A stretch of 41,174 nt of DNA, from positions 1 through 41,174 of the forward strand of contig JAFVGZ010000019.1 of assembly GCA_017478025.1 (NCBI GenBank), in the 5' to 3' direction. The notes under the pieces are model-generated. The model was given only the letters and a program-made list of their open reading frames with translations. It was not told the DNA's origin and did no database searches. The position numbers were made by a program, and so were the translations under genes. The DNA is from Prevotella sp. GTDB taxonomy: Bacteria; Bacteroidota; Bacteroidia; Bacteroidales; Bacteroidaceae. Below, piece after piece: positions 1 through 41,174 of the stretch (positions are counted from its first letter, which is position 1; every line of letters starts with the position of its first letter).

Positions 1-2
1 AC

Positions 3-263
3 GGTAAGGCCGTTGCTCCAAAGGTGCGCATCAACCCGACAAACCTGATCTGGGAGATTTCCTATGACGACGGCAATACATGGGTAAGCACCGGTACCCA
101 GGCAGTCGGCAAGGACGGCAAGGACGGCACAGACGGTAAGGACGGTGACGTAGTAATCAAGTCCGTACAGTTCATGGTAGATTCTACCGGCAAGGACATT
201 GCACGCTTCTTCCTCGCTACCGGCTACTTCGACGTACCTGTTTTCTTTGATACAGACAACTAA
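3..263 (+). CDS. DUF4988-like modular repeat protein, C-terminal end (5' truncated by window edge)
   Basis: The reading frame is open from base 3 and runs to the TAA at 261-263, so the start lies upstream of the window; the GTG at 24 is internal. The visible 86 residues contain a RINP...WEIS...G.TW.STG block followed by GKDGKDGTDGKDGD, and end in a short beta-rich tail. The same block occurs three times in the next gene, so the two are tandem paralogues 20 bases apart. Family knowledge: such blocks are seen in Bacteroidales surface proteins annotated as DUF4988 or PL29-lyase N-terminal domain. Function unknown; I would not infer lyase activity because no catalytic domain is visible. Confidence 0.75.
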   Translation, partial: GKAVAPKVRINPTNLIWEISYDDGNTWVSTGTQAVGKDGKDGTDGKDGDVVIKSVQFMVDSTGKDIARFFLATGYFDVPVFFDTDN

Positions 264-283
264 TTAAAGCCAAGCCGAAAATT

Positions 284-1528
284 ATGAATCTACGAGCATT
301 CCAAATATTAACAGTAGGAGCCCTCGTGACGTTAGGTGTCAGCTCGTGCAATGATAAGTACGGCGATGACCTGCGCGGCATCGGGCGGCGTGTAGAGATA
401 CTGGAGGACAGCCTGCTTGTACAGAACAAGAGGATAGAGAACATCCAGACTATTATCTACACCATAGACAAGAATGGATTTGTCACACAGGTCATCAAGA
501 ATCCTAACGGCACCTATACCATAAAGTTCAATAACGGCAAGTCTGTCACTCTGCACGACGGCAGTGACGGCAGTGACGGTGTGGACGCATCCACTGACGA
601 TTTCAATGTCAGCGTAGCCAAAGCAGAAGACGGTCTGTGGTATTGGACCGTGAACGGCGAATGGGTTATCGGCAAGGACGGCAAGCCAATGCGCGCCGGA
701 GCATACGACGGTAAGGACGGCAAGGACGGCAAGGACGACATCGACATGTCGCTGACAGTGCCTGTATCACGCATCAACCCCGAGACCCGCTTCTGGGAAA
801 TATCCTCCGACGGTGGCCTGACATACGTAAGCACAGACATCTATGCCGACGGCAAGGACGGTACCGCCACCGAGGCAAACCTCAGCGTATCAAAGGGTGA
901 AGACGGCGCACTGTACTGGACCTTCAACGGCAAGTGGATATATGACAAAGATGGTAACCGCATAAGAGCCAACGGCATAGACGGTAAGGACGGCAAGGAC
1001 CACATCGACCTCTCACTGCCAGTGCCTATCACCCGCATCAACCCCGAGACCCGCTTCTGGGAAATCTCTCTTGACAACGGTGCCACATATACCAGCACAG
1101 GTGTATATGCCGACGGCAAGGACGGCAGGGACGGCATTGCAACAGAGCTGAACATTGGTATTGCCGACGGTGGAGACGGTGCATACTACTGGACCGTAAA
1201 CAACAAGTGGATTATCGATGATCAAGGCAACCGTATGCGCGCCAGCGGCATAGACGGTAAGGACGGTAAGGACGACATCAACATGTCACTGCCAGTGCCA
1301 AGAGTACGTATCAACCCCGTCACCCGCGAGTGGGAGATTTCCACCGACAACGGTGTCACATACAATACTACAGGCATCTATGCTGACGGTCTGGACGGCT
1401 ATAACGGCCGAGACGGTAACGATGACAGATTCCTCAGCGTCACCTTCACTCCTGACAGAAAGTACGCCATCATAAAACTCAGAAACGGCGGCCTGATCAG
1501 AATGCCAATCTCCTCAAGCGGCAGCTAA
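284..1528 (+). CDS. DUF4988-like lipoprotein with three modular Asp-Gly-Lys repeats
   Basis: 414 residues. Residues 1-22 form a lipoprotein signal ending in a lipobox (GVSSC, Cys22), followed by an acidic stretch (NDKYGDD) like the Bacteroidetes surface-export signal, so surface display is likely. Residues about 30-60 look like a short coiled coil (RRVEILEDSLL..KRIENIQ). From about residue 100 to 390 there are three units of roughly 90-95 residues, each: N-S-V/I-, W-Y/W-T-NG-W, DGKDGKD, a RINPxTRxWEIS block, YADGxDG. The tail (residues 390-414) is a separate beta-like segment. The Gly-x-Asp collagen-like linkers are DNA-level repeats too, so copy number could change by recombination. It follows a paralogue after 20 bases and is followed by a strong terminator. 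Ligand or role unknown. Confidence 0.85.
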   Translation: MNLRAFQILTVGALVTLGVSSCNDKYGDDLRGIGRRVEILEDSLLVQNKRIENIQTIIYTIDKNGFVTQVIKNPNGTYTIKFNNGKSVTLHDGSDGSDGVDASTDDFNVSVAKAEDGLWYWTVNGEWVIGKDGKPMRAGAYDGKDGKDGKDDIDMSLTVPVSRINPETRFWEISSDGGLTYVSTDIYADGKDGTATEANLSVSKGEDGALYWTFNGKWIYDKDGNRIRANGIDGKDGKDHIDLSLPVPITRINPETRFWEISLDNGATYTSTGVYADGKDGRDGIATELNIGIADGGDGAYYWTVNNKWIIDDQGNRMRASGIDGKDGKDDINMSLPVPRVRINPVTREWEISTDNGVTYNTTGIYADGLDGYNGRDGNDDRFLSVTFTPDRKYAIIKLRNGGLIRMPISSSGS

Positions 1529-1581
1529 GATCAGCACAGGCTGAGTAATACAGAAAAGCTCAGGCTGAGTAATACTGAATA

Positions 1582-1627
1582 AAAAAAGTTCAAGGAACCC
1601 GAGCAATCAGGTTCCTTGAACTTTTTT
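1582..1627 (+). terminator. Rho-independent terminator after the DUF4988-like gene
   Basis: An 18-base perfect inverted repeat (arms 1582-1599 and 1610-1627) around a 10-base loop; the right arm ends in six T residues and the left begins with six A residues, so it can work in both directions. It sits 54 bases after the stop codon. Confidence 0.9.
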
Positions 1628-1695
1628 ATAACATTTCGACATCTCGACTGGCCGGCCTTAATCTCTCTCGGCATATCGGCATATCGACATTAGGG

Positions 1696-2067
1696 TGTTC
1701 AATATGATGTACCTAAAAAGACTATGTTTTTTGTCAGCATATTTCATCAGCGAGCATCCACAGGGGACGTGGGCGTCCTCGCCCGCGATGCCGCGAAAGC
1801 GGCAATGACACAGTAGGGATGACAGATGAGGGATGAGGGGCGCCCCATACGGGGCAGAGAGGTCAAACCCCCTCTTGATACTCCTTTTTCGCTTTGACCT
1901 CCCCGCAGGGGCAACATCGGTCAGTGAAAATAGTCATCTCTGCGAGCTTTCTTTCTCCGTCTTCACTCCGAAAGCGTCGCTTCGCGCCGAGCATCGCGGG
2001 CGAGGACGCCCACGTCCCCTGTGGATGCTCGTAGTATGCGTAAAAGCAGGGTACATCATATTGAACA
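1696..2067. repeat. Large nested inverted repeat (18-bp outer arms, 41-bp inner arms)
   Basis: Inner arms 1751-1791 and 1991-2031 are perfect reverse complements over 41 bp and GC-rich; outer arms 1696-1713 and 2050-2067 are perfect over 18 bp. About 199 bases lie between the inner arms. No transposase is encoded. The 112-residue open frame on the plus strand at 1833-2171 runs across this structure and looks spurious. The symmetry suggests a non-autonomous or REP/MITE-like genomic repeat rather than a gene. Confidence 0.75.
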
Positions 2068-2177
2068 ACCTACTTCCGAAACTTGAATTGCATTATATTA
2101 ACTGCGGCCGGATTTCAAATCCGCCCGAGCTAAAGCTCGTATTATGTGTAAAAGCAAGCACATCATATTAAACAACC
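2027..2177. repeat. Two imperfect 43-44-bp direct repeats
   Basis: Copy 1 at 2027-2070 and copy 2 at 2135-2177 share the layout GCTCGTA.TATG.GTAAAAGCA....ACATCATATT.AACAACC. Copy 1 overlaps the right side of the large inverted repeat. Between them is a 15-base palindrome at 2109-2123 (CGGATTTCAAATCCG). This looks like a decayed array of a genomic repeat family. Confidence 0.6.
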
Positions 2178-2241
2178 AACTTTGCAATTGTATCAACGGC
2201 ATTGAAAGTGTGTAAGGCTGATGTCATGTCCGAATTTGGAA

Positions 2242-2400
2242 ACTGACAAAATGATAGTCCGAAACTGCCTGGTAATCAGCACGTTGCAATAGCAGGTCTT
2301 TTAGGCGGTAAAAGACCTACTTTTAGGTGGTAAAAGACCTGCTATTACCGGGTAAAAGACCTACTATTAGAACGTAATAGTTCAACTGACAAAATGGCAG
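2242..2400. repeat. Dispersed 160-bp repeat, copy 1
   Basis: About 150 bases match 16600-16740 closely: ACTGACAAAATG.., then TCCGAAACTG, then GCACGTTGCAATAG, then repeated blocks of AAAAGACCTGCTATTA type, then GAACGTAATAGTT. The internal blocks pair as hairpins (AGGTCTTTT with AAAAGACCT). The terminal box ACTGACAAAATGGCAG at 2385-2400 is in the same orientation as the left box (2242-2257, two to three mismatches), unlike copy 2 where it is inverted. No open frame of note. Confidence 0.75.
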
Positions 2401-2467
2401 ACATCTATCAAGCGAAAAAGAAGCGACTTGATAATAGTTTTTTACAGGACTCCAATGATAAAAAACA

Positions 2468-2563
2468 ATGAAAGCAACTGAGTATATCTATCACGAAGGG
2501 ATGAATGTATTTGGATTGTTATGGCTCTTTGTGAACACAAACCCTATTACATTGATGGAATAA
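2468..2563 (+). CDS. Possible 31-residue ORF (low confidence)
   Basis: ATG at 2468 to TAA at 2561-2563. The predicted peptide has a hydrophobic middle (VFGLLWLFV). No clear promoter of TAnnTTTG type and no strong Shine-Dalgarno precede it, and its end overlaps an inverted repeat at 2549-2585, so it may be a gene remnant or chance. The rest of 2401-2611 holds nothing else I recognise. Confidence 0.2.
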   Translation: MKATEYIYHEGMNVFGLLWLFVNTNPITLME

Positions 2564-2585
2564 ACATGAAATGTTCCATCAATGT
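2549..2585. repeat. 12-bp perfect inverted repeat
   Basis: Arms 2549-2560 (ACATTGATGGAA) and 2574-2585 with a 13-base loop. It lacks a T tract, so it is more likely a small structured repeat than a terminator. Confidence 0.5.
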
Positions 2586-2611
2586 TCCGTCAAAATTTAA
2601 GGTGTTTGAAA

Positions 2612-2647
2612 ATAGAAATCCCTGCAAGTTATTGACTTACAGGGATT
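2612..2647 (-). terminator. Terminator of the tRNA-His transcript
   Basis: On the minus strand, downstream of tRNA-His, an AAATCCCTG...CAGGGATTT stem forms with a loop of about 14-16 bases and is followed by T-rich sequence. Confidence 0.7.
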
Positions 2648-2657
2648 TGTTTTAGAG

Positions 2658-2732
2658 GGTGCCCGGTGGGACTCGAACCCACGACATTCAGAACCACAAT
2701 CTGACGCTCTAACCAACTGAACTACGGGCACC
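2658..2732 (-). tRNA. tRNA-His (anticodon GTG)
   Basis: The minus strand folds as a full cloverleaf: acceptor GTGCCCG/CGGGCAC, D arm, anticodon stem TCAGA/TCTGA with loop TTGTGGT (anticodon GTG), and T arm GTGGG TTCGAGT CCCAC. An extra 5' G (2732) pairs with the C discriminator, the tRNA-His identity feature. The 3' CCA is not encoded. Confidence 0.97.
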
Positions 2733-2796
2733 ATATATGTTTGCAAAGGGCCTATTGCAATCTTTTCGGATAGGCCAATAAGCGTTTTTGCGGGTG

Positions 2797-2828
2797 CAAA
2801 GGTATATCTTTTTTCTGAATTGACAAAA
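2797..2828 (-). promoter_or_regulatory. Promoter for tRNA-His
   Basis: Minus-strand -7 box TATACCTTTG (2797-2806) with a TTTTG -33 element at 2824-2828. The sequence around the -7 box is the same as in front of the CAT tRNA at 39464. Confidence 0.7.
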
Positions 2829-2917
2829 TTTTTGTGAGTTTTTTTTGCTATAGCATGTGATTATGATTAATTTATTATAAATTTTCCTTTCACGGGGCAA
2901 GTTTCTCATGCATATAA

Positions 2918-2948
2918 TTTGTTATGTGTATTTTTTTTCTTACTTTTG
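2918..2948 (+). promoter_or_regulatory. Promoter for the ThiE-like gene
   Basis: TTTG at 2918-2921, 19 bases, then TACTTTTG at 2941-2948: a full match to the Bacteroidetes consensus. The -7 box ends only 8 bases before the ATG at 2957, so the mRNA should be leaderless or nearly so. Confidence 0.75.
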
Positions 2949-2956
2949 CACCTGAA

Positions 2957-3562
2957 ATGAAACTGGTAATTCAGACTCTACCGACATTTTTTGTTGAGGA
3001 AGACAAGATACTGACGGCCCTTTTTGATGAAGGGCTGGACATTCTGCATATCAATAAGCCTGATTCGGAGCCGTTGTATGCAGAGAGGCTGTTGTCGCTG
3101 CTTCCGTCAAACAAATATGACAGTATAGTAGTGCATCAAAACTATTACCTGAAGCAGGAGTATGACCTGCGCGGCATACACATTGACGATCCTGCAATGC
3201 CTGTTCCTGACGGCTTTCGCCGCCACGTGTCACGCAGCACGCCAAACATCAGTGACCTGAAGGAGATGAAGAAGCATTGTGACTATGTGATGCTGTACTC
3301 TCTGTTTGACTCGCTTCATGACGACGTGAAGGCTTCACTGACGATAGAGGAGATGCAGGAGGCTCGCAAGAAGGGACTGATAGACCGCCATGTGTATGCG
3401 CTGGGCGGCATGAGTCTTGAGAATATACAACAGGCTAAGGACCTGGGTTTCGGGGGCGTCGTGATATGTGGCGACCTGTGGAACAGGTTCAACATTCAGC
3501 ATGAGTTGAACTTTCATGGGCTGATAAATCATTTCCGTAAGTTGAAGAAGGCTGCGGGATGA
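2957..3562 (+). CDS. Thiamine-phosphate-synthase-like TIM-barrel protein
   Basis: 201 residues from the ATG at 2957; an in-frame ATG at 2924 lies inside the promoter and is not used. The opening (MKLVIQTLPTFFVEEDKI) and alternating beta/alpha pattern, with YALGGMS near residue 155 and GFGGVVICGDLW near 175, fit the ThiE/TenI barrel superfamily. Canonical ThiE motifs for pyrophosphate and HMP-PP binding are poorly kept (for example no clear TxTK segment), so it may not make thiamine phosphate. It stands alone, outside any thi operon, with its own near-leaderless promoter. Homologues are usually annotated thiamine phosphate synthase; I treat that as a family label, not a function. Confidence 0.65.
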   Translation: MKLVIQTLPTFFVEEDKILTALFDEGLDILHINKPDSEPLYAERLLSLLPSNKYDSIVVHQNYYLKQEYDLRGIHIDDPAMPVPDGFRRHVSRSTPNISDLKEMKKHCDYVMLYSLFDSLHDDVKASLTIEEMQEARKKGLIDRHVYALGGMSLENIQQAKDLGFGGVVICGDLWNRFNIQHELNFHGLINHFRKLKKAAG

Positions 3563-3672
3563 GGGCAATCGAAGAATATTGAATTAACTAATACATATAT
3601 AATATAAGGAATAAGGCAGTAGGGCAGTAAGGTTTTGGTTTCCTGGATGCCTGAAGACCTAAAAGAAACGAA

Positions 3673-4611
3673 ATGGCAGAAGACAAGAACTTCATGATAT
3701 GCTCTGGCACGGCTACGCGTTATTTAGCCGAGAAGATTTGTGCCAGTCTGGGTTGTGAACTTGGCAACACGGTGATGACGAAGTTTAGTGACGGTGAGTT
3801 TGCCGTGAGCTATGAGGAAAGTATTCGTGGCAAGGACATCTTCCTGGTTCAGAGTACCTTCCCAAATTCTGATAACCTCATGGAACTTTTGCTGATGATT
3901 GATGCCGCCAAGCGCGCATCGGCAAAGACCATCAATGCCGTCATCCCATACTTCGGATGGGCACGTCAGGACAGAAAGGACAAACCCCGTGTAAGTATAG
4001 GAGCGAAACTTGTTGCTGACCTGCTTAGCGTGGCTGGCATTGACCGTCTCATTACGATGGATCTGCATGCAGACCAGATACAGGGTTTCTTTGATGTTCC
4101 TGTAGATCATCTCTATGGTTCTGGTGTGCTGCTGCCCTATCTGGAGAGCCTGCACCTTGAGGATCTCGTAATCGCCTCGCCCGATGTCGGTGGTGCCAAG
4201 CGTGCCAAGAGCTATGCGAAGTATCTGGACTGCCCGCTGGTGATGTGTAACAAGACCCGTGCACGTGCCAATGTGGTGGCAGAGATGCAGATTATCGGTG
4301 ACGTGAAGGATAAGGATGTCGTGATTGTTGACGATATGGTAGATACCGCAGGTACTATCACCAAGGCAGCAGACATCATGAAGGAGGCTGGTGCGAGAAG
4401 TGTTCGTGCCGTTGCCAGCCATTGTGTCATGTCGGGCCCTGCCAGCGAGCGTGTGCAGGAGTCTGCGCTGGAGGAGATAGTGTTTACCAATTCTATACCA
4501 TATTCGCAGGGTTGTACCAAGGTGAAGCAGCTCAGCGTGGCTGATATGTTTGCTGAGACGATACGCCGCTGCCTGAACAATGAGTCGATATCTTCGCAGT
4601 ATATAATATAA
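3673..4611 (+). CDS. prs: Ribose-phosphate pyrophosphokinase
   Basis: 312 residues, normal length for the bacterial enzyme that makes PRPP from ribose-5-phosphate and ATP in the cytoplasm. Visible hallmarks: FSDGEF near the N-terminus, YFGWARQDRKDKPR (ATP/catalytic flexible segment), DLHADQIQGFF, and the PRPP-binding loop VVIVDDMVDTAGT at residues 216-228. The 110-base gap upstream holds no obvious promoter box. It is followed after 9 bases by divIC, so the three genes prs, divIC and the small membrane gene are probably co-transcribed. Confidence 0.97.
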   Translation: MAEDKNFMICSGTATRYLAEKICASLGCELGNTVMTKFSDGEFAVSYEESIRGKDIFLVQSTFPNSDNLMELLLMIDAAKRASAKTINAVIPYFGWARQDRKDKPRVSIGAKLVADLLSVAGIDRLITMDLHADQIQGFFDVPVDHLYGSGVLLPYLESLHLEDLVIASPDVGGAKRAKSYAKYLDCPLVMCNKTRARANVVAEMQIIGDVKDKDVVIVDDMVDTAGTITKAADIMKEAGARSVRAVASHCVMSGPASERVQESALEEIVFTNSIPYSQGCTKVKQLSVADMFAETIRRCLNNESISSQYII

Positions 4612-4620
4612 GGTGACAGA

Positions 4621-4962
4621 GTGGGTAAGATTAATAACATCTGGTCGTATTTAGCCAGGCACAAGTATCTGATAACGATAGTGCTGGGCGTGTTGCTCAT
4701 TGGTCTGGTGGGTGAGAATAGCCTGCTGCACTATATGCAGTTGCAGGTACGCCTGTCAGAGGTAAGAGAGGAACTGTCGGAGTATCAGCAGCAGTATGAG
4801 CGCGACTCCATACGCCTGCGTGCTCTGCAGTCTAATCATAAGGGTGTGGTGAGGATTGCCCGCGAGAAATACTTTATGAAACACCCAGACGAGGATGTCT
4901 TTGTGCTGAGCAACGAGGAGCACAAACAGTTGACAGAGAATGGCGATGAGAGAGTTGAGTAG
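4621..4962 (+). CDS. divIC: DivIC/FtsB-family septum formation initiator
   Basis: 113 residues, GTG start 9 bases after prs with AAGGTGACAG upstream as a plausible ribosome site. One transmembrane helix at about residues 17-36 is followed by a coiled coil (LQVRLSEVREELSEYQQQYERDS) and a conserved C-terminal REKYFMKHPDEDVFV segment, the classical FtsB/DivIC layout. Family role: bitopic divisome protein bridging FtsL and FtsQ in the periplasm. Confidence 0.88.
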   Translation: MGKINNIWSYLARHKYLITIVLGVLLIGLVGENSLLHYMQLQVRLSEVREELSEYQQQYERDSIRLRALQSNHKGVVRIAREKYFMKHPDEDVFVLSNEEHKQLTENGDERVE

Positions 4963-5362
4963 GACACAGTCGATAATTCTTGCCCTCGGTGCAACGCTGA
5001 TGGTGATAGGCACAGGGTGTGTGGTGTTTGACTATATGCCCAAGGTGGCAGCCGTCGTCTTTGCTGTAGGTGCGGTGATGTTTGTGGCTATGCAGGTGCA
5101 GAATGTATATACCGGCACTAATTTCGTGATTAAACGACTGAGACGCATCATGCTCTTTGCTGATGCGTGTTTTATAATTGCTGCGCTATTGCTGCTTGAG
5201 AACGCCTATAGGGTTATCTTCCCACTCTTTAATGGCAGCATAGAGGGCTACAATAACTACGTGCGATACGTAAATAATAACTGGGTTGTGGCATTGCTCA
5301 TTGCTGCAATTTTGGAAATGTACACCACGCATCGCATAGAGTCAGAAATAAAAAAATCATAA
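4940..5362 (+). CDS. Small four-helix membrane protein of unknown function
   Basis: 140 residues; the ATG at 4940 overlaps the end of divIC by 23 bases (a second ATG at 4946 would overlap less). Four hydrophobic segments are visible at roughly residues 9-30, 35-52, 68-88 and 113-130, with a short Lys-rich tail. No motif is recognised. Overlap with divIC implies translational coupling and perhaps an envelope or division role, which is inference only. Confidence 0.8.
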   Translation: MAMRELSRTQSIILALGATLMVIGTGCVVFDYMPKVAAVVFAVGAVMFVAMQVQNVYTGTNFVIKRLRRIMLFADACFIIAALLLLENAYRVIFPLFNGSIEGYNNYVRYVNNNWVVALLIAAILEMYTTHRIESEIKKS

Positions 5363-5429
5363 TCTGATACGGGTAGTCCTTAAAAAATACTTAAACACAA
5401 GCACATTTCTTAAAAGGAAATTAATTTTA

Positions 5430-5461
5430 TTTCCATAGTTCGATAATTCTGCATACCTTTG
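5430..5461 (+). promoter_or_regulatory. Promoter for the DUF4369-pyrC-plsC operon
   Basis: TTTC at 5430-5433, 20 bases, then TACCTTTG at 5454-5461, 27 bases before the ATG at 5489. The -33 box deviates at one base. Confidence 0.65.
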
Positions 5462-5488
5462 CAGCTACCTAATTTCCTTTATATAGAA

Positions 5489-6292
5489 ATGAAAAATTAC
5501 ATACTCGCGTTCCTTGCCGTGGCAGTGGCGACGTCGTGTTCCAAATACAGTATCACAGGTTCGTCAGATTTACAGAATGTTGACGGTCGTATGTTATTTC
5601 TCAAGACCGTACAGGGCGATGAGCTGGCCAACATGGACTCATGTGATGTAGTGCATGGTAAATTCCGTTTCCACGGTTCGCTGGATACGGTGCGTGTCGT
5701 TGCGCTTTACATGGACAACATGCCCGTGATTCCCGTTGTGCTGGAGGACGGTGACATTACCGTTACGCTCAATTCGCAGAAACAGTACTGCAAGGGTACA
5801 CCGCTGAATGATTCGCTCTCAGCCTTCAATGAGAAATATCAGCGGTTGCTGTATAGAATGCAGGACTTGTCGCACGAGCAGAGCCAGGCCATCATGAACG
5901 GTGAGGACATGGAGGAGGTGAATGCACGCTTGGAGGCCAAGGAACAGGAGCTGATGATGGAGGAGGATAAACTTATCACGACGTTTATCACAGAAAACTT
6001 TGACAACTGTCTTGGCCCGTATGTCTTTGAAATGGCAACGAGCAGTTATGAGTATCCTGTCCTGACACCGTGGATAGAGGCGCTGATGACCAAGGCGACA
6101 GAGACATTCAAGAATGCTCCGTACGTGAAGGAGTATATGAAGGTGGCTCATGAGAATCAGAATATCATGACCGGTGTTACAGAGACGCCTCCGCCTCTTC
6201 CCACACCACCATTAGCAGGGCCTACCCCCAACGACCTGGCAAGGCCACAGTCACAATCACAGCCACAGTCACAGCCACAGAACCAAGAATGA
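5489..6292 (+). CDS. DUF4369-type lipoprotein with Pro/Gln-rich tail
   Basis: 267 residues from the ATG at 5489 (an upstream in-frame TTG at 5459 falls inside the -7 box). The signal ends at a lipobox VATSC. Residues 25-110 have the pattern of the DUF4369 beta domain (G.L..VDGRMLFLK, short strand repeats, DSCDVVHGKFRFHGSLD), and residues about 110-210 are helical with many Glu/Met. In many Bacteroidetes DUF4369 is fused to a thioredoxin-like domain; here none follows. The last 35 residues are Pro, then Ser-Gln-Pro repeats encoded by a CACAGTCACA-type tandem repeat, probably an unstructured tail. It overlaps pyrC by 4 bases (ATGA). Confidence 0.8.
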   Translation: MKNYILAFLAVAVATSCSKYSITGSSDLQNVDGRMLFLKTVQGDELANMDSCDVVHGKFRFHGSLDTVRVVALYMDNMPVIPVVLEDGDITVTLNSQKQYCKGTPLNDSLSAFNEKYQRLLYRMQDLSHEQSQAIMNGEDMEEVNARLEAKEQELMMEEDKLITTFITENFDNCLGPYVFEMATSSYEYPVLTPWIEALMTKATETFKNAPYVKEYMKVAHENQNIMTGVTETPPPLPTPPLAGPTPNDLARPQSQSQPQSQPQNQE

Positions 6293-7644
6293 GAACACTT
6301 GTACATGGTGGCATCATCGTCAATGAGGGATTGCGCAGACAAGGCGACATCATTGTGGAGGATGACCATATAAAGGAAATATCACCCGAAGGAATCAGTG
6401 CGTGCAGCACTGATTCCTTCGATGTTGTATTAGACGCCTCAGGGTGTTATGTGCTCCCCGGCATCATAGACTCTCATGTGCATTTCCGCGATCCGGGGTT
6501 GACGCACAAGGGGGATATGCACACGGAAAGCCTTGCCGCGCTGGCTGGTGGCGTTACGACAGTCTTTGATATGCCCAATACGAAGCCGCAGACGACTTCT
6601 GTTGAGGCCCTGCATGAGAAGCAGGCCATTGCCGAGAAGAAAATGCACGTGAACTATGCCTTCTTCCCTGGAGTGACCAATGATAATCTGGAGGAGCTGC
6701 AGCGTATGGACAAATCGACCATACCGGGGTTCAAACTGTTTATGGGTTCATCAACAGGCAACATGCTTGTGGACCGTGAGCAGGCCCTTGAAGCCATATT
6801 CAAATTTGCCGGTGAGAAAGGTATTCCCCTGATGGCGCATTGTGAAGACACGGAGACGATAAACCAGCACATGGCATACTACAAACAACTGACAGGCACG
6901 GACGACCCTGATGTAAGGCTACATCCGCTCATTCGCAATGAGGAGGCGTGCCTGAAGTCGTCTGAGATGGGTGTTCGGCTGGCTCATAAATATAACACCC
7001 GCTTTCATATAGCCCATATCAGCACCGCTTGTGAGTTGGAGATGATGAAAGGTGTTGATGATGGAGGTGGCCTCATAACATGCGAAGCCACGGTGGCTCA
7101 TCTGCTGTTCTCGGTTGTCGATTACGATACACTTGGAACTCGTATAAAGTGTAACCCCGCCGTAAAGGGATTCCTTGACCGCGAAGCCCTGCGTCGTGGT
7201 TTGACAGATGGCACCATAAGCACTATTGGCACCGACCACGCACCCCACACATTGGAAGAGAAAACGGGTGGTTGCGCAAAGGCGATGTCGGGGATGCCGA
7301 TGGTGCAGTTCTCGCTTGTCTCGATGCTTTCGCTCGTTGATGAGGGTGTACTGTCAATGGAACGCCTCGTGCAGCTCATGGCCCATAATCCCGCCACGCT
7401 ATTCGGAGTCAGTCAGCGAGGCTTCCTGCGTCAGGGATATAAGGCAGATATTGCTATCGTAAGACATTGTGATGAGCCTTGGACACTCTCAAAGGACTGC
7501 ATCATGAGCCGTTGTGGATGGAGCCCCCTTGAAGGGAGGCAGATGCAATGGAGCGTAAAAGCCACAATGCTCAATGGGCAGGTGGCCTATGCTGATGGTA
7601 AGGTAGATGAAAATATCCACGGTGAACCCGTGAGGTTTGAATAA
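6289..7644 (+). CDS. pyrC: Dihydroorotase
   Basis: 451 residues, class I (amidohydrolase) dihydroorotase, third step of pyrimidine synthesis, cytoplasmic zinc enzyme. Metal site HVHFRDPG (His63, His65), then GFKLFMGSS, MAHCED, HIAHIST and TIGTDHAPH in the expected order. The start overlaps the lipoprotein gene in an ATGA junction; the end overlaps plsC by 8 bases. A glycine-rich insert (DDGGGL) precedes ITCEATVAHL. Allantoinase is the main alternative, but the motif order and pairing with housekeeping genes favour PyrC. Confidence 0.93.
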   Translation: MRTLVHGGIIVNEGLRRQGDIIVEDDHIKEISPEGISACSTDSFDVVLDASGCYVLPGIIDSHVHFRDPGLTHKGDMHTESLAALAGGVTTVFDMPNTKPQTTSVEALHEKQAIAEKKMHVNYAFFPGVTNDNLEELQRMDKSTIPGFKLFMGSSTGNMLVDREQALEAIFKFAGEKGIPLMAHCEDTETINQHMAYYKQLTGTDDPDVRLHPLIRNEEACLKSSEMGVRLAHKYNTRFHIAHISTACELEMMKGVDDGGGLITCEATVAHLLFSVVDYDTLGTRIKCNPAVKGFLDREALRRGLTDGTISTIGTDHAPHTLEEKTGGCAKAMSGMPMVQFSLVSMLSLVDEGVLSMERLVQLMAHNPATLFGVSQRGFLRQGYKADIAIVRHCDEPWTLSKDCIMSRCGWSPLEGRQMQWSVKATMLNGQVAYADGKVDENIHGEPVRFE

Positions 7645-8428
7645 TAAGAACACTCAAAATAAACTGATAATCTCCATTTATAAGCTATATCAAATAATCG
7701 TTTTAGCCCCGGTTGTGTTTTTCGCATCCGTCATTGCCGGCACTACAATGGCGGTGATGTGTCCGCTGACTGGTTGGTTGAAGGGTCTTCTGCCTTTCAG
7801 TGTCGGTGTTGTGACGCGTCCTGACTGGTGGGGTAGCAGAGCCTCACGCTGGTGGGCACGCACCATTCTCTGTGCGGCACTCATACCGGTAGAGGTAAGG
7901 GGACGCGAGAATATAGAGGAAGGGCAGTCGTATGTCTTTACTGCCAACCATCAAGGCGCTTTTGATATCTTCTTGGTTTGTGGTTATCTGAACGCTGAGA
8001 TACGCTGGATGATGAAACGTTCGCTGGAGAAGATTCCTTTCCTCGGTTGGGGTTGTCGTCATGCGGGCTATGTCTTTGTGGATAAAGGCAATGCGGGAGT
8101 AACACGTGCCGTCTATCGCCGTGCTGAGGAAGTGTTGCGCAACGGAGCCAGCCTGATGCTTTTCCCCGAAGGGGCGCGAACCTATACCGGTGAGATGCGA
8201 CCGTTTAAGAAGGGTGCCTTCATGCTTGCCGACGAGTTGCAGCTGCCTGTAGTGCCTATGACAATAAAAGGCTCTTTTGACATACTGCCTCGCACGAAGG
8301 ACGGAAGCTTCATCTCCCGCCACCCCCTGACACTCACCATTCATAAGCCTATACTGCCCATATCAAAGGGGGCAGAGAATGTGGCGTACTTGCGAGAGCA
8401 ATGCTATGCGGCAATAGCCGGCTCATAG
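7637..8428 (+). CDS. plsC: 1-acyl-sn-glycerol-3-phosphate acyltransferase
   Basis: 263 residues with a TTG start at 7637 overlapping pyrC by 8 bases; no ATG occurs near, and the next Met would remove the first membrane helix. One or two N-terminal hydrophobic segments (residues 11-45), then the LPLAT motifs: NHQGAFD (His105, Asp110), a basic middle block (MMKRSLEKIPFLG), FPEGAR (176-181) and a VPM block. Family role: acylates lysophosphatidate with acyl-ACP or acyl-CoA at the inner membrane in phospholipid synthesis. Confidence 0.9.
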   Translation: MNNKNTQNKLIISIYKLYQIIVLAPVVFFASVIAGTTMAVMCPLTGWLKGLLPFSVGVVTRPDWWGSRASRWWARTILCAALIPVEVRGRENIEEGQSYVFTANHQGAFDIFLVCGYLNAEIRWMMKRSLEKIPFLGWGCRHAGYVFVDKGNAGVTRAVYRRAEEVLRNGASLMLFPEGARTYTGEMRPFKKGAFMLADELQLPVVPMTIKGSFDILPRTKDGSFISRHPLTLTIHKPILPISKGAENVAYLREQCYAAIAGS

Positions 8429-8523
8429 GGCGTTGTAGAGCTATTCGTAGCGCCACTTTTGCGATAACAGACAGGGACATTGTTGCCCTGATTCACTTGG
8501 CTACCATAGCAGGGCGTTGAGGC

Positions 8524-9480
8524 TTATAGCTCAACAGAAGAAATATCAATCAACTTATTGACAATGGCATAAATCGTAAGACCTGCCGTGGAGTGTATCT
8601 GCAGCTTGCGAGCTATGTTGCGACGGTGGGTTATGACGGTGTTGGGGGCAATGAATAGCTTCTCGGCTATCTCCTTGTTTGTCAGTCCCTGTACAACGCC
8701 GATGACGACATCCTTCTCTCGGTCAGACAATTGTTCGCTTCCATCCGAGCCGGAACTTATCTGCCCCAGTAGCTTGGCACCGACATCATCGGAGCGATGA
8801 TGCTGCTCAAGCAGATGTATGGCGGGTCGCAGAATCTGCTCCTCCACGTTGGCATGGAGCCTGAGCCACTCCTCCAGACTGAAGATGTCATAGAGCGTAG
8901 CTGTGAGCATATTGTTGCGATGGCTGTCAGAGGGCAGGTATTTTATGATGATGCTTTTGAGCTCTTTCAGCTTTTCTCCCGTCTGGTCATGGTGCTTTGA
9001 GAAAGGCTCAATGTTGATGTCGTTATGTTTTTCGCCTATAAGCAGACCTTCCACATAGGGGAACAGAGTCTGCTCCTCAAGCTTCATGTGGTGCTTTATG
9101 AAGCGTGCATATTCTTCGAAGATCTTCAGTATGAGCCGTCCCAGATTGCTGTTCTCGTCGAGCGCGTTGCGCAATTCATCGCGCAGGAAAGGCAGTTGGA
9201 AATCTAAATAGTACGCATGTGACGCCTTCAGATACTTCAGCAGTGTTGTCATGTCAAGACGTTCCAACTCGTTTTTTGAGTAGTAATCGTTGACAGTGAG
9301 GTTTACTACCGATAAAAACGTGAATGTGTCCACATGCTCTTCCTCGCACACTTCACGTACTGTCTTGTCACCAAAGCCTAAATGTATGCCAAAGGCGCTG
9401 AGGCTTTGCAGCACAGAATAGTTGTCGCTGATGAGTGACACCATCTTGTCATCGGCTTCGTACATTTTGATCTTTTTCAT
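8524..9480 (-). CDS. RIC/YtfE-like hemerythrin domain fused to LuxR-type HTH
   Basis: 318 residues in three parts. Residues 15-60 resemble the ScdA_N domain of iron-sulfur repair proteins, but the usual Cys-Cys segment is replaced (GIHLGFGD). Residues 80-225 form a hemerythrin-like four-helix domain with His88, His130/131, Glu135, His163/164, His209 and Glu213, matching the spacing of the di-iron ligands in RIC/YtfE. Residues 250-315 are a LuxR/GerE helix-turn-helix (LSDREKDVVIGVVQGLTNKEIAEKLFIAPNTVITHRRNIARKL). Inference: a di-iron sensor of nitric oxide, oxygen or redox state that controls transcription. It lies 75 bases after uvrD on the same strand; no own promoter box is clear. Confidence 0.88.
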   Translation of the reverse strand: MKKIKMYEADDKMVSLISDNYSVLQSLSAFGIHLGFGDKTVREVCEEEHVDTFTFLSVVNLTVNDYYSKNELERLDMTTLLKYLKASHAYYLDFQLPFLRDELRNALDENSNLGRLILKIFEEYARFIKHHMKLEEQTLFPYVEGLLIGEKHNDINIEPFSKHHDQTGEKLKELKSIIIKYLPSDSHRNNMLTATLYDIFSLEEWLRLHANVEEQILRPAIHLLEQHHRSDDVGAKLLGQISSGSDGSEQLSDREKDVVIGVVQGLTNKEIAEKLFIAPNTVITHRRNIARKLQIHSTAGLTIYAIVNKLIDISSVEL

Positions 9481-9555
9481 AATATAGGTGGTTTGGTAGT
9501 TTTGCGTTTCCTCTTCTTGGGAAGTTATCTTATTGTATGGGTCATTAACCTTTTA

Positions 9556-11919
9556 TTATCCTATCTTCTCCAGCTTTGCAAACTTCAGCAGCAGTTGCTT
9601 GGTTCCTGCATATTCAAAGTCCACCATAGCCTTTGCGCTGTCTCCAGGATTGGTCAGGCTTGTGATGGTTCCTTCACCGAAGCGTTGATGTCTGACACGG
9701 TCACCGACTTTGAAATCATAGCTTGCAGACTGGAAACTCCTGCCCGGGGTGCTCCTTATGGGTGTCAGAGATGACATTTTAGCGCCACTGTGTTCTGACG
9801 GTGTCACTGTATATCTCCTGTTCTCTGGCGTTGATTGTCCACGGGTTGGGCTCATTCGGCTCTGTGATAATCCCGAGAAAGTGCTTCCCCGCAGGGATGG
9901 GAAGGATTGGCGAGGACGTGTATTCCTGTCAGATGTGTTTTTTGGCGAACTGCCTTCAATATCCAAAAGTGACCTGTCAATGTCGCGCAGGAAGCGGCTG
10001 GGGGTGTCAAACTCCATCTTTCCATAGCGATACCGCATGTGTGCGTAGGTCATGGTGCAGTGTCGCTCTGCACGCGTAATGGCGACATAGAGCAGGCGTC
10101 GCTCTTCTTCCAGGGCTCGCTTGGACTGTGTGCAGAGAGGGGATGGGAAGATATTCTCCTCCATTCCTACTATATATACGCATGGGAACTCCAGGCCTTT
10201 GGCGCTATGGATGGTCATCAGCGTCACCTGCGGCGTTCCTTCTTCTGCACGGTCCATGTCGCTGAGGAGTGACACTTCCTGAAGGAAGTCAGTGAGATGA
10301 TCGGGCTCTCCCTCCTCACGACGACTTTCCACAAACTCCTGCATAGATGAGACGAACTCCTCCATGTGCTCCTGTTTTGACAGATATTCCGGGTCTGTGC
10401 TGGAGTAAATATCCTTTGAAATGCCTGACTGACGTATGATATCCTTGCCGAGAGTGGCTGCATCGTCGGTATGCAGGCGAGCCATAAATCCCTCTATCAG
10501 CAAACGGAAATTGTGAATACGTGTCAGTGTAGCCGAGTTGAGTGGGGTAGTGAGCGTCCCGTCTGTAGCTTCTACTGCCACTTGCCATAATGAGATACCC
10601 CTCTCTCGGGCAATGTTGAGGAGTTTCTGAAGGGTGGTGTCGCCTATGCCTCTGGCAGGATAGTTGATGATACGCCTGAAGGCTTCCTCGTCATCGGGAT
10701 TGACAACAAGTCGCAGGTAGGCTGTGATATCCTTTATCTCCTTACGCTGATAGAAGCTCAGACCGCCATAGATGTGATAAGGCATGCTATCCTTCACAAA
10801 CTGCTCTTCGAACATGCGGCTCTGGGAGTTTGTGCGATACAGGATAGCGAAGTCAGAATACTCCAACCCCTCGCTGCGCATGAGCCGCTGTATGTCGCGA
10901 CTGATGAATGATGCCTCTTCGCGATCACTCGCCAATTCCTTTACACGAACCTTCTCACCATCAGCATTCTCTGAATAGACATCCTTGTCTATCTGACGCT
11001 CATTCTTGTGTATCAGGCTATTGGCAGCCTCTACGATGCGCTTCGTAGAGCGGTAGTTGCGTTCCAATTTGAAGAGGCGCGCCTCTGCATACTGGTGCTG
11101 AAACTCCAGGATATTGTCGATGTTTGCCCCTCTGAAGGCGTAGATGCTCTGTGCATCGTCGCCTACCACACAGATGTTATGATGCTGCGACGTGAGTTGC
11201 AGCATTATTTGTTGCTGGGCATAGTTCGTGTCCTGATACTCATCCACCAGAAAGTAGCGGAATTGTGTGGCGTACTTCTCGCAGACTTCGGGGTGTTCCT
11301 TAAAGAGGTAGAAGGTGTTGATCAGCAGGTCGTCAAAGTCCATGGCATTGCTTGTACGGCACCGCTGACTATATATATTGTATATAGCCGACATTTGTGG
11401 CATGCTGCTGTCAATGTCGCGTGACTGTGTCGTGGCATCGCGGGCATAGTCCTCAGCGCGCAGCAGTCTATTCTTTGCATCAGAAATGCGGCGATGCACC
11501 TCTGCGGGCTTGTAGATTTTGTCGTCCAGCCCCAGGTCTTTTACAATAGACTTGCACAACGAGCGCGAGTCGGCCTCGTCGTATATCGTGAAGTTACGGT
11601 CGTAGCCTAAAGCTGTGATCTCGCTCCTCAGCAGGCGTGCAAAGATGGAATGGAACGTGCCCATGCGCAGATACTGTGCCGATTCTCCTGCGAGCGTCTC
11701 GATACGTGAGCGCATCTCGCGGGCAGCCTTGTTGGTAAAGGTCAATGCCATTATTTCCCAAGGCTTTACTCCGTTCAGCAGCAGCCAGGCTATCTTGTAT
11801 GTCAGCACGCGTGTCTTGCCCGATCCTGCACCGGCAATCACCAGTGATGGACCGTCAATATATTCCACAGCAGCGCGCTGAGAGTCGTTGAGCTGTTGAA
11901 GGAGGGTTACGGGTTCCAT
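9556..11919 (-). CDS. uvrD: ATP-dependent DNA helicase, UvrD/PcrA family
   Basis: 787 residues, a superfamily 1A 3'-5' helicase for repair and replication restart. Motifs in order: Q-motif region LNDSQRAAV, Walker A GAGSGKT (30-36), DEYQDTN, GDDAQSIYAFRGA, LERNYRST, TIHSAKGLEF and LLYVAITRAER. Between about residues 645 and 730 is a low-complexity Ser/Arg/Pro linker, then a C-terminal Tudor-like segment (VGDRVRHQRFGEGTI) typical of PcrA/UvrD that contacts RNA polymerase. It overlaps mtgA upstream by 13 bases, so co-translation with it is likely. Confidence 0.96.
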   Translation of the reverse strand: MEPVTLLQQLNDSQRAAVEYIDGPSLVIAGAGSGKTRVLTYKIAWLLLNGVKPWEIMALTFTNKAAREMRSRIETLAGESAQYLRMGTFHSIFARLLRSEITALGYDRNFTIYDEADSRSLCKSIVKDLGLDDKIYKPAEVHRRISDAKNRLLRAEDYARDATTQSRDIDSSMPQMSAIYNIYSQRCRTSNAMDFDDLLINTFYLFKEHPEVCEKYATQFRYFLVDEYQDTNYAQQQIMLQLTSQHHNICVVGDDAQSIYAFRGANIDNILEFQHQYAEARLFKLERNYRSTKRIVEAANSLIHKNERQIDKDVYSENADGEKVRVKELASDREEASFISRDIQRLMRSEGLEYSDFAILYRTNSQSRMFEEQFVKDSMPYHIYGGLSFYQRKEIKDITAYLRLVVNPDDEEAFRRIINYPARGIGDTTLQKLLNIARERGISLWQVAVEATDGTLTTPLNSATLTRIHNFRLLIEGFMARLHTDDAATLGKDIIRQSGISKDIYSSTDPEYLSKQEHMEEFVSSMQEFVESRREEGEPDHLTDFLQEVSLLSDMDRAEEGTPQVTLMTIHSAKGLEFPCVYIVGMEENIFPSPLCTQSKRALEEERRLLYVAITRAERHCTMTYAHMRYRYGKMEFDTPSRFLRDIDRSLLDIEGSSPKNTSDRNTRPRQSFPSLRGSTFSGLSQSRMSPTRGQSTPENRRYTVTPSEHSGAKMSSLTPIRSTPGRSFQSASYDFKVGDRVRHQRFGEGTITSLTNPGDSAKAMVDFEYAGTKQLLLKFAKLEKIG

Positions 11920-12590
11920 TTTACGAACTTCATTTGTTTGAGGATAAAGCGTTGTCGTTTGCGCATGTAGTCAGAAGGCTCCTTGGACGAGAACTTCAGC
12001 GGATTGGGCAATGTCGCTGCTATGAGGGCACACTGACGGGCAGACAGGTCTTTAGCTTCAATGCCGTCAAAATTCTCCTCGGCCACAGCGCTGACACCAT
12101 AGATGCTTGGCCCCATCTCAATGGAGTTCAGATAGACCTCCATGATGCGCTCCTTGCCCCAGATGAACTCTATCAGCACGGTGAAATATGTCTCCAGGCC
12201 TTTGCGCAACCATGTGCGTCCCTGCCATAGGAACACATTCTTTGCTGTCTGTTGGCTAATGGTGGAGGCTCCGTATTTCTTCTTGCCTGCAGCCTCATTG
12301 CGCTTCATCGCTTTCTGAATGGCGTCAAAGTCAAAGCCGTGATGAATGAGAAAACGCTGGTCTTCGCTGGCCATTACTGCTATTGGCATATCGGGACTCA
12401 TGTCCTTGAGGGACACCCATGTGTGATGCCAGAATGGCGATTTGCCATGCGCAAAGTTCTCCACGCTGCGTATCACCATTAGGGGCGTTACCACAACGGG
12501 CATCACCTTATAGGCCACAACAACAAGAATAGTAGAGGCAAAGAATGCCACTACTATTCCTATAAGTATATTTCTTATCCAAGTCAACAT
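11907..12590 (-). CDS. mtgA: Monofunctional peptidoglycan glycosyltransferase
   Basis: 227 residues, GT51 family without a transpeptidase domain. One membrane anchor at residues 6-28, then the GT51 motifs: ASEDQRF with catalytic Glu76, GASTISQQTAKN, and KERIMEVYLNSIEMG with the second acidic residue, followed by ARQCALIAATLPNP. Role: polymerises lipid II into glycan strands at the outer face of the inner membrane. The start is an ATG at 12590; uvrD begins inside its last codons. Confidence 0.95.
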   Translation of the reverse strand: MLTWIRNILIGIVVAFFASTILVVVAYKVMPVVVTPLMVIRSVENFAHGKSPFWHHTWVSLKDMSPDMPIAVMASEDQRFLIHHGFDFDAIQKAMKRNEAAGKKKYGASTISQQTAKNVFLWQGRTWLRKGLETYFTVLIEFIWGKERIMEVYLNSIEMGPSIYGVSAVAEENFDGIEAKDLSARQCALIAATLPNPLKFSSKEPSDYMRKRQRFILKQMKFVKWNP

Positions 12591-12619
12591 ACTTGAAGAT
12601 GGTGGTAGAATGCGTGTTC

Positions 12620-12650
12620 TTTAGGTGGGAATTAATAGAACCTACCTTTG
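12620..12650 (+). promoter_or_regulatory. Promoter-like sequence antisense to the OmpA-type lipoprotein gene
   Basis: TTTA at 12620-12623 and TACCTTTG at 12643-12650 with a 19-base spacer, on the plus strand. Both neighbouring genes are on the minus strand, so a transcript from here would run antisense through 12678-13385. It may be fortuitous. Confidence 0.35.
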
Positions 12651-12677
12651 CATCCTGTCCACTCTGCTTTGTAAGGC

Positions 12678-13385
12678 TTACTGAGCCTGAGCTGACTTGA
12701 TCATTGCCTCTGAAGCATAGAGGTAAACCTCCACGCGACGGTTCTGTGTGCGTCCTGCCTCAGTTGCGTTGTCTGCCACTGGGTTAGCCTCGCCAAAGCC
12801 CTGCACGCTCTTTATGCGTGTAGCAGGCACGCTGAGGCTCTGCAGATAAGATGATACAGAGGTAGCACGGTCCAGAGAGAGTGCCTGGTTCTTCTGCGCA
12901 CTCTGCTCTGCAGAAGATTTCTTCCAACCCTGATTGTCGGTGTAGCCCTGGATAGCGATATCACAGTCAGCATTGTTCTTCATCACAGTAGCGAGCTCTG
13001 CCAGAGAGTTCTTTGCGGTTGATGAGAGTGTTGACTTGCCCGTGTCAAACAGGATACCTGAGTTGAATGTCACCTTGACGGCGTCCAGGTTGTTAGCATC
13101 CTTCACTGTCTCTACCTGGGCGTTCTTTATTGCCTCAGCCTCCTTGCGGGTCTTGTCCATCTTCTTGCCGATGATAGCACCTGTGCCGGCACCTACGGCA
13201 GCGCCGATAACAGCTCCGAGAGCGGTATTACCTGCGATGGCACCGATGGCAGTACCGAGAGCTGCACCACCGCCTGTACCGATGATAGCACCCTGACCGG
13301 TCTTGCTCATGTTGTTCCATGAGTTACAGCTGGCGAGGCATACACAAAAGCCCAGCAGAAGGGCGATAATTTTCATCTGTTTCAT
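12678..13385 (-). CDS. OmpA-family lipoprotein with glycine-zipper domain (YiaD-like)
   Basis: 235 residues. A lipoprotein signal ends at CLASC (Cys20). Residues 30-75 are a glycine zipper of small residues (GQGAIIGTGGGAALGTAIGA). Residues about 100-228 are an OmpA C-terminal peptidoglycan-binding domain: FNSGILFDTGKSTLS, IQGYTDNQG, LSLDRATSVSSYL and NRRVEVYLY. Likely an outer-membrane lipoprotein that binds the cell wall. Its promoter is divergent from that of pfp. Confidence 0.93.
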   Translation of the reverse strand: MKQMKIIALLLGFCVCLASCNSWNNMSKTGQGAIIGTGGGAALGTAIGAIAGNTALGAVIGAAVGAGTGAIIGKKMDKTRKEAEAIKNAQVETVKDANNLDAVKVTFNSGILFDTGKSTLSSTAKNSLAELATVMKNNADCDIAIQGYTDNQGWKKSSAEQSAQKNQALSLDRATSVSSYLQSLSVPATRIKSVQGFGEANPVADNATEAGRTQNRRVEVYLYASEAMIKSAQAQ

Positions 13386-13484
13386 AATTGTACCTTTTTT
13401 CTAAGTGAATATATCAGTTCAATTTGTAATTTTCAACTTCATTTCATGATTGCATATAGCAATTCATTTGTAAAATTGACTTTG

Positions 13485-13516
13485 CAAAGTTACGTATTTT
13501 TCTTAATAATACGAAA
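13485..13516 (-). promoter_or_regulatory. Promoter for the OmpA-type lipoprotein
   Basis: Minus-strand TAACTTTG at 13485-13492 with a TTTCG element at about 13512-13516 as a weak -33. It leaves a leader of roughly 90 bases. Confidence 0.6.
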
Positions 13517-13530
13517 TAAATGTGTGAGAA

Positions 13531-13563
13531 TTGCCCGTTTTTTGAACTTTTTTCGTATTTTTG
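13531..13563 (+). promoter_or_regulatory. Promoter for pfp
   Basis: TATTTTTG at 13556-13563 is a full -7 match; TTG at 13531-13533 is a partial -33 element 22 bases upstream. The start codon of pfp is 55 bases further on. Confidence 0.6.
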
Positions 13564-13618
13564 CAGATGATTTCTATGAAAATCAGATTAACTAACATAT
13601 AATTCACAATTCAAAAAC

Positions 13619-15259
13619 ATGGAAAAAAGCGCATTGCAAATTGCCCGTGCTGCCTATCAGCCAAAGTTACCCAAAGCACTTCGCGGAGCCTTGAAGGCCG
13701 TAGAAGGTGCTCCTACACAGTCAGTAGCAGACCAGGAAGAGGTGAAGAAGCTCTTCCCTAACACCTATGGTATGCCTACTCTTACCTTTGAGCCTATCGA
13801 CGGTGAGATGCAGACAGCCCAGATGAATATCGGTGTAATCCTCTCTGGAGGTCAGGCTCCTGGCGGACACAACGTCATCTCAGGCCTCTTCGACGGTATC
13901 AAGAAGTTGAATCCTGCCAACAAGCTTTATGGGTTTATCCTCGGTCCTGGCGGACTTGTGGATCATAATTACATGGAGCTGACAGCAGATATCATTGACG
14001 AGTACCGCAATACAGGCGGTTTTGACATCATCGGCTCTGGTCGTACGAAGCTTGAGAAAAAGGAGCAGTTTGACAAGGGACTGGAGATTCTGAACCAGCT
14101 GGGCATCAAGGCTCTCGTTATCATCGGCGGTGATGATTCAAACACTAATGCCTGTGTGCTGGCAGAGTATTACAAGGCTATCGGTGCAGGCGTGCAGGTG
14201 ATCGGCTGTCCTAAGACCATTGACGGCGACCTGAAGAACTCTGAGATTGAGACATCGTTCGGTTTCGATACCGCTACCAAGGTTTACTCTGAGGTAATCG
14301 GCAACATCATGCGTGACTGTAACTCTGCAAAGAAGTACTGGCACTTTATCAAGCTGATGGGCCGCTCGGCTTCTCACGTTACATTGGAGTGTGCACTGCA
14401 GACTCGTCCTAACATCACCCTGATTGGTGAAGAGGTTGAGGCAAAGAACCTTACACTGGATGATGTCGTAACCTACATGGCTCAGATTATTGCTGACCGT
14501 GCTGCAAAGGGCATGAACTACGGCGTTGCCCTCGTGCCGGAAGGTATCATCGAGTTCATTCCTGCTATCAAGAAGCTTATTTCTGAGCTGAACGACCTGC
14601 TGGCAGCTCCTGAGGCTCAGAACCTGGGACGCCACGAGTCTATAGACTATGTCAAGGCTCACCTGGCAAAGGACAATCTCGCTGTATTCAATTCACTGCC
14701 AACAGCTGTGGCACGTCAGCTCGCTCTGGATCGTGACCCACATGGAAATGTGCAGGTATCTCTCATTGAGACAGAGAAGCTGCTCTCTGAGATGGTCAAT
14801 GCAAAGCTCGTTCAGTGGAAGAAGGAAGGCAAGTATAACGGCAAATTCTCTACACAGCACCACTTCTTCGGATATGAAGGCCGCTGCGCCGCACCATCCA
14901 ACTTTGATGCAGACTACTGCTATTCACTTGGCTTTAATGCCTCAATGCTGATGGCAGCAGGCAAGACCGGCTATATGTCTTCGGTTAAGAACACATCAAA
15001 GCCTATCGATGAGTGGATTGCCGGCGGTATCCCCATCACTATGATGATGAACATGGAGAAGCGTAACGGTGAGATGAAACCTGTGATAAAGAAGGCCCTC
15101 GTAGATCTCAACGGCAAGCCATTCCAGTACTTCGTTTCTCAGCGCGAGAAGTGGGCACAGGAGACATGCTACTGCTACCCTGGTCCTATACAGTATTTCG
15201 GACCTGCCGAGGTATGCGACCAGCCTACCAAGACACTGGTTCTGGAACACTCTTGCTAA
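13619..15259 (+). CDS. pfp: Pyrophosphate-dependent 6-phosphofructokinase
   Basis: 546 residues, the long PFP clade that interconverts fructose 6-phosphate and fructose 1,6-bisphosphate using PPi. [14 protein letters not shown] lies at residues 72-85; GGDDSNTNA (170-178) has Asp where ATP enzymes have Gly, the PPi-specificity signature; PKTIDGD (198-204) carries the catalytic Asp; MGRSASH follows. Codon use is strongly biased, consistent with high expression. It has its own promoter and stands as a single gene. Confidence 0.96.
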
Positions 15260-15288
15260 AGATTAACTCAAAAGAATAAAGTTCAAGA

Positions 15289-15309
15289 GTCTGCGATACC
15301 ATCGCAGAC
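15289..15309. other. 9-bp perfect hairpin between pfp and the GH25 gene
   Basis: GTCTGCGAT (15289-15297), 3-base loop, ATCGCAGAC (15301-15309). No T tract follows, so it is either an mRNA-stability or attenuating hairpin, not a classical terminator. It lies 30 bases after the pfp stop and 10 before the TTG start of the next gene. Confidence 0.6.
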
Positions 15310-15318
15310 ATCATCCGA

Positions 15319-16125
15319 TTGTCATCAAAACGGCCATACAAACCCTCTCATCCACTATACCGACGTGTCTGGTGGATGGGAGGGTTGTTTGTTGTCGTTG
15401 TGTATATCATCACCTTTTATTATTTCTTTGTGATGCCTACGGGGTTCCGTTGGCGCGCATTGTATGGTGACCCCGAGTACCCCAATGGTGAGGGATTTGA
15501 GATACAGGGTATCGACATATCGCACTATCAGGGTGTCATAGACTGGGAGCAACTGCGCAACGCTATGATAAACAAGGCTCCGGTAAGGTTTGTCATTATC
15601 AAATCCACCGAAGGCTCTACGCTCATAGACGAGAATTTCAAGGATAATTTCTACAACGCACGCGAGTACGGCTTCATACGCGGTGCGTACCATTTCTATT
15701 CCACAAAGTCTGCGGCACGTCAGCAGGCCTATCACTTTCTGCGCAATGTCCAGTTGGAGGAGGGGGATCTGCCGCCTGTTCTTGATGTGGAGCACGTTCC
15801 TGAGGGGATGCAGACGCAGGAGTTTCAGAAGGAGATTCTTACGTGGCTGCACGTCGTGGAGGACCATTATCACGTCAAACCCATTCTATATACCTATTAT
15901 AAATTTAAGGAGAAATATCTCTCCGACCAGCGCTTTGACAGTTACCCCTATTGGATTGCTCACTACTATGTGGACAAAATGGAGTACAAAGGCGAATGGA
16001 AATTCTGGCAGCACACCGATGCGGGGCGTCTCCCCGGCATCAAGGGCTACGTGGATTTCAATCTTTACAACGGGTCATACTATGACCTGAAACAGCTCTG
16101 CCTGACCTCAGAGAACATTGACTGA
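15319..16125 (+). CDS. GH25 family lysozyme-like protein, membrane anchored
   Basis: 268 residues if the TTG at 15319 starts translation; no ATG lies before the membrane helix at residues 18-39, which is an N-terminal anchor. The GH25 barrel begins at IQGIDISHYQG (Asp66) and keeps VIIKSTEG, GAYHFY, PVLDVEHV (Asp156, Glu158) and the WQHTDAG end block. The DxE pair and first Asp are the expected muramidase residues. It probably cleaves peptidoglycan from the periplasmic side. The hairpin before it suggests separate regulation from pfp. Confidence 0.9.
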   Translation: MSSKRPYKPSHPLYRRVWWMGGLFVVVVYIITFYYFFVMPTGFRWRALYGDPEYPNGEGFEIQGIDISHYQGVIDWEQLRNAMINKAPVRFVIIKSTEGSTLIDENFKDNFYNAREYGFIRGAYHFYSTKSAARQQAYHFLRNVQLEEGDLPPVLDVEHVPEGMQTQEFQKEILTWLHVVEDHYHVKPILYTYYKFKEKYLSDQRFDSYPYWIAHYYVDKMEYKGEWKFWQHTDAGRLPGIKGYVDFNLYNGSYYDLKQLCLTSENID

Positions 16126-16202
16126 GGTCAAAAAAAGTCACTCTTGCATGCTTTTTCATGCAATTTCTTTCCCCTTACTTCTCATATCTGAATAAAAATG
16201 AC

Positions 16203-16210
16203 TACCTTTG
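16203..16210 (+). promoter_or_regulatory. -7 box for the initiator tRNA-Met
   Basis: TACCTTTG at 16203-16210; the -33 region (TTCT at 16179) is poor. About 110 bases separate it from the tRNA, so a leader is removed by processing. Confidence 0.5.
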
Positions 16211-16320
16211 CACCGCAAAAACGAAAACTCATATAGTGCGACGTCTTCGTTAAGCCTAAAGAGAAGAGACAGGTTCGCTTGTCGTTATGGGTACAGAAGA
16301 GTGCATCTGAGTGGTAATAT

Positions 16321-16396
16321 CGCGGAGTGGAGCAGTTGGTAGCTCGCCAGGCTCATAACCTGGAGGTCATTCGTTCGAGTCGGATCTCCGCAACCA
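16321..16396 (+). tRNA. Initiator tRNA-Met (anticodon CAT)
   Basis: A 76-base cloverleaf with encoded CCA (16394-16396). C1 opposite A72 is the unpaired first acceptor position that marks initiator tRNA. Anticodon loop CTCATAA; anticodon stem CCAGG/CCTGG keeps two of the three G:C pairs seen in the E. coli initiator. T arm has TTCGAGT. Confidence 0.95.
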
Positions 16397-16404
16397 AATA
16401 CGGG

Positions 16405-16441
16405 GCAACAAGTTATTTTTAATAGCATGTTGCTTTTTTTT
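16405..16441 (+). terminator. Terminator after tRNA-fMet
   Basis: GCAACA (16405-16410) pairs with TGTTGC (16428-16433), with further partial pairing inside, followed by eight T residues. Confidence 0.8.
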
Positions 16442-16599
16442 ATTATAAGCTGGGACGAGAATGGGACTCAAGTACATTTGGTCCTGTTGTGAGAAATGCC
16501 TGAACGCTGAGGCGCAAAGATTCCTGTCAGGGAGCGAACGGGCTTAGCGATGTTGTGGAAAAATTACCACCTCGGTGGCATTGAGACCTATGTCAGGAT

Positions 16600-16759
16600 A
16601 CTGACAAAATGGCAGTCCGAAACTGTCTGATTACCAGCACGTTGCAATAGTAGGTCTTTTGGGCTGTAAAAGACCTGCTATTACCTCCTAAAAGACCTGC
16701 TATTACCGGGTAAAAGACCTACTATTAGAACGTAATAGTTATGCTGCCATTTTGTCAGT
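16600..16759. repeat. Dispersed 160-bp repeat, copy 2, with 16-bp terminal inverted repeats
   Basis: Ends are perfect inverted repeats: ACTGACAAAATGGCAG (16600-16615) and its reverse complement (16744-16759). The interior repeats the AAAAGACCTGCTATTA-type blocks of copy 1 at 2242-2400. No coding capacity. The structure fits a MITE-like or palindromic intergenic element. The flanks 16442-16599 and 16760-16878 hold no gene I can support. Confidence 0.8.
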
Positions 16760-16878
16760 GTTTTGAGACCGCTTTGGCGGTGCTCAAATTACTGCCGCAA
16801 AAAGATGCATTCTCGCTAAGCGAAGCTCCAAAAGACTTGTTGCAACATCGCACGTTTATCTATAACTTCTCCGTATGA

Positions 16879-17235
16879 TTATACCGATAAGCAATGTTGC
16901 TTTGGCTCCTTTTTACCCGTTACCGCCCAAGCATTAAAGGTCTCTTGGATTTTCTTCTTTAAGTTATATGGGCAGTCAGCTTCTATTTTTAGCCGACATC
17001 TCTTGTTTTTGTTTATCACCACAGCCTCACAACCGCCCTCATCCTTTCTCAAAGCATATACGATTTCGTCTCCACTCGATACAGGCTTTACATCAATATC
17101 CACAAAAGGAGACTTATAGTCTTTCTTGTCGAACAGTTTCGTGTTGGAACTCCTATGCGGCGTTCCATCACGCAATGCCATATATAACACGAAGGGCGTA
17201 ACCAGCATACATACTATGAAAAAAGTTTCTATCAT
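16879..17235 (-). CDS. Small hypothetical protein with N-terminal membrane helix
   Basis: 118 residues. One hydrophobic segment (residues 3-20) is followed by a polar domain with several Cys residues (two in GGCEAV and EADC, one near the end). No family recognised. An upstream TAACTTTG box supports it as a real gene. It follows the 25-residue gene on the same strand. Confidence 0.6.
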   Translation of the reverse strand: MIETFFIVCMLVTPFVLYMALRDGTPHRSSNTKLFDKKDYKSPFVDIDVKPVSSGDEIVYALRKDEGGCEAVVINKNKRCRLKIEADCPYNLKKKIQETFNAWAVTGKKEPKQHCLSV

Positions 17236-17272
17236 AATACAACGGATTTAAAGAATATCAAATAATTTGTTG

Positions 17273-17280
17273 CAAAGTTA
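17273..17280 (-). promoter_or_regulatory. -7 box for the 118-residue hypothetical
   Basis: Minus-strand TAACTTTG about 38 bases before the ATG at 17235. The nearest TTTG is 28 bases upstream, too far for the usual spacing, so the promoter is only partly supported. Confidence 0.5.
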
Positions 17281-17312
17281 CCACTCTGTAATTTAATATA
17301 AAAACATGCAAA

Positions 17313-17390
17313 CTACCTTCGGCCTATCGACGCAATGATAATGGCTAAAATGTAAGCGGAGAACATTGTGAATATTGTTATCAAATCCAT
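17313..17390 (-). CDS. 25-residue single-helix membrane peptide
   Basis: ATG at 17390 to TAG at 17313-17315, giving a peptide that starts MDLITIFTMFSAYILAIII and ends in GRR: a single hydrophobic helix with a basic C-terminus. AGGAGGT lies eight bases before the ATG and a promoter with a perfect consensus lies upstream, which is much stronger than expected by chance. Size and shape recall very small membrane subunits such as KdpF, but there is no kdp gene here, so this is only an analogy. The 118-residue gene lies downstream, possibly co-transcribed. Confidence 0.7.
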   Translation of the reverse strand: MDLITIFTMFSAYILAIIIASIGRR

Positions 17391-17409
17391 ACCTACCTCC
17401 TTTTTGTTG

Positions 17410-17440
17410 CAAATTTACAAATAAAATTCCAATTATCAAA
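17410..17440 (-). promoter_or_regulatory. Promoter for the 25-residue peptide gene
   Basis: Minus-strand TTTG at 17437-17440, 19-base spacer, TAAATTTG at 17410-17417, a full consensus match, then a 19-base gap to the ATG containing AGGAGGT. Confidence 0.8.
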
Positions 17441-17558
17441 GGAACCCGGGGGAATTATTTTCATGGTTTTATTCCTATGAGATGTTCCTGGAGAGGCTTT
17501 GCCAAACCTGGCAGACGGGTTCTATGTTGCAACCTAAGTGTAAAAGAAGTGGAAAAAG

Positions 17559-17590
17559 TTTGTCTAATTCCTTAATTATTTATACCTTTG
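17559..17590 (+). promoter_or_regulatory. Promoter of the cobalamin operon
   Basis: TTTG at 17559-17562, 20-base spacer, TACCTTTG at 17583-17590. The leader to btuB is about 415 bases, long enough for the riboswitch. Confidence 0.75.
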
Positions 17591-17624
17591 CATGCGATTT
17601 GCATAGTAGTGTATAAGCCTGAAA

Positions 17625-17697
17625 CGTACATGGATGTATGTCCTCATGCGTACATGGATGTATGTGTTCGGTATGTGTATGGGTGTATGTATTCGGG
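17625..17697 (+). repeat. Three tandem 24-25-bp hairpin repeats in the btu leader
   Basis: Units carry (G)TACATGGATGTATGT (copies at about 17625 and 17649) and GTATGGGTGTATGT (about 17674). In the first two, TACAT and ATGTA pair around GG. They lie between the promoter and the riboswitch core. Confidence 0.65.
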
Positions 17698-17719
17698 ATA
17701 ATGCATGGATGCTATGCTT

Positions 17720-17990
17720 GCAAATGAGGTTTGCCGCTGGCAATTAATAGGGAATGGGGTGTGAGTCCCCAACTGTCCCGCAGCTGTGATTCTCCTTTAT
17801 TGCTCTACTCCCTCGCTGTTTGCACTGAGGATGCGTTACTCCCATTGCGACAGATGATGTCACTGGTGGCTCAGCCCACTGGGAAGACTGGGGAGCGGAC
17901 GAGCCGGAGAAGAGTCAGAAGACCTGCCTCTGCGATGGTGACGGGCTGTTACATGGCCTGAGTTGTCGTTTCAGAAAGATAGATTATCTT
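17720..17990 (+). promoter_or_regulatory. Cobalamin (B12) riboswitch
   Basis: Conserved blocks of the AdoCbl riboswitch are visible in order: the AGGGAATGGGGTGTGAGTCC segment with CCCGCAGCTGTGA (17749-17789, B12 box), GCCCACTGGGAAG (17874-17886), GCGGACGAGCCGGAGAAGAG and CAGAAGACCTGCC (17895-17927). It precedes btuB directly, so expression of the transport genes should fall when cobalamin is high. The 3' boundary is approximate; sequence up to 18000 likely forms the expression platform. Confidence 0.92.
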
Positions 17991-18011
17991 CCTCGTGGGT
18001 TAGGAATTGAT

Positions 18012-20015
18012 ATGATGAAAGAATTCTTACTAAAAAGTTTTCTCCTGCCAGTGGTCTGCTCTGTGGCTGCTGTATGCAACCTCAGTGCTCAGGATGCTGC
18101 GCGTATGAAAAGTGATACGCTGCAGATGATCACCGTCACCTCTTCTCAGCGTGACCGTGACCTGCGCAGTGCAGCGCCTCGCTATACGCTTTCCTCCCGC
18201 GATTTTGATACCTTTGGCGTGACAGACATCAGCGACGCCCTGCACCGTTTGCCTGGCATCACGCTGCGTGACTATGGCGGTGCGGGTGGTATGAAGACGG
18301 TGTCGGTGCGCGGTCTGGGAGCGGGACACACGGCGGTTGTCTATGACGGCGTGGCATTGAGCGACTGCCAGAGTGGGCAGATAGACCTCTCGCGCTATTC
18401 CCTTGACAATGTGGCGGCGCTGTCTCTTATCGTGGGTGATGCCGACAATATCTTCCAACCTGCACGCAATCTGGCATCAGCAGCAGCGATGGTGATAGAG
18501 ACGCCACAGCCAGAGAAGGACGCCGCAACGGTTCTGATGCGACTGGGGTCGTGGGGATATACCAATCCGTTCCTGTCTGTGACAAAGCGACTCGGCAAGA
18601 AATGGGCGCTGACGGCAATGGGGGAGTATCTGTACGTGAAGAATGACTATCCCTTTACCCTGAAGAATGGCAGAACCAGCGTGACCTATGACCGCGAGAA
18701 CAACATGATGAAGTCCGGTCACGGTGAGATGAACCTCTCATATACCCGTAATGCCGAAAGCAACATGACGCTGAAGGCTTACTTCTATGACAACAGCCGC
18801 CAGTTGCCGGGAATGGCGCGTTATTATGTCAACGAAAACATGGAGCATCAGCATGACCGCAATATCTTTGTGCAGCTGCAGGGTAGGGAGCGTCTCTCCA
18901 AGCGGTTCAGCATGAAGTATGCAGGCAAGTTCAATTACGCTATTACGGAGTACGAAGACCCGTTCTATGCAGGAAACATAAAAGACCATCAGTATTGGCA
19001 GCGTGAATGGTATGCTACGGCAGCTGTGCTCTATGAGGTGAGCCGCTATGTCAGCATAGATTATTCTGCTGATTATTTCTATAACAACCTCACCGGCAGC
19101 GATGAATCGGACTATGGCGACCCATTGCGTCACACGGTGCTGCAGGCTCTGTCGGGCCGTTTTGCAACAGGGCGTTTTACTGCCATTGGCAGGTTGCTGC
19201 ACTCCTTATATATAAATAAGGTGAAGAGCGGACGCGCTGCCGGTAACATCTCGCACCTGTCTCCCAGCATATCCCTGAGCTACCAGCTGCTGCCACGTGA
19301 GAGACTCTTCGTCAGGGCATCGTTCAAGGATATCTTCCGCTCCCCTTCGTTCAACGAGTTGTATTACTTCCACTACGGAAGTCCCACGCTGAATCCCGAG
19401 CGAACCAACCAGTTCAACTTCGGCGCAACCTGGAGCAGGGACTATGCATTGTCGGAATCTACGCGCGGTTCCTCATTCTCTGTTTCCCTCGATGCGTATA
19501 TAGCAAATGTGAAGGACAAGATTGTGGCCGTGCCATACAACATGTTCGTGTGGACAAACATCAACGTTGGCAAGGTGCGTACCGTGGGTATGGACTTCAC
19601 CGCCAACGTGACGCAGCGTCTCTTAGAGCGTCATGCCTTGCTCTTTGCGGGCAGCTATACGCTGCAGAAGGTGCATGACCGCACACCTGAGTCGCCTTCA
19701 TACAATCTGCAGTTGCCATACACGCCTGAACATACGGGCTCCGTAGCGCTGACATGGGAGAATCCGTGGGTAAACCTTGCCGTGCATGATGTGATGGTGA
19801 GCAGCCGCTGGCCAAACAAAAGGCACTACAAGGATACAATGCTAAAGGGGTATAACGAGATGGGCATAACGCTTTCGCGCGATTTCTCATGGAAAAAGGT
19901 GCGGTGCTCCCTGCGGTTTGACATAAAGAACCTGCTGAATGAACAGTACAGCATCGTGGCATTCTATCCCATGCCGGGCAGAGCGTGGATGGTAACGGCG
20001 AAGGCCAATTTATAA
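18012..20015 (+). CDS. btuB: TonB-dependent outer-membrane receptor, BtuB type
   Basis: 667 residues. Signal peptide to about residue 26 (LSAQD), a TonB-box-like MITVTSS at 39-45, a plug domain (DALHRLPGITLRDYG, VRGLGAGHTAVVYDGV) and a 22-strand barrel with a typical C-terminal strand ending AKANL with FYPMPGRAW before it. No carboxypeptidase-like N-terminal extension or SusC signature, which fits BtuB rather than SusC. The riboswitch and the following btuG-like and btuF genes point to cobalamin or another corrinoid as substrate. Confidence 0.93.
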   Translation: MMKEFLLKSFLLPVVCSVAAVCNLSAQDAARMKSDTLQMITVTSSQRDRDLRSAAPRYTLSSRDFDTFGVTDISDALHRLPGITLRDYGGAGGMKTVSVRGLGAGHTAVVYDGVALSDCQSGQIDLSRYSLDNVAALSLIVGDADNIFQPARNLASAAAMVIETPQPEKDAATVLMRLGSWGYTNPFLSVTKRLGKKWALTAMGEYLYVKNDYPFTLKNGRTSVTYDRENNMMKSGHGEMNLSYTRNAESNMTLKAYFYDNSRQLPGMARYYVNENMEHQHDRNIFVQLQGRERLSKRFSMKYAGKFNYAITEYEDPFYAGNIKDHQYWQREWYATAAVLYEVSRYVSIDYSADYFYNNLTGSDESDYGDPLRHTVLQALSGRFATGRFTAIGRLLHSLYINKVKSGRAAGNISHLSPSISLSYQLLPRERLFVRASFKDIFRSPSFNELYYFHYGSPTLNPERTNQFNFGATWSRDYALSESTRGSSFSVSLDAYIANVKDKIVAVPYNMFVWTNINVGKVRTVGMDFTANVTQRLLERHALLFAGSYTLQKVHDRTPESPSYNLQLPYTPEHTGSVALTWENPWVNLAVHDVMVSSRWPNKRHYKDTMLKGYNEMGITLSRDFSWKKVRCSLRFDIKNLLNEQYSIVAFYPMPGRAWMVTAKANL

Positions 20016-20053
20016 TTCATAATGCATAATTCATATAAAAAACTTATCAACAA

Positions 20054-21145
20054 ATGAAAAAAGTGATTCTTTCGGCCCTGTTGGCCACCACATTCTTCGG
20101 CTTCACTTCATGTAGTGACAACGATGATGCTCCCTACGTTCCTGTAACGGTATCTACGGGTATTTATGTGCTAAACGAGGGCAACAGCTACTCAGGCATT
20201 AACGGCTCACTGACAACTTTTGACTACCTCACACAGGAGACCACACAGAATGCCTACAAGAAAGTAAACGGCATAGAGCTGGGCGGTACGCCTAATGATG
20301 CTATCGTCTATGGCAGTAAGCTCTACATCTGTTCTTCTGATGAGAGCATGGTGTTCGTCGCTGACAATACTACCCTGAAGCAGAAGAAGCAGATTGAAAT
20401 TCGCAACGCTGCAGGAGATACTAAAGTCATGCCCCGTGAATTTCTGGCTGCTAACGGCAAAGTGTATGTCTCTACCTATGGCAAAGAGGTGCTGGCTATT
20501 GATACTGTGAGCCTTACTGTTACTGCCCGCTACGCCTGCGGCACTAATGCTGAGGGTATGGCAATCACAGCTGATGGCAAGACTCTCTATGTGGCAAACT
20601 CTGACGGCTACACGTATAAAGGCTCTATTTCTGCCATCAACCTGACCGACGGAACTACAAAAACCATTGAAAACAGCGGCATAAAGAACCCAACAAGGAT
20701 ATTCGTCGTAAACGGACAGGTTTACTTCCTTGATATGGGCTCCTATGATCCAGTCACCTGGACTCAGAGTGGTGAGGGTCTGTACAGACTCACTGATAAC
20801 GGCTCCGATAAGCTGGCAGAGGCATCAGAAGTAAAGTATCATGCAGGAAAGTTCTACATGTATCACGCCCGTTATGGTGAGACTGCGACCTATAGCGTTT
20901 ATGATCTCTCTACCGGCAAAGAAAGTACTTTCATTGATGGTACGGACATCGCTGCTCCTGCGACAATAGCAATCGACCCTGTATTGGGCAGCGTCATTAT
21001 CACATCTTACAACCTGTCAGGTGGTTATGCCGACTATAGCACAGACGGTTACGCCGTAATCTATGATGCTGCGGGCATTAAGCAGAAGCAGTTCGTGACT
21101 GGCGTAGGTCCTGCAACTGTTGTCTTCAACACCGTGTTGAAGTAA
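20054..21145 (+). CDS. btuG: BtuG-like surface lipoprotein, beta-propeller (DUF5074 type)
   Basis: 363 residues. Lipobox GFTSC (Cys20) followed by SDNDD, an acidic surface-export signal. The rest is a YncE/DUF5074-like propeller with repeated strand units (GIYVLNEGN, NDAIVYGSKLYICSSD, LAANGKVYVSTYG, ITADGKTLYVANSDG, ATIAIDPVLG). Family knowledge: BtuG of Bacteroides binds cobalamin at the cell surface with very high affinity and caps BtuB. Position between btuB and btuF in a riboswitch-led operon supports this. Binding itself cannot be shown from sequence. Confidence 0.85.
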   Translation: MKKVILSALLATTFFGFTSCSDNDDAPYVPVTVSTGIYVLNEGNSYSGINGSLTTFDYLTQETTQNAYKKVNGIELGGTPNDAIVYGSKLYICSSDESMVFVADNTTLKQKKQIEIRNAAGDTKVMPREFLAANGKVYVSTYGKEVLAIDTVSLTVTARYACGTNAEGMAITADGKTLYVANSDGYTYKGSISAINLTDGTTKTIENSGIKNPTRIFVVNGQVYFLDMGSYDPVTWTQSGEGLYRLTDNGSDKLAEASEVKYHAGKFYMYHARYGETATYSVYDLSTGKESTFIDGTDIAAPATIAIDPVLGSVIITSYNLSGGYADYSTDGYAVIYDAAGIKQKQFVTGVGPATVVFNTVLK

Positions 21146-21161
21146 AAAGCATCTCCTACAG

Positions 21162-22241
21162 ATGAAGAAATTCCTCGGAGCGATATTGCTCCTTAGTTCT
21201 TGTATGCCCCATTCTCCATCGTCGCAAGCCGGCGGTGAGGGTGGGGCTAATACTCCTGTGCCGTTCCGCTATGCAAAGTTGCTGAAGGTGGAGCGGAATG
21301 ACAGTATGATAATCGCTGATATCCGTAATCCCTGGAGCGCTGACACTACCGCTGTGCTGCACCATTATGAGATACCGCGGCCGTTCTGTAAGGTGTTGGT
21401 ATATACCTCCGTACACTGCGGTCTGCTGAAGGAACTCGGTGCGCTGAGCAGTATCAGGGGTGTAGGCGATGTGGAATATATCCATATCCCGGAGATAGTA
21501 AAGGGCCTGAAAGATGGCACGGTGCAGAACTGCGGCGGTAGTGCAGAGCCTAACATAGAGTCTATCATCAACCTTTCCCCTGATGCCATAATGCTGTCAC
21601 CGTTTGAGAATGCTGGCAGCTATGGCAAGTTGGGCAAGCTCGGCATACCAGTCGTGGAGTGTGCTGACTATATGGAGAATATCCCCTTGGGGCGTGCGGA
21701 GTGGATGCGCTTCTATGGCATGCTGATGGGCAGGGAGAAAGAGGCTGACAGTCTCTTTGCTCAGGTGGAGAAAGAGTACCTGCGTCTGAAGTCCCTGGAG
21801 AAGAAAGACCCTCTGCCCACCGTTGTGACCGAGATGAAGATAGGCAATATCTGGTATATTGCTGCAGGTGACAGCTATGTGGGCAATATGATAAAGGATG
21901 CCGGTGGGCGCTATATCTTCGGTGATGTGGCCGGTGCCGGTTCGCTGCCTTATTCGCCTGAGACGGTATTTGACAGAGGTCAGCAGGCAGACATCTGGCT
22001 GTTCAAATATTCCATGCAGACAGATATCACGCTTGACGGGCTGGCAAAAGAATGGCCCAATAACAAGCGTATGAAGGCATGGAAGACGGGTAATGCCTTC
22101 GGATGTAACCTGATGAAGACTGGTTTCTATGAGGAGACTCCGTTTCATCCTGAGGTGTTGCTGCGTGATTTCATAGCCATTATGCATCCTAACATAATAA
22201 ACCGCGACAGTTTGCGTTATTATAAAAGATTAAATAAATAA
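21162..22241 (+). CDS. btuF: Cobalamin ABC transporter substrate-binding lipoprotein
   Basis: 359 residues. Short lipoprotein signal with LLSSC, then a class III periplasmic binding fold: strand-helix lobe with YTSVHCGLLKELGALSSIRGVGDVEYIHIP, SAEPNIESIINLSPDAIMLSPFEN, a long backbone helix (MGREKEADSLFAQVEKEYLRLKSL), and a second lobe with NMIKDAGGRYIFGDV. This is the BtuF/FecB family that delivers corrinoid or ferric ligands to an inner-membrane permease. Context (BtuB, BtuG, BtuC) selects corrinoid. Confidence 0.87.
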   Translation: MKKFLGAILLLSSCMPHSPSSQAGGEGGANTPVPFRYAKLLKVERNDSMIIADIRNPWSADTTAVLHHYEIPRPFCKVLVYTSVHCGLLKELGALSSIRGVGDVEYIHIPEIVKGLKDGTVQNCGGSAEPNIESIINLSPDAIMLSPFENAGSYGKLGKLGIPVVECADYMENIPLGRAEWMRFYGMLMGREKEADSLFAQVEKEYLRLKSLEKKDPLPTVVTEMKIGNIWYIAAGDSYVGNMIKDAGGRYIFGDVAGAGSLPYSPETVFDRGQQADIWLFKYSMQTDITLDGLAKEWPNNKRMKAWKTGNAFGCNLMKTGFYEETPFHPEVLLRDFIAIMHPNIINRDSLRYYKRLNK

Positions 22242-22286
22242 TAAAGACGTAGTCCAATAAACTGTAAATCGACCATACTGCTGACG

Positions 22287-23270
22287 TTGCTGCTACTGTT
22301 GGCATCTGCGATGTCGCTGCTGATAGGCTCTGTCAGCATTCCCGCGTCACAGGTGGTGGCGGCCCTTACGGGCGGAGAGGTGGAGCGTGAGAGCTGGCGC
22401 TACATCATTCTTGAGTCGCGTCTGCCACAGACAGTCACTGCAATGTTGTGTGGAGCATCGCTCGCCGCATCAGGCCTGATGCTTCAGACTGCCTTTCGCA
22501 ATCCCCTGGCAGGCCCCTCGATACTCGGTATTACTAATGGCGCGTCGCTCGGCGTAGCGATTGTGATGCTTGTCACGGGCGGCACACTGACGCTCCAGGT
22601 GTCAGATGTAGGGATGTTTCTGGCTGGCAGTCTGGCTGTTGTGGTGAGTGCATTTATCGGAGCCGTGGCAGTCATAGCGCTGCTGCTCCTTGCCTCGACC
22701 ATCGTATCGTCCAATCTGATGCTGCTCATCGTGGGCATCATGATCAGCTATCTGGTCAGCTCTGTTGTCTCAATGGTCCACACCATAGCCAATGCGGACA
22801 ACATACAGAGCTACGTTCTCTGGGGCATGGGCAGTTTCAATAACGTCACTCTGGAGCAGTTGCCCCTGTTCACCGCCCTCACACTCGTAGGATTACTGCA
22901 GGCAGTGTTGCTCATTAAGCCCCTGAATGCCCTGATGCTTGGCGACGAATACGCCCGCAATCTTGGCGTAAACGTGCGTAGGGTGCGTCGCTGGTTACTG
23001 CTCTCCACCGGTCTGCTCACCGGTATCAGCACCGCATACTGTGGACCCGTGGCGTTCATAGGCCTCGCTGTGCCCCACATAGCACGGCTGATGATGCGTA
23101 CTGCTGACCACCTCACACTGATGCCCGTAACGATAGTAATGGGTGCCGTAGTAGCGTTGCTGTGCAATGTCATCTCGGTTTTGCCGCAGCACAGTGTGCT
23201 GCCTCTCAATGCAGTGACGCCGCTATTCGGCGCTCCCGTGATAATATACATTATCCTAAAAAGAAACTAA
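22287..23270 (+). CDS. btuC: Cobalamin ABC transporter permease, FecCD family
   Basis: 327 residues from the TTG at 22287, though the frame is open back to 22245 and the first helix is hydrophobic upstream (TILLTLLLLLASA), so the true start may be a rare codon further upstream. About ten helices; hallmarks are RLPQTVTAMLCGASLAASGLMLQTAFRNPLA, and the EAA-like coupling block LGVNVRRVRRWLLL followed by GPVAFIGLAVPHIARLM. It is the inner-membrane channel of the btu importer. No ATPase gene follows; the next genes are DUF4230. Confidence 0.9.
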   Translation: MLLLLASAMSLLIGSVSIPASQVVAALTGGEVERESWRYIILESRLPQTVTAMLCGASLAASGLMLQTAFRNPLAGPSILGITNGASLGVAIVMLVTGGTLTLQVSDVGMFLAGSLAVVVSAFIGAVAVIALLLLASTIVSSNLMLLIVGIMISYLVSSVVSMVHTIANADNIQSYVLWGMGSFNNVTLEQLPLFTALTLVGLLQAVLLIKPLNALMLGDEYARNLGVNVRRVRRWLLLSTGLLTGISTAYCGPVAFIGLAVPHIARLMMRTADHLTLMPVTIVMGAVVALLCNVISVLPQHSVLPLNAVTPLFGAPVIIYIILKRN

Positions 23271-23280
23271 CCTCATAGAT

Positions 23281-23961
23281 ATGCGCAAACTGCGAACTTT
23301 CCTTTTCCTGATAGTCATTGTTGTCATTGCGGCAGCCTTGTTCTTCCTTCTGCGTGGGTGCGGAAAGACCGATGAGTCGCAGCGACATGTTGACACCATT
23401 CCCTACATGTTGCAGCAGATACAACGGTGCTCGCGCCTTTATGTCTCCGAATATCAGGTGCGCAAGATTGTCACTCATCGTGATGAGTCACGCATCACTA
23501 CGCGCTTCTTCGGCAGTGAGATCAACGTTCCGCTCCCAGCAAGTGACCGCCGTGTGGCTATCCCTATCAATGCTACCCTCAAGGCATACATTGACATGTC
23601 AGAGGTAAAGGCCGGTGACATTACGCGCCGTCAGGACGGCAAGATAGAGGTTCACCTGCCCGAACCCGTCGTGGTAACCACGTCAACAGGAATAGACTAC
23701 GATGGCATGAAGCAGCACACGTCTCTCTTTGGCAAGGAGTTCAGCGATGAAGAACTGTCATCCTACGAGACTCGTGGCCGCAAAGAGATAATAAAGGAAA
23801 TCCCCAGCCTGGGCATCAAGGAAGACGCCCGTCGCTCAGCTGCCAAGATGCTCATACCGATTATCTCCTATCTCGGGATGCATCAGGAGGACATCATCAT
23901 AACCTTCACCCCCGATGGCAAGCGTCAGAACGCCCCGGAGGTGACTAAGGTAATACACTAA
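23281..23961 (+). CDS. DUF4230 protein A
   Basis: 226 residues. An N-terminal helix (residues 6-24, LIVIVVIAAALFFLL) with RGCGK just after it, then an alpha/beta domain of the DUF4230 family. Visible features: VRKIVTHRD near residue 60, a strand-rich middle, and EIIKEIPSLGIKEDARRSAAKML near the C-terminus. It begins 10 bases after btuC, so it may be read through from the cobalamin operon. Function unknown. A related protein follows after a 36-bp repeat. Confidence 0.75.
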   Translation: MRKLRTFLFLIVIVVIAAALFFLLRGCGKTDESQRHVDTIPYMLQQIQRCSRLYVSEYQVRKIVTHRDESRITTRFFGSEINVPLPASDRRVAIPINATLKAYIDMSEVKAGDITRRQDGKIEVHLPEPVVVTTSTGIDYDGMKQHTSLFGKEFSDEELSSYETRGRKEIIKEIPSLGIKEDARRSAAKMLIPIISYLGMHQEDIIITFTPDGKRQNAPEVTKVIH

Positions 23962-23994
23962 ACGAGTGCAAAGCGGTTTCCCCGCTTTTCATCA
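23959..23994. repeat. 36-bp intergenic hairpin repeat, copy 1
   Basis: Contains the TAA stop of the preceding gene, then AACGAGTGC and a hairpin AAGCGG/CCGCTT with T residues after. Differs from copy 2 (24979-25014) at one base. Could double as a weak terminator. Confidence 0.75.
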
Positions 23995-24008
23995 ATAACA
24001 ATCACCAC

Positions 24009-24578
24009 ATGCTACAGAAACTCAAAAGAATTGCCATAATAGCCGCGCTGACCCTCATCGCCGGCCTTGCCATCTGGTTCTGGTTCTTCAGTCCTGTCGG
24101 CGTTTCCATACGCCGCAGCGATGACATCGCCACCACAAAGACCTATGTCACCGCCATGCGTGACATCGGTCAGTGGGAGTTTCTCGCTATCAACGACGAA
24201 GAACTCGTCGATACCGTTGACAAAGGCTTCTTCAGCAACAGGGAGCTGATCAGGATCTACTACGGCACCCTGCGTCTCGGCATTGACTTCTCACAGTGTG
24301 ACGAGTCCTGGATCAGTGTCGATGGTGACAGCATTACCCTCGACTTGCCCCAGGTGAAGCTGCTCGACGAGAACTTCATAGACGAGGCGCGCACCGTCGC
24401 ATTCTTTGAGATTGGAAGCTGGACAAACAAAGATCGCCAGGCTCTCACCATGAAGGCCCACAGAATGATGAAAGACCGCTGTCTGACACAAAAGAATCTG
24501 GACCTCGCTCAGCAAGTTGCAGAAGAGCAGGTCATGCAGTTCCTACGATTAATTCATAAACAACAACAAGACGAATAA
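24009..24578 (+). CDS. DUF4230 protein B
   Basis: 189 residues, paralogous in layout to protein A: N-terminal helix (residues 9-27, IIAALTLIAGLAIWFWFF), then an acidic alpha/beta domain with DEELVDTVDKGFF, LRLGIDFSQCDESWISVDGD, TLDLPQVKLLDENF and a helical C-terminus. Probably membrane-anchored with the soluble part outside the cytoplasm. Function unknown. Followed after 4 bases by the Dabb gene. Confidence 0.7.
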   Translation: MLQKLKRIAIIAALTLIAGLAIWFWFFSPVGVSIRRSDDIATTKTYVTAMRDIGQWEFLAINDEELVDTVDKGFFSNRELIRIYYGTLRLGIDFSQCDESWISVDGDSITLDLPQVKLLDENFIDEARTVAFFEIGSWTNKDRQALTMKAHRMMKDRCLTQKNLDLAQQVAEEQVMQFLRLIHKQQQDE

Positions 24579-24582
24579 GCCC

Positions 24583-24891
24583 ATGCAAGTAAAGCACATT
24601 ATTCTCTGGACACTCAGTCCCGAGCTCACAGAAGAAGAGAAAGACAAAGTAAAGAAAGGTATCAAGGAAGGTCTGGAGGGTCTGGTAGGGACTGTACCGG
24701 GACTGCTGAAATGCCAAGTCAACATCAATGGCAGGCTGTCATCATCCAACTGCGACGTGATGCTCGACAGCACACTCGAAAGCCCCGAGGCCCTCAAAGC
24801 CTACGCCACACACCCAGCCCATGTAGCAGTGGCCGAGACAAAGGTAAAACCCTTTACCATACAAAGGGTCTGCCTGGATTATGTGATATAG
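24583..24891 (+). CDS. Dabb (stress-responsive A/B barrel) protein
   Basis: 102 residues: the dimeric ferredoxin-like Dabb fold with VKHIILWTL at the N-terminus, LEGLVGTVPGLL, DVMLDSTLESPEALKAYATHPAHVAV and a final KPFTIQRVCLDY. Family members are small cytosolic proteins, some linked to stress and aromatic degradation. No specific substrate can be inferred. Confidence 0.88.
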   Translation: MQVKHIILWTLSPELTEEEKDKVKKGIKEGLEGLVGTVPGLLKCQVNINGRLSSSNCDVMLDSTLESPEALKAYATHPAHVAVAETKVKPFTIQRVCLDYVI

Positions 24892-24978
24892 GCTACTGTC
24901 GTAACACCATATTAAGAATAATGTAAAGACGCGTCAATGCGGGTTAATAATAAGGATTACCCCGCATCAACTCATATG

Positions 24979-25014
24979 TAAACGAGTGCAAAGCGGTTTT
25001 CCCGCTTTTCATCA
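24979..25014. repeat. 36-bp intergenic hairpin repeat, copy 2
   Basis: TAAACGAGTGCAAAGCGG hairpin as in copy 1 (one base different). The region 24892-25045 also holds a weak hairpin at 24937-24967 and no gene. Confidence 0.75.
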
Positions 25015-25045
25015 TCAGTACGAGTGTTAAATGTAAATTTATAAT

Positions 25046-25075
25046 AAAAAGTTTGCAGATAAACTGCAAACTTTT
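25046..25075 (+). terminator. Terminator upstream of the biosynthetic cluster
   Basis: GTTTGCAG (25051-25058) pairs with CTGCAAAC (25064-25071) around a 5-base loop, with flanking A and T tracts; it separates the DUF4230/Dabb genes from the cluster. Confidence 0.8.
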
Positions 25076-25083
25076 GTTGTCTT

Positions 25084-25115
25084 TTTGGTAATGCCAAAAA
25101 AAAGATGTACCTTTG
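25084..25115 (+). promoter_or_regulatory. Promoter of the aryl-polyene-like cluster
   Basis: TTTG at 25084-25087, 20-base spacer, TACCTTTG at 25108-25115, 20 bases before the ATG of the methyltransferase. Confidence 0.8.
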
Positions 25116-25135
25116 CAGTTTAAGAAAGAAGAAAG

Positions 25136-26257
25136 ATGACACTTTTTCCTGAACTAAAGAGAAAATATACAGAGGAACAACTGTCTGCGCGCGAGGCTCA
25201 GCGGCAGGCAGAGTTCATAGCATGGGGCGCAGCTGTGTTCCAAGCCTCTCGCCTTATGGTGAAGTTCGGCATACTCGAACTGTTGCGTAATAACAGGGAG
25301 GGTATGACGGAGGAAGAGGTGTTCCTTGCATTGCAGGAGGACCAGAGGCTCAGCAGCTATGCCGTGAAGTGTCTGCTTGAAGCGGGCCTCTCCATTGGCA
25401 CGGTGCTGATAGACGTTGACACCGATCGCTATACTTTGTCCAAGACAGGCTGGTTCCTGCTTACAGATGAGGCAACCAAGGTGAACATGGACTTCAATCA
25501 CGATGTGAATTACGAGGGCTGGTTCCACCTTGAGGAAGCGTTGCGTGAGGGTAAGCCTGCAGGACTGCGCCACTTTGGTGACTGGCCTACTGTGTATGAG
25601 GGACTGTCATCGTTGCCGGAACAGGTGCAGAAGAGTTGGTTCGCCTTTGACCACTTCTACAGCGACTCGTCTTTCCCCGAGGCTCTTGAGATTGTCTTTA
25701 GAGACCGCAATGTCAGGACGCTCTATGATGTGGGGGGCAATACGGGTAAGTGGGCGTTGCAGTGCGTCGCTTATGATAAGGACGTGACGGTCACTGTGCT
25801 TGACCTGCCGCAGCAGATAGAGCTGATGAGAAAGAACATAGAGGGCAAGCTGGGTGCTGAACGTATAAGTGGTATTGGGATTAACCTGCTGGACCCGCAG
25901 ACGGCCTTTCCCAAATCCGGCGCAGGCAGTCCCGATGCTATATGGATGAGCCAGTTCCTGGATTGCTTTGGCGAAGATGAGATAGTAAGCATTCTTAGCC
26001 GTGCACGAGAGGTGATGGGCGATGGCACTCGCATCTTCATAATGGAGACGCTGTGGGACCGCCAGCGCTTTGAGCCCGCAGCCTTCTGCCTCACTATGAC
26101 AAGCCTCTACTTCGCAGCCATAGCCAACGGCAACAGCAAGATGTATCATAGCGAAGACATGGAGCGCCTCATACGCAAGGCAGGACTCGAGGTTGAGAGT
26201 ATATACGACGGATTGGGGCAGGGACACAGTGTGATTGTAGTGAAAAAACAGGCATAG
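25136..26257 (+). CDS. SAM-dependent methyltransferase (O-methyltransferase family 2 type)
   Basis: 373 residues. N-terminal winged-helix-like dimerisation half (GILELLRNNREGMTEEEV), then the SAM fold: DVGGNTGKW at 198-206 (motif I), VTVLDLPQQ, PDAIWMSQFLDCF and IFIMETLWD. It resembles aromatic/polyene O- or C-methyltransferases. It is the first gene of the cluster and its stop (TAG) directly abuts the ATG of the ACP, so the two are translationally linked. Likely methylates the aromatic head or an ACP-bound intermediate, which is inferred from context. Confidence 0.85.
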   Translation: MTLFPELKRKYTEEQLSAREAQRQAEFIAWGAAVFQASRLMVKFGILELLRNNREGMTEEEVFLALQEDQRLSSYAVKCLLEAGLSIGTVLIDVDTDRYTLSKTGWFLLTDEATKVNMDFNHDVNYEGWFHLEEALREGKPAGLRHFGDWPTVYEGLSSLPEQVQKSWFAFDHFYSDSSFPEALEIVFRDRNVRTLYDVGGNTGKWALQCVAYDKDVTVTVLDLPQQIELMRKNIEGKLGAERISGIGINLLDPQTAFPKSGAGSPDAIWMSQFLDCFGEDEIVSILSRAREVMGDGTRIFIMETLWDRQRFEPAAFCLTMTSLYFAAIANGNSKMYHSEDMERLIRKAGLEVESIYDGLGQGHSVIVVKKQA

Positions 26258-26497
26258 ATGACAAAACAAGAGATAATAGAAAAGATAAATGATTTCCTCA
26301 TAGAGGAATTGGAGATAGACAACGAGAAGGTGGCTCCGACTGCTGACCTGCGCGATGACATAGGCATTGACAGCCTTGACTACGTAGATATAGCGGCTTT
26401 TGTGAAAAAGACCTTCGGCTTCAAAATCCAGTCCGAGGACTTTGAAAAGATAAGAACCCTCGGTGAATTTTATGAATTCTTAGATAGCAAATTATAA
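26258..26497 (+). CDS. Acyl carrier protein 1
   Basis: 79 residues, helical acidic ACP with the phosphopantetheine site GIDSLDYVD (Ser39). No gap to the methyltransferase gene. Likely carries the growing or starter acyl chain for the ketosynthases downstream. Confidence 0.92.
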   Translation: MTKQEIIEKINDFLIEELEIDNEKVAPTADLRDDIGIDSLDYVDIAAFVKKTFGFKIQSEDFEKIRTLGEFYEFLDSKL

Positions 26498-26521
26498 ATC
26501 AGATATAGGCGCCAACAGACA

Positions 26522-27364
26522 ATGGAACGTAACTGGGCAGGGACTACATACGGAAACACATGGATGCACACGTGGTTGATACGCATCTTGCGCTTCATCC
26601 CCATAAGGGCATTGTACGCCTTCGTCTTTCTTTTCGTGGTCCCCGTATGCCTCGTCGTAAATCCTGCCAACCGTATTATCTACCGTTATTTCCGCAGTCG
26701 GTGGGGATATGGGGCCTTAAAATCGGCATTGATGACGTATCGCAATTTCTATCTCTTCGGTCAGGTGGTGGTGGACAGGTTCGCCATGTATGCCGGAAAG
26801 ACATTCGATGTTGAGGTGGAAGGCAAGGAGCATTACGATAAACTCGTGGAACGTCCGGAGGGATTCATGATACTGAGTGCCCACGTAGGTAACTACGAAA
26901 TAGCGGGCTATACCCTAAGAAATGAGCAAAAGCGTCTTAATGCCCTGGTGTTTGCTGGCGAAAAGGCATCGGTGATGCAAAATCGCACCAAGATGTTTGC
27001 AGAGACCAACATCCGCATGATACCTATCCGCACGGATATGTCGCACATCTTTGAGATAAACAACGCCCTTGCAGACGGACAGATAGTGAGTATGCCGGCA
27101 GACCGCATGCTGGGCTCAACAAAGAGTATCACACTGCCTTTCTTGGGCTGTGAGGCGGAGTTCCCCCTGGGGCCGTTTAAGATAGCTGCGGCAAGAAGTG
27201 TCAGCGTGCTTGCCCTGAATGTGATGAAAACCTCTTCCATGAGGTATAAGATATATGTCACACCGTTGTCAGAACCCATGCCTCAGTCATATGTCAGGGA
27301 ACTGGAACGGGTGGTAGGTATGTATCCTGCACAGTGGTATAACTACTTTGAGTTCTGGAAATAA
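26522..27364 (+). CDS. LpxL/HtrB-like lipid acyltransferase
   Basis: 280 residues. One membrane helix near residues 28-45, then the lysophospholipid/lipid A acyltransferase domain with the HxxxxE site AHVGNYE (His121, Glu126), ETNIRMIPIRTD, MPADRMLGSTKSITLPFLG and FKIAAARSVSVL. Aryl-polyene clusters carry an enzyme of this type that is proposed to move the acyl chain from ACP to a lipid-like acceptor. 24 bases after the ACP; 45 before the ketosynthase. Confidence 0.87.
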   Translation: MERNWAGTTYGNTWMHTWLIRILRFIPIRALYAFVFLFVVPVCLVVNPANRIIYRYFRSRWGYGALKSALMTYRNFYLFGQVVVDRFAMYAGKTFDVEVEGKEHYDKLVERPEGFMILSAHVGNYEIAGYTLRNEQKRLNALVFAGEKASVMQNRTKMFAETNIRMIPIRTDMSHIFEINNALADGQIVSMPADRMLGSTKSITLPFLGCEAEFPLGPFKIAAARSVSVLALNVMKTSSMRYKIYVTPLSEPMPQSYVRELERVVGMYPAQWYNYFEFWK

Positions 27365-27409
27365 GGCAGATGCACATACGTGCGATGAAGAACCGATGCT
27401 GATGGTGGG

Positions 27410-28972
27410 ATGAAAATACTCGCAACCAACATACTGTCACCCCTTGGCTCTACTACAGAGGCCAACTACCGTGCCGTGAGGCAGGGCAGGACTGCGTTGG
27501 CCTCCCACGCTGCAGGGATTCGGGGCGTGCCGTTCCCGTTCTGTGCGGCGCTCTTTGCCGATGGCGAGCCTGACTTTGTGAACCTGTGTGTGGAGTCGGC
27601 TACTGAAGCTCTGTACCATGCCCGGATAGATAAACTCAGAACCGTCTTCATCCTTAGTACCACTAAGGGCGTCATTGGACGGAATCCCGGTGACGTGGCA
27701 AAGGAGATTTCCCTCAGGCTGGGCATAGAGAATGAGCCGGTGGTGGTTTGCAATGCCTGTGTGTCAGGAGTGGCAGCCCAGGTGCTCGCCCATAGGCTTC
27801 TCCATAGTGGCATCTATGACTACGCTGTCATAACCGGGGCCGACATACAGGGCCGCTTCATCATCTCCGGATTCCATTCGCTCAAAGCGTTGTCGCCCGT
27901 TCCCTGTAGGCCCTTTGACATAGATTGCAGCGGCTTGAACCTCGGTGAGGCAGCTGCCACGATGGTGGTAGGGAGGGAGGACTGTGCTGGGTCCGGTGAA
28001 GATGCGTGGCACATCACCGCCGGAGCGATATGCAATGATGCCTACCATATAAGCAATCCCCATCCCAAGGCAGAGGGTACATACAGGGTGCTCAATGAAT
28101 TGCTCACTCAGGCCGATGCAACAGAGCTGGCTTGTGTATCTGTCCATGGCACGGGCACCATGTACAACGACCAGATGGAGTCCGTGGCCATAGAGCGCGC
28201 AGCACTCCAACATGTCCCGCTCTCCGCACTGAAGGGGTACTACGGCCACACAATGGGAGCAGCAGGACTGCTTGAGACGATTCTCACAGCAAGGGCCCTC
28301 GACGACGGCATCGTGTTGCCGTCAAAGGGCTTTGAGGAGATGGGCGTGAGTGGCAAAATTAACATATCAGCCAAGTATATCACAACAAGCCAGCGGTCGT
28401 TCCTGAAGATTATCTCAGGTTTCGGAGGAGTGAACGCAGGAGTGGCGGTGACAAGGAAAGACGCTCCCGCCCCCGCGCCCTCCGCTCCCGCCCCCGTGCC
28501 CCGCTCCCTTCGTTCATTGCGTTGCGATTTTATCGCAACACCCTCCCTCACAAGCCAGAGCAGGCTCCCGTTAGTGCGCAATGCAGTTTCCAGGGTTGTG
28601 ATATCTGAAATTGACAGGCTGAGGGAACAAGGCGGTTTCCACGGCCCGATGCACATAGTGTTGTTCAATATGACCTCGACTGCGATCGTTGACAAGGAGT
28701 TCTTGGAAACTATCTCCGATAATGACGCGTACTACCCCAGCCCCTCCCTCTTTGTCTATACCCTGCCAAACATTGTGACCGGTGAGGTGGCAATGAGATA
28801 TGGATGGCAAGTGGAGACAGCATTCTATGTGCTCAGGGAACGGAATGAGCAGGTGATACATCAGATAGTGACCGCAACGGCCCATGCTCACCCCGGCGAA
28901 AGGATACTCTATGGCTGGGTGGATAGACCTGAAAAGGAGAAGATAGAACTTGAATTAAATATTAAAGAATAA
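27410..28972 (+). CDS. Beta-ketoacyl synthase 1 with C-terminal KS-like domain
   Basis: 520 residues. KAS domain with Cys117 (CNACVSG), His246 (VHGTGT) and His280 (YYGHTMGAAG), so the catalytic triad is intact. After a Pro/Ala linker (residues 350-366, DAPAPAPSAPAP) comes a second half (about 370-510) containing FNMTSTAIVDKEF, SPSLFVYTLPNIVTGEVAMRYGW and ILYGWVD, which looks like the truncated ketoacyl-synthase N-terminal domain (PF13723 type) seen as a separate protein in other aryl-polyene clusters. The fusion is notable. Linker DNA contains a 7-bp hairpin at 28521-28539. Confidence 0.87.
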   Translation: MKILATNILSPLGSTTEANYRAVRQGRTALASHAAGIRGVPFPFCAALFADGEPDFVNLCVESATEALYHARIDKLRTVFILSTTKGVIGRNPGDVAKEISLRLGIENEPVVVCNACVSGVAAQVLAHRLLHSGIYDYAVITGADIQGRFIISGFHSLKALSPVPCRPFDIDCSGLNLGEAAATMVVGREDCAGSGEDAWHITAGAICNDAYHISNPHPKAEGTYRVLNELLTQADATELACVSVHGTGTMYNDQMESVAIERAALQHVPLSALKGYYGHTMGAAGLLETILTARALDDGIVLPSKGFEEMGVSGKINISAKYITTSQRSFLKIISGFGGVNAGVAVTRKDAPAPAPSAPAPVPRSLRSLRCDFIATPSLTSQSRLPLVRNAVSRVVISEIDRLREQGGFHGPMHIVLFNMTSTAIVDKEFLETISDNDAYYPSPSLFVYTLPNIVTGEVAMRYGWQVETAFYVLRERNEQVIHQIVTATAHAHPGERILYGWVDRPEKEKIELELNIKE

Positions 28973-28974
28973 TA

Positions 28975-29232
28975 ATGGATAATTTGATAAACCAGATTAA
29001 AGTGGAACTGATAAAGGCTTTGCACCTGGATGGTATGAAGCCTGAAGACCTTGATGCCGATGCCCCGCTGTTCGGCGAGGGCGGCATAGGCCTTGATTCG
29101 ATTGACGCTCTTGAGATCATTGTGATGCTCGAGAAGAACTACGGCATACGCCTCAGCAATGTCACCGAAGGCAAAGCTATATTCAAAAGCATAAGGAGCA
29201 TAGCAGAATACGTTAAGGAGCACAAATCCTAA
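28975..29232 (+). CDS. Acyl carrier protein 2
   Basis: 85 residues, phosphopantetheine site IGLDSIDALE (Ser42). 2 bases after ketosynthase 1 and 6 before ketosynthase 2, so translation is coupled. Confidence 0.92.
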   Translation: MDNLINQIKVELIKALHLDGMKPEDLDADAPLFGEGGIGLDSIDALEIIVMLEKNYGIRLSNVTEGKAIFKSIRSIAEYVKEHKS

Positions 29233-29238
29233 TAGCAA

Positions 29239-30993
29239 GTGATATCAGTAACAGGCATAGGCATCATCTCTGCCATAGGCAATAACACAACAGAGACTGT
29301 GACTTCATTGCGCCAGGGGCGCAGTGGCATCGGTGAGGTGTGCTATCTCAATACCGTCCACCATTCCCTCCCCGTAGGCGAGGTTAAGATGTCCAACGAC
29401 CAGTTGAGAACTCTCCTCCACATCCCCGCAGGCACCTTCGCAAGCCGCACAACGCTGCTGGGTGTTCATGCACTGCGTCAGGCAATGGCCGATGCAGGGC
29501 TGAGTGCCGAGGAGATAAGCGCAAGGCGCGCCGTGCTGATCTCCGGCACCACGGTGGGGGATATGGACGTCGTGGGGCACAGCGATGTCATTCCTCAGTG
29601 GTCCCTGGGCAGGGAAACGCGTGATATGGCGACCCTCTGTGGCCTGGATGTGGAGGTCTGTACCGTCAGTACCGCCTGCTCCTCCTCCCTCAATGCCATT
29701 ATCCTTGGGTGTGAGATGCTCCGCAATGGTGAGGCAGACATTGTGATAGCAGGTGGCACAGAGGCCCTGTCGCTGCTCCACTTCAACGGCTTCAGGTCCC
29801 TGATGATTCTCGACAGCCATCCCTGTCGTCCGTTCGATGCTACGCGTGCCGGGCTGAACCTCGGCGAGGGGGCCGCCTATGTAGTGCTACAAAGGTCCTC
29901 GGAGGCGGGACATACGCGGGCGTTCATCAAAGGTTACGCCAACCGTTGTGACGCTTTTCATCAGACGGCAACGTCTGACAATGGCGAGGGAGCATACCTC
30001 GCCATGACGGGAGCCCTGCGTATGGCGGGGCTGCAGCCTGCTGACATTGACTACGTGAACGCCCATGGCACCGCAACGCCCGACAACGACCTCAGTGAGA
30101 GCCGAGCCCTGAGAAGGGTGTATGGTGAGCTTGCCATACCAATATCCAGCACCAAAGGCATGACAGGACACACTACATCGGCATCCGGCAGCATAGAGAC
30201 AGTGCTCTGCATACTGGCAATGGAGAATGGTTTCATCCCCCAAAACGTGGGATGGCATGAGCCTATGAACGAAGGCATCCTGCCTTATGTGGGAAAAGAC
30301 AAGGCCAGCCTGCAGCATGTCATGTGTAACGCGTTTGGCTTTGGAGGAAATGATAGCAGCCTGGTGATTGGCAGGAGCGGAGAGGAAGTAACCCTGCGGA
30401 AAACCGCAGGGCACAGTGGCAGAGGAGAGGCTGATGAGCACGGTGGCAGAGATGAGGCTGATGAGCACGGTGGCAAGACTTGCGGGGAAACCGCAAGGCA
30501 CTCGGTGGGGGAGATTGTCAGTGATGTTACAATTGACAATGTGGAGCAATTGAAGGACGTGGGAGCATTTATCCCTCCTATGGCGGCACGAAGAATGTGT
30601 AAGCTTATGAAGGCTGCGATGCTGACATCGCTCAGGGCTTTGCGCGAAAGTGGGTTGGAAACGCCTGATGCTATCGTCACGGCAACGGCGTATGGCATGA
30701 GGGAGAATAGTGTGAAGATGCTAAGCGACCTGCTGGAGTATGGTGAAGAGACGATGAGTCCCACGCTGTTCATGCAGTCCACGCATAACACTATTGGCAG
30801 TGCTATTGCAATACAAACAAAGTGTCACGGCTATAATATCACTTACACCCAAGGTGATAAGTCCCTTGATTGGGCTTTGCGAGATGCCCGCAGGCTTATT
30901 TCCACGGGACAGGCAGAAAATGTATTGGTGGGATGGCACGATGAAACTGATGATGGGGGGATATTCTCTCGTAGCCTGATATTGAGGAAATGA
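29239..30993 (+). CDS. Beta-ketoacyl synthase 2 with C-terminal KS-like domain
   Basis: 584 residues, GTG start. Triad Cys147 (TACSSS), His276 (NAHGTAT) and His311 (GMTGHTTSASG) intact. Residues 380-428 are a low-complexity Gly/Glu/His linker encoded by a 27-base tandem duplication between two hairpins. Residues about 430-575 form a second domain with TATAYGMRENSVKML, PTLFMQSTHNTIGSAIA, YTQGDKSLDWALRDARRLI and VLVGWHDE, similar in layout to the end of ketosynthase 1. It is FabF-like in the first half. The end overlaps the next gene by 4 bases. Confidence 0.87.
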   Translation: MISVTGIGIISAIGNNTTETVTSLRQGRSGIGEVCYLNTVHHSLPVGEVKMSNDQLRTLLHIPAGTFASRTTLLGVHALRQAMADAGLSAEEISARRAVLISGTTVGDMDVVGHSDVIPQWSLGRETRDMATLCGLDVEVCTVSTACSSSLNAIILGCEMLRNGEADIVIAGGTEALSLLHFNGFRSLMILDSHPCRPFDATRAGLNLGEGAAYVVLQRSSEAGHTRAFIKGYANRCDAFHQTATSDNGEGAYLAMTGALRMAGLQPADIDYVNAHGTATPDNDLSESRALRRVYGELAIPISSTKGMTGHTTSASGSIETVLCILAMENGFIPQNVGWHEPMNEGILPYVGKDKASLQHVMCNAFGFGGNDSSLVIGRSGEEVTLRKTAGHSGRGEADEHGGRDEADEHGGKTCGETARHSVGEIVSDVTIDNVEQLKDVGAFIPPMAARRMCKLMKAAMLTSLRALRESGLETPDAIVTATAYGMRENSVKMLSDLLEYGEETMSPTLFMQSTHNTIGSAIAIQTKCHGYNITYTQGDKSLDWALRDARRLISTGQAENVLVGWHDETDDGGIFSRSLILRK

Positions 30994-31367
30994 TAGATAT
31001 GTCGATGAATAATTTGACGCTTCTCATATTGGCATTATTGCAGAGCGCCTTGCTCGCTATGGGACAAGTACTGCTGAAGTTCGGCCTGATGCGTACGTCG
31101 CCTTTTGGCTGGAACCGTGCATTCTGGCACTCTTTGGCAGCAAATCTGCCTCTGGCACTCTCTGGATTAAGTTTTCTTGCCGCCAGTCTGCTGTGGATAT
31201 TCATAATAAAACACTTCCCATTGAGCACAGCGTATCCGCTGGTATCGCTGTCGTATGTGTTTGGCATGATTGCTGCGATCGTATTCTTTCATGAGACGGT
31301 GGATATTGCAAAGTGGCTTGGTGTGTTGCTGATAATGACGGGATGCTTCTTGATATTGAGAAATTAA
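30990..31367 (+). CDS. EamA/SMR-type membrane protein
   Basis: 125 residues with four hydrophobic segments and an EamA/SMR-like start (LLILALLQSALLAMGQVLLKFGLM) and end (WLGVLLIMTGCFLILRN). Members such as ArnE/ArnF translocate lipid-linked sugars; in this cluster it could flip a lipid-linked intermediate. The ATGA overlap couples it to ketosynthase 2. ATG codons at 30990 and 31002 are both possible starts. Confidence 0.8.
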   Translation: MIDMSMNNLTLLILALLQSALLAMGQVLLKFGLMRTSPFGWNRAFWHSLAANLPLALSGLSFLAASLLWIFIIKHFPLSTAYPLVSLSYVFGMIAAIVFFHETVDIAKWLGVLLIMTGCFLILRN

Positions 31368-31381
31368 CGAGGAACGGATAT

Positions 31382-31861
31382 ATGATGCATAGACTTGTTA
31401 CTGTTATATTCATGCTCTTAATCACGCTATGTGCTCCTGCTCAAAGCCTGAAGGCAGACTTTGTGCAGACGCGGTATGTGAGAATGCTCAACGAGAAGAC
31501 GGTGGCTAAGGGTAGGCTTGAAGTGAGCGGTCAGATGGTAAGGTGGGAATATACCTCGCCGTTTGCCTGTGTCGTTCTCATAAACAAAGACCGTGTCACC
31601 ATAAACCGTGACGGGAAACAGCAGACCATAGACACAGGCAACAACGGAATGATGAGGGCGTTGTCACGGTTGTTCAGTAAGAGCATAGCAGTACAGGGGA
31701 AGAAAGGCGCGACAAATGAGTTGGCTGTCCCCAAAGACATGAAGCAGATGTACAGCAGAATAACTGTGCACTATAGTAGCAAGACCGGAGTCGCAGACAG
31801 GGTAACGCTATACGAGACAGAAGGAGACAGGACAGAGATAGAACTGAAACCTCACCCCTAA
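31382..31861 (+). CDS. LolA-like outer-membrane lipoprotein carrier
   Basis: 159 residues from the ATG at 31382; an upstream in-frame ATG at 31313 lies inside the previous gene and would bury the signal peptide. Signal: RLVTVIFMLLITLCAPAQS. Then LKADFVQTRYVRML, ARKLEVSGQMVRWEY-type strands and VLINKDRVTINRDG. This matches LolA-like periplasmic carriers found in aryl-polyene clusters, where they are thought to carry the product to the outer membrane. A hairpin (31862-31882) follows. Confidence 0.83.
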   Translation: MMHRLVTVIFMLLITLCAPAQSLKADFVQTRYVRMLNEKTVAKGRLEVSGQMVRWEYTSPFACVVLINKDRVTINRDGKQQTIDTGNNGMMRALSRLFSKSIAVQGKKGATNELAVPKDMKQMYSRITVHYSSKTGVADRVTLYETEGDRTEIELKPHP

Positions 31862-31882
31862 CCCCTCTCCAAAGGCGAGGGG
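31862..31882. repeat. Short GC-rich hairpin repeat
   Basis: CCCCTC (31862-31867) pairs with GAGGGG (31877-31882). It begins right after the LolA-like stop codon and looks like a small repeat common in such genomes; no T tract. Confidence 0.45.
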
Positions 31883-31917
31883 AGATGAGTGAAGAAATTA
31901 AGAGCGAAAAGTGAAGT

Positions 31918-33420
31918 ATGTGCTGTTATAAGAAAGATCGAGTTCAGGATTATTGCGAGAGTTACGTTAAGTCTTTGACTTGCGTTATTATTCCTACATA
32001 CAATAATGCCTCCACCATACGCGATGTGGTGGAGAGGACGTTGGCGCAGAATATCGACGTGATAGTTGTAAACGATGGCAGCACAGATAATACAAGGGAG
32101 ATATTACAGGGAATAGCCGGCATTGATGTCATCAATCTATCGAGAAACTCAGGAAAGGGTAGCGCTCTGATGGCTGGATTCAAGGAGGCAAGGGCGCGAG
32201 GGTATCGTTATGCTATTACCCTTGATGCCGATGGTCAGCATTATCCAGAGGATATTCCCATGATGCTCGATGCGAGTTTACGTAATCCTGATGCCATTAT
32301 AGTCGGCATGAGGACCGGGCTTGATGGGGTGGAGCGCTCGGGCGGGAGCCGATTTGCCAATGCGTTCAGCAATTTCTGGTTTGCCGTGCAGACCTTTCGC
32401 CGGCTCCGCGATACCCAGTCTGGCTACAGGCTCTATCCTTTGAAATCTGTGTTGAGATATGCCACTTCGCGTTATGAGGCAGAATTGGAATTGCTCGTAT
32501 TCGCTTCATGGCATGGTGTGGATATCGTTGAGCAGCCTGTCAGGGTGTATTATCCTCCCGCAGAGGAGAGAGTGACACATTTCCGACCCGTGAGAGACTT
32601 CATGCGCATCACGGTCCTCAACACCTGTCTGTGTGTGCTTGCAGTAGTATATGCTTTGCCGCTTGCATGTCTCAGGTGGCTGCGTACATTTGTCTATACA
32701 CTCTATTCCCTGTTGTTCTTCCTGTTTTGGTGCATAGCCTTGTTGATACCCGCTTCGATACTCTTGCCTATGATAATCAGAGACAAGGCCAAATGTACGT
32801 GGGCGGTTCACCGGGTACTCCATTTTGTTGGTAGGGTTATTATGGACTGGCATGGGATACCTGGCGTGAAATGCCGCCAATACAATCCCGATAACGAAAC
32901 GTATTCCAAGCCTGCAATGGTAATCTGCAACCACCAGTCATCGCTCGACCTTATGGCTATATTGGCACAGTCACCCAAGATTGCCATACTGACAAAGGAC
33001 TGGGTGTATAACAATCTGTTCTTTGGCAGCATATTGCGGCGTGGTGAGTACTATCCCGTGTCAGAGGGTATGGAGGTTCTGTTACCCAAGCTCCGCTCGC
33101 TGGTGGAGCGAGGCTACAGCATCATGATGTTTCCTGAGGGGACACGCTCCGCTGACTGCCGCGTACAACGGTTTCATCAGGGTGCCTTTCGTATAGCTCA
33201 GGAATTGAATCTTGACATCCTGCCACTTGTGGTAAGCGAGCCCGGTAGGGTGCTGCCGAAGAATGGACGATACCTGCGTAAGGGTGTGTTCAAAGTGTTT
33301 ACAGGTAAAAGGGTCAGCCCCACCGACTACAACCAATGGGGCGATACGAAGAAGATTGCGTCATGTTTCAGGAAGTATTATATTAATAAGGTAGCCGAAC
33401 TAAGAATCGGCAAGTCATAA
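31918..33420 (+). CDS. Glycosyltransferase 2 - PlsC-type acyltransferase fusion
   Basis: 500 residues. Residues 20-220: GT2 domain with CVIIPTYNN, NDGST (52-56) and LDADGQHYP (DxD at 103-105), resembling dolichyl-phosphate-mannose-synthase-like enzymes. Residues 230-285 hold one or two membrane segments. Residues 305-480 are a PlsC-like LPLAT with CNHQSSLD (His339, Asp344) and FPEGTRS (405-411). This exact fusion type is a known member of aryl-polyene clusters, where it is proposed to attach the polyene to a sugar or lipid at the inner membrane. Substrate here unknown. Confidence 0.9.
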   Translation: MCCYKKDRVQDYCESYVKSLTCVIIPTYNNASTIRDVVERTLAQNIDVIVVNDGSTDNTREILQGIAGIDVINLSRNSGKGSALMAGFKEARARGYRYAITLDADGQHYPEDIPMMLDASLRNPDAIIVGMRTGLDGVERSGGSRFANAFSNFWFAVQTFRRLRDTQSGYRLYPLKSVLRYATSRYEAELELLVFASWHGVDIVEQPVRVYYPPAEERVTHFRPVRDFMRITVLNTCLCVLAVVYALPLACLRWLRTFVYTLYSLLFFLFWCIALLIPASILLPMIIRDKAKCTWAVHRVLHFVGRVIMDWHGIPGVKCRQYNPDNETYSKPAMVICNHQSSLDLMAILAQSPKIAILTKDWVYNNLFFGSILRRGEYYPVSEGMEVLLPKLRSLVERGYSIMMFPEGTRSADCRVQRFHQGAFRIAQELNLDILPLVVSEPGRVLPKNGRYLRKGVFKVFTGKRVSPTDYNQWGDTKKIASCFRKYYINKVAELRIGKS

Positions 33421-33430
33421 ACCAACGCCT

Positions 33431-34339
33431 GTGCGTAAACTCATCACAACATATTACCTGCTCCTGTGCGTCATCTTCTCACATGCACAGACCATACGCC
33501 TGTGGGATGGCACTAAGGTTAAGGCCAAGAGTGTCACGCTGACAGCATACATCCCCGATAGTTGCGCCACCGAGACAGCTGTGATTATATGTCCCGGAGG
33601 AAGCTATTGCTGGCACGACCGCGAGACGGAGGGCAGTGACGTGGCTCGCTGGTTGCAGAGCAAGGGCATTGCCGCCTTTGTCCTCAACTACAGAGTGCAG
33701 GGCATTTTCCAATATGTCACACACTCCAGGCTGATAGTACCTGGCAGGCAATACCCTGATATGCTTGAGGATCTGCAGATGGCCATACTCTACGTAAGAA
33801 ACAATGCCGCGCGCTTAGGGGTAAATCAGCACAGGGTAGGCGTGATGGGATTCTCTGCGGGAGGACATCTCGCCATGTTGTCGGCAGAAAGAAGCGAGGA
33901 TAAGTTCCTCCGTCGGAGGGGGATAGATGTCGTGACATCGCTACGGCCTGATTTCGTGGCTCCGATTTACCCCGTGGTGACCATGCAAGGTCGCTATGTC
34001 CATAAGCGTTCGCGAAGGGGATTGTTGGGTGACTACAGGAAATACCGAAAGTCATTGCGCGACTCCCTGTCACTTGAAAATCATGTACCCTCAGACTGCC
34101 CGCCAGTGTTTCTTGTCAACTGTAAGGACGACCCAGTAGTGAAATATCAGAATTCTGAACTGCTTGACTCTGCGCTCTCAGCAAAGGGCATAAGGCATCG
34201 CTACATACAATATGCTACTGGCGGACATGGTTTCGGAGCATCAGACACTAAAGGTACTTCAGAGTGCAGACAATGGAGAGATGAGTTCATACAATGGATA
34301 AAGGGCTTATGGCCTCGCAAGACTGCCTGCAAAACTTGA
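33431..34339 (+). CDS. Secreted alpha/beta-hydrolase (esterase-like)
   Basis: 302 residues, GTG start 10 bases after the previous gene. Signal peptide to about residue 19 (SHAQ). Oxyanion block CPGGSY (54-59), nucleophile GFSAGGH (Ser142), Asp233/234 (KDDP) and His266 (TGGHGFG) give a complete triad. Its fold is that of the BD-FAE/acetyl-esterase family. Possibly trims an acyl ester of the exported product; it might also be an unrelated carbohydrate esterase. Its 3' end is partly duplicated at 34580-34601. Confidence 0.8.
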   Translation: MRKLITTYYLLLCVIFSHAQTIRLWDGTKVKAKSVTLTAYIPDSCATETAVIICPGGSYCWHDRETEGSDVARWLQSKGIAAFVLNYRVQGIFQYVTHSRLIVPGRQYPDMLEDLQMAILYVRNNAARLGVNQHRVGVMGFSAGGHLAMLSAERSEDKFLRRRGIDVVTSLRPDFVAPIYPVVTMQGRYVHKRSRRGLLGDYRKYRKSLRDSLSLENHVPSDCPPVFLVNCKDDPVVKYQNSELLDSALSAKGIRHRYIQYATGGHGFGASDTKGTSECRQWRDEFIQWIKGLWPRKTACKT

Positions 34340-34427
34340 ATAAAATGATTAATACTTTCGTGCAGGAACAAGTGATTTCCACAGTAGAACTACGATTGTC
34401 AACATGCCTGCCATACTACATAAACAA

Positions 34428-34513
34428 GATTACCAAAGGCTGGTAAACCGATTACCAAAGGCTGGTAACCCGATTACCAAGGCTTGGTAACCCGATTACC
34501 AAGGCTTGGTAAT
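34428..34513 (+). repeat. Four tandem 22-bp hairpin units
   Basis: Units GATTACCAA(A)GGC(T)TGGTAA(C/A)CC at 34428, 34450, 34472 and 34494 (last partial). Each is self-complementary: TTACCA pairs with TGGTAA, and in units 3-4 TTACCAA pairs with TTGGTAA. It lies in the only large gap of the cluster (34340-34680), about 170 bases before the exporter gene. A 22-base direct repeat (34323-34344 and 34580-34601, 20/22 identical) brackets it. Nothing else is seen in this gap. Confidence 0.8.
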
Positions 34514-34680
34514 ATCAAAACTCATTCGGTTGGCCGTCTGGGACCCTTGCGTGGCAAAGTGTGGAGCAAGCACTCCTGGCTGCCTGCGGAACTTGAATAA
34601 AGGAACTGTTTTAATACAAGGATATTCTCATCATCAAACACATAATTCACATATACGATTTCTTAAGCAGTCATGCATCG

Positions 34681-37047
34681 GTGCGATGGCTTACGTTGCT
34701 TTGCATGACTGCCGTTATGACGGTCTTAACGCTCGGCCTGTCGTACAAGGAAGACATTTCAGACTTCCTTCCGTTTGACACTCAGGGTCGTGAGGCATTG
34801 GAAGTTTATCAGGATATATCAGGGGCTGACAGGCTGATAGTCATAGCAGAGGGTAAACGTGAGGAACCGGAGAAGTTGGTGGAGGCAATGGAAAATTTCA
34901 CTTCTTCTCTGCCAAAAGGCATAGATGTGACAGCACGGATGGATATGGATGAGATAGCTGGCGTACAGCGGTTCGTGTATGACAATATACCTTATTTTCT
35001 TGACCATGATGATTATGTCAGAATGGACTCAATGCTGAGCCAGCCAGACTTTATAACCAACCAGTTGAGGGAGTCCCGCCAGATGCTGATGTTGCCTACA
35101 GGCGGCTTGTTGTCAGGCAATATGAGTCGTGACCCTTTGAATCTCTTTACACCTGTTGTGTCAGAGATGGCACAGGGCCAGATGCTGACGCATTTTGAGA
35201 CTTACGACGGCTATATCTTCACTCCCGACATGACGCGCGCTGTGGCGCTGATAACATCGCCTTACGGTAATGCCGAGACAGCCAGGAACAGTGCCCTGAT
35301 GGATACGTTACGCATGGCGATAGAGGCCGCAGCCGTGACTGTCCCTGATGTGAAGATGCACGTTACGGGAGGACCGGCAATAGCGGTGGGTAATGCTGAG
35401 CAGATAAGGAGTGATGCAACGATGGCCATTGCGGTGTCATCGCTATTGATTGTCGCATTGTTGCTGTATTACCTTCGACAGTTGAGGCGTATCCTGCTAA
35501 TCGTTCTCGCCATAGCGTGGGGGTGGCTCTTTGCTATGGGAGGAATGGCTCTTGTTCATAGTGAGGTGAGCATCATCGTGTTGGGCTTGGCAAGTGTAAT
35601 AATAGGTATAGCAGTAAACTATCCCTTACACATGGTGGTTCACACCCGCAACGGTATGAGCATGAGAGATGCGCTGCAAGACATAGCTAAGCCATTGCTG
35701 ATAGGAAATATCACAACTGTAGGAGCATTCATGGCGCTCATCCCGCTCGATGCCTCTGCATTGCGAGACCTCGGGCTGTTTGCTTCCTTTCTGCTTGTAG
35801 GCACAATATGTTTTGTGCTGATATGGCTGCCGCAGATTATGCCCACTCGTCTTACTGCCGTAACTGGCGGTTCAAGTTTTGGTGGCAAAAGGATATTGGA
35901 GCGTTTCCCGAAGGGGACAATGGGTCTGGTGGGGGTATTGGTGATTACATCGGTGCTTGGATACTATAGCCTCGGTGTGGAGTTTGATACTGATATGGCT
36001 CATCTCAACTACATGACCGACGCTCAGCGGCGTGATATGGAGTACCTCGACAGCCTGCTCAAAAACAACAAAAGAGCAAATGCCGGTACTCAAACGCTTT
36101 ATGTCGTCTCGTCAGCAAAGACAATAGATGAGGCATTGGACAAACACGCGGAAAAGAAAACGGCTATAGAAAGTCTGGAGAAGGGTAAGAAACACAGTCC
36201 CGTGTTCCGCTTCCTGCCATCGCAGAGAGAACAGCAGCATCGCATTGACATGTGGCGGCAATTTGTCAGTCGCCATCAACAGCAATTCTGCGATGAGTTG
36301 CCACATGTCGCCTTGCGTCTTGGGTTCAGTTCTGAGGCGTTTCAGGAGTTCTCTCATATCATTAATCGTGAGTATGAGACGAGAGACTTTCAATACTTTA
36401 AGCCCCTGACCGCAACAGTCCTGGCAGGGAATATAAGTATCAATCCTAAGCACAACAGATACTCCGTGATAGACAGGGTGGAGGTGAGAAGTGATAGTAT
36501 AGACAATGCGGAAAGAGCTATCTCTGGCAGTTTCAGCGTTAAAAGCATGAACAACGCTCTTGCAAGCACGCTTGCCGATAATTTCAATTATATCGGCATA
36601 GTATGCTCTGCCGTGGTATTCCTCTTCCTATGGCTTTCGTTCCGAAGCTTCAAACTGGCCATTATCAGTTTCCTGCCAATGGTCATAAGCTGGATATGGA
36701 TTCTTGGCATCATGGCTCTGCTCGGCATTAAGTTCAATCTTGTCAATATCATACTCGCTACGTTTATCTTTGGACAAGGGGATGACTACACCATCTTCAT
36801 AACCGAGGGATGCCACCGGGAGAGCTACACAGGCAAACCCGTGTTAGGCGAATACACCGGTAGCATTATGCTTTCAGCCGCAATAATGTTCATTGGCATA
36901 GGCTCTCTTATCTTTGCCAAGCATCCGGCATTGCACTCATTGGCCGAGGTTACCATCATAGGCATGGGGTGCGTGGTGCTCATGGCTAGGGTTATCCCTC
37001 CTATGATATATAATGTGATAATGAAAAAGAAACCAATAAAAGAGTAA
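34681..37047 (+). CDS. MMPL/RND-family exporter
   Basis: 788 residues from the GTG at 34681. The frame is open back to 34615 and encodes a plausible longer start (IYDFLSSHASVRWL), so a rare start codon may be used. Twelve helices in two halves, with periplasmic loops after helix 1 (DISDFLPFD...) and 7. Conserved GDDY (700-703, in FGQGDDYTIF) and GGPAIAVGNAEQI fit MMPL transporters that export lipids. In aryl-polyene clusters a protein of this type is the proposed exporter. The next gene starts 2 bases later. Confidence 0.9.
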   Translation: MRWLTLLCMTAVMTVLTLGLSYKEDISDFLPFDTQGREALEVYQDISGADRLIVIAEGKREEPEKLVEAMENFTSSLPKGIDVTARMDMDEIAGVQRFVYDNIPYFLDHDDYVRMDSMLSQPDFITNQLRESRQMLMLPTGGLLSGNMSRDPLNLFTPVVSEMAQGQMLTHFETYDGYIFTPDMTRAVALITSPYGNAETARNSALMDTLRMAIEAAAVTVPDVKMHVTGGPAIAVGNAEQIRSDATMAIAVSSLLIVALLLYYLRQLRRILLIVLAIAWGWLFAMGGMALVHSEVSIIVLGLASVIIGIAVNYPLHMVVHTRNGMSMRDALQDIAKPLLIGNITTVGAFMALIPLDASALRDLGLFASFLLVGTICFVLIWLPQIMPTRLTAVTGGSSFGGKRILERFPKGTMGLVGVLVITSVLGYYSLGVEFDTDMAHLNYMTDAQRRDMEYLDSLLKNNKRANAGTQTLYVVSSAKTIDEALDKHAEKKTAIESLEKGKKHSPVFRFLPSQREQQHRIDMWRQFVSRHQQQFCDELPHVALRLGFSSEAFQEFSHIINREYETRDFQYFKPLTATVLAGNISINPKHNRYSVIDRVEVRSDSIDNAERAISGSFSVKSMNNALASTLADNFNYIGIVCSAVVFLFLWLSFRSFKLAIISFLPMVISWIWILGIMALLGIKFNLVNIILATFIFGQGDDYTIFITEGCHRESYTGKPVLGEYTGSIMLSAAIMFIGIGSLIFAKHPALHSLAEVTIIGMGCVVLMARVIPPMIYNVIMKKKPIKE

Positions 37048-37049
37048 CA

Positions 37050-37953
37050 ATGGTACGTAAAATTCTTACAACGCTAATTGTATTTTTTACAATGTCCGGC
37101 TCCCTGTATGCGCAGAGCAGGGTGGAGCATGTGTTTTATCAGTCCTCTATCAGCGAAACAGAAGACAAGAGGGCTCTCAACGTTTACCTTCCTGAAGGCT
37201 ATGACAGTACTAAGGAAACAAAATACCCCGTGCTGTATCTGCTTCATGGCAAGGGAGGGGACGAGTATTCGTGGCTTATCATGGGACACATTACGCAGAT
37301 TATGGATAGCCTTATAACAGAGAATAAGGTGAGACCGATGATAGTCGTTATGCCCAACGGTAATGTGGAACAGGGTGCCGCTTCCACTCGGTCTATGATG
37401 GGTAGGATAGAGAGTCATTTCGTCCCTGAAGTGATGGCCTATGTTTGAGACGCACTACCGTACCCTCAACGAGAAATCACATCGCGCCATTGCGGGAATG
37501 AACCTCGGGGGATTACATTCTCTTTTCATCTCAGCAAACAATCCCGACAAGTTTGACTATGTGGGACTGTTTACTCCTCAAACCACTAATGCCTTGTCCA
37601 ACGGCACCATCAATGCCGTGCAGGGCATTTACGATGCAGCGGAGAACCTGCCTTTCTTCGGAGGAAAACTGTCATCCAAGCTGGAACGAAAATACGGTGC
37701 CAAGGAGAATTTCGATGTGTATCGTAACATCGAGGGCAAGCTGAAAGAGCAGTTTGAGATACCGCCACGACTGTATTACATCGCCTGCGACAAGGAGGAT
37801 TATATCAAGAATCTGGTTGACATACACCGTAAGCGACTTGATAACGCAGGCTATAAATATACATACGTGGAGACCATAGGAGAACACTCGTGGGGCGTTT
37901 GGCGCAGATACTTAATAGATTTCCTCAGTAGAACCAACAATTTATCAAAATAA
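37050..37953 (+). pseudogene. Frameshifted esterase-like alpha/beta-hydrolase, nucleophile lost
   Basis: Two overlapping frames (37050-37448 and 37441-37953) join into one 300-residue protein of the esterase family if one T is removed from the TTT at 37444-37446: VMAYV then ETHYRTLNEKSH. The first part has a signal peptide (FFTMSGSLYAQS) and YLLHGKGGDEYSW; the second has IAGMNLGGLHSL, where the family's catalytic Ser (GxSxGG) is Asn. A frameshift plus loss of the nucleophile points to decay. It may be a sequencing error for the frame, but not for the Asn. Confidence 0.8.
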
Positions 37954-37954
37954 T

Positions 37955-38176
37955 ATGAAACAACGTATCAGGCAGATAATGGAAGAGAATCTTCCGTTGG
38001 TTGACGTTGACGCTGACTTCCTTTTTGCCGAACTCAGCTCTCTCGACATCACCAGTCTGATGATGCTCCTCTCCGAAGAGTATCACGTCACCCTCGACTC
38101 CAGTGATGTCACACCCAGGAACTTTCGCTCGCTTGACAGTATTGTGAATATGGTGAAAAGTAAACTGCCTCAATGA
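37955..38176 (+). CDS. Acyl-carrier-protein-like protein 3
   Basis: 73 residues, small and acidic with ACP-like helices. The expected DSL site appears as ELSSLDITSL: Ser29 is in place but the preceding Asp is Ser28. It may be a carrier with altered partner selection or a non-modified relic. It starts 1 base after the broken esterase and overlaps the ligase by 4 bases, so ligase and carrier form a translational pair. Confidence 0.75.
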   Translation: MKQRIRQIMEENLPLVDVDADFLFAELSSLDITSLMMLLSEEYHVTLDSSDVTPRNFRSLDSIVNMVKSKLPQ

Positions 38177-39291
38177 ATATACTGGACTATATACAGAGGC
38201 AGGCCAATAGTACTCCCGACAGAGTGGCGATAGTCTGTTATCACCGTAACTCCGAAAGGCAAAGCACTCTCACCTATGCAGAGGTATATCAGCGAATGGT
38301 GACCGGTGCAGCCCTTCCAATCCCCTTGCTCGGTGACAGGTGGGACGGCGATTTCGTACTCTATACTACTGGTTCTACGGGCAAACCGAAGGCGGTGACT
38401 GTCACACAGCAGACGGTGATGCGCAATTCGCTGAACCTCATCAACGGTCATGGGTACAAGGACCAGCTGCAGTTTATTATTGCCGGTCCAATGGACCATC
38501 TGGGGTGCTGGTCTAAGTTGTTCCCGACACTCATGGTTGGCGGTACCCTGCACATCTTGCCCGACGGAATGAAGGATATGAATGCCTTTTTCCGCGTAAT
38601 GAGCGACACCGGCAAGCGCTACGCTTCCTTCCTGGTTCCCGCAAATCTGAGGATGCTTATTCAGTTTGCCTCAGACCGCCTCCAGTCCCATGCCGGTGTC
38701 ATAGACTTCATAGAGACCGGTGCCGCACCCATGTCCCGAGGCGATATGCTGACGCTCTGCCGACTCTTGCCACACAGCCGCCTCTACAATACCTACGCCT
38801 CAACTGAGGCAGGCATCGTGGCAACCTATAACTACAACGACGGTAAGTGTAAGGCGGCATGCTGCGGAGTGCCGTTCAGCAACGTGGATTTCTCCATCAG
38901 CGACAATGGGCTGATAGCAGGAAGCTCTGATATCGGCTTCCTCGACGAGGACGGCATGCTGCATATCGTGGGCAGGCAAGACGATATTATCAATGTCGGC
39001 GGACTCAAGGTGGCTCCCGCAGAGATCGAAGACGCGGCGATGACCATTGCCGGCATACAGGACTGTATCTGCATTCCACGTCAGCACCCCGTAATGGGAC
39101 AGGTGCCGGAACTGCTCGTCGTGATGCGCACCGGCCACAGTTTTGACAAGCGAACCATTGCAAAGGCGCTCGTTCCTCTGTTGGAGCGTTACAAAATACC
39201 GCAATTCATCATGGATGTTGACCACATTGAGCGGACTTTCAATGGCAAACCAAACAGGTCTTTTTACTCAACTCTCAATTCTCCGAAATGA
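38173..39291 (+). CDS. Compact AMP-forming acyl/aryl ligase
   Basis: 372 residues, far shorter than the usual 500-550 for adenylate-forming enzymes because most of the N-terminal subdomain is missing: the P-loop YTTGSTGKPKA is already at residue 64. Later motifs are intact: YASTEAG, GRQDDIINVGGLKVAP and the C-terminal NGKPNRS with catalytic Lys359. Most likely it activates an acid as acyl-AMP and loads it on ACP 3 or the other ACPs as a starter. Aryl-polyene clusters use such a ligase for 4-hydroxybenzoate; the substrate here is not known. Confidence 0.87.
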   Translation: MNILDYIQRQANSTPDRVAIVCYHRNSERQSTLTYAEVYQRMVTGAALPIPLLGDRWDGDFVLYTTGSTGKPKAVTVTQQTVMRNSLNLINGHGYKDQLQFIIAGPMDHLGCWSKLFPTLMVGGTLHILPDGMKDMNAFFRVMSDTGKRYASFLVPANLRMLIQFASDRLQSHAGVIDFIETGAAPMSRGDMLTLCRLLPHSRLYNTYASTEAGIVATYNYNDGKCKAACCGVPFSNVDFSISDNGLIAGSSDIGFLDEDGMLHIVGRQDDIINVGGLKVAPAEIEDAAMTIAGIQDCICIPRQHPVMGQVPELLVVMRTGHSFDKRTIAKALVPLLERYKIPQFIMDVDHIERTFNGKPNRSFYSTLNSPK

Positions 39292-39337
39292 GGAATGGTA
39301 TTGACAAAGCCTGGTAACATAGCGCTCAATGGCATTT

Positions 39338-39385
39338 AATACCCTTGTTCCTTACCCTGTTTGGCAAAGGAACAAGGGTATTTTG
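39338..39385 (+). terminator. Terminator of the biosynthetic cluster
   Basis: AATACCCTTGTTCCTT (39338-39353) pairs with its complement at 39367-39382 around a 13-base loop, followed by T residues. It closes the transcript after the ligase. Confidence 0.88.
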
Positions 39386-39413
39386 CAAAAAGAATAAAGA
39401 TATTTGGCAAAAG

Positions 39414-39449
39414 AAAAAGGACTTGCACCATTGGTGTAAGTCCTTTTTT
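39414..39449. terminator. Bidirectional terminator
   Basis: AAAAAGGACTTGCACCA pairs with TGGTGTAAGTCCTTTTTT around a short loop, with A and T tracts on both sides. On the plus strand it backs up the cluster terminator; on the minus strand it ends the tRNA transcript at 39464. Confidence 0.85.
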
Positions 39450-39463
39450 CATGCAATTGAAAG

Positions 39464-39537
39464 TAGCGGGAGGGGGCCACGATCCCTCGACCTCCGGATT
39501 ATGAATCCGACGCTCTAACCAGCTGAGCTATCCCGCC
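39464..39537 (-). tRNA. tRNA-Met (elongator) or tRNA-Ile2, anticodon CAT
   Basis: 74-base cloverleaf on the minus strand: acceptor GGCGGGA/TCCCGCT (G1:U72 wobble), D arm, anticodon stem TCGGA/TCCGG with loop TTCATAA, T arm GAGGG/CCCCC with a non-standard loop (ATCGTGG; U at 58, one stem mismatch). A73 discriminator; CCA not encoded. C34 could be lysidine-modified (Ile2), so identity is not settled. Confidence 0.85.
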
Positions 39538-39556
39538 ATATCGCGTTTTGCGGGTG

Positions 39557-39588
39557 CAAAGGTAGGCATTTTTTTTCTTCTGTGCAAA
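39557..39588 (-). promoter_or_regulatory. Promoter for the CAT tRNA
   Basis: Minus-strand TTTG at 39585-39588, 20-base spacer, TACCTTTG at 39557-39564; the flanking GCGGGTGCAAAGGTA matches the tRNA-His promoter. Confidence 0.8.
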
Positions 39589-39694
39589 TTTTTTTATAAG
39601 AAATTACTCTGTAAAGGGCATTTCTCTGGCTCTTTGTAAGAGGAGAATAGAATTATTTGTACTTTTACACAGGAATCTGAAAAAGCACTTCTAT

Positions 39695-40138
39695 ATGGCA
39701 GCACACAATTCTTTAGGACAATGGGGCGAGGATGTTGCAGCGAAGTATCTGATCTCTAAAGGGTGGTATATACGTGACCGCAACTGGCGTAACCATCATA
39801 AGGAGATAGATATTGTGTGCATAGACGAGGATATGACGACCCTGCTGATTGTGGAAGTCAAGACACGCAGCAGTGACGCCTTTGGGCAACCCGATGAAGC
39901 CATGTCGCTGGAGAAACGCCACAATATCATTAAGGCGGCGCAAGATTATGTGTTGAGCAACTATCTCACGCACCTGACGCTGCGATATGACACCGTCTCG
40001 GTAATTGGAACACCTGAGGCGGGCTACACTATAGATCATAAAGAAGGTGCTTATGACGTTTTGTCACAGTTCCAGTTCAGCAAAGAAGGATACATGAGTC
40101 GCCTGTCACGCGTCAGGCATCGTCGTGGATTGTGGTAA
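39695..40138 (+). CDS. yraN: YraN/UPF0102 family protein
   Basis: 147 residues, single-domain restriction-endonuclease-like fold: LGQWGEDVAAKYL at the N-terminus, then HHKEIDIVCIDE and LLIVEVKTRSS, which carry the Asp, Glu-x-Lys of PD-(D/E)xK nucleases. Function of the family is not established. Upstream TACTTTTA at 39660-39667 is a weak -7 box. The next gene starts 10 bases later. Confidence 0.88.
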   Translation: MAAHNSLGQWGEDVAAKYLISKGWYIRDRNWRNHHKEIDIVCIDEDMTTLLIVEVKTRSSDAFGQPDEAMSLEKRHNIIKAAQDYVLSNYLTHLTLRYDTVSVIGTPEAGYTIDHKEGAYDVLSQFQFSKEGYMSRLSRVRHRRGLW

Positions 40139-40148
40139 ATAATGAACC

Positions 40149-41069
40149 ATGAAAGAAAAGAAAATACCCACATGGGAAGAGTTGTTGGCATCATTGAATG
40201 CCTGTAACAGTCATCCTGCGGACACGGCCTGGGATGCCTATCGTTATCTTAGTGCCCATTTAGGCGAGATGTCATCAGAGGAGGCACGCTCTCTGTTGGC
40301 CTGTGCCATGAAGATTCCGTTGCCACGCCCGTCGCTGTTGCACTCCTGTCTGCTCAGTGTGGCGCTGCGAATGGCTGAGTCGTTTCCTGACTTTAAGCTG
40401 CTGAAGTTCCTCATCTTATGGGGATATGACGTCAATCTTCGCAGCGAAGACCGTCAGCAGCAAGTGGGCAGCGATGGCCGCACATTCATCTCGCTTGAGG
40501 ATAAGACGGAGCGTGCCGTAAGAAAATACCTTACAAGTCACCCGTCGGAATGTCCGTTGCAGCCTGTCAAGGAACTGCCGATGATCGCTCAGCCTGTCAT
40601 AGGCTATGTGCACAGCTATGATGCGGGCAATGATTATTACCATATATATGATAATCTCTCGCGGCATTTCGTGGCTATCTCTCCGCTGCAGAAGCCACAG
40701 ATAGGAGATTTCGTATGGTTCTCACCCATCATACCTCGTGAAAGCAAGTTCAAGTCTGCCATTGTGATAAAGCCAGAAGACCCTCGTGCCGGGCAAGAAA
40801 CATTCGGCATGACTGAGGCGGAGGTGACGCAAATTAACAGAAAGGAAGGCTACATGGGCTATAGGTTGCTCAGCTTCCCGCCTGCTACGTCGGAGGGAAC
40901 GTATGCCAAGGAAGGGTATGCTTCGCTGAGGCTGGTGGTGGATATGAATGGAAAGCCGGCATCAAATGCTCTGCGCAAAGGGCAGAGGGTAAAGATGTTG
41001 CTATACCTCACAAGGGGTAAGGATGCTCAGAAGCATAATCACATAGAAAAAATCCTCGTAAGCCAATGA
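40149..41069 (+). CDS. Conserved-looking hypothetical protein
   Basis: 306 residues, no family recognised. Residues 1-120 are helical and Leu-rich (LLHSCLLSVALRMAESFPDFKLLKFLIL); residues 145-215 look beta-rich (GYVHSYDAGNDYYHIYD, FVAISPLQKPQIGDFVWFSP, SAIVIKP), perhaps an OB-like or other small beta domain; residues 255-306 hold another short alpha/beta segment. No signal peptide, so cytoplasmic. Probably in an operon with yraN. Its stop codon lies inside the loop of the terminator. Confidence 0.7.
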   Translation: MKEKKIPTWEELLASLNACNSHPADTAWDAYRYLSAHLGEMSSEEARSLLACAMKIPLPRPSLLHSCLLSVALRMAESFPDFKLLKFLILWGYDVNLRSEDRQQQVGSDGRTFISLEDKTERAVRKYLTSHPSECPLQPVKELPMIAQPVIGYVHSYDAGNDYYHIYDNLSRHFVAISPLQKPQIGDFVWFSPIIPRESKFKSAIVIKPEDPRAGQETFGMTEAEVTQINRKEGYMGYRLLSFPPATSEGTYAKEGYASLRLVVDMNGKPASNALRKGQRVKMLLYLTRGKDAQKHNHIEKILVSQ

Positions 41070-41089
41070 CTTGCGAGGATTTTATTTTC
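41049..41089 (+). terminator. Terminator overlapping the stop codon
   Basis: AAAATCCTCGTAAG (41049-41062) pairs with CTTGCGAGGATTTT (41070-41083), one G:U pair, followed by T residues. The left arm is coding sequence for the last codons of the 306-residue protein. Confidence 0.85.
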
Positions 41090-41093
41090 TGTG

Positions 41094-41165
41094 TGGTGCC
41101 AACGGGAATCGAACCAGTGACACAAGGATTTTCAGTCCATTGCTCTACAACTGAGCTATGGCACC
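41094..41165 (-). tRNA. tRNA-Phe-like gene (anticodon GAA), possibly degenerate
   Basis: Acceptor GGTGCCA/TGGCACC with A73, anticodon loop CTGAAAA (GAA, Phe). Odd points: the D loop is short (AGTTGTA, with only one G where GG is expected), the anticodon stem ATGGA/TCCTT has a U:U mismatch, and the T stem ACTGG/CCCGT has another mismatch. It may be a pseudogene or a divergent functional copy. No CCA encoded. Confidence 0.7.
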
Positions 41166-41174
41166 AAGTGCAAC

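Follow-up and report, generated by a model that had tools for sequence, protein, structure and literature searches.

The window analysed here, the whole stretch of 41,174 nucleotides of a Prevotella sp. contig (GCA_017478025.1, JAFVGZ010000019.1), raises the question of how an aryl-polyene (APE) type pathway could work when its locus carries no reductive, dehydrating, or thioesterase genes. The answer that we consider reasonably probable is an APE pathway of this uncultured Prevotella-like bacterium that operates from dispersed loci, with the reductive half coded at unlinked places.

Gene content of the locus

Gene calls and family profile searches revealed an uninterrupted series of APE type genes on the forward strand between 25136 and 39291. 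They are ordered as FlxJ-family methyltransferase, acyl carrier protein (ACP), LpxL-like acyltransferase, ketosynthase (KS), ACP, KS, SMR/ArnE-like protein, LolA, GT2-PlsC fusion, MMPL, ACP, and AMP ligase, which bears out the one-strand gene set of the first-pass annotation. Two esterases, the C-terminal extensions on both KS, and the unusually short ligase had been overlooked there. The features are as follows:

24892..39405, no strand, stretch missing from genome G318, in which 27 bp separate the two flanks next to a tRNA-Met
25084..25116, +, promoter-like site of the Bacteroidota type, 20 bp 5' of the first gene (6 such sites in the window against 0.14 expected by shuffles)
25136..26257, +, FlxJ-family methyltransferase (NCBIfam NF053543, 581 bits, cut-off 560)
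26258..26497, +, acyl carrier protein 1 (PF00550, 45.6 bits)
26522..27364, +, LpxL-like acyltransferase (PF03279, 51.5 bits)
27410..28972, +, ketosynthase 1 (KS1), extended at the C-terminus by about 160-170 aa (PF02801, PF00109)
28975..29232, +, acyl carrier protein 2 (NF006617, 73.4 bits, cut-off 70)
29239..30993, +, ketosynthase 2 (KS2) fused to an ApeC-like chain-length-factor half domain (PF00109, PF02801, PF13723)
30990..31367, +, SMR/ArnE-like small membrane transporter (EamA, 35.6 bits; ArnF model 59.7 bits, below the cut-off of 99)
31313..31861, +, LolA-like carrier (PF03548, 44.6 bits; LolA2_flexi 92.5 bits, below the cut-off of 125)
31918..33420, +, GT2-PlsC fusion, ApeJ-like (PF00535, 111 bits; PF01553, 70 bits)
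33431..34339, +, BD-FAE-type esterase with homologues in the clusters of many relatives
34681..37047, +, MMPL exporter, ApeM-like, with no ATG, GTG, or TTG at the start position predicted from relatives
37050..37953, +, PF00756 esterase whose reading frame is broken in two by a one-base frameshift
37955..38176, +, acyl carrier protein 3 (ACP3), in which SSL replaces DSL
38173..39291, +, AMP-forming ligase, with an N-terminal domain short by about 55 aa and a further 26 aa gone near the site that we take to be motif A6

The promoter annotated ahead of the cluster was recovered with TTTG-N-TAnnTTTGC, which we took to be the Bacteroidota-type consensus. Reading of the translations by eye likewise agreed with the annotated Cys-His-His residues, which are intact in KS1 and KS2.

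The best PDB matches of the KS2 extension in a profile search were 6qsp_B (6.5e-9) and 7f28_A (1.7e-6), and the KS1 extension matched that of KS2 weakly (E 6.6e-5, probability 64%). Chain B of 6QSP is probably ApeC, judging from its size. The entry itself is the X. doucetiae ApeO-ApeC complex, according to the consulted part of PMC8358021. The KS with a half-size chain length factor of this type, by which APE clusters are recognized, is therefore present as a fusion within KS2 (PF13723, 6qsp_B). The GT2/acyltransferase fusion, LolA, RND exporter, and acyl-ACP synthetase of such clusters were also found, the last as the shortened ligase.

Compared with the ape clusters of E. coli CFT073, X. doucetiae, and A. 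baumannii, as far as the gene table of PMC8253772 covers them, the locus shares the methyltransferase, ACPs, KS and half-size chain length factor, acyl-ACP synthetase, GT/acyltransferase fusion, lysophospholipid acyltransferase, LolA-like protein, and RND exporter. In contrast, it has no counterparts of ApeQ, ApeI, ApeP, ApeK, ApeR, and ApeN (letters assigned by family), and it differs by the KS-chain length factor fusion, the shortened ligase, the third ACP, and the esterases. The LpxL-like acyltransferase possibly fills the role of ApeD. ApeQ, ApeR, the dehydratases, and ApeK, again lettered by family, have relatives elsewhere in the genome, at three separate sites.

No Pfam match to SDR, FabA/ApeI-like, 4HBT, or Lyase_aromatic was obtained among the scanned cluster proteins, and the intergenic gaps at the sites of the relatives' genes are too small to hold them (LpxL-KS1 45 bp, LolA-GT 56 bp, GT-esterase 10 bp). 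The dedicated ketoreductase, dehydratases, and thioesterase that mark an APE cluster are thus absent from 25136 to 39291, as had been annotated for them and for ammonia-lyase. A dehydratase concealed in the KS1 extension was rejected, as the extension gave no Pfam or PDB match (best chance match E 0.48) and is also found in relatives having separate dehydratases. Loss at a contig end was rejected as well: the locus is interior to its contig, flanked on either side by other genes and tRNAs, in line with the annotated edges, and G343, listed as 100% complete, also has a reduced locus with its sole listed SDR about 249 kb away. PF00221 (HAL; tyrosine ammonia-lyase) had no match in the 84.7% complete assembly, and the control search matched in 5 of 14 genomes. 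This absence is not diagnostic, since the E. coli ape cluster is also without an ammonia-lyase.

Reduction of the locus among relatives

The same genes were observed in the same order in relatives, interleaved with SDR, KS3, two dehydratase-like genes, thioesterase (TE), DUF3261, and oxidoreductases. Since the missing genes stand within this shared order, the locus is judged to have lost its reductive module. The first-pass annotation would have yielded to missing genes in the same locus of close relatives combined with evidence of recent loss; the former was found.

Of 46 genus loci with sufficient flanking sequence, 12 had the reduced form; the count was 14 at first, and G313 and G506 were removed with their SDR 21-22 kb upstream. 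On the KS2 tree, the reduced loci required 7 changes, of which at least 4 were forced, and an earlier KS2 tree gave at least 3. A single origin of the reduced form was rejected, with 0% of 200 bootstrap trees having one change; judged by these trees, this kind of cluster is one that broke up more than once among the relatives. The reduction is graded: G343, G345, and G361 retain KS3, G345 also its oxidoreductases, and G509, counted as reduced, retains a DH1-like gene in a second half-cluster. Among the entries listed by a literature search of open-licence papers, none dealt with such dispersal.

The locus could also be a decaying remnant, a former APE cluster that lost its reductive genes first and is now losing function in the rest. 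The frameshifted esterase, the missing usual MMPL start, and the second ligase deletion are consistent with this, as are the absence of the whole locus from the same site in G318, the closest genome found, and the halves and fragments of the cluster among relatives. However, the KS and methyltransferase frames are intact with their catalytic residues, the methyltransferase passes its equivalog cut-off, and KS2 differs from its G323a counterpart far less at codon position 2 (0.22) than at position 3 (0.66). Comparably reduced sets of genes are retained by 11 further genomes of the genus, each standing for one species. Decay is held to be unlikely.

Candidate genes at unlinked places

An SDR on contig C39 (about 49025-49756) passes the NCBIfam FlxB model with 375 bits (cut-off 340) and is 65% identical to cluster SDRs. 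In the SDR tree, the 7 solo SDRs form a single clade (98/96) nested among in-cluster SDRs, with a program warning that the bootstrap was unsettled. This identity, the FlxB score, and the tree position argue against an ordinary FabG. Between this gene and its G318 counterpart, dN was 0.006 and dS 0.453. Contig C1 (about 208936-215346) carries KS3b, a third ketosynthase of the FabB/ApeR-like type, with ACPb, DH1b, and DH2b; the latter two match FabZ/ApeI-type models below cut-off throughout and are dehydratase-like genes related to the cluster dehydratases. Contig C13 (about 35267-37981) carries a thioesterase, a LolA-like protein, and a CrtI-like oxidoreductase. The contents of C1 and C13 are joined in one operon in G451, to which the C13 oxidoreductase and thioesterase are 64 and 77% identical, respectively.

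These genes are likely counterparts of the enzymes missing at the locus, as far as sequence relatedness can tell. The annotated idea that distant genes supply the missing steps stands as to their presence on C39, C1, and C13, and they presumably act on the locus; the suggested genome-wide paralogue search gave candidates for ketoreductase and dehydratases and no HAL. With regard to the flexirubin polyene clusters of Bacteroidota (FlxB, FlxJ, LolA2, and LolB2 of NCBIfam), the methyltransferase passes FlxJ (581 bits against 560) and the unlinked C39 gene FlxB (375 against 340), whereas the LolA2 model is not passed and PF00221 is missing from the assembly.

The C1-type operon consists of GNAT, KS, ACP, DH, MMPL, and oxidoreductase, with SDR and TE added in some genomes. 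Its G361 copy includes relatives of the missing classes, as does, apart from the SDR, that of G451; no match to the ligase, methyltransferase, or GT2-PlsC was found in its fetched copies. Yet its KS stands without a KS2 match in 51 of 114 genomes, and the solo SDR is kept in G318, G158, and G329 (listed completeness 71, 90, and 91%), outside the 130 KS2 matches. Both therefore probably have work apart from the window locus.

An unlinked SDR occurred in 33 of 60 genomes with the C1-type operon and 8 of 51 without it (Fisher p 2.5e-5, ignoring relatedness and contig ends). The count covers genomes with an SDR place among the matches listed, so that 19 of the 130 KS2 genomes were dropped, and contig ends cut both groups. 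Among the 8 without a C1-type KS, G465, G476, G468, and G314 run out of contig upstream of KS2; G347, with 16.5 kb upstream of KS2, looks genuine, and G317, G307, and G454 may be genuine or contig-cut. By hand count, contig sequence upstream of KS2 reaches 10 kb or more in 21 of the 33, while it is truncated or almost so in G323, G403, G434, G451, and G508. Among fetched loci only, a C1-type KS accompanied 12 of 14 reduced loci and 20 of 32 others (p 0.17); this test was set aside as biased, since the loci of 19 relatives had been picked for a dislocated SDR (in G170, for an SDR that was not listed) and G313 and G506 were counted as reduced.

A changed product is a further reading: lacking a reductase and dehydratases of its own, the KS pair would form an aryl or acyl lipid that is unreduced or hydroxylated and leaves by way of the old export machinery. 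Several branches have jointly lost SDR, both dehydratases, and TE, and the loader pair appears altered together: the short ligase and SSL-type ACP3 co-occur in the same four loci (the window, G151, G451, and G509), against the full ligase and DSL ACP3 in 16 others, with the G323 ACP3 left out. In the reduced genomes G343, G359, G377, and G455, no dehydratase was found either in the retrieved 7-10 kb surrounding the C1-type KS or in the fetched stretches of the reduced locus, which also weighs against the reading of scattered loci. Against a changed product, the window's own genome has FlxB-type reductase, dehydratase-like, and thioesterase genes, and for the window locus this reading seems quite improbable. 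That the G151 locus occupies the window's site was rejected; it follows a Dabb-family gene, but the genes ahead of that one differ from those at the window locus.

Proposed pathway and its meaning

Under the preferred reading of scattered loci, the window would code for one half of an APE/flexirubin-polyene pathway, comprising condensation, loading, attachment, and export. The ligase would load an aryl acid onto an ACP, and the KS-chain-length-factor protein or proteins would elongate this starter. The C39 reductase and C1 dehydratases, presumably acting on ACPs of the locus, would process every beta-keto step, and the LpxL-like, GT2-PlsC, LolA, and MMPL proteins would attach and export the lipid. 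The polyene product and this order of steps are those predicted from the gene families. With the assembly at 84.7% completeness, another reductive module could have escaped notice.

Housekeeping fatty-acid synthesis (FabG, FabZ), the other source annotated for the missing steps, could draw on further SDRs in the genome (7 matches in all) and would account for the species without a visible dehydratase. For the ketoreductase it is disfavoured, since in A. baumannii FabG was unable to substitute for ApeQ in vitro, as stated in the consulted part of PMC8041823. This favours retention of a dedicated reductase, and a FlxB-type gene is indeed retained, so that supply by fatty-acid synthesis is held to be highly improbable.

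A more elaborate, doubtful proposal is that two APE-type assembly lines per cell share one set of reducing enzymes, the KS-export locus having repeatedly shed its own reductive module where the second operon was present. In G343, G359, G377, and G455, the reduced line would then make a new hydroxylated or unreduced aryl lipid; in the window's clade, this line would be loaded by the changed ligase-ACP3 pair.

In a survey of 8,160 rumen genomes, aryl polyenes ranked second in frequency among the cluster classes, with 2,800 of 14,814 clusters (PMC8241843, consulted in part). A widespread pathway type appears distributed over four places in one genome. Genome mining defines clusters by co-location, and product prediction from one locus would fail here. 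Within the genus, loci range by degrees from complete to reduced, and this makes it possible to test how clusters break up, enzymes are shared, and products change.

Gene content of the locus and of complete clusters in relatives

The window spans contig C32 from end to end (41,174 bases), and its aryl-polyene (APE) type genes are arranged as follows.

25136-39291, plus strand, first half in order: FlxJ-family methyltransferase (MT), ACP1, LpxL-like acyltransferase, ketosynthase KS1, ACP2, ketosynthase KS2
Plus strand, after KS2: SMR/ArnE-like protein, LolA, GT2-PlsC fusion, BD-FAE esterase, MMPL exporter
Plus strand, after the MMPL exporter and up to 39291: PF00756 esterase (two frames), ACP3, AMP ligase (38173-39291)

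The first-pass annotation was correct for the genes it named and omitted the two esterases (BD-FAE and PF00756). A Bacteroidota-type promoter-like match ends 20 bp ahead of the first gene, and no further exact match to this promoter type was found inside the operon. An intergenic repeat precedes the MMPL gene (34428-34512), with 25 more matches elsewhere in the genome. Outside the locus, a cobalamin riboswitch (17710-17945, 77 bits) lies ahead of an open frame at 18012.

Cys-His-His is kept in KS1 and KS2, as read by eye from the translations. The best PDB matches for the KS2 extension profile were 6qsp_B (6.5e-9) and 7f28_A (1.7e-6), the latter from what we take to be an A. baumannii complex. 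KS2 is thus a ketosynthase fused to a chain length factor, since its extension matches PF13723 and the X. doucetiae ApeO-ApeC complex structure (6QSP), where the chain length factor forms a half-size chain of its own (PMC8358021). The KS1 extension had no match in Pfam or PDB and a weak profile match to the KS2 extension (hhalign E 6.6e-5, probability 64%).

Relatives found by name were mainly genome bins from gut and rumen, of Prevotella/Prevotellaceae and other Bacteroidales. Their fullest clusters run, with variations, SDR (ketoreductase type), KS3, MT, ACP1, LpxL, DH1 (dehydratase-like), TE (thioesterase), KS1, ACP2, KS2, SMR and LolA, followed by DUF3261, DH2, GT2(-PlsC), oxidoreductases, esterase, acyltransferase, MMPL, ACP3 and ligase. 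As judged by a Pfam check on one full cluster (G001) and two G005 genes, to which the other relatives were matched by tblastn, the genes missing from the window are present in relatives' loci in an otherwise shared order. E. coli ape has the same gene set in the gene table of PMC8253772, while the relatives' fullest clusters have additions. An ammonia-lyase, also listed as missing in the first-pass annotation, is absent from that table, from those G001 and G005 genes that were checked, and from the window's own assembly (2.93 Mb, 43 contigs, 84.7% complete), so its absence from the window is no sign of loss.

The reductase, dehydratases and thioesterase are indeed absent from the 14-kb locus, and with them three defining features of APE clusters. 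The locus is therefore not a complete member, and is classed as working like an APE cluster. A product other than a polyene had been considered on these grounds; such a changed product is quite unlikely.

Probable counterparts of the missing genes elsewhere in the genome

A solo SDR on contig C39 shares 65% identity with a cluster SDR and passed the FlxB model (375 bits against a cut-off of 340); the 20 kb fetched around it held no other pathway gene. Contig C1 carries an operon in the order GNAT-KS3b-ACPb-DH1b-DH2b-MMPLb (L123:7937-14347). KS3b has 54-56% identity to cluster KS3, with FabB-type enzymes nearest in PDB, and DH1b and DH2b gave weak scores, under cut-off, for FabZ/ApeI models, as did DH1 from the full G001 cluster. 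A CrtI-like oxidoreductase, a LolA-like protein and a thioesterase are found on contig C13. The C1-type and C13-type contents form a single gene run in G451, and in G361 and G363 this run includes an SDR too.

An APE-type pathway working from four places is the reading we favour as fairly probable. Supply of the missing steps by fatty-acid synthesis, another earlier suggestion, is highly improbable: FabG was no substitute for ApeQ in vitro (PMC8041823), which fits retention of a dedicated reductase.

Repeated reduction across the genus

Flanks were long enough in 46 of the 56 genus loci tabulated, and SDR, DH1, TE and DH2 were all missing in 14 of these 46. Two of the 14 (G313 and G506) have their SDR farther upstream, at 21-22 kb, on the contig that carries the locus, and in G506 the reductive half was seen there too. 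This leaves 12 reduced loci; in one (G509), a second half-cluster still carries a DH1-like gene. Mapping the 12 onto the KS2 tree takes 7 changes, of which well-supported branches force at least 4. In named loci (best 80 of at least 587), which overlap the unnamed genus loci, all four genes were absent in 10 of the 67 with enough flank.

A C1-type KS was present in 12/12 reduced genomes, many of them chosen for a dislocated SDR. Across 111 genomes with KS2 and an SDR place among the matches listed, not selected for SDR dislocation, the SDR was >26 kb from KS2 or unlinked in 33 of 60 with a C1-type KS compared to 8 of the 51 lacking it (p 2.5e-5 by Fisher's test, which ignores relatedness; contig ends influence both groups). 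For four reduced genomes (G343, G359, G377 and G455), a stretch of 7-10 kb with the C1-type KS inside it was fetched, and no dehydratase was found there; one occurs near this KS in G445, likewise in G361 and G363, and both in G151.

The C1-type KS occurred in 114 of 398 genus genomes (E to 1e-160), 51 of them without a KS2 match. SDR and KS2 (both E to 1e-70) occurred in 173, among the matches listed, and 130 of the 398, respectively. A first set of 35 genomes gave an SDR match (E to 1e-50) in 24/24 with KS2 and 0/11 without KS2 or C1-type KS; in the larger set, at the stricter threshold, some KS2 genomes (G170, G171) had no SDR among the matches listed.

The pathway is also split over contigs, cut variously, in G451 (L192 and L120), G509 (L264 and L198) and G323 (L265 and L197), the last listed with 5% contamination, which means that the two copies of KS2 there may come from a mixture. 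In G151, the main locus showed neither a GT2-PlsC gene nor an esterase, and one of each lies on another contig, C21 (L263).

Changes in the locus and retention of the reductase

Four loci (the window's and those of G151, G451 and G509) have a ligase without ~55 aa of its N-terminal domain and an ACP3 with SSL instead of DSL; 16 other loci have a full ligase and DSL. In the window, the ligase is short of 26 more residues, a frameshift interrupts one esterase, and no usual start codon stands where the MMPL gene of relatives begins. Among the matches listed, G318 is the nearest genome by SDR (99%) and KS3b (98%), with a flank identity of 80-84%. There, only 27 bp separate the two features that border the locus in the window, the Dabb-family gene and the terminator-tRNA-Met stretch, and the entire locus is missing from that site. 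A Dabb-family gene is ahead of MT in G151 as well, yet the genes preceding it differ from the window's. These features could point to decay of the locus, a reading that is unlikely: the KS and MT frames are intact, and KS2 differs from G323a by 0.29, 0.22 and 0.66 at codon positions 1, 2 and 3, both of which count against plain decay.

In the SDR tree, seven solo SDRs (own, G318, G151, G158, G329, G451 and G403) form one clade inside the in-cluster SDRs (98/96, rough values, as the program warned that the bootstrap had not settled), and those adjoining KS3b in G361 and G363 form a separate clade. Read simply, the solo SDR left the cluster once and was then retained. It is under purifying selection, with dN 0.006 and dS 0.453 between the own and G318 copies. 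Because it is also retained in three genomes with no KS2 match (G318, G158 and G329), the solo SDR probably has a role apart from the window-type locus.
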